In this document: positions 1 to 38,810 of the stretch, piece by piece | Layout of the letters: every line of letters begins with the position of its first letter | How positions within the stretch are numbered: position 1 is the first letter of the stretch | Source: Candidatus Chloroploca sp. Khr17 | Lineage (GTDB): Bacteria; Chloroflexota; Chloroflexia; Chloroflexales; Chloroflexaceae | Reading direction: 5' to 3' | Assembly (NCBI RefSeq): GCF_004138165.1 | Contig: NZ_RYFF01000048.1 | Coordinates: forward strand, 1-38,810 | Length of the DNA: 38,810 bases | Position numbers and translations under genes: made by a program | The notes under the pieces: model-generated | Database searches by the model: none | What the model was told of the DNA's origin: nothing | Seen by the model: only the letters and a program-made list of their open reading frames with translations

Positions 1-25
1 GCGCGGTTGGCTTTCGTTCCTGACC

Positions 26-156
26 CAGACACGCCACCTGCGCCTGGGCTGGGGTCAAGGAAGCAGGCCTACCAGGCTTGTTCGGGGGCAGGGGGTCCCC
101 GAAAGGCGGTAGGCCCCTTGCGCCAGGCCAGGACGCTGTGGCAGGCTGAACCGGGC
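26..156. repeat. Dispersed direct repeat A, copy 1
   Basis: Near-identical to 1351-1476 in the same orientation. Shared blocks include CCAGACACGCCACCTGCGCC and the stretch from AAGCAGGCCTACC to CCCCTTGCGCCAGG. Each copy can fold: GGCCTACC pairs with GGTAGGCC, and an inner CGGGG pairs with CCCCG. The two copies bracket the only credible gene of this region (1075-1305). Confidence 0.75.
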
Positions 157-682
157 AGAACGCAAGCCATACCGCCCGGAGTGGCCAGCCGCAGGAACGC
201 CTGACTGGGCAGCAAGCGTCACGGGATAAGGCACGCCTGGGCTGCACCGGCACGCCGCTGAGCGCCAGGAACCTCACGCAGTGCGCAACATGCCGCCGCC
301 ATCAACGAGCAACGAACATGGGGGCATGCAGGCAGACCCACCCGCGCCAAGGCGTCGCCAGCGGCCATGATCGCCTCGCCCCTGCGCCGGTGGGAACACG
401 ACGGGGGCGCAACGCAGGCAGGAGTTACCCGTGTCCAGGGGGCAAGCGGGATACAGTGCGCGAGCGAAACAGGCGGGATCGGCCCGCTCCAACGCCCCTG
501 AGCGGTGATCGCCGGTGGGCACCGCACCCTCCGCAGCGTGACCGCACGGGCCAGCGACCGCACGGCGGATCTGGGCAGCGAGCGTCCTGGTGCCCCTCCT
601 GGCAGCGGCATCACCGACGCGGCGATCAGCGGAGGGCACCGCCACCGGCAACGCGCCGCGAGGCCCAGCGGAGGGGCCCAAG

Positions 683-1003
683 CAACCCGGCCCGGCGCCA
701 CGCGGCCGCAGGCGCGGCTCAGCGGGCCAGCCCGCCCGCGCACCGGGCAAGAACGCCCGCGCTCCGCCCAGAACTGCGCGAAGCGGGCAGGCCCGGGGGC
801 CTTGCCAACCCGGCCCGGCCCCACGCTGCCGCAGGCGCGGCTCAGCGGGCCAGCCCGCCCGCGCACGGTCAAGAACGCCAGTGCTCCGCCCAGAGCTGCG
901 CGAGGCGGACAGGCCCGGGCCTTGCCAACCCGGCCCGGCGCCACGCTGCCGCAGGCCCAGCCCAGGGTGCGCCCGCACCGGGGCAACGCAGGCCCGCCCC
1001 GGC
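683..1003. repeat. Tandem repeat, ~120-bp unit (two full copies and a partial one)
   Basis: Units begin at 683, 806 and 926 with CAACCCGGCCCGG and run through CACGCTGCCGCAGGC, the GCTCAGCGGGCCAGCCCGC block and a GCTCCGCCCAGA(A/G)CTGCGCGA block to GGGCCTTGC. Periods are 123 and 120 bp. The third unit diverges after about 40 bp. Another full copy lies at 1791-1911, followed by a fragment. Confidence 0.75.
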
Positions 1004-1030
1004 ACCAACGCGGCCGCAGGCGCGTACGGC

Positions 1031-1068
1031 GCACTACGCACGCCTGAGCTTCCAGGCGTGCGTAGTGC
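1031..1068 (-). terminator. Perfect 16-bp stem hairpin after the 76-aa ORF
   Basis: GCACTACGCACGCCTG (1031-1046) and its exact reverse complement (1053-1068) flank a 6-nt AGCTTC loop. It begins 6 nt downstream of the stop codon of the minus-strand gene at 1075-1305, which is the position of a transcription end. There is no U-tract, so Rho-independent action is an inference from position and stability. Confidence 0.6.
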
Positions 1069-1074
1069 ACGCAG

Positions 1075-1305
1075 CTAGGTGCCATAGTAGGGGTTCGCCC
1101 GTTCAAAGGCGTTCCACTGGGCCAGCAGGAGCGCCCCCGTGAGGTTACCCTGCCGGATCATCGTCGCAAGCTCGTCATCGCGGGCGGCCTCGTCCAGCAG
1201 CAGCGCAAACTCCTCGGCGTTCATGCTCACCCCAGGCTCGGCTAAGGCACGGGCAAGCGCGGCGTGGTCGGCGTGGGTCAGGTTCTCGTCATCAATCCTG
1301 GTCAT
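1075..1305 (-). CDS. Small acidic hypothetical protein (76 aa)
   Basis: The start is fixed by a strong Shine-Dalgarno AAGGAG (complement of 1314-1319) placed 8 nt before ATG 1305; the longer in-frame extension to 1365 has no such site. The product begins MTRIDDENLTHADHAALARAL and ends NAFERANPYYGT. It is acidic, mostly helical in appearance, and has no membrane segment or signal peptide. I do not recognise the family. It stands alone in repeat-rich DNA between two copies of direct repeat A and is followed immediately by a perfect hairpin, so it looks like a self-contained transcription unit or cassette. Codon use and the ribosome binding site make it a credible gene; function unknown. Confidence 0.7.
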   Translation of the reverse strand: MTRIDDENLTHADHAALARALAEPGVSMNAEEFALLLDEAARDDELATMIRQGNLTGALLLAQWNAFERANPYYGT

Positions 1306-1350
1306 CGGCGCTCCTCCTTGGGTTGGTGCGACCGGTCGTGCCGGTTCGTG

Positions 1351-1476
1351 CGCCAGACACGCCACCTGCGCCGCCCTGGTGACAAGGAAGCAGGCCTACC
1401 AGGCTTGTTCGGGGGCAGGGGGTCCCCGAAAGGCGGTAGGCCCCTTGCGCCAGGGTCAGGCGCTGTGGCAGGCTTG
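1351..1476. repeat. Dispersed direct repeat A, copy 2
   Basis: Same-strand copy of 26-156, with a few substitutions and small indels near CCTGCGCC. It lies about 45 bp upstream of the start of the minus-strand gene at 1075-1305. Confidence 0.75.
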
Positions 1477-1790
1477 CCGCAGAACCAAGGCACCGTCCGC
1501 TGGCGCCCACCCAGGGCAGGGAAGCGTCCGATCAACCAGGAAGGCTGACCGGGAACCACCGCACGACCAACGCTGTCAGCGCGTGCTGCGACGCCGCAGC
1601 GGGGGAGCCTGAGGAACGCCGAGGATGCGCTGCGCGACGAGGGAGCCGCCGCGAGGGAGCGCCGCCGACGATCGGCGGCGGGTGACCACGGGCGCGCACG
1701 GACGGCCATGGAAGGTCGGCACGCGGGCAGCCCGTCCGCGTGGCAACCACGCTGCCGCAGGCCCGGCCTAAGGCTCCGCCGGGGCCGCGG

Positions 1791-1948
1791 TAACCCGGCC
1801 CGGCACCACGCTGCCGCAGGCTCAGCTCAGCGGGCCTACTCGCCCGCGCACGACCAAGAACGCCCGCGCTCCGCCCAGAACTGCGCGAGGCGAGCAGGCC
1901 CGGGAGCCTTGCCAACCCGGCCCGGCTCGACGCTGCCGCAGGCCTGGC
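1791..1948. repeat. Dispersed copy of the ~120-bp unit
   Basis: Carries the same order of blocks as the tandem copies at 683-1003 (AACCCGGCCCGGC, CACGCTGCCGCAGGC, CTCAGCGGGCC, GCTCCGCCCAGAACTGCGCGA, GAGCCTTGCC), followed by the beginning of another unit at 1912. Confidence 0.7.
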
Positions 1949-2207
1949 TGATCAGCCGTGCGACCCGACGCCTCCGCTGCCATCAGCGCTGCCGCGCAAC
2001 GGCGCTGATGCTCCGAGGCAACCCGGTGGGTTCCACCGCAGCACCAACGCATCGGCAGCGACCTCACGGCGCGCAGCGAGCACGCTGCTCACCATGCCGG
2101 GGCAGGGAGGCTCAGGACGCAAGCGAGCGCGGCCGGGCGGCAGCTCGTTCCAAAGATGATCATGAGCATGCAACCGACCGGTGTAACCCGATGATCCAGG
2201 CACCGCA

Positions 2208-2495
2208 ATGATCATAGCAACGCAAGCAGCCGGCCAACGCGAGCACCAGAAGCGCCGCGATGATCAGGCCAACGCAAGCAACCGGCCAACGCGAGCACCA
2301 GAAGCGCCGCGATGATCAGGCCAACGCGAGCAGCCGGGCACCGCGATGATCAGGTCAACGCAAGCAGCCGGCCAACGTGAGCAGCGGGGGAACACAAGCA
2401 CCAGAAGCACCACGATGATCAGGGCAACGTGAGCAGCCGACCAACGCGATGATCAGGGCAACGCGAGCAGCCGGCCAACGCGATGATCACGATGT
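2208..2495. repeat. Degenerate tandem repeat with TGATCA cores
   Basis: Repeated phrases GATGATCAGGCCAACGCGAGC, CAGCCGGCCAACG and CACCAGAAGCGCCGC recur through the segment. The palindrome TGATCA occurs about eight times at irregular intervals. Unit lengths vary between roughly 25 and 60 bp. No open frame with coding character follows the repeat. Confidence 0.7.
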
Positions 2496-2576
2496 ATCGG
2501 CACGGGGATCTGGGCACGCTCGGTGGCCTGATCCGGTGACCAACGAACCTATCCGCCCACCATGCGCCCACCCACT

Positions 2577-2820
2577 CCACCCACCGCACGCGCCACCGGG
2601 GAGGGGCTGGATGACGCTGCGGGCGCACACACGCCGCAGATCGCCCACCCCTGCACCGCGTCCTGATGCGATGCAACGCCTCGCTGGGCTGCGCGAGCCG
2701 CAGCGTTGGCCCCTGCGTGGTACCCCTGCGTCACGGGCGCAGGAGCTGGCTTTGGGGGCCACGCAGGGGTTGCAGGGTTCGACGTTGGGGTTGCGTACGA
2801 GGTTGACGCTGGGGCTGACG
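2577..2820. repeat. 244-bp direct repeat B, left copy
   Basis: Matches 10304-10547 in the same orientation and at the same length. It runs from CCACCCACCGCACGCGCC to GTTGACGCTGGGGCTGACG. A divergent patch of about 25 bp lies near 2621-2648; most of the rest is almost identical. The pair brackets the 6.6-kb RCC1-repeat gene. Confidence 0.85.
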
Positions 2821-3249
2821 GCGCACGCGAGCAAGCCCGCAGACGCATGCCGCCAGCAGGTCAGCGCATACGGATAAACCCGCGCCCGTCCACCGATACC
2901 CCCAGCTTGATCCAGACGCCAGCGCACGACCAGAAGACCGTCTTGCCCCCCAAGGTTAGCTCGCTGTCTGGGTCGTCACTCGCCAGGCCAGGTGATCATC
3001 GTCGCAGGCACGACGGCGACCTGCCCCAAGGCTGGCTCGCTGTCCGGGTCGGCACCTCTGAGGATCACGATGCGACCCAGGAACGCGGGCAACACACTGG
3101 CGTGCCCATTGCGCATCTACGACACCGTCGCCAACGGCCCCGGCGATCCCCCCCCGACGGCGGCCAGCCTGGTCGCCTGGGCGCACCAGATCTCCCCCGC
3201 GTGGCTTGACGAGCCGGGGGAGCGGAGCGGCAGCGGGTAGGCCCGGCGG
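2821..3249. other. Gene-poor stretch; possible ORF remnant
   Basis: A plus-strand open frame at 2992-3240 would encode 82 residues with fairly protein-like composition (near its end, SLVAWAHQISPAWLDEPGE). It has no good ribosome binding site or recognisable domain. An internal duplication (GGTTAGCTCGCTGTCTGGGTCG and GGCTGGCTCGCTGTCCGGGTCG) suggests repeat-derived DNA. I treat it as unproven. Confidence 0.35.
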
Positions 3250-3301
3250 GGCCGTGGATGCGGGCCGGACGACGTGCGTCCGGCCCATATCCACAGCGGC
3301 C
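3250..3301 (-). terminator. Large hairpin directly after the RCC1-repeat gene
   Basis: Core stem GGGCCGGACG (3262-3271) pairs with CGTCCGGCCC (3277-3286) over loop ACGTG. It extends through GTGGAT/ATCCAC (3254-3259 with 3289-3294) and GGCC/GGCC (3250-3253 with 3298-3301), with small internal loops. It starts 3 nt after the stop codon of the minus-strand gene. No U-tract is present. Confidence 0.65.
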
Positions 3302-3304
3302 CGG

Positions 3305-6300
3305 TTAGCGGCGCACGAGGGGGAGATAGACCCGTGACCTTTGCACCGTAGCAGCCTGCGCCAGAAAATCCTGACCTGCCAGCGCTGCCGTCACCGTTAC
3401 TGACCGGGTGGTCGGATCAAAGGTGTAGCCCGCCAGGGTCGGCGTTAACACGTGCGGCCCATACGGTACGTTGACCAGGGTGTAGGCTCCCGTGCTGTCG
3501 GTCGTGGAACTCAGCGTGCCATTCGTGATCACCACATTGGCCAAACCCACGCCATCCACCGTCACGCGGCCCGTTACTGGGAAGGTGCGCAACGTCGCCG
3601 AGAAGTTCTGATCGCTTAACGCCTCGGTCACGGTGATCATGCGCGTCGCCGGGCTAAAGGTGTACCCCGCCAACGTCGGGGTCAGCACGTGCGTCCCATA
3701 GGGCACGCTCATCAAGACATAGAAGCCCGTATCCGTGGTCGTCACAGTGCGCGTGCCGTCCGTGATGACCACATCCGCCAGCCCTACCCCGCCCACCGTG
3801 ACCCGGCCCGTCACGGGGAAGGTCACGGGCGTCGCCGCCTGCGCCAGAAAATCCTGGCCGGTCAGTGCTGCCGTCACGGAGATCGTCCGCGTCACCGGGC
3901 TGAACGTATAGCCCGCCAACGTCGGTGTCAGCACGTGCGTCCCATACGGCACGTCCGTGAGCCTGTAGGCCCCCGTCGCAGTTGTGGTTACGGTACGCGT
4001 GCCATCCGTAATGACGACATCCGCCAACCCCACCCCGTCCACTGTCACCTGGCCCGTCACCGGGAAGGTCTGCAGGGTGGCGACAAAGTCCTGGCCTGTC
4101 AGTGCTTCGGTCACCGTGACCGTACGCGTGACCGGCGTGAACGTGTACCCCGCCAGCGTCGGCGTCAGCACGTGTGTGCCGGACAGCACCTGGGTCAGCG
4201 TGTACGCCCCGGTACGATCCGTTGTCGCCGTCCGCGTGCCATCTGTGATGACGACATCCGCGAGCCCCACCCCCTCGACCGTCACTTGCCCACTGACCGG
4301 GAAGGCTAACTCAAAGGCGAGCAGCACCATCGCGAGGTTATTGCTACGATTGATGTCGTTCAGCGTGAAAGCCGGGTCCGCGAGCGCATAGACCCCCTGG
4401 TGCAGCGGCACGGTCGTCGTACCGGTGATCATCGCGTAGCCACCCGCAGGGATCGCAGCAATGGTCACGGTGAAGAGTTCCGCCTGCTCCGTAAACGTCC
4501 CGTCATGGTAGAAACTGACCGGCACGTTCTGCATCGCGACAGCGCCCACGTTATACACGAGCGCCCGGATCTGCGTGCCGCCCGCAGCCAGCGGTTCCAC
4601 CCAGAGCGTGGCCGGGCTGAGCATGAGATCTGCCCCGCGCATGAAGCTGAAAGACAGGCTCTTGTCGTCAGGCCAACGATCACTACCAGTATCCAGCATC
4701 ACTGTGGCGGTTAGCGTATGTGTACCAGCCGCCATACCGCTACTGTCCCAGAGCGTGGTGCTGGTATAGACCTCACCAGCGGCGATCATTGGCAATGTTT
4801 CGCTGATCAACGCGGTGTCGCCGATCGTTTCGTGCGTGTAGCGCAGGGTCGTCGTGGGGCTGGTGGTGGTGCCGCGGTTGGTTACCACCGTTAGGAGTTC
4901 GACCTGGTCGCCACTGAGGGGCACGGCCGCCGCAGAGCGTAGGGCCAGATCCGGCCCAAAGGCAGCCCGTATCGCCTGGTTGTCCTGCTCGTTGGTCTCG
5001 GCGATCTGGTCGTCGGGGTCGGCCAACGCGAAAAACGTGTGTGCGCCGCCCGTGCTCGGTACCAGGTAGTCGAGGCTCAGCGTGGTGGTGAAGCCCGCCG
5101 CCAGCGGGATCGTCAGGCTGGGTGTGCCGAGCAGTGTACCACCGGCGGTTGGGTCACCATCGTAGAAGGCGACGCTGACCCCGGTGAGCGCGAGGTCGCC
5201 GGTGTTGCTGATCGTTGCGCTGATCTGGATCGTCGTACCCGGGGCCGGGTGGGTCTCCGAGACGCTGAGGCCATCAGCGGCCAGCGCGAGATTGCGCTCC
5301 AGCGGGTGCCGCAGGGCGATCAGGTCAGTGCCGACTTCCACTGGGATGCTATAGGTGAACGGGGCCGTCCCGCCCGGCATCGTGATCTGCTGTTCCTGGT
5401 GGTCAATGGCAGTCGCGGCATAGCCTACCCAGAGGTTCCCATTGGTGTCGAGCGCCGGTGCGAGATACATCTCCTGATCGGTCGTTTCGGTCAACGGGCG
5501 TGGCTGGCCCCAGAGGCCCTGCGCCTCGTCGTACACGCTCAGGAAGAGGTCGCGCTGGGTCGTCTGGGCACTGAAGACCAGCAGCAGGTTGCCTGCCTTA
5601 TCGCGCAGGGCCCTGATCCGGTCAATGCTCTGCCCCTCAGATAACGGCATGCTACTGGTTGCCCCACTGACCAGATGGAGCGAGCGTATTTGCCCGTCGC
5701 TCAGCCAGACCAGGAGTGGCTGATTGGCGGGGTCGTAGACTACCTGTGGTGCTCGGTGGCCAAGGGTGTCGTTCGTCCGCTGCACCGGGGCCGACCAGGC
5801 GCTACCGGTCCAACTGGCGGTGAAGAGTTGGAGGGTGGGTGATGGTGCGCCGGTGGCGGTCAGTAGCCGGGTAAAGGCGATCGTTGCTGTGCCATCACCT
5901 GCACCGAGCGCGTACTCGGTTAGGCCGGGGATGTCGCTCACGGCTGCGACGGGAGCGCCCCAGCCACCCTGATAGGTTGCCGCGACGATCGTGTCGGGGC
6001 TGGCCGCGTCGCCCTGGAGCAGGCCCGTGCGGTTCTGCCGCCAGATCGCCAGCAGCCGTCCGTCGCTGCCCGCCGCCAGCTGGGGGGTGAAATCGAGCGC
6101 ATTGTTGGCAGTGAGCATGCTGACGGGCGACCACTGGCCGCTGGTCGGGTCGAAGCTGGCGCTGGCAATCTCGACCTGATTCGCCGTGGCGGCATCCCAG
6201 GTGGCATCGGGCGAAAGCGCCGCCCCCATGCGTTGCCAGACGGCGACGGCACGACCGTTGCCGGCCCATGCCAGTTGCGGTGCCCCATCGAGGCGATCAT

Positions 6301-9300
6301 CATTGGTCAGACCAGCCGGGGCGGCCCAGGCGCTGCCATTCCACCGGCTGAAGGAGAGCTCGTGGGCCTGGCCGAGCGGCCTGGTCGGATCGACCTCTAC
6401 CCAGACCATGAGCGCCGTCTCATCGCTTGGACTCGCGGCCAGCGTCGTCTCGGCATACGTATAGACCCTGGTTGCCACCAGGCTGGCCCCGGTGGGCACT
6501 GCGCTCAGAGGCAGCGATACCAGGCCTGCTGGGGCTGGTGGTGCCGCCGGGATCAGGCGGAAGGCGGGTACCGTGGTGGGGGGGGCCGAGAGGAGCATAC
6601 TCCTGGCCTCCGGGTAGCGCCAGCTAATCTCGCCTGTGTCGCTCCGCTCGAACCAGCCAGATCGGAGACGCCAGCCCACCTCGCCCTGGAGTTCGACCCG
6701 GTCGAAGGTCAGCCCCCCGGTCGGGGCGGCGATCGGGCCAGGTATGGTCGCGGTCGGCCCACCATTGCCACCCACCCACAGCTTAATCTCGGCTACCGGC
6801 AGATCCCACCGATACCCTCCCTCAATCCCCAGCCGACCGCCGACCTCCAGATCAGACAGTTCGACATAGGGTGCAGCAGCCAGCAGGCGGCTATGGGCAT
6901 CCCCCTCGATGGCAAGGCTCCCATCTAGGTAGATCTCACCCAACACCTTGGAGATGTACTCTTCCGCATGGAGGATGATCACCGTTTGCTCCAGGGCGAT
7001 GCCGATAGTGGTATTGAGGTAGGCGACCATTACGAGAATTGGCTTACGGACCCAGGTCTGCTTTGCTTTGATCTCAAAGCCGACCGACCCTTCCGGCACG
7101 TCCCATACGCAAAGCCCGATTGGCTGGGCTTCCATCTGTCCCTTCACCTGCGGACTGATCTCGGTGCGGAAGAAGGTCAAAGTCGGGCCGCCACTCACCT
7201 CACTCGTAATTGGCCCAAGGCAGAAGAGAGGGTAACCGAATTTCGCACTAAACTCGAACTTCTTAAGGCCAAAGTCAGCCTCGTTGCCCCCGAACCCAGG
7301 TGCGCGCAGATCAAACGTGCGGGGCGGTATCACTAACGTAAACTCATACCCGGTCTTCCCACTAGTCGAATCTACCATGAGTGGCATAGCAGCCCTGTTG
7401 GTCGCAATTAAGCCCGCCATCCAGGACGGCATCGGCCATGAGAACGGAGTGTAACTCACCACCGCCGAGCGCTGCCCCGCCGCATTCACCGCCACGATCT
7501 CCAGGCTATTGAGGCCGTCGCGCAGATCGCGGCCCATATCGAGCGTATGGCGTACCGAGGTCGCCGTCGCTGGAATCGTGGTCATCACGCCATTGAGCTG
7601 GAACACCACCCACCTCGGTGTGGTGCCGCGCCAGTCAACGCTGACCGAGACCTCGTTCGGCACCGACACCCCTGCGAGATACCGCCCATCAAGCGGATGG
7701 CGGGCACTGACCTGGGTGATCACGACCGGCCCATCCGTCGGCGTGATCCCAGGAGCGGTGAACGTGATGATGACGACCGGCGCAAGCGGCTGACCGTGCT
7801 GGGGATCGTCGAGGCGCACCTGCACCAGGCCAGGCAACGCCGATGTCAGCGTGGTACGGAAGCGCCCCTGGGCATCGGCGGTACCAAGAGGCTCCGCAAG
7901 CTGCCCCACGCTCCCATGCCCCAGCGTCAAACGCAGACGTTGCCCCGGCTGAGCGCCCCGCACATCCACGTCCACCGTGCTCCCAACCGCCACCATCGTC
8001 GCACTGGTGGTCAACGTCACCTCTGAAGACGCCCCACCCTCACCCAGCGGATCACGCGGGATGGTCGTCTGGCCCGCCCGATTATCCCCCCAGCACCGCA
8101 GGGTGCCATCCACGGTCACTGCGCACGTGTGCGTCCCACCCGCGCTGACCTGGCTGACTGCGCCGAGGTTGCCCGGCACCGTCGCCTGGCCGTACTCGTC
8201 CCACCCCCAGCACCGCAGCATCCCGTCCGCCCTCACCGCACAGGTATGCCATGAACCCACACTGACCTGGCTGACTGCACCGAGGTCGCCCGGCACCATC
8301 GCCTGACCAAGATCCTTGCCATTCCAATCCGTGTTTGCCCCCCAGCACCGCAGCACCCCGGCCATCGTCACCGCACAGGTGTGATACCCACCCGCGCTGA
8401 CCTGGCTGACCGGGCCGAGGTCGCCCGGCACCGTCGCCTGACCAACCTCGTTGCCATTCCAATCCGTGTTCCTTCCCCAGCACCGCAGCATCCCGTCCGC
8501 CCTCACCGCACACGTATGCGACCCACCCGCGCTGACCTGGCTGACCGCGCCGAGATCGCCCGGCACCATCGCCTGGCCAAACGAGTTATTCCCCCAGCAG
8601 CGCAGCATGCCGTCCACCGTCACCGCACACGTATGCCCTGAACCCACACTGACCTGGCTGACTGCACCGAGGTCACTCGGCACCGGATCGGAGTACACCC
8701 AGCACCGCAGCACCCCGGCCATCGTCACCGCACAGGTGTACAACCGACTCACGCTGACCTGGCTGACCGCGCCGAGATCGTCCGGCACCGTCGCCTGGCC
8801 TGACCCGTTGTTCCCCCAGCAGCGCAGATCCCCGGCTACCGTCACCGCACACGTGTGCAACCCACCCGCGCTGACCTGGCTGACCGCGCCGAGATCGTCC
8901 GGCACCGTCGCCTGGCCGGATCCGTTGCCCCCCCAGCAGCGCAGATCCTCGGCTACCGTCACTGCACACGTGTGACTCCCACCCGCGCTGACCTGGCTGA
9001 CCGCGCCGAGATCGTCCGGCACCGTCGCCTGGCCAAACGAGTTATTCCCCCAGCAATGCAGCTCCCCACCCACCGTCACCGCACAGGTGTGCGCCCACCC
9101 CGCGCTGACCTGGCTGACCGCGCCGAGGTCGCCCGGCACCGTCGCCTGGCTGGATCCATTGTCCCCCCAGCAGCGCACCACCCCATCCATCGTCACCGCA
9201 CAGGTGTGTGTGTCGCCCGCGCTGACCTGGCTGACCGCGCCGAGGTCGTCCGGCACCGTCGCCTGACCAACCTCGTTGCCATTCCAATCCGTGTTCCTTC

Positions 9301-9907
9301 CCCAGCACCGCAGCATCCCGTCCGCCCTCACCGCACAGGTGTGTTCTTCACCCGCGCTGACCTGGCTGACCGCGCCGAGGTCGCCCGGCACCGTCGTCTG
9401 GCCGTTGCCGTTGTTCCCCCAGCAGCGCAGCGCCCCGTCCACCGTCACCGCACACGTGTGACTCCCACCCGCGCTGACTTGGCTGACCGTGCCGAGGTCG
9501 CCGGGCACCGTCGCCTTGCCGTCTCCATTGTCCCCCCAGCAGCGCAGGACCCCGTCCACCGTCACGGCACAGGTCTGACCTCCACCTGCGCTCACCTGGC
9601 TGACCGCGCCGAGATCGGCTGGCACATCAGAAAAAGCCCCCCAACAGTACACTTGCCCGGCGACATTGATCACACAGGTCGTATGACCACCAGCAACCAC
9701 CTGTGGCAGCGCGGTGGTGCTGAGCCCGAGCGCGGTCTGCGGGCGCAGATCCAGGCGCAGTTGCTCCGGTACGACTGGCAACGAGGGTACCGGTGCTGGA
9801 TGCAGCACCGGTGGCATAGCCATGGACGCAGCCTGGGGCACCAGCAGGGGCAACCCCAGGGCAAACAGGATAACCAGCACGAGTGGCAGGCAACGACGAT
9901 GGCGCAT
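3305..9907 (-). CDS. Giant exported RCC1-repeat/CARDB/carboxypeptidase-regulatory-like protein
   Basis: About 2,200 residues. A signal peptide (MRHRRC, then a Leu/Val-rich core, then PQAASMA) supports ATG 9907 over the GTG at 9970; a weak AGAGG lies upstream. Residues ~70-624 hold 14 RCC1-type repeats of roughly 36-45 aa (pattern SQVSAGxxHTCAVTxDGxLRCWGxN-GQATVP-DLGAV), predicted to form beta-propeller blades. Ig-like segments follow, then a poorly characterised middle, a second propeller-like region (~1140-1500), two or more CARDB domains (~1540-1860), and four ~80-residue carboxypeptidase-regulatory-like repeats (~1867-2190; FPVTGQVTVDGVGLADVVI type). The C-terminus is VYLPLVRR, a tail seen on many Chloroflexota exported proteins. 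Likely a surface or secreted adhesion/recognition protein. It lies between direct repeats B and is followed by a strong hairpin. Specific ligand unknown. Confidence 0.9.
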   Translation of the reverse strand: MRHRRCLPLVLVILFALGLPLLVPQAASMAMPPVLHPAPVPSLPVVPEQLRLDLRPQTALGLSTTALPQVVAGGHTTCVINVAGQVYCWGAFSDVPADLGAVSQVSAGGGQTCAVTVDGVLRCWGDNGDGKATVPGDLGTVSQVSAGGSHTCAVTVDGALRCWGNNGNGQTTVPGDLGAVSQVSAGEEHTCAVRADGMLRCWGRNTDWNGNEVGQATVPDDLGAVSQVSAGDTHTCAVTMDGVVRCWGDNGSSQATVPGDLGAVSQVSAGWAHTCAVTVGGELHCWGNNSFGQATVPDDLGAVSQVSAGGSHTCAVTVAEDLRCWGGNGSGQATVPDDLGAVSQVSAGGLHTCAVTVAGDLRCWGNNGSGQATVPDDLGAVSQVSVSRLYTCAVTMAGVLRCWVYSDPVPSDLGAVSQVSVGSGHTCAVTVDGMLRCWGNNSFGQAMVPGDLGAVSQVSAGGSHTCAVRADGMLRCWGRNTDWNGNEVGQATVPGDLGPVSQVSAGGYHTCAVTMAGVLRCWGANTDWNGKDLGQAMVPGDLGAVSQVSVGSWHTCAVRADGMLRCWGWDEYGQATVPGNLGAVSQVSAGGTHTCAVTVDGTLRCWGDNRAGQTTIPRDPLGEGGASSEVTLTTSATMVAVGSTVDVDVRGAQPGQRLRLTLGHGSVGQLAEPLGTADAQGRFRTTLTSALPGLVQVRLDDPQHGQPLAPVVIITFTAPGITPTDGPVVITQVSARHPLDGRYLAGVSVPNEVSVSVDWRGTTPRWVVFQLNGVMTTIPATATSVRHTLDMGRDLRDGLNSLEIVAVNAAGQRSAVVSYTPFSWPMPSWMAGLIATNRAAMPLMVDSTSGKTGYEFTLVIPPRTFDLRAPGFGGNEADFGLKKFEFSAKFGYPLFCLGPITSEVSGGPTLTFFRTEISPQVKGQMEAQPIGLCVWDVPEGSVGFEIKAKQTWVRKPILVMVAYLNTTIGIALEQTVIILHAEEYISKVLGEIYLDGSLAIEGDAHSRLLAAAPYVELSDLEVGGRLGIEGGYRWDLPVAEIKLWVGGNGGPTATIPGPIAAPTGGLTFDRVELQGEVGWRLRSGWFERSDTGEISWRYPEARSMLLSAPPTTVPAFRLIPAAPPAPAGLVSLPLSAVPTGASLVATRVYTYAETTLAASPSDETALMVWVEVDPTRPLGQAHELSFSRWNGSAWAAPAGLTNDDRLDGAPQLAWAGNGRAVAVWQRMGAALSPDATWDAATANQVEIASASFDPTSGQWSPVSMLTANNALDFTPQLAAGSDGRLLAIWRQNRTGLLQGDAASPDTIVAATYQGGWGAPVAAVSDIPGLTEYALGAGDGTATIAFTRLLTATGAPSPTLQLFTASWTGSAWSAPVQRTNDTLGHRAPQVVYDPANQPLLVWLSDGQIRSLHLVSGATSSMPLSEGQSIDRIRALRDKAGNLLLVFSAQTTQRDLFLSVYDEAQGLWGQPRPLTETTDQEMYLAPALDTNGNLWVGYAATAIDHQEQQITMPGGTAPFTYSIPVEVGTDLIALRHPLERNLALAADGLSVSETHPAPGTTIQISATISNTGDLALTGVSVAFYDGDPTAGGTLLGTPSLTIPLAAGFTTTLSLDYLVPSTGGAHTFFALADPDDQIAETNEQDNQAIRAAFGPDLALRSAAAVPLSGDQVELLTVVTNRGTTTSPTTTLRYTHETIGDTALISETLPMIAAGEVYTSTTLWDSSGMAAGTHTLTATVMLDTGSDRWPDDKSLSFSFMRGADLMLSPATLWVEPLAAGGTQIRALVYNVGAVAMQNVPVSFYHDGTFTEQAELFTVTIAAIPAGGYAMITGTTTVPLHQGVYALADPAFTLNDINRSNNLAMVLLAFELAFPVSGQVTVEGVGLADVVITDGTRTATTDRTGAYTLTQVLSGTHVLTPTLAGYTFTPVTRTVTVTEALTGQDFVATLQTFPVTGQVTVDGVGLADVVITDGTRTVTTTATGAYRLTDVPYGTHVLTPTLAGYTFSPVTRTISVTAALTGQDFLAQAATPVTFPVTGRVTVGGVGLADVVITDGTRTVTTTDTGFYVLMSVPYGTHVLTPTLAGYTFSPATRMITVTEALSDQNFSATLRTFPVTGRVTVDGVGLANVVITNGTLSSTTDSTGAYTLVNVPYGPHVLTPTLAGYTFDPTTRSVTVTAALAGQDFLAQAATVQRSRVYLPLVRR
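3320..4305 (-). repeat. Four in-gene repeats of ~240 bp (regulatory-like Ig domains)
   Basis: Four consecutive coding repeats inside the giant gene. Each contains GTxLADVVITDGT, GTHVLTPTLAGYTF and VTRTVTVTxALTGQDF motifs. They are highly similar at DNA level, so unequal recombination or assembly collapse could change the copy number. Confidence 0.85.
8035..9700 (-). repeat. Fourteen in-gene RCC1 repeats of ~110-135 bp
   Basis: Tandem coding repeats with a near-invariant CTGACCTGGCTGAC phrase on the plus strand. Three repeats carry a longer insert (NTDWNGN or NTDWNGK, then GQ) and one is shortened (CWVYSDPVPS). DNA-level similarity suggests recent amplification. Confidence 0.85.
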
Positions 9908-10615
9908 GACAGCCTCTGCTTTCACGGGCCGCCCGGTCAGCCCCATGCCAACGCCGCGACCACGCATCACATATCTTTCATCCTCTCAGTACCCATCTTT
10001 CCCGTTTGACTCTTGGCTTTTAGCGCATAGTTGCGGGATCACCACCAAGGTAACTCCTAGCCACCCACGGTCGTGGCCTGGCACCATCCATCCCGCACGC
10101 CCTGCCCCCACCACGTCCGTAGCCCGGTGGGTGCGCCAGGAAAACCTCGCCCCCACCCTGACGCAACGCCTCGGCAGGCAACGAATGATCATCGCGACCA
10201 CGGCCACGCGCCGCTAACCCGGGGCCACCGTCAGCGTAGGCGACGCCGAGCACCGTCATCAGCGCAGGCGTTAGACCAACCCGCTGATGATCGCCTACCT
10301 ACCCCACCCACCGCACGCGCCACCGGGGAGGGGCTGGATGACGCTGCGTGCGGAAGTGCACGGTCGCTCGCCTACCCCTGCACCGCGTCCTGATGCGAGA
10401 CAACGCCTCGCTGGGCTGCGCGAGCCGCAGCGTTGGCCCCTGCGTGGTACCCCTGCGTCACGGGCGCAGGAGCTGGCGTTGGGGCCAACGCCGGGGTTGC
10501 AGGGCTCGACGTTGGGGTTGCGTACGAGGTTGACGCTGAGGCTGACGCTGCCCTTGAGGCGGAGCGTTGCACGGATCGCTGTCTCCGCATTGCCACCCCC
10601 ACCCCCACCGTGCCG
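9908..10615. other. Intergenic region between giant gene and conjugation operon
   Basis: It holds the second copy of repeat B (10304-10547). The 5' flank of the giant gene (9908-10300) has no clear -35/-10 pair that I can defend. No gene is supported; open frames are short and unlike proteins. Confidence 0.55.
10304..10547. repeat. 244-bp direct repeat B, right copy
   Basis: Same-orientation copy of 2577-2820, identical in length, sharing GGGGAGGGGCTGGATGACGC, CTGGGCTGCGCGAGCCGCAG and GACGTTGGGGTTGCGTACGA. It ends about 70 bp beyond the stop of the coupling-protein gene. Confidence 0.85.
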
Positions 10616-12649
10616 TCAGTATTCAGCGATGTCGCTGCCCCCAGGGTCGGCGGGGCGGGGCAAAGAAGGCGGGGCGGCAAGGCCTGGCGCGGGGGCAGCC
10701 GCTTCGGGCGGTGGGGTGGGCCCACCAGCACGAGGCGGTGGCGGGGCCGGATCAGGGGTCGGCGTGAATGCGGCGTCCGGGGTTGGGTCTGGCACGGCGG
10801 GCGACGAGCGGGGCGGCATCCGGCGGGCCGCAACCGTGCGACAGCGCTGGCGGGTGGCGTCGTCGAGGGCGATGCCGTCGGTGATCAGCGGCGGTGTCAC
10901 CGGAGGCGCGGCGGGCCGAGGGGGGCGCGGTGACCGGCGCGGTGGGCGAACACGACTGACCCGGATGTGTTGCGCTGCGCCCCCCGCAATCACGACACAT
11001 TCCCCCGGTTGCAGCCGTTTGACCATGTCGGGGTGGATCTTCAGGCTGTCCTGAACCGCCAGGCTGCCTTCGCCTAACGCGTACTCTTTGACGCCCCGCC
11101 CCATGCCCCGTTCGGCGACGCTGATCCGCCGCTGAAAGCTGACCTGAAGCCCGGCTCGGGGCAAGAGGCGTTCGGGATCGGCACACTGGTGCAAGATGAC
11201 CCCGCCCGCCGCCCCCAGGATGCGATCGGCGTCACTCCCCATGCCCGCATAGCTCTGTGCTGTGACGATGACCCCCGCCCCCCGGAAGCGTACCATTTCG
11301 AAGAGCGTGGCGGCGTTGGCTCCGCCCACCGCAATCGCCGGGAACTCGTCGATGATCAGCAAGACCCGTTCATCCGGCGGTTTGCGCACCGCAACATAGT
11401 GGGCGAAATCTTCCAGCAGGTAGCGCCCCAGGCTCGCGGTCTGGTCACGCAATTCCAGGCCTTTGAGCAGCAAGTACCCAGCCGCCACGTCCTCAAACGC
11501 CCACCTCCCATCCAGGCCGCCCCGCAGCGCACGAAAGAAGGAGCGGTATCGGTTGGCGGCGGCCTGGGCGTCTTCCTTGCGCAACCCCGTCAACTCCTGG
11601 GCTTCGGGGTGCCCACGGTAGAGGGTGAGCAGGTGCTCAAGCCGGAGGCGGGCGAGCAGTTCCTCGCTCGAGCGCGGCGGCCCGGGGGGGGCATCCACGG
11701 CCAGGCTGAGCAGCAGCTTGGTCATGTCACGATAGTAGGGTTCCGTATAGTCGAGCACGGCTAAGAGCCGGTTGAGGATGGCGGTGCTGTCGCCACGCCA
11801 GCCGTCATAGGTGGTGGTTGGAAAGTGCGCCACATGGGCAATGCCCGCGGTGTGCATCGCCCTCGTGAATTCCGCAGCGGTCGCTTCGTCCCCTTTGCAA
11901 TCGAGATAGAAGACGCGCCAGCCGTACGTGCGGGCCGCCCCATACGCGAGCCGTTTGCTCGTTTCGGTCTTGCCCGTGTTGCTCGCGCCGATCAGCACCA
12001 GGTGGCGGCCCAGATTGGCCGCTGGGTAGGTAAACCAGGCCCCGTGGCTCCAGGCAAGATCGCCACCCAACGGCACGCCGAGCACCAGTGATCCACCGGC
12101 AGCGTCCGGGGCGGTGGCGCACTGGTGCTGCGCCCGTTGCAGCGCTCGCTGATCGCGGGCGGTGTCACGCGCCAGGCGTTCGCGTTCCCGATCTTCCGCC
12201 GTCTTGACGCGCGTGTTCTGGAGATAGAGGGCCAGCAGCGGGGCCAGCAGGAGCATGGTCAACCAGAGGTGCATCACGTCGGGCCAACTCTGGTGGAACA
12301 ACGCCGGCAGCGCGGCTGGGGAGGGTGGGGTGATCAGCGAGGGTTGCAGGTAGCCGAGCAAGGGCTGGGTCGTACGCGTCAGACTGGTGAGCGTGGCCTC
12401 CAGATGACGCCAACGGAAGGCGATGACCGCCAGGCCCGCTAGGCCCAGCAGGGCACACCAGCGGGCGCGGCGTTGCGTCCGATCCGCCTGGACGAAGGCC
12501 GCCAAGAGCCCCGCCAGCATGAGCGCCCCGGGGCCAGTCAGGATGAGCAGCAGGGCGAGGCTCACCAGGCGGCTCTGTTGTTCCTGGACGGTCTGCGGGG
12601 CGAGCGGGCGACGGGTTGGCCGGGAGGGCAGTGGCGCCAGGGTACTCAT
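10616..12649 (-). CDS. VirD4/TraG-type conjugative coupling ATPase
   Basis: 677 residues starting MSTLAPLPS. ATG 12649 overlaps the stop of the upstream gene (ATGA), implying translational coupling; the longer in-frame extension lies inside that gene. Hydrophobic segments at ~27-52, ~63-77 and ~125-143 anchor it in the inner membrane. The cytoplasmic ATPase has Walker A GASNTGKT (~220) and Walker B RVLLIIDEFPAI (~428), followed by a conserved VTAQSYAGMGSDADRI stretch typical of TraG/TraD-like AAA proteins. The C-terminal ~100 residues are Pro-rich and probably disordered. Type IV coupling proteins bring the relaxase-DNA complex to the secretion channel. Last gene of the conjugation operon. 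Assignment to the VirD4/TraG superfamily is solid; the exact subfamily is not resolved. Confidence 0.88.
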   Translation of the reverse strand: MSTLAPLPSRPTRRPLAPQTVQEQQSRLVSLALLLILTGPGALMLAGLLAAFVQADRTQRRARWCALLGLAGLAVIAFRWRHLEATLTSLTRTTQPLLGYLQPSLITPPSPAALPALFHQSWPDVMHLWLTMLLLAPLLALYLQNTRVKTAEDRERERLARDTARDQRALQRAQHQCATAPDAAGGSLVLGVPLGGDLAWSHGAWFTYPAANLGRHLVLIGASNTGKTETSKRLAYGAARTYGWRVFYLDCKGDEATAAEFTRAMHTAGIAHVAHFPTTTYDGWRGDSTAILNRLLAVLDYTEPYYRDMTKLLLSLAVDAPPGPPRSSEELLARLRLEHLLTLYRGHPEAQELTGLRKEDAQAAANRYRSFFRALRGGLDGRWAFEDVAAGYLLLKGLELRDQTASLGRYLLEDFAHYVAVRKPPDERVLLIIDEFPAIAVGGANAATLFEMVRFRGAGVIVTAQSYAGMGSDADRILGAAGGVILHQCADPERLLPRAGLQVSFQRRISVAERGMGRGVKEYALGEGSLAVQDSLKIHPDMVKRLQPGECVVIAGGAAQHIRVSRVRPPRRSPRPPRPAAPPVTPPLITDGIALDDATRQRCRTVAARRMPPRSSPAVPDPTPDAAFTPTPDPAPPPPRAGGPTPPPEAAAPAPGLAAPPSLPRPADPGGSDIAEY

Positions 12650-13635
12650 GATGGTGTTGGCTCCCAGAGGTGACTCGGGGCCAGCGTGACCTGCGGTTGC
12701 TCCACAAGACGATCGACGACCTGGTTGGTTGTCCACGCCACGGTGCCGATGCCGAACCAACCCCGGCGAATGGTCGTCGGATGCACATGGGTTTCGGGGA
12801 GAAAGAGATAGTTCGCCGCCGCCTGGTGGTTGACTTTCACCACTTCTTCGGCGATCCGCTGCAGGCGCGTCATGCTCGGAGCCACGACGAGCACGCGGAA
12901 GTGAGCGGTGCCATAGCGTTGCTGCAACAACGGGTGGCCCTGGTAGGCGTCGTAGGCCTGAGCTTTCCGGTACCAGGAACGCAGCGGGCGGGTGCCGCGA
13001 TCGAGTTCGAGCACGAGGCGTTCGCCGTCGAAGAGGCAGGTGGCATCCGGCAAGACCGGCTCGGGGTCGCGTTGGCCGCTGATCGGGACGCGGTCGTAGG
13101 CCTGACGTGCCAACTGATGATCGCCCCGCCAGTGCGTGAGTGTCCGGTGACGATAGGTGGCTTCGGCCCGCAAGGCGGCGTAGCAGACGCCAATCGCGAT
13201 CCGATGCTCAAAGTTTTGCAGCGCTTTGCTGCGATGATCGTCGCACCAGATCTGTTCTGGTTCCAGGGTGCCATATTCGGTCAGGATGGTGGCCCCCAGC
13301 GGGGTCAACGCATAGGCATCGGCGCTCCGCCGCACCCGCACCGTCAAACTATCGGCGATCCGGGCCAACCGGATGATCAAGCCATGCGCTTGCAGCAACC
13401 CCAGCCGGTGATAGAGGTTCGAGCTCGCCTGATACCGATTGACCGTACCGGCCGTCACGGCCGCATGATAGCGGGTGCGCCAACTCGGAAAGTGCAGCCA
13501 TTCAAGCGCCCAGGCGGTCAGATACCGGGCCTCGGCGAGCGAGGCGAGCATCGCGACATCGCGCGGTTGCAACCGCATGCGCGGTAACGCGGCGGCGGAC
13601 GGGGTGGACGGAACGGCGGAAGATGAAGAAGCCAT
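12646..13635 (-). CDS. Replication-relaxation family protein
   Basis: 329 residues from ATG 13635, preceded by an AGGAAAGGG ribosome site; upstream in-frame Met 13704 lacks one. An N-terminal winged-helix-like part (RDVAMLASLAEARYLTAWALEWLHF, then LYHRLGLLQAHGLI) reads as a DNA-binding fold. The C-terminal half (HRIAIGVCYAALR, LFDGERLVLELDRGT, YRTAHFRVLVVAPS-like strands) matches the Replication-relaxation family (PF13814) found on plasmids and conjugative elements. The LELDRGT segment is acidic and could be a catalytic or metal site, by inference only. No classical MOB relaxase with an HUH motif is visible in the window, so this gene is the best local candidate for DNA processing at oriT. 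It overlaps the coupling-protein gene by 4 bp. Confidence 0.75.
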   Translation of the reverse strand: MASSSSAVPSTPSAAALPRMRLQPRDVAMLASLAEARYLTAWALEWLHFPSWRTRYHAAVTAGTVNRYQASSNLYHRLGLLQAHGLIIRLARIADSLTVRVRRSADAYALTPLGATILTEYGTLEPEQIWCDDHRSKALQNFEHRIAIGVCYAALRAEATYRHRTLTHWRGDHQLARQAYDRVPISGQRDPEPVLPDATCLFDGERLVLELDRGTRPLRSWYRKAQAYDAYQGHPLLQQRYGTAHFRVLVVAPSMTRLQRIAEEVVKVNHQAAANYLFLPETHVHPTTIRRGWFGIGTVAWTTNQVVDRLVEQPQVTLAPSHLWEPTPS

Positions 13636-13694
13636 AGACCCTTTCCTGATGAGGTGCGCAGCACCAGCGTGGGCACGCCGTGCGCGTGCAGTTG

Positions 13695-14366
13695 TCACTC
13701 CCACACCTGGGGCGACGCGGCCAGGTCAGCGTCGCCTGCGAGGGCAGAGCCAGGCTGGCCGCCCACCCACGGAGTCAACAAAAGGGGGACCGCACCCGGC
13801 CAGCGGGCCCCCAGCCAGCGTCGCGGGGTCGGTTTGGGCTGACGAGCCAGGCGGGGGCCGAAGAGTCCGCTGCCTGGCAGCACCAACCACCCGGCTGCCC
13901 GTGCGACCTCAGTTGGATCGGGGCCATCGTCCTCAACGGCGAGCAAGGCCCCCACCCGCACCTGGCGCGACCCCGTCCAAGAGACGATCAGCCGGGCCTC
14001 GTCCCAACGGGTCAGTTCAAATGGCCGGGCCGTGCGCCCGGGCCAAAGCACCACAACCCGCTCGGTGGGGCGGGTCGCCAGCCCTTGCGGGGCCGCGACC
14101 AAGCCCAGGTCACTGCCAGGCAATGACCTGGTCAGCACCCGTCGGAAGAGGGCCGAGCGACAGCCGGGACGACAGGCCTGGCGCAAGCAGCCCTCACATC
14201 CTTCCAGCGTCACATACGCCTGCTCCCGTCCCCGGACACGCAGGGTCATGGCCGCGACCGCGCTATAGCGCAGATGCAGCCGTACCGCCGCCTGCCAGGC
14301 GTCCCTATCCAGCACGCACGCCTCCGCCGGCACTTCCAGCCGCCACAAAATCCAGGGATGGATCAT
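13695..14366 (-). CDS. Unrecognised conjugation-operon protein with Cys cluster
   Basis: 223 residues beginning MIHPWILWRLEVPAEAC. ATG 14366 follows GGAGGAGG at some distance; an in-frame extension to 14477 would run into the end of virB4. Residues ~70-90 contain CEGC-x4-C-x3-C, a plausible zinc or Fe-S site. The rest is predicted beta-rich and Arg/Pro-rich toward the C-terminus, without membrane segments. It lies between virB4 and the replication-relaxation gene with a 60-bp gap downstream, so it is co-transcribed with conjugation genes. I do not recognise the family. It might assist DNA processing or couple VirB4 with the DNA-transfer proteins, but that is only guilt by association. Confidence 0.6.
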   Translation of the reverse strand: MIHPWILWRLEVPAEACVLDRDAWQAAVRLHLRYSAVAAMTLRVRGREQAYVTLEGCEGCLRQACRPGCRSALFRRVLTRSLPGSDLGLVAAPQGLATRPTERVVVLWPGRTARPFELTRWDEARLIVSWTGSRQVRVGALLAVEDDGPDPTEVARAAGWLVLPGSGLFGPRLARQPKPTPRRWLGARWPGAVPLLLTPWVGGQPGSALAGDADLAASPQVWE

Positions 14367-14430
14367 GAGCTCGGTTCCTCCTCCCACGGTTGTCGCAGAC
14401 CGGGCGGGCACGCGCCCGTCCCCCAGTGGG

Positions 14431-16791
14431 TCACGACCCCATAAAACTGTGGGCTTCGCGACGATTGAGTTCCACATTCAGCTGATAGACATCATTGCGC
14501 AGCACGGCCAGACATTCACCCGGTTCAGCCCGTGGCAAGAAGGCGAGGTACGCGGGGGGCACGTCGGGCAAGGCTGCGGCCACTTCCTGGGCGGCACTCG
14601 GTTCCAGGTGGAAGAAGATGCGCGCCGCCGCTTGTTCATAGATCTGGCGTCCGGTCTCGGTGCCAAAGAAGGTCGAGGGGTTCTGATCAACCAGCACGAT
14701 CCCGCAGCCATACTTGCGGGCCGTTTTGCTAATCGCGTGCGCCAGGCGTACGACCTCCTCAACCTGGGAGGCATACCCAAACTCATCAATTTCGAGAAAG
14801 ATCTTGCGCTGACGATCGCGTCCAGGCAGGCGCAAATAACGATGGATGGCACCAATCGCCTGGAGGTAGTAAAACGGGCGCAAGAGTTCGGGCACCTGGG
14901 CAAAATCGTAGTAGACCACATCGCGGCGAAAATTCCAATCAATCGTGGTGGCTCCATGAAAAGCGGCCCCTTCGGGGGTGAGCGTGGTGGCGTGGCGATC
15001 TTCCGTGCCGTAGAGCAAATAGCGCAAATCGAGGGCCAGGGCGTGCGCCACCGGGCTAACTTCCGCTTCCAGCATGGTCAACAGATCGCCGAGCAGCGGG
15101 GTGTGCGCAATGGGGGTTTCCGGGGTCACGCCATGGGTTTCATAGAGCGCCTGGATCACGCGGCCCAGCACGCCGCGTTCGCGGACGGAAAAGATGCGCG
15201 GCTGATACGCTTGGCGATGATCGGTCGTCTGGCCGGGTTGACCAAAGAGCAAGGCCAGTTGCCCGACGACATGCAGCACCTGATTAGGCAACCACCCCCC
15301 GTCAGTCTCGGTATCGAAGACAACGTCAAGCAGATTGACCGTATGTTCCAGCCCAACCCGATAACAGACCGCCCCGGCCAGCGCCGCCGCGACCCGCAGA
15401 CCATTGGCAAAGGCGTCAATGCCAATCACCTGCATGCCATGCACGGCCGCCGCGCGTTCCGCCAGGAGGTTGATAAAGACGGTTTTGCCATAGCCCGATT
15501 TGCCGAGCACAATCGTATGCGCGGCTTGTTGCTGCTGAAAAAGATCCATAAAGACCGGTGCACGACGCAGCGCATCAATCCCGAGGAAGATGCCCGTAGT
15601 GGCGGTCGGGCGATGCAACCCGACAATCCCGGCCATGCAGCCGACCGCCTGCGACAATTGCGTGCGTGGCTTCCAGGGTGCTTCGAGATGGGTACGGGGG
15701 AGCGGGCTACACAATTTGAGCACTTCAGCCTGCGCCCCGGCGGCCCGCATCAGGCGCAACGATGAACCCAAGCGGTCACGGGTCTCCGCGACATTGATCT
15801 CGAGGTCGTCGGGGTCGCGGCCACCGACGATGACCGCCAATTGGAGACGATGGAGCGTCTGGTGATGCAGTTCGTGCAGGGCATGGGTGGCATCGGCGGT
15901 GACCCGCTGCGCCCGGGTATCCAGCAGGCGGTGATCGCGTGCGACCAGGTTGGCGGCATTGAAGGCAAGTTCTGCCGTACGCTGCGCCTGACGATGGGTC
16001 ATGGTTTGAATATCAAGGGCCAGGATGACATCGTAGTTCGTGGCAAGCAGGGGATGCAGCGTACTGGCATCCCAGATATCCTGCAGATCATAGGAGTGGA
16101 GCGCCGCCAACCAGGGCTGTCCAGCTTCCAACGGTTCCAGGCGGGTGGCATGTTCACGGTAGGCACAGCCCAGCAACGTAGGCATGACAGGCAGGTGCGT
16201 CACCGGACGGCCAAAAGCGTGGCGTAAGGTTGTGCTGAGCACCGTCGGCGCAACGTCGGGTGGGGGCCATGTCAACAAGAGGTAGGTCGCCGAGCGCACA
16301 TAGGCCTGCTCCATCGTGCGGTAGAACGCCATCATTTCTTGCATCCACGGGAGCCGCCAGAAGACCTGGACGATGGTATCGGCGAGCGTCGCCCAGGCGA
16401 CGAGGGCGTCAGTGACCGGCAAGGGTTCGCCCCGCACGGCGGCCTGCACCAGTGCTTGCATCGCCGGAAACGGTGCCAGGTGGGTCAGCAGCATTGGCAC
16501 CATGGGTTCCGGCAAAGCACGCAGGATCTGGGCAGGGTCATGGGCCTCGGTTCCGTCAACCAGGGCATCAATCGCCCGCAGCAACGGGCCCAGGCCGTGG
16601 GCGAGATAGGCCAGCGGAGCCTGCTCACGCCGCATGCGCTCGGTGGCGGTTTGCAACGAAAAGCCGCGTGAGAGCGCCAGCAGGCGGGCCGGATAGGGAC
16701 GGGCGGCAAACCATGCGCCCACCCGACGTTCAAAGCCCTCCCGGTCAGCCACTTGTTCCAGCGGGAAACTGTGCAATTGAAAGAGATCCAT
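14431..16791 (-). CDS. VirB4/TraE-type conjugation ATPase
   Basis: 786 residues, starting MDLFQLHSFPLEQVADREG with GGAG just upstream of ATG 16791. The N-terminal ~400 residues form the divergent VirB4 domain. The C-terminal RecA-like ATPase carries Walker A GKSGYGKT (~430), Walker B KIFLEIDEFGYAS (~664), and a downstream VLVDQNPSTFFGTETG segment as in VirB4 and TraC. It powers assembly and substrate passage of the conjugative type IV secretion channel at the inner membrane. Length matches the family. It sits 47 bp after the PrgI/VirB3-like gene, the usual neighbour in monoderm-type systems. No missing motif noted. Confidence 0.9.
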   Translation of the reverse strand: MDLFQLHSFPLEQVADREGFERRVGAWFAARPYPARLLALSRGFSLQTATERMRREQAPLAYLAHGLGPLLRAIDALVDGTEAHDPAQILRALPEPMVPMLLTHLAPFPAMQALVQAAVRGEPLPVTDALVAWATLADTIVQVFWRLPWMQEMMAFYRTMEQAYVRSATYLLLTWPPPDVAPTVLSTTLRHAFGRPVTHLPVMPTLLGCAYREHATRLEPLEAGQPWLAALHSYDLQDIWDASTLHPLLATNYDVILALDIQTMTHRQAQRTAELAFNAANLVARDHRLLDTRAQRVTADATHALHELHHQTLHRLQLAVIVGGRDPDDLEINVAETRDRLGSSLRLMRAAGAQAEVLKLCSPLPRTHLEAPWKPRTQLSQAVGCMAGIVGLHRPTATTGIFLGIDALRRAPVFMDLFQQQQAAHTIVLGKSGYGKTVFINLLAERAAAVHGMQVIGIDAFANGLRVAAALAGAVCYRVGLEHTVNLLDVVFDTETDGGWLPNQVLHVVGQLALLFGQPGQTTDHRQAYQPRIFSVRERGVLGRVIQALYETHGVTPETPIAHTPLLGDLLTMLEAEVSPVAHALALDLRYLLYGTEDRHATTLTPEGAAFHGATTIDWNFRRDVVYYDFAQVPELLRPFYYLQAIGAIHRYLRLPGRDRQRKIFLEIDEFGYASQVEEVVRLAHAISKTARKYGCGIVLVDQNPSTFFGTETGRQIYEQAAARIFFHLEPSAAQEVAAALPDVPPAYLAFLPRAEPGECLAVLRNDVYQLNVELNRREAHSFMGS

Positions 16792-16838
16792 AGCTCTCCG
16801 TGCTCATAGCTGACGCCGCTGGCGGCGTCAGCGGCGGG

Positions 16839-17315
16839 TCAATCAGCCGCAGGCTGCGGCTCAGCGAGCGGGTCATCACGCAACGGCGCGGGCGTGAGCG
16901 CGTCAGGCGTGCTCACCTTCGGGACGGGCGGGCGGCGGCGGCGCTGGCGCGGATCGCGCACGATCTGCACCGGCCCATCGACCGCTAGCGGACGTTCACG
17001 GCGTTCACTTTGCACGGTACCGGTAAGCATCTCCGGGGTGATGATCCGGCCATGCATGCGCATGCGCAGCTGCCCGCGTAGCTGCCAGAGGAGGTGTTCA
17101 TAGATTGCCATGCCGCCCACATCGAGGGTCAACGCCAGTCCCAACAGCGCGGCCCCAATGATGAGCGGGGCGCGCACCAGCAGCGGCAAGCCCGCGGAAA
17201 CCACCACACACGGGAGCACCACGAGAATGATGCCCACCAGATGCTCAAACGTGAGCAAGACCGCTACCTTTTCTTTGCGGCGATTATGCAACTCTTCTAA
17301 CATGCGATACGGCAT
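16839..17315 (-). CDS. PrgI/VirB3-like inner-membrane protein
   Basis: 158 residues starting MPYRMLEELHNRRKEKV. ATG 17315 has GGGGAGGAG upstream; the longer frame to 17438 crosses two intergenic hairpins and is rejected. Two adjacent membrane helices (~18-60, FEHLVGIILVVLPCVVVSAG and PLIIGAALLGLALTLDVGG) are followed by a basic cytoplasmic tail with an Arg-rich patch. Size, topology and position directly before virB4 fit PrgI/VirB3-family proteins that work with VirB4. The sequence is divergent, so the family call rests mainly on topology and synteny. Confidence 0.65.
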   Translation of the reverse strand: MPYRMLEELHNRRKEKVAVLLTFEHLVGIILVVLPCVVVSAGLPLLVRAPLIIGAALLGLALTLDVGGMAIYEHLLWQLRGQLRMRMHGRIITPEMLTGTVQSERRERPLAVDGPVQIVRDPRQRRRRPPVPKVSTPDALTPAPLRDDPLAEPQPAAD

Positions 17316-17354
17316 AACGCGCTCCTCCCCATGCTCAGGACACAAGCCAGCCAT

Positions 17355-17405
17355 GTTCCTGACGCCTACCGCCTGCAAACGGGGCAACGGTAGGGCGTCA
17401 GGAAC
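17355..17405 (-). other. Intercistronic hairpin after the pilin gene (1)
   Basis: GTTCCTGACGCCTACCG (17355-17371) pairs with CGGTAGGGCGTCAGGAAC (17388-17405), one bulged base, 16-nt loop. It lies between the stop of the pilin gene and the start of the PrgI-like gene. It is a likely mRNA-stabilising or partial-termination element that would let pilin be made in excess. The function is inferred. Confidence 0.55.
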
Positions 17406-17431
17406 GTCCTGCCACCCCATGGGGGCAGGAC
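17406..17431 (-). other. Intercistronic hairpin after the pilin gene (2)
   Basis: GTCCTGCC (17406-17413) pairs with GGCAGGAC (17424-17431) around a 10-nt loop, immediately adjoining the larger hairpin. It lies 20 bp downstream of the pilin stop codon on the transcribed strand. Confidence 0.5.
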
Positions 17432-17450
17432 GCACCACCCGGCGTGGTAC

Positions 17451-17705
17451 TTACCCCCCGCCGACCGCCCCGCCCGCCCCACCGAGGCCGTAGAGGGCCG
17501 TCACAATCGTGGTCGCAAACCCCACTACCACCACTCCTAACAAGACCCGTTGCAAATGCCCCCGGGCCGCCTGGGCCCAGTCGGGAATGACCGGAGCCAG
17601 GGCGTTCATCAAAAACCACAAGACCAACGCAATCACTGCTGTGGGCAACACCAACGACAACAAACTCGTTTGCAGCGTGGTGAACATCGTCGTAATCGCT
17701 TCCAC
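17451..17705 (-). CDS. VirB2/TrbC-like pilin subunit
   Basis: 84 residues from GTG 17705, with AAAGGAG (complement of 17712-17718) exactly 6 nt upstream. This start decides against the long in-frame extension. The product is small and almost entirely hydrophobic: two membrane helices (~12-33 SLVLPTAVIALVLWFLMN and ~47-72 VLLGVVVVGFATTIVTALYG) are separated by a short polar loop, and it ends in a Gly-rich tail. That is the architecture of VirB2/TrbC-type conjugative pilins or monoderm channel equivalents. It precedes the PrgI/VirB3-like and VirB4 genes, the order expected of a type IV secretion operon. Two tandem hairpins follow the stop codon. Confidence 0.75.
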   Translation of the reverse strand: MEAITTMFTTLQTSLLSLVLPTAVIALVLWFLMNALAPVIPDWAQAARGHLQRVLLGVVVVGFATTIVTALYGLGGAGGAVGGG

Positions 17706-18001
17706 CGGCGTCTCCTTTGGGCTAGGGCAGGCATCCGCCTTGCGGTCAGGGCCTGCCGTCGTGGCAACCGTTTGCCGAACGTTCGTCGCGGGGGCAGCCA
17801 TCTGCCCCCCGGCTGAGCTGATGCACCAGGTGGCGACCGACAGGGACACGGCGCGTCCGCAGGACGGGGCTCCGGTCTGGCGCGCAGGCGCTGGCGCAGC
17901 CGATACCAGCGCCCAGCGGCGAGCGTTGCCAGGCACTGGCGGGTGGGCTGTCCACACCCCGTGTGGCGGCGCCATCCTGCCATCGGTTGGGTATGTTTCA
18001 T
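17633..18001 (-). CDS. Possible small Arg/Cys-rich ORF overlapping the pilin start
   Basis: ATG 18001 has a very strong AGGGAGGAG ribosome site 5 nt upstream and comes 23 bp after the preceding operon gene, exactly where a gene would be expected. The 122-residue reading (MKHTQPMAGWRRHTGC...) is unusually Arg-, Pro- and Cys-rich, and its last 73 bp overlap the pilin gene in another frame, which is suspicious. Either a short leader peptide is translated here, a frameshift has damaged a real gene, or the ribosome site serves an undetected small product. No domain recognised. Confidence 0.3.
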   Translation of the reverse strand: MKHTQPMAGWRRHTGCGQPTRQCLATLAAGRWYRLRQRLRARPEPRPADAPCPCRSPPGASAQPGGRWLPPRRTFGKRLPRRQALTARRMPALAQRRRRWKRLRRCSPRCKRVCCRWCCPQQ

Positions 18002-18024
18002 CGTTTCTCCTCCCTCTACCTGCC

Positions 18025-19692
18025 TCACGGTAACGCCTGGCCCTGCTCAGGGGCCAGGTGCGGGCGAAGTTCCATCCGCGTCGGCCCGACCTGCAAGAGC
18101 ATGCGACCCTGGGCCTGGGTTGGTACCGTGACGGTCAGGGTGCGGGTTGCCCCCGGGGCCAAGGGGGTGCGCAGATCGGTCATGGCTGGCATCACGAGTG
18201 GGCGCTCTTGAACGGTCAGACTGATATCGGTCGCCGTGAGCAACAAAGGCTCACGATGCTGATTCCGCACCGTCACGCTCAGATCGTAGGTCGCCAGGTG
18301 CGTGGCGGTGACCGTGACGGCCTCGACCACCAACGCCGTCCGCAACACCTCCTCGCGACTGAGCGGTGGCTCCAGCAAGGTGCGCCAGCGCAGCAGCGGA
18401 GCAGGCGGCGCGGGGCTGAGACTCCAGGTCACGTCAAGCGGGCTGTGGGGGTGAGGAACCAGGTACTGCACGGCACTCCCGGTAGGGGTGTTCGTCAGCG
18501 CACTGGGCAGCAGGGCCGTGCCGTTGGGCAAGCGCAGGGTGGGGGCCACCAACGGCCAATCCACCGGCGCGGAGCTCGTGACCATGACGGTGAGGCGGGC
18601 CTGCTGCGCGGGCAAGGTGGGATCTTCGCCGCGCCCGGTCAAGATGAAGCGGTCAACCGTAAGCGCAGTTCCGTCCGGGAGCGTCACCGCCTGACCCAGC
18701 GCACGTGGCTCAGCGGGGGCAACGATCTGCAACAGCGCCAGCCGGGGCGTCACAGTACTTTTCGGCTCACACGCGTCGATCTGGAGATCGGCCTGGCTGA
18801 GGCGGTCGGTCGTCAGGTGCCCTACGCGGGTCGGGGTGTCACCGCCACCGGGCAGGGTCACCGTGGTGGCGTCAGCCAGCAGCAGCGCCGGCACGCAGAA
18901 GCGCAGGGGGAGCCAGGTCGCCGCTGCCCAAACCGCCTGGGTACCCTCGCGGAGCGTGGGCCATCCGGCCTCGCGGGCGGTCTGGGTCACGGTCAGAACC
19001 GTCGTCGTGCCATTGGCAGCGGTGAGGTGCAGGGTGTCCAGGGGCCAGGGCGTAACGAGCGTGCCATTGACGGTGAGCGGCGGGGGTGGTGTCGCCCGCG
19101 AAACCGCCTCGGCGCGCGGCCAGAGCATCCAGATGAGGATGACGAGAATCAGGCTGACACAGATCATCACGGTGCGTACGAGCCGGGCGCGCTCAGACGT
19201 GCCCCCGGCACCCAGGGCATACTGCGCCTCAGTGGGAGCCATGGTCAACGCATGGACATCGACGCTATACCAGCGCGGCTCGTCGGGTGTCCCCCGTGGC
19301 AGCAAGCCCCGGCCATCTTCGGTCGCCAACCCCTGGGCATCGTTCAGCAGGTGTTGCAAAGCGGCGCGGTGGATCTGATCCGGATCCGTCGTCGCCTGAG
19401 CCGCTAGACGGGGATCATGCTGCCCGTTCGCCCGGATCGTGTCGCGCTCCTGATTGAGCACCGCGTCAAAGAGCGCCCGTTGCGCCGGGGCAATGCCGTC
19501 GAGCGTGGCCTGGGCCGCCTGGGCTTCCTGTTCACGGCTGTGCGTCAACTCAAAGGCAAAGGTACGCTGGCGGTCAGCCTGCACCTCAAGCAAGGTGCGC
19601 TGGGCCTGCAAATAGGCCACCCAAGCCCGATAGGTCGCCGTCATCTGTTCATGAAAGCGGGCGGTATCACGTTGTTCGGCGGACGTAGGCAT
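18025..19692 (-). CDS. Single-pass membrane protein of the conjugation operon (555 aa)
   Basis: ATG 19692 has AGGAG 7 nt upstream and overlaps the stop of the gene before it (TGATG), so the two are translationally coupled; a GTG one codon earlier is less well spaced. Residues ~1-110 are charged and Gln/Ala-rich, suggesting coiled coil. One transmembrane helix follows (~172-193, TVMICVSLILVILIWMLWP). The remaining ~360 residues are Thr/Val/Leu-rich beta-type sequence, probably on the extracytoplasmic side. The topology resembles the bitopic scaffold proteins of type IV systems (VirB8/TcpC-like position), but no sequence signature allows that name. Unrecognised family, probably a structural part of the channel. 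Confidence 0.7.
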   Translation of the reverse strand: MPTSAEQRDTARFHEQMTATYRAWVAYLQAQRTLLEVQADRQRTFAFELTHSREQEAQAAQATLDGIAPAQRALFDAVLNQERDTIRANGQHDPRLAAQATTDPDQIHRAALQHLLNDAQGLATEDGRGLLPRGTPDEPRWYSVDVHALTMAPTEAQYALGAGGTSERARLVRTVMICVSLILVILIWMLWPRAEAVSRATPPPPLTVNGTLVTPWPLDTLHLTAANGTTTVLTVTQTAREAGWPTLREGTQAVWAAATWLPLRFCVPALLLADATTVTLPGGGDTPTRVGHLTTDRLSQADLQIDACEPKSTVTPRLALLQIVAPAEPRALGQAVTLPDGTALTVDRFILTGRGEDPTLPAQQARLTVMVTSSAPVDWPLVAPTLRLPNGTALLPSALTNTPTGSAVQYLVPHPHSPLDVTWSLSPAPPAPLLRWRTLLEPPLSREEVLRTALVVEAVTVTATHLATYDLSVTVRNQHREPLLLTATDISLTVQERPLVMPAMTDLRTPLAPGATRTLTVTVPTQAQGRMLLQVGPTRMELRPHLAPEQGQALP

Positions 19693-21618
19693 CACTCATC
19701 TCCTGTCGCGGGTACCTCAATGATCAGCACCGCCTGATCAATCTCCACGTGCATGCCGAGCGCCGGGATGCGCAACCGCCAGGCATGCTCCGGGTCAACC
19801 TCACGGGTGAAAACGAGGGTGCCATCCGCCGGGGTCACGGCTTCGGCCAGCAGATCGTCGAAAGCATTGAGCACCTGCACGCGCACACCACTGAGCGGGA
19901 GTCCCTGCGGGTCGGTGGTACGCATGGCCGCCGGGAGGTTCGCTGCGGTGGGAGCACGACGGAGGCTGACAGTTACCGAACGGGAACTGCGCGCCGGGGG
20001 CGGGGCAGGACGAGCCACCGGAAGCGGTTCGAGCGGCACGACCTGAATGGCCTGCACGCGCAGAGACGAGGGCACGGCGGTCGCGGTGGCGCGTGACCCC
20101 GCCGAGGCCGGTGACGCACCAGCCTCCTCGGATGACGGGGGCAAGCCTTCCGCAGGCGCGTCCGGCAGAGGCGCGGCCTCCAGCATCCGCAGGTCGGTGC
20201 CGCGCATCCAACCGGGCATGACCAGGTCGTGCGGCTGCACCCGTACCCAGACACCGCTGGCCTGGCCGAGCAAGGTGACGTGGTGGCCTTCGGGGAGGCT
20301 GGTCAGCACGGCACTGCTGCCGCGTGGCCCCTCATGCAGATCACTGGCTTCGGTGATCACCAGGGCCGCGCCGGTTGGCGCGTCGGTACTCGGGGGCGCA
20401 GCGGTGGGGGCCGGTGGGGCTGCGGCGGGCGCGGCAGCGGGCGGGGCGACGGGGGCCGGGGCCGGGCTGACCGGGCGACTGGGCAGCGGTGGGGGTGTCG
20501 GCGTTGGCGGTCGCCCGGACTGGGCCTCACTCCGCGCCCGGATCTCGCGGCCAAGCGAGCTCTCCGCCAACGTGATCGCGAACCGATACCGGCCCGCGTC
20601 GGCGTCGGTGACGATGGGTTGCAACGCGCCCGTGCGGGGGGCGAGGCGGATGACGGCTTCACCGTCGCTCGGGGCCGTCCAGGTGAGCAGGCTGTGCAGA
20701 CTGAAGCCAGGGAAGGCATCATCGTTGTGGGCGACCGGCACATGCTCGTCGCCCCAGAAGAGATCCAGCACGGTATCGGTGCCTGGCCCCAGGTCAAACG
20801 TCGCAAGGCGGTAGGTCAGCCCGGCTTTGACGGTCACGCGCAGATAGTCATGATCACCGCCCGGACAGCCGCCAGCGACGGGGCAGACGAAGGTGAGGTC
20901 GTAGATCACGCCGACGGCGATGGGTGCCGCGTGGGCCGGACTCCAGTTATCTTCGAGCGCGTCTGGGGCCAGCGCGGGGTCAGCCGGGGCCGGGGGAGGC
21001 GGCGGGGGCGGCAGCACCTGCTGTACGGCCAGGTCGTAGCTCGCGACGGCGGCGGACGGGCGCAGGGTGGGGGTCACCTGCAGGAAGAGGGTGCCGGAGA
21101 TCGTTGGGGCCAGCGCCAGGGTCGTCGCGGGCGGGGTGAGGCTCGCCAGCAGGGTGCCATCGGCCTGGCGTGCGGTCAGGGCGAGGGTCAGATCCGCGCT
21201 GGGGTGCAGCGTGATCTGGGTCACCAGGCCGGTGGCCGGGAGTTCCAGCTGATACCAATGCGGCGGCGTCCCTGGGCGGACGGTGAGGGTCGCCGTGCGG
21301 TCATCGCGCCGTAGGCGACAGGCCCGCGCCCGGTCGTCATGGCCTACGCAGGTGGTTCTGGCAGGGGCGGCTCCCTGTTCCTGCGCAGGCGGCGCGGGTG
21401 GGCTGACCGCCGGGGGCGCGGGTGGGCGCCCCTGGCCCCGGGGTTGCGGTCGCGGACGGCAAGACCGGCGTGACCACAGTCGGTTCGCCCAGGATGGGCG
21501 TCATGGCCTGCGCCGCAGCCACTGTCGGCAACGGAGTAAACCAGGCCATCACCGCGATCACGAGACCCAAACCAGTGAACACAAGCCCTGAAATGACCAA
21601 CCACACCAGACGAGCCAT
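19692..21618 (-). pseudogene. Signal-anchored SH3-domain protein with apparent frameshift
   Basis: The gene begins at ATG 21618 (GGAAGGAAGG upstream) with a signal/anchor MARLVWLVISGLVFTGLGLV, then a Pro/Thr-rich linker. That frame stops at 21337. The main frame, open through to 19692, starts without a proper initiation site at GTG 21224, yet its upstream codons still read as the same Pro-rich linker (PPAPPAQEQGAAPARTTC) and a beta-domain. Removing one base from the G5 run at 21412-21416 joins both into ~640 residues. The mature part has a lectin/PPC-like beta-domain (~80-230 of the main frame), a Pro-rich linker, a bacterial SH3 domain (SDLHEGPRGSSAVLTSLPEG), and a C-terminal Ig/regulatory-like domain. 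It is probably a cell-wall-binding component of the conjugation apparatus. It may be a sequencing indel rather than a true mutation. Confidence 0.7.
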
Positions 21619-21697
21619 AACCTTCCTTCCTTCCCCGTTCTCACGTGCGCCACCTTCATCCGTACTACGCCGCGCAGGCCATACACCCACGCGTTCC

Positions 21698-23635
21698 TTA
21701 GCCTGCCTCACGCCGCCGGCGGCGTCGCCGGGGCGGCAATGGTGCTGGGGCCACGACCGGCGCGGGAACCGCCGCGTGCGCTTCGTCCGCCGGTGCGGGC
21801 GTGGCGAGCGCCACGTCAGCCGGGCCTGCCCCTGCGTTCGCCGGGGGCGGCGGGGTTCCCACGGGCGGCGGTGCGGCTGGGGGTGGCGGGGGCGGCGGCG
21901 GCGGTGGCGCCATGGGCGGGGCAGCCACCAGAGGTGGTGGCGGTGGAGCCGGGGCCGGGGCCGGGGGCGGGGCAGACGCCGGAGCCGGGGGCGGGGGCGG
22001 CGGCGGTGGCGTCGGTGGCGGCGCCGCCGCCGGTGGCGGCGCCGCCGCCGGTGGTGGGGCAAGCACCGCAGCGTCGCGCCGCATTTGCAAGCGCATCGCG
22101 CGCGTCCCCTGGTCATGGCGCTGGCCGGCATACAAGCCCCGATACAACTCATCCTGATCGTCGAGGTGGCCCATCGCCACGGCGACTTCCCCCAGCTGCA
22201 TCATCGTTGCGGAACGACCCATCATCGCGGCCATCGCATAGCTTGGGCGTTCCGTCTGGGCCATCGCGGCCATGCCGGTGAGCGCTGTACTCGCACCTGC
22301 CGTCGCGGCGCCGGCGGCCAGCGCCACCCCACCAGCCGCCGCGCCTGCGGTCGCCCGTGCCGCGCCCGCCGTCGTCTCCCAGGCGGCCAGCATCGAGAGC
22401 CCCGTCAGCGTTTGCACCGTCGCACTGACCGTGACCAGACTCCCCTGCAACGTGTTGGCGGCCAGCACGAGCAAGACCCCCATCAGCAGCAAGCCCCCGA
22501 TCGCAAAGCCGGTATAGGCCGCCGCATTGCCCATCTCGGCTGCCGCCAACAGGCAGGCAAAGAGCAGGCCCATCACGAAACTACTTGACCACGAGACCTG
22601 GATCACCGTGATGGCCCGACGCACCAGACTGGTAATGCCCTGTGACGTCTGTTGGAACCAGACCACGAGCAACGCAAGGGGCAGCCCCACCCAGAGCATG
22701 ACCATGCTGAGGCTCAGGACGAGATGCACCATGGCTTCCGCCACCGCCAGCATGCTCGGCAACAGCCCGACGGCCAAGCGGGTCACCCCGCGCTGGATCC
22801 CATCCAGCGCCACTTTGCGGTCATTGGGTAGCAGAATCTGGCTGACATCCTCAGTCGTGGCAAAGTTGGGCGGATCAGCAAAGAAGGCATCAGGCAAGGT
22901 GCTGCTCGGCCCGGTCAGGTTCGGGCAATGAATATCGGCGGCATTGGCATAGAGCAACGCTGCGGCCAAGTCATCCATCTGCATTGCACCAAGCGGCCCC
23001 CGGCGCTCCAACTGACCGGTGCCGCACGGATTCGCCGGATAGAGCGGCACCGGTGCGGCCATATCATCGGCAGTCACGCCAAAGATCGCGCCCGGTGCTG
23101 CGGCCGTGGCTTCCAAAAACAGGGTTGTCGCAACTTCGGAACGCACCTGTTCCGCCTGGCTGATCAATTGCCCGCCTACTGTCAACAGCACCGGGGTGAG
23201 GATGGCCCAGAGCAGCACATGGCGCAGCGTGATGGGGACGTTGCGCCCCGTGAACGGGAGCACCATCAACAGCAAGCAAGCCAGGATGAGCGCCAGGACG
23301 GCGAGGGGCACATAGAGCGGGTTGAAGAGGTCGGTCACCACCTGATAGGCCGTCGTGAAGACCACCTCAACGAGCCACCAGCGCATCACCGTCAGTTGAT
23401 AGGCGAGTTGTAACAGGGTACGGTTGAGCATCCAGCCCACCGACGCGAGGCCCAGCCAGAATTCATACTGCGCACCGTCCATGCAGGCTCCGACATTCAT
23501 CGGACTGCATGCCGCAACCGGCGACGGCCAGCGCAGCAGCGCCCCCACGCCGCCAATGAGCATCAACCCCGCCAGCCACCAGCGGCGGGGGCCGCCACGC
23601 CATGGGCGCATGCTGCGTCGACCGGGGCGGATCAT
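21698..23635 (-). CDS. TrbL/VirB6-like polytopic channel protein
   Basis: 645 residues from ATG 23635. GGGAGGA lies 5 nt upstream, and ATGA overlaps the previous stop. An N-terminal signal-like helix (WWLAGLMLIGGVGALL) is followed by a Cys-containing extracytoplasmic segment. Several membrane helices follow (~100-160 and ~290-430: LAVLALILACLLLMVLPF, VMLWVGLPLALLVVWF, FVMGLLFACLLAAA, GGLLLMGVLLVLAA). Next is an Ala/Gly-rich stretch, and the last ~110 residues are an extremely Pro/Ala-rich disordered tail ending in Arg repeats. The architecture fits TrbL/VirB6-type inner-membrane channel proteins, and its place upstream of the pilin, VirB3 and VirB4 genes agrees. Confidence 0.75.
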   Translation of the reverse strand: MIRPGRRSMRPWRGGPRRWWLAGLMLIGGVGALLRWPSPVAACSPMNVGACMDGAQYEFWLGLASVGWMLNRTLLQLAYQLTVMRWWLVEVVFTTAYQVVTDLFNPLYVPLAVLALILACLLLMVLPFTGRNVPITLRHVLLWAILTPVLLTVGGQLISQAEQVRSEVATTLFLEATAAAPGAIFGVTADDMAAPVPLYPANPCGTGQLERRGPLGAMQMDDLAAALLYANAADIHCPNLTGPSSTLPDAFFADPPNFATTEDVSQILLPNDRKVALDGIQRGVTRLAVGLLPSMLAVAEAMVHLVLSLSMVMLWVGLPLALLVVWFQQTSQGITSLVRRAITVIQVSWSSSFVMGLLFACLLAAAEMGNAAAYTGFAIGGLLLMGVLLVLAANTLQGSLVTVSATVQTLTGLSMLAAWETTAGAARATAGAAAGGVALAAGAATAGASTALTGMAAMAQTERPSYAMAAMMGRSATMMQLGEVAVAMGHLDDQDELYRGLYAGQRHDQGTRAMRLQMRRDAAVLAPPPAAAPPPAAAPPPTPPPPPPPPAPASAPPPAPAPAPPPPPLVAAPPMAPPPPPPPPPPAAPPPVGTPPPPANAGAGPADVALATPAPADEAHAAVPAPVVAPAPLPPRRRRRRREAG

Positions 23636-24378
23636 GCGTTCCTCCCACGCCACCAGATCTGCCCGGTGGCAACGGCCAGCACGAGGAGGCAGCCCATCAG
23701 CAGCCAGGCAACCCAGCCGTGCAGCAGCGCACGAGGGGCCGTCGCCGTTCCAGCATCCCGTGGCGCGGGCGACAACGCTGAGCCTGCGGCCTCCGCACGG
23801 CTCGGCGGCGCGGTAGCCATGCGCAGGTCAGCCGGGGGCGCGCTCAACCATGTGGGCGAAGCTGGCCCTTCGGCAAGCGGGGGGGCAACGGGTGGCGCAG
23901 GCGGCAGCAGCGGCAACGTCTGCAAGGTCGCTTGCATCGCAGCCGCAACCCCGTCAGGTACCGGAACGGGCTGATCGCCGGCGATCATCGTGCCCGGGTC
24001 AGGCCGCACCAGGCCCGAGGCTTCCGCACGGAGATCGAGCCGATTCGTGCCTGGGTGCAGCGTGAACTTGATCCCGTCGGTTTCAGCCCCAGCCAGGAAG
24101 AGGGGCCCCCCGGCCACCCGGCCCTGGACGGCCACCCGTACCTGCCCTGCGGCAAGCTCCGGCACGGTTGCCATGCCCGTAGCGTCCGTCGTCGCACGCT
24201 GGATCAACTGCGACCCGGCGGCATCACGGATCAGCACCGTGACATCGGCCAGTCCAGTTCCGTGTTCGTCACGCAAGCTCACCACGAGCACGGCCCCCAG
24301 CGGCGGCGCCGCCGTTACGCGTGAGACCAACCCGAGCAGCAGCACCAGCAAGACACTCCCGCCCCACCACCACCGCAT
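23632..24378 (-). CDS. Bitopic Ig/SpaA-like surface protein
   Basis: 248 residues. AAAGGAG lies 7 nt before ATG 24378; the longer open frame upstream is a by-product. A signal peptide (MRWWWGGSVLLVLLLGLVSRVTA) precedes an Ig-like regulatory domain (~25-115: GAVLVVSLRDEHGTGLADVTVLI, TTDATGMATVPELAAGQVRV). A Pro-rich linker (~150-215) and a C-terminal membrane helix (LHGWVAWLLMGCLLVLAVATG) ending WWRGRNA complete it. It is probably displayed outside the membrane as part of the mating apparatus or an adhesin. It overlaps the TrbL-like gene by 4 bp. Confidence 0.7.
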   Translation of the reverse strand: MRWWWGGSVLLVLLLGLVSRVTAAPPLGAVLVVSLRDEHGTGLADVTVLIRDAAGSQLIQRATTDATGMATVPELAAGQVRVAVQGRVAGGPLFLAGAETDGIKFTLHPGTNRLDLRAEASGLVRPDPGTMIAGDQPVPVPDGVAAAMQATLQTLPLLPPAPPVAPPLAEGPASPTWLSAPPADLRMATAPPSRAEAAGSALSPAPRDAGTATAPRALLHGWVAWLLMGCLLVLAVATGQIWWRGRNA

Positions 24379-24490
24379 GATCGGCTCCTTTCTTGACGCC
24401 AGCTTGCTCGTCACCGCTCCATCCTTCCCGTGGCGCAGTTCCTCCGCCTTGATCACCGACCCCGCCCCATGTCTCGCCCTGGTGCGCCGT

Positions 24491-25810
24491 TCAACGGGCG
24501 GTGCGAAAACCACGAATGCGTGGCGCATAAAAACTGGACTGCAAGACGTCGTAGTCAATGCGCACCCCCAGACTGGGACTCGCGGCATGCACCATATCCC
24601 ACTGCCCGTTCCCATTCAGGTCGCCCACGAGCATGCCCACGTGATCAATACCCTGCCCGCCGATCGCAAAGAAGATGAGATCGCCTGGGGCAAGCTGGGC
24701 CAGATCAACCGGTTGCATGCGCGGCCACTGGCCCGCCGTGCCCTGCGGAATCGTCACTCCGATCTGGGCATAGACCCAGGTCATCAAGCCTGAACAGTCA
24801 AACGCTTCAGGGCCTTTTGCCCCCCAGATATACGCTTTACCCACCTGATGGAGCGCCAATTGCACGACCCGGGGACGCCCCGGCGGGGCGCTCACGCCCT
24901 GGATGGGTACCTCGTGGCCCCAGGCCTGCCCTGGTTCGGTTGACCACCCGGTCAACGCGCCCGGATCAGCGCACGGTTCGGCCCCGGGTGCCCGCCACAT
25001 GGCATCAGTCCACTGAAGCGTGAGCTGATTGGGTTCCTGGCGCTGCAAGCCCAGGTTGGGCGTGGGCGTGGGCGTCGGCGGGGCCAGGGTCGGCGTCAGC
25101 GTCGGCATCCCTGGCGGCACCGTTGGCGAAGGCAACAGCGGCACCGCGCTTGGATCGCCCACCAGGGCCAACTCAACGACCTTTGGCGTGCCACGCGGCC
25201 CTAGCACAGGGACGGTCACGCTACTCACGCCTGGCGGAATAAGTTCAGGCAGACTGGCAACCCCCGCCAGGTGGAGTGCGACTGGCGTGACGCTCCAGGT
25301 ACCGCCTGAGACAACGGCCCCTGATGGTTCCGTCACGGCCCGTAGCCGGAGTTGTTCGGCATACTGAATAGGAATGGGGGCCACCGTATGGTTGTGCCAG
25401 ATCAACTCGATCAACGCGAGTTGCTGCTGGTCAGCAGCCACGCCAGGCAACGTCACCACTGGCCCGGCCTGCGCCGTAACCTGGATGTGGAACGGCCAGG
25501 CTTCGACGCGCTGTCCAAAGACATAGGCCGTGCCCACGGCGGCATACGGCGTGGGTGACGGAAAGGGCGGGCCACCCAACGGGCCATACTCCTGCTCCCA
25601 GCGCTCGTAGAAAAGCTCTTCCTCCCAATCGCCACCTTCGGTGATCGGGCGCGTATGGGTAATGACCTCTTTCACCGGGCCATCCACCCCAAACGGACGG
25701 GGGGTTGGACTCGGACAAGCCCAGCGCGGCGCGGAGGTAATCACCGTGCTGGCGGTTCCACAGGCCAGAAAGAGGAGACTCACACTGCTGATGAGCACCA
25801 CCACCATCAT
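24491..25810 (-). CDS. NlpC/P60 peptidoglycan hydrolase lipoprotein
   Basis: About 439 residues. The open frame continues upstream through a repeat element, but the protein plausibly begins MMVVVLISSVSLLFLAC, a lipoprotein signal with lipobox LFLAC; no clear ribosome site is seen, so the start is uncertain. A middle domain of ~250 residues is unrecognised, with a Pro/Thr linker (PTLTPTLAPPTPTPTP). The last ~130 residues are NlpC/P60: catalytic Cys in AFDCSGLMTWVYAQIG, His in GIDHVGMLVG, and a third polar residue in MVHAASPS. It would cut peptide cross-links in the wall to let the conjugation machine pass, as VirB1-like or Tn916 Orf14-like hydrolases do. The gene sits in the operon downstream of the IS605-like remnant. 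Confidence 0.82.
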   Translation of the reverse strand: MMVVVLISSVSLLFLACGTASTVITSAPRWACPSPTPRPFGVDGPVKEVITHTRPITEGGDWEEELFYERWEQEYGPLGGPPFPSPTPYAAVGTAYVFGQRVEAWPFHIQVTAQAGPVVTLPGVAADQQQLALIELIWHNHTVAPIPIQYAEQLRLRAVTEPSGAVVSGGTWSVTPVALHLAGVASLPELIPPGVSSVTVPVLGPRGTPKVVELALVGDPSAVPLLPSPTVPPGMPTLTPTLAPPTPTPTPNLGLQRQEPNQLTLQWTDAMWRAPGAEPCADPGALTGWSTEPGQAWGHEVPIQGVSAPPGRPRVVQLALHQVGKAYIWGAKGPEAFDCSGLMTWVYAQIGVTIPQGTAGQWPRMQPVDLAQLAPGDLIFFAIGGQGIDHVGMLVGDLNGNGQWDMVHAASPSLGVRIDYDVLQSSFYAPRIRGFRTAR

Positions 25811-25906
25811 CCGGCGCTGCGTCGTTGACAGTACGAAACGCGCCGCAAGCCGCCGCCCTTGAGGGCGTGTGGTGAGGCGGGTTTCGCGCTGGCTTGAGCC
25901 AGAACA

Positions 25907-25935
25907 TTGCCGACATTGAACATTTGTGTTACAAT
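25907..25935 (+). promoter_or_regulatory. Plus-strand promoter inside the IS605-like remnant
   Basis: TTGCCG (25907-25912), 17-bp spacer, TACAAT (25930-25935). It points against the conjugation operon and into the structured segment 25936-25989, so it could produce a small structured RNA or an antisense transcript. Promoter match only; no data. Confidence 0.45.
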
Positions 25936-25989
25936 GCCCGCAATGTGGGCCTGCGGGCTGCACAGGTGCTCCTTCGGGAGCCGCACCTG
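25936..25989 (+). other. Two consecutive stable hairpins
   Basis: GCCCGCA/TGCGGGC (25936-25942 with 25952-25958), then CAGGTGC plus CTCC pairing with GGAG plus GCACCTG (25963-25989), closed by a TTC loop. They directly follow the plus-strand promoter at 25907-25935. Confidence 0.5.
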
Positions 25990-26185
25990 AACAGCAGGAT
26001 ATGTTGCTGGTTGTGTCGCTCAACTCCTGCGGCACATAAAACATGTCAGGTGTTCCTTGGATGGTGCAATACGTTCCTTCGGGAACCGGGTCGGACAGAT
26101 CCGTTGGTCGTTACGCTCGCCACGAGGCGGGTTGGGCCAAGAAGCCGCCGCCCTTGAGGGCGTGCGGAGTGTCACCAGGTCTGCT

Positions 26186-27784
26186 TCATGGTCGCCCGCC
26201 TGACGGTGTCGCCGCTGGCGCGAGCGTCTGGGCGGACAGGATCTGATTGAGTTCCAGCGTTCGCACGGTCACACGCTGCTGCTGTTCAACCCAGGCCAAC
26301 CAGAGCGTGCGACTCTGCAAAGCCTGGGCCCCCACCGCCAACCCCACCGCCCGTGAGCCCAGCGCCAACGGGAGAGGCGCCGCGCTCAGCGGCTCCATCA
26401 GCGTCTGCCATGCCCCGGTGCCGGGGGTGGTCACGGCAGCATAATGGGTCGCCATCTGGTCACAACACGTCCAGAGCGCCGCCACCTGATCAGCAACCGG
26501 GTCATAACCAGGGATCACCGTCCCCACTGTAGCCCCAGGACGATGCACGATCGCTTCAAGCGGAAGCCAGTGCGCCCCGCCATCCAGCGAGGTCAAGGCA
26601 TACGCGGTTGCCGGATGCTCGGCATCTGTCCAGGTAAACATGATCAGGGGGCGGTCAGGCGCAGCCGGGCGCGGGGCCACCAGCGCCTGCACGCGCCACA
26701 TGCGCAGACTGGCCGCGATGCCGGGTACCGCAACGGGCTGATGCGCAAGCTGCCATGGAGCGTCAGGCGCACCGTGTTGGTGTACCAGCACGGCGGTCAC
26801 CTGCGCACCGCCCGTCAAGACCACGCCCAGCACATGGGTGGCCTCCCCGGCCCCAAGGATCACCAGACGCCCCTCGCTAAAATACCAGGTCGGAACGGGC
26901 AAGCGCGTGACGGGTTGCCAGCCCTCGGCGGGCAACCGGGTGACCATGGCGAGTTGCATTGTGTCCGGGCCATCTTCGCAGATGAGCATCGCCACCAGGC
27001 GGCCATCGGCCCCCACCGCCAGATCATTGACCCGGCGACAGCCGGTCGCCAGGCGCTCAGGTGCCTGCCAGGTGGCCCCGTAATCGTGACTCTGGCTGGC
27101 CCAGATCCCCGCCGGCGTTCCCGAGGCTGGGTGCGGATCACTCATGCCCCACACGGCGTGAAGCGTATGATCGGGGGCGATTGCCACCGCCACCGTGCGA
27201 CTAAAGCGCCCAACCTGGGCAGCGCCCAGATCCACCTGCCGCGCCGGGCTCCAGACCTGTGTCTGAGGATGCTGCACCATGACAAAGATCCGATCCGGGT
27301 CTTCATTCGGCGACCAGACGGCCGCCCCGAGCACGGGCCAACCTTCGGTCGGGTGGGTCGCCAGATCCAGATCCAGGATCATCCCTGGCAGCTGAAGCGT
27401 GGTCTGGCGCTCACTGCCGTGGCGCCAACGGCGGGCTTCCATCGTAGGATAGGGTGGCGGCGCTGGGATCGGCGTCGGCCAGGGCGGCAGCGTCGCCCCA
27501 GGGCCAGGGTCACAACGCGGATAGGGCGTCGTCGTGGGGAGCGCCGTGGCGAAGGGGTCAGGTGCGCCCGCCTCCAGCGGTTCATGGTCAGGGGTCACGG
27601 TTACCGGTGGGGGTGTCGGTGCCTGATCTGGCCAGCAGCCCGTGACCTGGGCCGTCGCACGGCGATCGGCATACGTGGGCGGTACGGCACAGCCCGTCAA
27701 CCCAAGCAACAAGCTGCCCAGAAGCACCAGCCACCAACCGCCCAGCGCCCCTTGGGGCCGCCCCTGATCCATGAACCGCACCAT
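26186..27784 (-). CDS. BNR/Asp-box beta-propeller lipoprotein
   Basis: 532 residues. ATG 27784 has GGAGGG 5 nt upstream; the frame extending to 28117 runs through the divergent promoter region and is rejected. The N-terminal signal WWLVLLGSLLLGLTGC has lipobox LTGC. A Pro/Thr-rich linker is followed by propeller-like repeats with two Asp-box motifs (SHDYGATW and SLDGGAHW), as in sialidase-fold proteins. Catalytic sialidase residues are not evident, so binding is more likely than hydrolysis. It is the first gene of the conjugation operon behind an extended -10 promoter, so it is probably a surface lipoprotein used in mating contact. The role is inferred. Confidence 0.75.
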   Translation of the reverse strand: MVRFMDQGRPQGALGGWWLVLLGSLLLGLTGCAVPPTYADRRATAQVTGCWPDQAPTPPPVTVTPDHEPLEAGAPDPFATALPTTTPYPRCDPGPGATLPPWPTPIPAPPPYPTMEARRWRHGSERQTTLQLPGMILDLDLATHPTEGWPVLGAAVWSPNEDPDRIFVMVQHPQTQVWSPARQVDLGAAQVGRFSRTVAVAIAPDHTLHAVWGMSDPHPASGTPAGIWASQSHDYGATWQAPERLATGCRRVNDLAVGADGRLVAMLICEDGPDTMQLAMVTRLPAEGWQPVTRLPVPTWYFSEGRLVILGAGEATHVLGVVLTGGAQVTAVLVHQHGAPDAPWQLAHQPVAVPGIAASLRMWRVQALVAPRPAAPDRPLIMFTWTDAEHPATAYALTSLDGGAHWLPLEAIVHRPGATVGTVIPGYDPVADQVAALWTCCDQMATHYAAVTTPGTGAWQTLMEPLSAAPLPLALGSRAVGLAVGAQALQSRTLWLAWVEQQQRVTVRTLELNQILSAQTLAPAATPSGGRP

Positions 27785-27931
27785 CCCATCCCTCCTGAGC
27801 CCCCAGGCCAGCCTGCCGCAGGCACAGGCACGCCAGCACCAGGTCAAACGACCTCGCGTGCATCGCATCAAGCCTGAGCCACGACCTCGAAGCTGAAGCC
27901 AACCATGAGGATAACGTTGAGGCGAACTATG

Positions 27932-27940
27932 GCGAGTATA
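27932..27940 (-). promoter_or_regulatory. Candidate promoter of the conjugation operon (-10)
   Basis: On the minus strand TGC-TATACT (TATACT at 27940-27935) forms an extended -10. No consensus -35 is visible at 16-18 bp. The 5' leader would be about 145 nt before ATG 27784. Confidence 0.4.
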
Positions 27941-27994
27941 GCAACCTGTCACGGGGATGCCTATGCCCAGAGTGGGAAGAGTGCGCGTCAGCGT

Positions 27995-28006
27995 GCCAGC
28001 GCTGGC
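27995..28006. promoter_or_regulatory. Palindrome GCCAGCGCTGGC
   Basis: A perfect 12-bp dyad lying 11 bp upstream of the -35 of the partition promoter and between the divergent promoters. Candidate binding site for a dimeric regulator. Confidence 0.4.
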
Positions 28007-28017
28007 GTGCCGTAGTC

Positions 28018-28046
28018 TTGCACTCAACGCCAGGGTAGGGTACAAT
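28018..28046 (+). promoter_or_regulatory. Sigma-70-type promoter of the merR-parA-parB operon
   Basis: TTGCAC (28018-28023), 17-bp spacer, TACAAT (28041-28046). Transcription would begin near 28053, about 20 nt before the first start codon. Confidence 0.7.
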
Positions 28047-28061
28047 GTCCCAGGTAGGACA
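28046..28061. promoter_or_regulatory. Operator TGTCC-N6-GGACA overlapping -10/+1
   Basis: Inverted repeat TGTCC (28046-28050) and GGACA (28057-28061). It covers the end of the -10 and the expected start site, the classic place for autorepression by the MerR-like protein or by ParA/ParB. Confidence 0.6.
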
Positions 28062-28073
28062 TGAGGAGGAACG

Positions 28074-28298
28074 ATGCTACTGACAACGCGCCAGGCGGCC
28101 GCACGCCTCGGGGTCACCCCACGGCAAGTGCGCCGCTATGTGCGCCAGGGGTTGTTGCAGGGCCACCCGCTCGGTGAGTATCCAACGGCACCGCTGGCGA
28201 TCACGGAAGAGAGCGTCGCCCACCTCGTCGAAGTCCGGGCCGCCCATCCCCTACCGCGACGCCAGCGTACCCTGGTAGCGCAGAGGAGCGAACCATGA
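28074..28298 (+). CDS. Small MerR/excisionase-like HTH regulator
   Basis: 74 residues, ATG 28074 with GAGGAGG 4 nt upstream. Residues 5-35 (TRQAAARLGVTPRQVRRYVRQGLL) form a MerR-type helix-turn-helix with the expected wing (LITEESVAHLV-like). There is no effector domain, as in excisionase/AlpA or partition-site regulators. It is the first gene of the parAB operon and overlaps parA (ATGA), so it is probably the autoregulator binding the TGTCC/GGACA dyad in its own promoter. Small wHTH proteins of this kind act as centromere-binding or repressor components in some plasmids, so a direct partition role is also possible. Confidence 0.75.
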   Translation: MLLTTRQAAARLGVTPRQVRRYVRQGLLQGHPLGEYPTAPLAITEESVAHLVEVRAAHPLPRRQRTLVAQRSEP

Positions 28299-29059
28299 CC
28301 GTACTGGCTGTCGCGATGCAAAAAGGCGGGGTTGGCAAGACCACCACGGCGCTCTCCGTCGGCGTCGAGCTCGCCCAGGCAGGTGCGCGGGTCTTGTTGA
28401 TTGACCTTGATCCGCAAAGCAACTTGACCCAGGCCCTTGGCTATGATCCCACCACCATCGAGCAATCCGTCTATGAAGTGCTCTTAAATCCGACGCTGGG
28501 CACCAGCTTTGCCACGATCACTACCAGCTATGGGGTTGATTTGATCCCGGCCACCCTGGCGCTCGCCGGGGCCGAACTGACGCTTGCCGGGCGCTTTGGC
28601 CGTGAGTTGCTGCTCCGCACCGCGCTCGAGGAGACGCGGCGCACCTACGACTACATTCTGGTCGATAGTCCTCCCAGCCTGGGGGTCTTTACCGTCAATG
28701 CTCTGACGGCGGCGGATGCGGTGCTCGTACCGTTGCAGGCCCACGTCTTTGCGTTGAAAGCCATGCCTCAGTTAGAAGAAACGATTGGCATTGTCCGGCA
28801 ACTCAATCCGTCGTTGCGGATTGGCGGCATTGCGGTCACGATGGTTGATCGGCGTACCAGCGTCAACGCGGTGGTGGAAGAGGCCATTCGCGCCCAGTAC
28901 GGCGAGCTCGTCTTTCAAACCGTCATCCCCTTCAATGTCAAACTCGTCGAATCACCTGCGTCCGGCCAACCCATCAGCATCTACGCCACCGAGAGCAGCG
29001 GGGCGCAAGCGTACCATCACCTGGCCCAGGAGGTGGCCGCACGCTATGGCAAACGGTAA
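28295..29059 (+). CDS. parA: ParA partition ATPase
   Basis: 254 residues starting MTVLAVAMQKGGVGKTT. The deviant Walker A KGGVGKTT (10-17), the switch region LLIDLDPQSNLTQAL (~38-52) and Walker B YILVDSPPSLG (~117-127) are intact. Type Ib/Soj-like length, without the N-terminal HTH of long ParAs. ParA forms nucleoid-bound ATP dimers that are released by its partner to move plasmid copies apart. It overlaps the regulator upstream by 4 bp and the ParB-like gene downstream by 14 bp, so all three are translationally coupled. Confidence 0.92.
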   Translation: MTVLAVAMQKGGVGKTTTALSVGVELAQAGARVLLIDLDPQSNLTQALGYDPTTIEQSVYEVLLNPTLGTSFATITTSYGVDLIPATLALAGAELTLAGRFGRELLLRTALEETRRTYDYILVDSPPSLGVFTVNALTAADAVLVPLQAHVFALKAMPQLEETIGIVRQLNPSLRIGGIAVTMVDRRTSVNAVVEEAIRAQYGELVFQTVIPFNVKLVESPASGQPISIYATESSGAQAYHHLAQEVAARYGKR

Positions 29060-29894
29060 GCAGCGGCTGCAAGGTCTGATCGGCACGGGGGTTCCGCTCC
29101 AGAAAGGAGCGCCCTATACGGTTTCGTCGCCGGATGCTGAAGGCCAGGAGCCCGTCCCAACCACCACCACCCTGCAGCGTGGGGCACCCTTTACCATTTC
29201 CACGGCTGACGACGTGGACATCCCCCTCTCGGACGCCGTCCTCAGCTTGCGTGAGGAACTGCAGGCGCTGGCACGCAACTACATCGGGGCCCGGCGGCGG
29301 AGCGGGAAAGCCCTGCTTGAAGCGGCCCGCTGGTTGCGCGAAGCACGGGTGGCGGCCGATCACGGCGAATGGTATGCGTTTCTTGAGGCAACCGAGACGT
29401 CAACGGATACCGCTGAACGGTTGCTGCGGATCTACGAGCTCGCGATGCAGCACCCGGCCTTTGGCAGCGCCGTCGCCGAAGGGCGCTTGAGTCAATCGAC
29501 GGCCGAACGCCTCGCCCGTGAGTCAACCCCGTTTGAAGTGATCGAGGTCGTGCTGACGGCCGAGAAACCCCCAACGGTCGCCGAGGTTGATCGCGCCATC
29601 CGCGCCGCGAAGCGGGCCTCGGTTGAGTCAGGGCGTGCGGCGGGGCCGCAACCCCTACCAGCTGATCGCGCTGAAGGCGCAACGCCCAGGGTGGCCCTCC
29701 TGGCGAGCGGAGGGCTTGATCCCGCGAGTCCAGACGCGCTACCGATGCAGCTTGCCCTCCAGGAAATTGCCACCATCCTGGCGGAACTGGCCCAACATGC
29801 CGAACAGTTCACCCTGAATGAAGCCTCGACGCAAGCCCTGCAGAGCATTGAACAGTCCCTTGCCATCCTAAAGGCCGCGCGCAGCAAGCAATGA
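29046..29894 (+). CDS. DUF3102-type ParB-like partition partner
   Basis: 282 residues, ATG 29046 overlapping the end of parA, with AGGAGG 12 nt upstream. The N-terminal ~70 residues contain two copies of a short motif (LQKGAPYTVS and LQRGAPFTIS), possibly ParA-stimulating peptides. Residues ~75-150 (LREELQALARNYIGARRRSGKALLEAARWL, HGEWYAFLEATETSTDTAERLLRIYELA) match the DUF3102 helix-turn-helix-like domain found in plasmid and phage proteins. The C-terminal half is helical and Ala/Leu-rich, consistent with dimerisation. The ParB role is inferred from position after parA; it lacks the CTPase ParB/Srx motif. Confidence 0.65.
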   Translation: MANGKQRLQGLIGTGVPLQKGAPYTVSSPDAEGQEPVPTTTTLQRGAPFTISTADDVDIPLSDAVLSLREELQALARNYIGARRRSGKALLEAARWLREARVAADHGEWYAFLEATETSTDTAERLLRIYELAMQHPAFGSAVAEGRLSQSTAERLARESTPFEVIEVVLTAEKPPTVAEVDRAIRAAKRASVESGRAAGPQPLPADRAEGATPRVALLASGGLDPASPDALPMQLALQEIATILAELAQHAEQFTLNEASTQALQSIEQSLAILKAARSKQ

Positions 29895-29907
29895 CGGAGG
29901 CCTTGCG

Positions 29908-30198
29908 TCACCCCAAATCCCGCAATTTGCGGGGTACTCGTACACCTGTGCGCCTCTGCGCCCTTGCGTCTCTGCGTTAAAAAAGCAGCTGAAAAAAGCG
30001 CACCTCACCCCAAATCCCGCAATGTGCGGGGTACTCGTACACCTGTGCGCCTCTGCGCCCTTGCGTCTCTGCGTTAAAAAAGCAGCTGAAAAAAGCGCAC
30101 CTCACCCCAAATCCCGCAATTTGCGGGGCACTCGTACACCTGTACTCCTTCAACCCTTTGCGCCCTTGCGCCTTGGCGTCAAAAAACCCGTCTTATCG
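29908..30198. repeat. Three tandem 97-bp repeats downstream of parAB (candidate centromere)
   Basis: Units start at 29908, 30005 and 30102 with TCACCCCAAATCCCGCAAT, an exact 97-bp period. Units 1 and 2 are nearly identical; unit 3 diverges in its second half. Each carries a dyad CCCGCA-(A)-TG/TT-TGCGGG and a GCGCCTCTGCGCCCTTGCGTC run of the TTGCG/CTGCG type. Tandem dyad-bearing repeats next to parAB are the usual form of plasmid partition sites. Confidence 0.6.
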
Positions 30199-30297
30199 GT
30201 GCTTCAAACGCACCAAACTGTGGTATACTCCCCCATATGGTGCTTCAAACGCACCATACCGTGTCATATGACTGCCTTTGGTGCATAAGAAGCACCA
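30198..30297. promoter_or_regulatory. Three GGTGC-N7-GCACC operators with 41-bp spacing
   Basis: Palindromes at 30198-30214, 30239-30255 (both GGTGC-TTCAAAC-GCACC) and 30280-30296 (GGTGC-ATAAGAA-GCACC). Their centres are 30206, 30247 and 30288, i.e. exactly 41 bp apart, about four DNA turns, so all face the same side. A -10-like TATACT (30224-30229) lies between the first two. The likely operator array controls the antirepressor/XRE operon. Confidence 0.7.
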
Positions 30298-30315
30298 ACA
30301 CCCATGGAGAACATG

Positions 30316-31182
30316 ATGTCCAGCGATCTGCCGGTCCCTGCACCGTCGCCCCATGAGCAACTCCCGATCCCGCTCTTTGATGGGGTCGTGCTCGCCGTGC
30401 GTTCTGGTGATGGTCTGATCTTTCTCGACTTACGCGACCTCTGTGCAACCCTCGGCCTAGATGTTGCCTCACAGCGTCGCCGCATTCTGACCATGGATGA
30501 CGTGCGCCTGGCCCCCTTCCGCGTGTCAGTGGGAGGAAAACAGATCCGCACGCGCGATTTCCTCTTGCTTGATGATGTGCCGCTGTGGCTGCTGAGCGTG
30601 CAACAGCGCCGCGTGAACCCGGAGGTGCGTGAGCGTTTCAGCTATGTCAAGACCTATCTCGTCAACGCCGTGCGGCAGGCGTTCGCCCAACTGACCGGGC
30701 TGCCCGATGCGCCAAGCAGTACGATCGAGGATCTCAGTGAGCTGGATCGCATAGATCAGGCGCTGAGCCAGTTGGCCGTGTTAGGCCAGCGCCAGGCCGA
30801 GCTTGAGCAGAGTCAAGAGCGTGCGCGGACAGCCTACCGCGATCTCCGCTCGCTCTTGAGCGAACTCCGTGAGCGGGTGCAGGAACTCGAACATCAGGCC
30901 CACACGCGGCTGAGCCCAACGCAACGGGGAACCATCTACCGGATGGTGCAGACCTGGGGCCAGGCCCGCGCGCAGCACACCCCCGATCTGGCACCTGGCC
31001 TTGCTATACGCCGCAGCTGGGCTGAGGTCAATGCCCGCTTTGGGGTCAGTACCTACACCGATCTGCCAGCGTCACGCTATGACGACGTCGTGCAGTTTAT
31101 CCAGGATCGCTACCGCGATTTGACCGGCAAGGAACTACCACGGATCGAGCAGCACGAGCTGGAGGAATTTGATGGAGCATGA
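30316..31182 (+). CDS. Phage-antirepressor-like protein (P22_AR_N + ORF6C)
   Basis: 288 residues if initiated at ATG 30316, which has GGAG 6 nt upstream; ATG 30304 in frame has no ribosome site. Residues ~15-120 match P22_AR_N (IPLFDGVVLAVRSGDGLIFLDLRDLCATLGLDVASQRRRI, then VPLWLLSVQQRRVNPEVRERF). A coiled-coil linker (~150-195) leads to an ORF6C-like C-terminus (WAEVNARFGVSTYTDLPASRYDDVVQFI). Such proteins inactivate phage or element repressors. It overlaps the following XRE gene, so the pair probably acts as repressor/antirepressor, with the triple palindrome as target. Confidence 0.78.
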   Translation: MSSDLPVPAPSPHEQLPIPLFDGVVLAVRSGDGLIFLDLRDLCATLGLDVASQRRRILTMDDVRLAPFRVSVGGKQIRTRDFLLLDDVPLWLLSVQQRRVNPEVRERFSYVKTYLVNAVRQAFAQLTGLPDAPSSTIEDLSELDRIDQALSQLAVLGQRQAELEQSQERARTAYRDLRSLLSELRERVQELEHQAHTRLSPTQRGTIYRMVQTWGQARAQHTPDLAPGLAIRRSWAEVNARFGVSTYTDLPASRYDDVVQFIQDRYRDLTGKELPRIEQHELEEFDGA

Positions 31183-31471
31183 GCGCCTCGCGCAACGGGT
31201 AGGGCGGCGCCTGCGTGCCGCCCGCTTTGCGGCTGGGCTGACGGTACGCGAAGCGGCCAGGCTGGCCGGTCTTCCGGGCCACACCCAACTCGTGCGCTAC
31301 GAGAACGGCACCGCGCAGCCCCCGCTCGAACGGCTCGCCCTGCTCGCCACCGTCTATGGCACGACGCCAGCCGCCCTGCTCGCCGCTCATGATGACGCGG
31401 TCGCCTTGATCGCAGTCATCGAACGCGCCGACGAAGCACTGCTCCACCGCTTACTCAGCGCGTTGGGGTGA
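31172..31471 (+). CDS. XRE-family HTH regulator
   Basis: 99 residues. ATG 31172 follows GGAGG by 6 nt; the TTG one codon earlier is unnecessary. Residues ~10-65 (VGRRLRAARFAAGLTVREAARLAGLPGHTQLVRYENGTAQPPLERLALLATVYG) are a Cro/C1-type helix-turn-helix. The remaining ~30 residues are helical (VALIAVIERADEALLHRLL) and suit dimerisation. It overlaps the antirepressor gene by 11 bp. Probably binds the GGTGC-N7-GCACC array upstream. Its tail resembles that of the second XRE protein in this window (36482-36835). Confidence 0.8.
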   Translation: MEHERLAQRVGRRLRAARFAAGLTVREAARLAGLPGHTQLVRYENGTAQPPLERLALLATVYGTTPAALLAAHDDAVALIAVIERADEALLHRLLSALG

Positions 31472-31498
31472 CGATGGCCCACCGGCACGCTCTGGGCT

Positions 31499-31657
31499 TC
31501 AGCGCTCCTCAGCCTCGAAGGGCTGAGCGAAGCGTTGGCGTAGCCGTTGCAGCCATGCGCGCACGGCGGCGCGATCAGCGAGTTCCAACTTTTGATAGAT
31601 CTGTTTCCAATACCGTTCAAGCAACAAACTGCACCTGGATCGGTCGCCCCAGGACAT
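31499..31657 (-). CDS. Possible 52-aa protein overlapping the rep gene end
   Basis: ATG 31657 in a second frame of the replication gene reads MSWGDRSRC..., then LERYWKQIYQKLELADRAAV and RAWLQRLRQRFAQPFEAEER before a stop at 31499. The non-overlapping part is amphipathic and strongly protein-like, and the frame ends inside the terminator-like hairpin. The ribosome site is weak. It could be a small rep-associated protein or the displaced C-terminus of a frameshifted rep protein. Confidence 0.4.
   Translation of the reverse strand: MSWGDRSRCSLLLERYWKQIYQKLELADRAAVRAWLQRLRQRFAQPFEAEER
31503..31534. terminator. Bidirectional hairpin between convergent genes
   Basis: CTCAGCC (31508-31514) pairs with GGCTGAG (31521-31527), extended by CGCT/AGCG outside. 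It lies between the XRE gene (plus, ends 31471) and the rep gene (minus, ends 31617), as expected for a shared terminator. No U-tract. Confidence 0.55.
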
Positions 31658-33236
31658 CACATAAGGCCCGTTGCACGGCTCGCTGGTAGCGGGCTTGCAG
31701 ATGCACCAGATGCTCCGTTGGAGCCTGAATGGTCGCGAGGCCGTCGTCGAGGCCGATCAGCCGTGTCGCCCGTAACCAGGTGTCAAACTCCTGCCGCGAA
31801 CACGCTTCCCGGAGCAGCGCCAGGGTCGCTTGCCACGCTTGCCTTGCCGCAAGCGGGTTCTCCAGCACGGTTTCGTCGTGCCCAACGCTGCCCATCGTTG
31901 CCTGGGCAGGTCGCTGGACGCTCTGGTCATCAGCACCCACCGCAGGATCACCCAAGTCACGGTCGCCCAGGTGCGACCCCGCCGTGCCTTGGCCTGGGGC
32001 GGCGGTTCGCAGCATGGGCTGCTGGGCGGCTCCTGCGCACGGCGCTGGTTCAGCCAGCGCGGAAGGCTCGGTGTTGCCCAACGCATGCCCAGCAAGGGCT
32101 TCTTCAGCGGTCACGCCCTCCGCCGGGTCGTTGGCCGACGCTGCCGGCAGCGTGAGTTGCGCCCGTACCCGGTCAGCGTCATAAGCCCGTGGAGGGGCCT
32201 GCGGCGAGCGGCGGTGCGGTTGATGGGGTGAACCCTGGGGCGCACTGGGGCGCATACGTGCCGCATTCACCCGCTCGCCCCGGCTCCAGCATGCCAGCAC
32301 CAGACCCTCGGGCAGGACGATGTTGGCTCGACTCCGCGCCGCGGCCAGATCCTGCTGCCATGCGGCCAGGGTTGCCGTTGGAAAGCCCTGGAGCGCGGCC
32401 AGCGCCGCCGCACATTCGTTCACGAGCGGATTGTTGGCCCATGCCGTCAGCAGCGCTCGATCAGCCTCAGGAAAGGCTTGCAGCAGCCTTTGGACGAAGC
32501 TGATCCCACCCGGTTCTTCGCTTTGCGTACGCCCATGCTGCTGCTGCATAGATTCATGCTTCCACATGGGGGGGTGTGGGGGGGGATCGATCCGGGATGG
32601 ATCAAACCCCGCTGAGCCAGAGCCGGTCTGAACGTTTGGCGCACGTGGTCGCTCCGCTTCCATGCCCGTCGGGTTCACTGTTGGTTTGAGTGTCGGGGTG
32701 ACCTGTGGCTTGTGCGTGGGGCAGGCTGGTTCAGCGACGTCGTCGGCAAGGCGTTCGCCCTGGTTGGCCTGACTCTGAACGGGGGCCTCGGGGTTGGAGG
32801 AATTTGTCATTGCCTCGTGATGGTTTGGATGGTCAACTCCTGCTTCCGCCAGGGGATCCGTAGGCATCCTGGGATGGACACCAGTTGATGTCACTGGGGC
32901 CGCCGCGTCTGCCGTGTCGTCGAAGGCTGCCCTCACGGCCACTTCCGCGCACAGGATACGACCACGCTCGGGCTTAATCTCTAGGGTGATCAGCCCGCAT
33001 GCCGCGAGTTCTTCCAACAGCCAGCGGGGCCGACTGGCCCCACAGTCGAGCAGCACCATCCAGCCACGCACCCCTCCACGGAGCACGACCTTGCCGTTGG
33101 CATCCATCAGACGGCGGAGCCGCCGCATGGCCCGTTGTTTGGCGGGACTGTTCCGCAGATCAAGCTCAAGCATTGCCTCAAATTCGGTATCCGTGCGTCG
33201 GCGTCCGGTGGTCGTCTGGGCGCAAGATGGGATCAT
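31617..33236 (-). CDS. Plasmid replication protein with DnaA domain-I-like C-terminus
   Basis: 539 residues, ATG 33236 with GGAG 7 nt upstream. The N-terminal ~110 residues (SPAKQRAMRRLRRLMDANGKVVLRGG, RWLLEELAACGLITLEI) look like a winged-helix DNA-binding domain. A long low-complexity linker (~115-460) is Pro/Ala/Gln-rich with a helical island (~240-300). The last ~75 residues (WQATLALLREACSRQEFDTWLRATRLIGLDDG, IQAPTEHLVHLQARY, IQVQFVA) match DnaA domain I, normally N-terminal in DnaA, where it binds helicase and partner proteins. The gene stands beside an iteron array, so I infer an initiator or helicase loader for plasmid replication. No AAA+ domain is present. Confidence 0.72.
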   Translation of the reverse strand: MIPSCAQTTTGRRRTDTEFEAMLELDLRNSPAKQRAMRRLRRLMDANGKVVLRGGVRGWMVLLDCGASRPRWLLEELAACGLITLEIKPERGRILCAEVAVRAAFDDTADAAAPVTSTGVHPRMPTDPLAEAGVDHPNHHEAMTNSSNPEAPVQSQANQGERLADDVAEPACPTHKPQVTPTLKPTVNPTGMEAERPRAPNVQTGSGSAGFDPSRIDPPPHPPMWKHESMQQQHGRTQSEEPGGISFVQRLLQAFPEADRALLTAWANNPLVNECAAALAALQGFPTATLAAWQQDLAAARSRANIVLPEGLVLACWSRGERVNAARMRPSAPQGSPHQPHRRSPQAPPRAYDADRVRAQLTLPAASANDPAEGVTAEEALAGHALGNTEPSALAEPAPCAGAAQQPMLRTAAPGQGTAGSHLGDRDLGDPAVGADDQSVQRPAQATMGSVGHDETVLENPLAARQAWQATLALLREACSRQEFDTWLRATRLIGLDDGLATIQAPTEHLVHLQARYQRAVQRALCDVLGRPIQVQFVA

Positions 33237-33277
33237 GCGAGCTCTCCGTAGGGCTCATGCTGAACCTGCCTTGGGTC

Positions 33278-33312
33278 GTTGGGGTGCTTTTTGGGTACAA
33301 AAACCCCCCAAC
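33278..33312 (-). promoter_or_regulatory. Inverted repeat in the rep leader
   Basis: GTTGGGG (33278-33284) with CCCCAAC (33306-33312), and inner TTTTT/AAAAA (33288-33292 with 33299-33303). It lies about 45 bp upstream of the rep start codon. Possible attenuator, operator or replication-control hairpin. Confidence 0.45.
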
Positions 33313-33315
33313 CTC

Positions 33316-33344
33316 TTGACAGCAGGATCAAGGGCTGCTAGTAT
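33316..33344 (+). promoter_or_regulatory. Consensus promoter pointing away from rep, no gene behind it
   Basis: TTGACA (33316-33321), 17-bp spacer, TAGTAT (33339-33344). It is the best -35 match in the window except for 36960-36965. It fires toward the iterons, so it may make a regulatory RNA or open the origin by transcription. On the other strand the same site offers TATACT toward rep, without a good -35. Confidence 0.6.
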
Positions 33345-33363
33345 ACGGAGCAGAGGCACACGA

Positions 33364-33383
33364 TTGATCGTTGCTACGATCAA
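33364..33383. promoter_or_regulatory. Dyad TTGATCGT-N4-ACGATCAA
   Basis: Perfect 8-bp arms (33364-33371 and 33376-33383) located about 13 bp downstream of the expected start of the plus-strand promoter. Candidate operator for the rep protein or another dimeric regulator. Confidence 0.5.
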
Positions 33384-33677
33384 GCCTCGCGCGAAGAGCG
33401 GGCTCCTGACCATTGGCTTGGCGGCATGGTGGTCTGGGGCTTCGTTTTTTTATGCGCGTCGTTTTGCTTGTGGGCCACTGCTCAGGTGTGCTGTTCCGGG
33501 CCGTGGTGCTGCGCAGGTTTTGCTTACGTCATCGTTCCTTCCTCTTTGGTTGCGGCCGAGGCCATGTCGTGCGAGCGACCCACCTGGCTGTGTGTCCGGG
33601 GCGCTCGGCGGCCCCGTTGGGTGGCCTTCATGTGAGGGGCTGGTTCCCACCGGATTGCTCTCTAGCATAGCGAAATA

Positions 33678-33956
33678 GCTCGACATGTTCAAGAGGATTG
33701 CGTGACATTTTCTGACCAGTTGCGCGACATGCAGAGGCAGTTGCGCGACATGCAAAGCTGTTTCATGTCGAGCAACGGGATAGTTAGCGTCGTGGTGAAG
33801 GTGTTTTATGGCTTTCTGAAGGGCTTTTACGCGCCTCGAAGCGCATGGTTCGTTGCTCGACATGGCGGCTGGTGGGTGTGGCTTGCCAGCAGGTCGCTCA
33901 TGGCCGTCAGGGGACTATTTGCTCGACATGTCCTATGTCGAGCAATGTCGAGCAAC
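33678..33956. repeat. Iteron array, candidate origin of replication
   Basis: The motif GTTGC(G/T)CGACATG recurs: direct copies with the CGACATG core at 33681, 33703 (TGACATT variant), 33725 and 33746, spaced 22, 22 and 21 bp (two helical turns). An inverted copy lies at 33764-33776, direct copies at 33852-33864 and 33918-33930, and two inverted copies 10 bp apart at 33935-33956. Regularly phased repeats near a replication gene are the hallmark of iteron-type oriV. Rep binding is inferred. Confidence 0.72.
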
Positions 33957-33998
33957 CGAACTGAAGCCATGCCTGCGTGGGTGCGGTTGTGTCAGACA

Positions 33999-34020
33999 CC
34001 CAAGCCTAAAAGGGCTTGGG
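33999..34020 (-). ncRNA. Right-end hairpin, probable reRNA (omega-RNA) 3' part
   Basis: CCCAAGCC (33999-34006) and GGCTTGGG (34013-34020) around TAAAAG, starting 8 nt after the tnpB stop on the minus strand. TnpB guide RNAs come from the 3' end of tnpB plus the right end, finishing with a stem like this followed by the guide copied from flanking DNA. GTGTC-A-GACAC (33989-33999) adjoins it. RNA boundaries unknown. Confidence 0.5.
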
Positions 34021-34028
34021 CTTGTGCC

Positions 34029-35114
34029 TCAACCCGAAGGCTGGGCACCATAGGCCGTCTGACAGGCGGCCCGATTGCGGATATTGATCGCGGCATTGAC
34101 ATCGGCAGGAGCCGTATGCCCACACACGACACAACAAAACTCAGCTTGCGAACGGCGATTGGCCTTTTCGCAATGCCCGCACACCGCACAGGTGCGACTG
34201 GTGTTGCGCGGGTCAACCGCAACAACGGGCACACCTGCTCGTTGCGCCTTGTAGCTGATGAACTGCCGCAACTGAGCGAAAGCCCAGTTGCTGTGTCGCG
34301 CTCGCTGCTCCGGCCCTCTAGCCCTCGTCCGCTGGCGAATGTGGGTCAATTCCTCGACCGCAATCGCCCGCTTCGTGCGTTCGGCCTTGGCAACAAGCCG
34401 CTTGCTGATGCGGTGGTTTGTGTCTTTTTGAAACCGTTTCTGTCGGCCCGACAACTGGCGCAGCCGCCGTTTGGCCGACTTTGTGCCGACCGACTGGAGT
34501 GCAGCTCGACGCCGGGTGTACCACTGCCGCTTGCGATCTACGTGCTCGCCTGTGTGCGCCTCACCGTCGCTGTCGGTTGCCAGATTGACGATGCCCAGAT
34601 CGACCCCGAGCACCCCTTCCATCTGCTGCTCATTCGGCTCAGGCACATCGCAGACGGCCAGCAGGTAGAACGCACCCTTATGGTAGACCAGGTCACTCTC
34701 GCCTTTTCGGAACAGCAAGAGGTGCTGCTGATGCTCGCCCAGGCGGTAGGGGACGTGCTGCCGCCCTTCAACCGTCCAGATCGACACCGCTTGCTTGTCG
34801 GTGTACCAGGACAGGTTGCGGTCGTCAAAGGCGATAGCTCCGTGTGGACGAAACGTGCGCTTCACGTTTCGGTCGAGCGTATAGGCATCGGCTACTTTCG
34901 CAATACAGCGAACGAGGATTTGCGCCCCGAGCTGAAACGAGTCCTTGACCTGATGGTAGGAGAGCTTTTGCAAGGGGATACGGCGAAACTCACGCGCCTG
35001 CCACGCAATCAAGCTGATCGCATCACACGCGGCGTTCGCTTCTGCCAGCGTTGCCAGCAGGGCCGCGTGCTGCTCAGGGGTTGGGTTCAGCCGGATTTGT
35101 GCGATAAGTTTCAT
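34029..35114 (-). CDS. tnpB: TnpB RNA-guided nuclease
   Basis: 361 residues from ATG 35114 (MKLIAQIRLNPTPEQHAALLATL), the normal TnpB beginning; the long open frame upstream is left-end DNA. A -10-like sequence lies just upstream on the minus strand (TACAAT). The RuvC-like triad is complete: Asp in GVLGVDLGIVNLATDSDG (~171), Glu in IAVEELTHI (~254) and Asp in ADVNAAINIRNR (~337). The zinc finger is present (CAVCGH-x13-CCVVCGH). TnpB is an ancestor-type relative of Cas12 that cuts DNA matching its reRNA guide next to a TAM and helps IS605 elements persist. All catalytic parts appear intact, so it may be active. No TnpA partner is present. Confidence 0.92.
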   Translation of the reverse strand: MKLIAQIRLNPTPEQHAALLATLAEANAACDAISLIAWQAREFRRIPLQKLSYHQVKDSFQLGAQILVRCIAKVADAYTLDRNVKRTFRPHGAIAFDDRNLSWYTDKQAVSIWTVEGRQHVPYRLGEHQQHLLLFRKGESDLVYHKGAFYLLAVCDVPEPNEQQMEGVLGVDLGIVNLATDSDGEAHTGEHVDRKRQWYTRRRAALQSVGTKSAKRRLRQLSGRQKRFQKDTNHRISKRLVAKAERTKRAIAVEELTHIRQRTRARGPEQRARHSNWAFAQLRQFISYKAQRAGVPVVAVDPRNTSRTCAVCGHCEKANRRSQAEFCCVVCGHTAPADVNAAINIRNRAACQTAYGAQPSG

Positions 35115-35248
35115 ACAGTATGAATTGTAGCACATATAGGCGGCGTGCGCAAGCATTGGGCTAAAGCCGCTCAAGCGGGGGCGTTCCTCCCGGCGCTCAA
35201 GCTGCCGGGCTTCCCGCCCTAAAGGGTAAACCATCGTGACATCCCGTC

Positions 35249-35269
35249 TGTCGCGCAATGTCGCGCAAC
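35249..35269. repeat. Iteron-like copies beyond the tnpB element
   Basis: TGTCGCGCAA occurs twice, 10 bp apart (35249 and 35259), followed by C. It is the reverse complement of the GTTGCGCGACA iteron, and the 10-bp arrangement matches the inverted pair at 33936/33946. Confidence 0.6.
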
Positions 35270-35332
35270 GCCCTCGTAGGGCCGCCGTCCCCGCCGCTCG
35301 TGGCCTTGACCCAATAGTTTGCAAAGAAGCTC

Positions 35333-35403
35333 ACGCGAAGGCGCGAAGGCGCGAAGGGTTAACTCACCTACGCGAAAACCTTTGCGTCTTTGCGCCTTTG
35401 CGT
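35333..35403. repeat. Imperfect palindrome of the GCGAAG/CTTTGCG family
   Basis: Left arm built of GCGAAGG units (35333-35357) pairs imperfectly with the CTTTGCG-rich right arm (35379-35403). Similar CTCTGCG/CCTTGCG runs occur in the 97-bp repeats (29908-30198). Looks like a widespread intergenic repeat family. Confidence 0.5.
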
Positions 35404-35471
35404 CAATACGGGTCAACCTTATGCGCCAAGCTGCCCTTGTGCTCGTGTCGACGGGCGACGGAGCCTTGCCC

Positions 35472-36485
35472 CTACTGCAAGCAATAGCGGGTATTGCGTG
35501 AGCGTCCGATCACCTTGATAAAGCCGTGCTCCATCAAGCCATGCAGATCGCGCAGGATCTGACGTGAACTGATGTCAGCGCCCAGCACGTCCTTCAGGGT
35601 GCCCAGCGTCACTTCACCCTGTTGGCGCATAATCTCGATCATCTCTTTCTGGCGTACATTGAGTTGGGCGTAGATATCCTGCTGGAAGAGGGTTTCGATG
35701 GGCCGCCGCCAGACGCGCGCCACAAAGAAGGCATTGTTAATATCTTCAAACTCAGCCGGGCGCATCTTCGCCTGGGCCAGGGTTGCCACCACCGTATCAA
35801 GCCCCTGGCCCACCCCTTCAATGAAGCCCCGCTCAAAGAGCAGGGCGAAGAGGGCCGGATTACGGCTCCGCTGCACATCTAACAAGCGATCGATGGTGAC
35901 GCCTTCAGGCAGGCCCCCCGGATTGTTCCATTCAATGTGATTATCGAAGACTTTCACGATGGCCTGCGTGTAGAGATCGCGGTAGTCCCGATGCGCAATC
36001 ATATTGACGCTCAATTCGCGGAGCACGACCGGTGGGTATTCATAAATTTCCACGCGCTCATACCCACCTTCAATCGTCATGCCCCGGCGGTTATGGGCTT
36101 TCAGATAGGCCTCAATGCTCGCGATCTGGTCAAACACCGTGCCGCCAATGCTCCGCTCGATATGCATAACTTCAATCGAATTCGGGGTGCTGCCCCGATA
36201 GTGGACAATATTGACCCCCGTGTTGGCAAAGTAGCGTTGCGGTTCGTGCCCAAAGGCGAGGATCCCGGTGGGCGTGGCCAGCAATTCCGCGCCTTCCTTG
36301 ACCATACAACGGCTCCGGATCAGGTACTCGACCGGATCAGGGTCGCCATTGAAGCGGAGTTGTTTCGTCGCACTTGCAATGTGCGCCCGCACCCGTTCCA
36401 TATCCAGGACATCAAGGCTGGTGCCACTGATGGGCAAGCTGTCGATTGTTTGCAGCTGTTGGAGGGTAAGGTTTGGTTCCTTCAT
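35472..36485 (-). CDS. ATP-binding protein (HATPase_c_4 type, COG2865-like), AlbA_2 domain absent
   Basis: 337 residues, starting MKEPNLTLQQLQTIDSLP; its ATG overlaps the stop of the XRE gene (ATGA). Residues ~55-230 match the C-terminal ATPase-like part of COG2865 (often annotated as RecG-like transcriptional regulators): TGILAFGHEPQRYF, RSIGGTVFDQI, LRELSVNMIAHRDYRD, NNPGGLPEGVT, NPALFALLFERGFIEGVGQGL. The last ~70 residues form a winged helix (RQKEMIEIMRQQGEVTLGTLKDVL). The Schlafen/AlbA_2 domain usually found in front is missing; the co-translated XRE protein may supply DNA binding instead. Probable regulator or defence/stress factor; precise function unknown. Confidence 0.75.
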   Translation of the reverse strand: MKEPNLTLQQLQTIDSLPISGTSLDVLDMERVRAHIASATKQLRFNGDPDPVEYLIRSRCMVKEGAELLATPTGILAFGHEPQRYFANTGVNIVHYRGSTPNSIEVMHIERSIGGTVFDQIASIEAYLKAHNRRGMTIEGGYERVEIYEYPPVVLRELSVNMIAHRDYRDLYTQAIVKVFDNHIEWNNPGGLPEGVTIDRLLDVQRSRNPALFALLFERGFIEGVGQGLDTVVATLAQAKMRPAEFEDINNAFFVARVWRRPIETLFQQDIYAQLNVRQKEMIEIMRQQGEVTLGTLKDVLGADISSRQILRDLHGLMEHGFIKVIGRSRNTRYCLQ

Positions 36486-36835
36486 GTCATGCTGGTTCCT
36501 TGCTGGGGTGGCGTCAGCACCGTCGGCTCGTCCTGAAGGAGGTTGCCCATGCTGGTGGTGCTGAGCAGGTTGGCATGCCCTCCTTGGCGCTCAATGCGTT
36601 CAATGAGCTGCGCCGTTTCCTCAGAGCTTGCCAGCAAGGCGGACGGGGAGCGCCCTAAGGCATGCGCCAGGGCAATCAGCCGGGGCAGGCTTAACGAGCG
36701 GCGTCCGGTCTCATAACTCGACAGCGTCGAGTGATCCCAGTTGAGGCGTGCGCCGAGTTCGCGTAACGTCAGGCCAGCCTCGGCGCGGGCATGGGCGAGG
36801 CGCTGTCCAATCAGGTGATCGATCGTTTCAGCCAT
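36482..36835 (-). CDS. XRE-family HTH regulator paired with the ATP-binding protein
   Basis: 117 residues, ATG 36835 with a modest GGCAGG upstream. Residues ~10-65 (RLAHARAEAGLTLRELGARLNWDHSTLSSYETGRRSLSLPRLIALAHALG) are a Cro/C1-type helix-turn-helix. The C-terminal third (ETAQLIERIERQGG) is helical and resembles the tail of the XRE protein at 31172-31471, suggesting shared ancestry. It is expressed from a consensus promoter about 95 bp upstream and overlaps its partner by 4 bp. It likely autoregulates via the TTGACAA/TTGTCAA arms around the promoter. Confidence 0.8.
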   Translation of the reverse strand: MAETIDHLIGQRLAHARAEAGLTLRELGARLNWDHSTLSSYETGRRSLSLPRLIALAHALGRSPSALLASSEETAQLIERIERQGGHANLLSTTSMGNLLQDEPTVLTPPQQGTSMT

Positions 36836-36936
36836 AGGGGGCTGCCTGCCCTTCTTCTGGTCATTGCTTCGCCCTCGGCCTGCAACGGTCGTGATCCACC
36901 TGCTTGTCCCAGGGCTTGGTGACGTATTGACAACAG

Positions 36937-36965
36937 ATCATAGAGGATGCACCGCTTTTTGTCAA
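36937..36965 (-). promoter_or_regulatory. Consensus promoter of the XRE/ATPase operon
   Basis: Minus strand: TTGACA (36965-36960), 17-bp spacer, TATGAT (36942-36937). A second inverted TTGACAA (36927-36933) pairs with TTGTCAA (36959-36965), so the 7-bp arms frame the promoter and may be an XRE operator. Confidence 0.7.
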
Positions 36966-36986
36966 CCGAGTGGGCGATCATGGGTA

Positions 36987-37030
36987 GGGCTGAGCAACGG
37001 CGACCCGACCGGGTCGCCGTTGCTCAGCCC
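36987..37030. repeat. Perfect palindrome, 21-bp arms, 2-nt centre
   Basis: 36987-37007 is the exact reverse complement of 37010-37030 (arms begin GGGCTGAGCAACGGCG; centre AC). It lies in the gap upstream of the XRE promoter and downstream of the Rpn-like gene. It could be a transcription terminator, a cruciform or resolution site, or a transposon-derived palindrome. Confidence 0.7.
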
Positions 37031-37337
37031 TCGGCTATCCGGGAGCGAAGGCCACCTCCGTGGCCTGATCCAGCCGACCCATGCCGGCGTTGCCCTCCGT
37101 CGCTGTGAACGGCGCGTCAACGGTGCCCCCCGGAGCGCTGACGTTGCATCAGTCCTGGCGCTCATGGGTGCAGGTATGCGCTCAACCCCCTGGCACAGGC
37201 GAGGGCTTTCTCAGGACACCGGAGGGAGCCTATTCAGCTGCGGCTGAGGCTGGTACTTTGGTCGAGGCTCTGCACCAGGGCTCCAAGGAGACAGCATGAT
37301 CTCAGGAGGCGGGCCTACGCTGACCGAAGCGCTGCGG

Positions 37338-37380
37338 CAGCGGCCCGGTGCGCGGTTTTCAAATGCGCACCGGGCCGCTG
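37338..37380 (-). terminator. 16-bp-stem hairpin downstream of the Rpn-like gene
   Basis: CAGCGGCCCGGTGCGC (37338-37353) and its exact complement (37365-37380) flank an 11-nt loop. It lies 64 bp after the stop of the minus-strand gene at 37445. No U-tract. Confidence 0.5.
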
Positions 37381-37444
37381 GGTTGATGGTACGTGCGGTA
37401 GGCGCAACCGGTGAGCGCTGCGCCTACCTTGCCTACCAATGAGC

Positions 37445-38359
37445 CTATGCCTTGCTTCTTGGCTGTTCCGCAAGCCACTTCGTCAGATCGTTGAGCGTGT
37501 CAAACTCCAGCAACGCTTCACTCAAGATCAGTAACTGCTCGGGTGTCAAGGCCAAGACCTCACGCCGAGTACCCTCAGGCAACGGTTCAAGTTTGCGCGT
37601 GAGTTGGCGAAGGAGCAAGTTCTGGCGTTCCTCTTGGCGGCCTTTCAATTCCCATTCCGTGATCAATTCCACCACAGCCTCCTGGATTGGTGTTTGCCAT
37701 GTGGCAACTTCCGCCTCAAACCGACGGGTCTCGTCGCCATTGAGCGGGAGATAGATGCTGACAAAGGCTGCCAGCATCCGACGCTGCGCCGCCGTCATTG
37801 GCACGCCCGCCAGCATCCGCAGACACGCTGCTTTGACTTGCCAACGTTCTTCACGGGCGATCCGCATGCGTGCCATCAACGCAGCCGCCAGCGGATTGGT
37901 GCTGCTCAGATAGACGCGCCAGTCCAACTGGTTCAATTGTATCATGAGGTACTCGAACCGGAGCACCTCATGGTGACCAACTGTGACCTCGTGTCGGTGG
38001 GGGGCTAACCGACGCGGACTCGGATACGAACAGAGCGCAATGGGATAAATGGGCCGGTCGTATCGGTCATAGAACCGGGCAAAGTAGCGAAACATCCGGC
38101 GCGGCAACTGAGCATCGCGCTGAGCTTGATGCTCCAGGTGGATCAGGAAGGTTGCCATCCCCTCACGTCCTTGCGCCTGGACCACCAGGTCAGCGGTGCG
38201 GCGGTCAGGATCGAGCAAGTCCACGAACGACTCGGGCGCGAGCAGGGTCAGTGTGTCGGGATCAAGCAGGGCGAGGATATCGGGGGCAAAGAGGTCGAGA
38301 AACTCGACGAGAAAGGTGCTCAGCAACTGCTTGAAGATGCCATCATGATCGAGCGCCAT
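37445..38359 (-). CDS. Rpn/PDDEXK_2-family protein with DUF4351
   Basis: 304 residues, ATG 38359 with GAGGT upstream. Residues ~5-130 hold the PD-(D/E)XK-like core: HDGIFKQLL near the start, RRTADLVVQAQG (Asp) and ATFLIHLEHQAQ (Glu-x-x-Gln), matching Rpn/YhgA-type nucleases. Membership rests on the IHLEHQ motif and family length. The C-terminal ~50 residues (LLLRQLTRKLEPLPEGTRREVLALTPEQL, LNDLTKWL) are DUF4351. Related proteins promote RecA-independent recombination or act in phage defence by truncated variants. It is a common multi-copy family in Chloroflexota and cyanobacteria. Isolated transcription unit. Confidence 0.85.
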   Translation of the reverse strand: MALDHDGIFKQLLSTFLVEFLDLFAPDILALLDPDTLTLLAPESFVDLLDPDRRTADLVVQAQGREGMATFLIHLEHQAQRDAQLPRRMFRYFARFYDRYDRPIYPIALCSYPSPRRLAPHRHEVTVGHHEVLRFEYLMIQLNQLDWRVYLSSTNPLAAALMARMRIAREERWQVKAACLRMLAGVPMTAAQRRMLAAFVSIYLPLNGDETRRFEAEVATWQTPIQEAVVELITEWELKGRQEERQNLLLRQLTRKLEPLPEGTRREVLALTPEQLLILSEALLEFDTLNDLTKWLAEQPRSKA

Positions 38360-38553
38360 CGCGTGACCTCAGCGGAAACAACGCCTGTCACAGGGTGCGA
38401 TGTCGATGACAGGCAAAGAAAAGAACGTATGTACTGCACATCATACCACCAGTGGGGTTCCCTGGCAAAACGAGTGGATGTGGCGCTGCGACACAGCGCA
38501 TCATGGCCCAAGCGTCTGGGCTTGCTGCTTACTGGGCCTCCTGCCACGCCGCA

Positions 38554-38594
38554 GGACAGCGAGCAGCGTTGGGTCGCGTCGCTCCTCGCTGTCC
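38554..38594. repeat. Hairpin with 14-bp stem
   Basis: GGACAGCGAG plus AGCG (38554-38568) pair with CGCT plus CTCGCTGTCC (38580-38594), with one C/C mismatch and an 11-nt loop. Confidence 0.55.
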
Positions 38595-38702
38595 TCATCG
38601 TCACCAGAGGGGAAGTTGTTCGGGGTGTCCCGTTGGGGGATCCCCAAGGGATGGCTGCTCTGGGGGCGAAGCTTCGCTCAACATAGACCCTGCCAGCATG
38701 GC

Positions 38703-38726
38703 ATCACCCCGCCACAGCGGGGTGAT
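38703..38726. repeat. Hairpin with perfect 10-bp stem
   Basis: ATCACCCCGC (38703-38712) and GCGGGGTGAT (38717-38726) around CACA. Terminator-like, without a U-tract; no gene end is visible near it. Confidence 0.5.
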
Positions 38727-38810
38727 AGGTGCGGCGGTCATGCGGTGGTTGGGCAACCATACATCGATCCGTCTGCTATACTAGCGTCAGCACAGTTTCT
38801 TGAGGCTTGT

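What the first reader, a model, noticed from the sequence alone, without database searches (positions are those of the whole stretch)
33678..35269. RNA-guided nuclease gene tnpB inserted in the putative replication origin
Iteron motifs (GTTGC(G/T)CGACATG and its complement) are present left (33678-33956) and right (35249-35269) of an intact tnpB element. If the reRNA guide copies the DNA flanking the right end, TnpB would cut origin regions that lack the element, i.e. competing element-free plasmid copies. That would favour spread of the occupied plasmid and act as an unusual incompatibility or homing device. Iterons and the TnpB triad are seen; the targeting outcome is inference.
Basis: partly seen in the sequence, partly recalled or inferred. 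Interest (0 to 1): 0.8.

Follow-up and report, generated by a model that had tools for sequence, protein, structure and literature searches.

The report
Ordinary TnpB element splitting iteron-like array
A small RNA-guided nuclease element has jumped into a cluster of repeated motifs next to a probable plasmid replication gene in a filamentous green bacterium; its guide matches only the exact site it interrupts, which is the normal self-preservation trick of this element family and not a special anti-origin weapon.

Summary
An intact tnpB sits between two parts of one motif array (9 motifs at 33676-33955, 2 at 35248-35268). 'Candidatus Chloroploca asiatica' carries the same region without the element and with the motifs contiguous, so this is a real insertion.

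The orientation was misread. tnpB is on the minus strand, so the guide-bearing right end is at window position 33990 and the guide comes from the left flank. The window's right side is the target-adjacent-motif (TAM) side (TCAC, 35236-35239). The first 16-20 guide bases lie in a non-repeated spacer and reach no motif.

The guide should match the same replicon without the element, as for any TnpB. It does not match the related C. asiatica site, which lacks the TAM and has diverged. tnpB is under purifying selection (dN/dS 0.11-0.15 against four close homologues) and its reRNA shows covarying pairs.

Most likely an ordinary TnpB-only IS200/IS605-type insertion in a probable plasmid replication region. 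Cutting of empty sites is the role proposed for TnpB (PMC8612924), and TnpB gene drive in plasmids is reported experimentally (PMC11870625, preprint). Origin function and plasmid status remain unproven.

The parts
33990..35235 (-). TnpB-only IS200/IS605-type element, minus strand: left end at 35235, right end at 33990 (ends uncertain by a few bases)
   Evidence: Ends shared, at or near these points, by homologues at unrelated sites; absent from the homologous C. asiatica region
34029..35114 (-). tnpB, 361 aa; RuvC D172/E254/D338 and two CxxC pairs (C309/C312, C328/C331) present
   Evidence: Pfam OrfB_IS605 and Cas12f1-like_TNB; NCBIfam guided_TnpB 176.9 bits, cut-off 100; PDB TnpB/Cas12f relatives; residues picked by eye, positions checked
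33990..34080 (-). 3' part of the reRNA scaffold: three stems and a pseudoknot between a loop and the terminal TCTGACA
   Evidence: 11 of 29 pairs show changes on both sides across 12 homologues; 0 of 500 shuffles reach this
33970..33989 (-). predicted guide region (first 16-20 nt after the right end), unique spacer with no motif
   Evidence: Position; guide length taken from ISDra2 (PMC8612924)
35236..35239 (-). TAM-like TCAC next to the left end (5-nt form GTCAC at 35236-35240; commonest form in homologues TTCAC)
   Evidence: 15 of 16 left ends recognised by the script have TCAY here
33676..33955 (.). left group: 9 copies of TTG(C/T)(G/T)CGACAT-like motif, both orientations
35248..35268 (.). 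right group: tandem pair of the motif, 10-bp spacing, minus orientation
   Evidence: contiguous with the left group in C. asiatica
31617..33236 (-). probable replication initiator, 539 aa, with a DnaA domain-I-like C-terminus
   Evidence: Pfam DnaA_N 28.2 bits, cut-off 24.6; NCBIfam DnaA weak match to residues 468-538, far below its cut-off; 92% identical in C. asiatica
33316..33452 (+). sigma-70-like promoter (33316-33344) and strongly folding possible antisense RNA (33349-33452) upstream of the initiator gene
   Evidence: function inferred only; the terminator scan did not flag its end

Best explanation
A TnpB-only element of the IS200/IS605 superfamily (IS1341-like layout, a label recalled and from no call; without its own TnpA) inserted next to a TCAC target in the spacer of a two-part motif array, in the probable replication region of a plasmid or conjugative element of a Chloroploca species. 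Shown: the insertion, its approximate ends, an intact tnpB under purifying selection, a conserved reRNA fold, a TAM-like motif, and unique spacer where the guide should come from. Inferred: TnpB with this reRNA cuts the re-joined empty site, whether produced by excision or present on an element-free copy of the same replicon. The occupied copy is then copied back or outlives the empty one. The position inside the array is probably incidental: a non-coding gap where insertion was tolerated.
For: Empty site with contiguous motifs in C. asiatica. Element ends defined by homologues at unrelated loci, whose flanks differ outside the ends. TCAY at 15 of 16 recognised left ends. dN/dS 0.11-0.15 between this tnpB and the 4 complete homologues with at least 82% protein identity; 0.19-0.29 for the 13 more distant ones, with saturated dS (1.2-2.2). 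reRNA covariation including the pseudoknot. RuvC and Zn-ribbon residues present. The mechanism was proposed for ISDra2 TnpB with cleavage shown in vitro and in E. coli (PMC8612924, passages) and reported as plasmid gene drive (PMC11870625, part 1 of 5 of the text plus two sections).
Against: The window's TAM begins with G, whereas 13 of the 15 TCAY left ends have T (9) or C (4) there; the other exception has A. It may be a weaker TAM. No element-free copy of this very replicon was found, so the exact empty site is inferred by joining flanks. Three Y1 transposase genes are present in the genome, but none was shown to recognise these ends. No expression data. Some pairs of the proposed reRNA fold fail in half or more of the sequences.
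Confidence: 0.82

Rival explanations
1. The element is a specialised origin-homing or incompatibility device: being in the origin lets TnpB eliminate competing plasmids of the same family.
For: Location inside the motif array beside the probable initiator; guide should match an element-free copy of the same replicon.
Against: The guide avoids the conserved motifs; the related C. asiatica replicon lacks the TAM and the guide match. A guide against the motifs themselves would also threaten the carrier (reasoning). The homologues shown sit next to flanks that look unrelated by eye over about 60 bases.
Confidence: 0.08
2. The motif array is not a replication origin but an operator, a partition (centromere) or a transfer site, with TnpB inserted by chance.
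For: Motifs lie in both orientations; no replication test; replicon not closed; an XRE-type regulator lies nearby.
Against: Array sits beside a protein with a DnaA domain-I-like C-terminus. In C. asiatica a gene with weak primase matches lies between them in the same orientation as the initiator gene. No motif hit near the regulator's start.
Confidence: 0.3
3. The element is a fixed relic whose nuclease is no longer used, or has been turned into an RNA-guided repressor.
For: No partner TnpA shown; the other 4 matches in this genome are at most 55% identical.
Against: RuvC residues and reading frame intact, low dN/dS, conserved reRNA.
Confidence: 0.12

Closest known systems
ISDra2 TnpB and its reRNA (IS200/IS605 family)
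   Same: TnpB with RuvC and Zn ribbon; reRNA from the 3' end of tnpB plus right end; guide from flanking DNA; TAM at the other end
   Different: No tnpA in this element; TAM TCAC instead of TTGAT; distant in sequence (PDB 8bf8 match only 1.1e-6)
[quoted passage not shown]
   Different: Shown with engineered ColE1 and pSC101 plasmids in the laboratory; here only sequence evidence, and an insertion inside a probable origin
Iteron plasmid origins with initiator genes (recalled, from no call)
   Same: Local cluster of a short motif near a probable initiator
   Different: Motifs in both orientations; initiator fold not confirmed; no replication test

Membership tests
TnpB RNA-guided nuclease of IS200/IS605 superfamily | OrfB/TnpB and Cas12f-like C-terminal domains, above curated cut-offs | tested here: met
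TnpB RNA-guided nuclease of IS200/IS605 superfamily | RuvC D-E-D residues and CxxC zinc ribbon | tested here: met
   picked by eye, positions checked; aligned to a solved relative
TnpB RNA-guided nuclease of IS200/IS605 superfamily | structured reRNA at the right end with conserved terminal motif | tested here: met
   more distant homologues end differently
TnpB RNA-guided nuclease of IS200/IS605 superfamily | TAM at the left end | tested here: met
   TCAY at 15 of 16 recognised left ends; 13 of 29 rows (window included) had no recognisable left end and were not counted
TnpB RNA-guided nuclease of IS200/IS605 superfamily | RNA-guided DNA cleavage | not testable with these tools
   needs biochemistry
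Autonomous IS200/IS605 element | own tnpA (Y1 transposase) inside the element | tested here: not met
   3 Y1 matches in the genome, none in this contig
Iteron-controlled plasmid origin | clustered short motif beside the initiator gene | tested here: met
Iteron-controlled plasmid origin | direct (same-orientation) repeats | tested here: not met
   both orientations
Iteron-controlled plasmid origin | initiator protein that binds the motif | tested here: inconclusive
   DnaA_N-like C-terminus only; binding not testable here; structure model of too low confidence (mean pLDDT 39.5)
Plasmid | closed circular replicon | tested here: inconclusive
   no terminal overlap in the window or in the C. asiatica contig; both window ends share 77-base words with other contigs
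Origin-targeting incompatibility device | guide matches origins of related element-free plasmids | tested here: not met
   C. asiatica site lacks TAM and guide match; only one relative available

The most novel reading that the evidence does not exclude
Because tnpB and its reRNA are transcribed towards the array and the initiator gene, with no terminator flagged between them by a simple scan, the element may both cut empty sister replicons and change initiator or origin transcription, coupling a TnpB drive to replication control of its carrier.
Probability: 0.07. Interest if true: 0.6.

Novelty: new member of a known kind. Interest (0 to 1): 0.3.

Why it matters
It is a clear natural case, with an empty relative, of a TnpB element placed in a probable plasmid replication region. 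It could be used to test TnpB drive outside laboratory plasmids. It also suggests a limit of such drives: the guide tracks a changing spacer, so even a same-genus replicon should escape.

Tried and rejected
Guide overlapping the motifs: rejected by distance. Guide targets elsewhere: TCAC plus 16 nt with up to 3 mismatches gave 73 hits in 34 of 41 family genomes against 50 for the pattern read backwards (sums made by hand), so somewhat above the control but none with fewer than 2 mismatches; in this genome 3 hits, all with 3 mismatches, against 2 control hits. Plasmid relatives of the initiator in PLSDB: 1 record, 13% of the protein, 35% identity, uninformative. IMG/VR: none. Rfam: no match at gathering score in the window, none up to E 1 in 33280-33520. 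tRNA genes: 0 in the window. Fold of the initiator: mean pLDDT 39.5, not used for a fold search.

Literature: seven searches ran and one failed. The two key papers came up. The origin/iteron search held 17 papers with at least 4 of 5 terms; of the 12 listed, no title concerns TnpB in an origin, and the other 5 were not seen. I saw of PMC11870625 the outline with abstract, part 1 of 5 of the text, and two sections; of PMC8612924 and PMC6180586 passages only; of all others search listings.

Full report
What is there. The window is the whole contig C161 (38,810 bases) of a 6.4 Mb draft genome. Its closest relative for this region is contig C178 (22,583 bases) of the same-genus genome G002; the stretch compared is identical to the 'Candidatus Chloroploca asiatica' B7-9 contig NZ_LYXE01000179.1, returned by name for the initiator protein. 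So the host is taken to be a Chloroploca species (inference). tnpB lies at 34029-35114 on the minus strand (361 aa). Pfam gives Cas12f1-like_TNB (5.6e-23) and OrfB_IS605 (1e-12); NCBIfam gives guided_TnpB at 176.9 bits against a cut-off of 100. Residues D172, E254, D338 and two CxxC pairs were picked by eye, their positions checked, and they agree with the alignment to a solved Cas12f-like protein.

Element ends. Homologues of 65-91% DNA identity lie at unrelated places in other genomes, and their similarity stops at or near the same points: window 33990 on the reRNA side and 35236-35239 on the TAM side. Not all reach both ends: of the copies, L018 and L030 start 14 bases inside, and L017 and L020 run 5-10 bases past the right end. 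Twelve right ends, placed by eye, finish in GGGTGTCTGACA (3) or variants of it (9); more distant homologues end in other forms such as TTATGAC or CTTAC and were not used for the alignment. At the left end, 40 sources were handed to the script, which kept 29 distinct tnpB rows, the window included; 16 had a left end that the script recognised, and 15 of these have TCAC or TCAT at a similar spacing: TTCAC 7, CTCAC 3, TTCAT 2, and GTCAC (this window), CTCAT and ATCAT once each. The script looked for TCAY anywhere in 25 bases, so a chance match is expected now and then. The 13 rows without a recognised left end were dropped.

Empty site. C. asiatica contig C178 matches the window at 33595-33976 (89%) and again at 35240-35295 (80%) and onward, with the parts side by side and no tnpB. 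A joined-flank alignment shows the motifs running through. In this alignment the window's TCAC faces GCGC and the guide region holds gaps and substitutions, whereas the motif-bearing stretch beside it is nearly identical.

The motifs. TTG[CT][GT]CGACAT with up to one mismatch: 9 in the left group, 2 in the right, 1 elsewhere in the window; Markov expectation 2.1 per window. The strict form TTGCKCGACATG occurs 6 times in the genome, 5 here. C. asiatica has 12 hits in the 20,000 bases scanned, all at 8835-9182, one of them a poor match between the two groups. Both orientations occur, which is unlike classical iterons (recalled).

Is it an origin? The neighbouring 539-aa protein has a C-terminal DnaA_N match (1.6e-6) and a weak DnaA match far below its cut-off. 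It has matches in 40 of 41 family genomes, this one included. Apart from C. asiatica (full length), two partial matches on contig C29 of this genome and one in G016, they cover only that C-terminal domain; in three single-contig genomes the hit lies in the first 650 bases, where dnaA is expected, so most are probably dnaA itself (inference). The protein is 92% identical in C. asiatica, with the first 133 residues identical. In C. asiatica a reading frame with weak primase matches (Pfam DNAG_N 16.9 bits, cut-off 26; NCBIfam dnaG 27.1 bits, cut-off 283.6; PHROG primase 6e-7; start chosen by eye) lies between array and initiator gene, in the same orientation as the latter. The C. asiatica contig has an assembly coverage of 128.7 in its record title against 79.3 for one other contig of the same genome and 86.3x reported for the genome (PMC6180586, passages): compatible with more than one copy per chromosome, but from two contigs only, and that paper's text does not contain the word plasmid. 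Against a firm claim: no terminal overlap in the window or in C178. The window's first 77 bases equal the end of contig C99 and its last 77 bases equal, reversed, the start of contig C136, so both ends look like assembly branch points. A Replic_Relax protein (above cut-off) and a TrwB/VirB4-like ATPase (Pfam TrwB above its cut-off, NCBIfam VirB4 models below theirs) suggest a plasmid or an integrative conjugative element.

The guide. By analogy with ISDra2, where about 16 nt of flanking DNA end the reRNA (PMC8612924), the guide is 33974-33989 or a little longer, minus strand. It lies in a spacer; the nearest motif ends at 33955. TCAC plus 16 nt has no match with 1 mismatch or fewer in 41 genomes of the family. 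With 2 or 3 mismatches there are 73 hits against 50 for the pattern read backwards (summed by hand). The guide therefore seems to address its own empty site only.

Is it functional? dN/dS against the 4 complete homologues of at least 82% protein identity is 0.13 (L068), 0.15 (L069), 0.15 (L070) and 0.11 (L022); for the 13 more distant complete ones it is 0.19-0.29 with saturated dS (ratios). The last 91-104 nt of the reRNA region in 12 homologues, chosen for alignable right ends, support three stems and a pseudoknot between a loop and the terminal TCTGACA: 89.9% of cells paired, 11 pairs with changes on both sides against 4.1 in shuffles, 0 of 500 shuffles as high; sliding the partners by 1 to 3 columns gives 2 to 7 such pairs. 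Against: stem 1 shows no change on both sides and 3 of its 5 pairs fail in 2 or 3 sequences, the outermost pseudoknot pair fails in 6 of 12, and the inner two pairs of stem 4 fail in 8 and 6 of 12. The shuffles do not allow for relatedness. The single-sequence fold of 187 nt has z = -3.2. No tnpA lies in the contig; the genome has three Y1 transposase matches elsewhere, none shown to serve this element.

Verdict. PMC8612924 proposed cutting of the donor joint, and the preprint PMC11870625 reports displacement of insertion-free plasmids by TnpB in E. coli, with its own caveats. The special claim, targeting of origins as an incompatibility system, is not supported by the single relative available. 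It is an interesting natural example, not a new kind of system.

Noticed in passing
33316-33452 (+): TTGACA-17-TAGTAT promoter-like site followed by a strongly folding stretch (z = -4.87) ending in a T run, with 3 differences in 104 bases in C. asiatica, reading away from the initiator gene: a possible antisense RNA of the kind that controls plasmid copy number (no Rfam match).
   Followed up: partly
33571-33595: C. asiatica carries about 1.4 kb with a weakly primase-like gene here that the window lacks; only about 45 bases like the end of that frame are present.
   Followed up: partly
1-77 and 38734-38810: Both window ends are 77-base words shared with other contigs (C99 end, C136 start), so the replicon is not closed. 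C99 holds a reading frame that looks like a single-stranded-DNA-binding protein by eye (no family search made).
   Followed up: partly
3305-9970 (-): 2221-aa protein with RCC1 repeats, CARDB and carboxypeptidase-regulatory-like domains.
   Followed up: no
10616-17438 (-): Replic_Relax and TrwB/VirB4-like ATPase genes, a possible conjugation module; two of the ATPases also match PADLOC mad8.
   Followed up: no
35472-36835 (-): XRE-type regulator followed by a protein with a RecG C-terminal-like domain; the latter also matches PADLOC Argonaute-associated models.
   Followed up: no
35304-35420: Dispersed repeat (CTTTGCGTC/GCGAAGGCG type) with matches in several genomes of the order, also beside the G001 copy of the element.
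   Followed up: no
37445-38359 (-): DUF4351/Transposase_31 gene with several 81-88% identical DNA matches in this and the two same-genus genomes.
   Followed up: no
L079/L093 (G007:C201): Homologous tnpB copy split into two overlapping frames, probably decayed.
   Followed up: no
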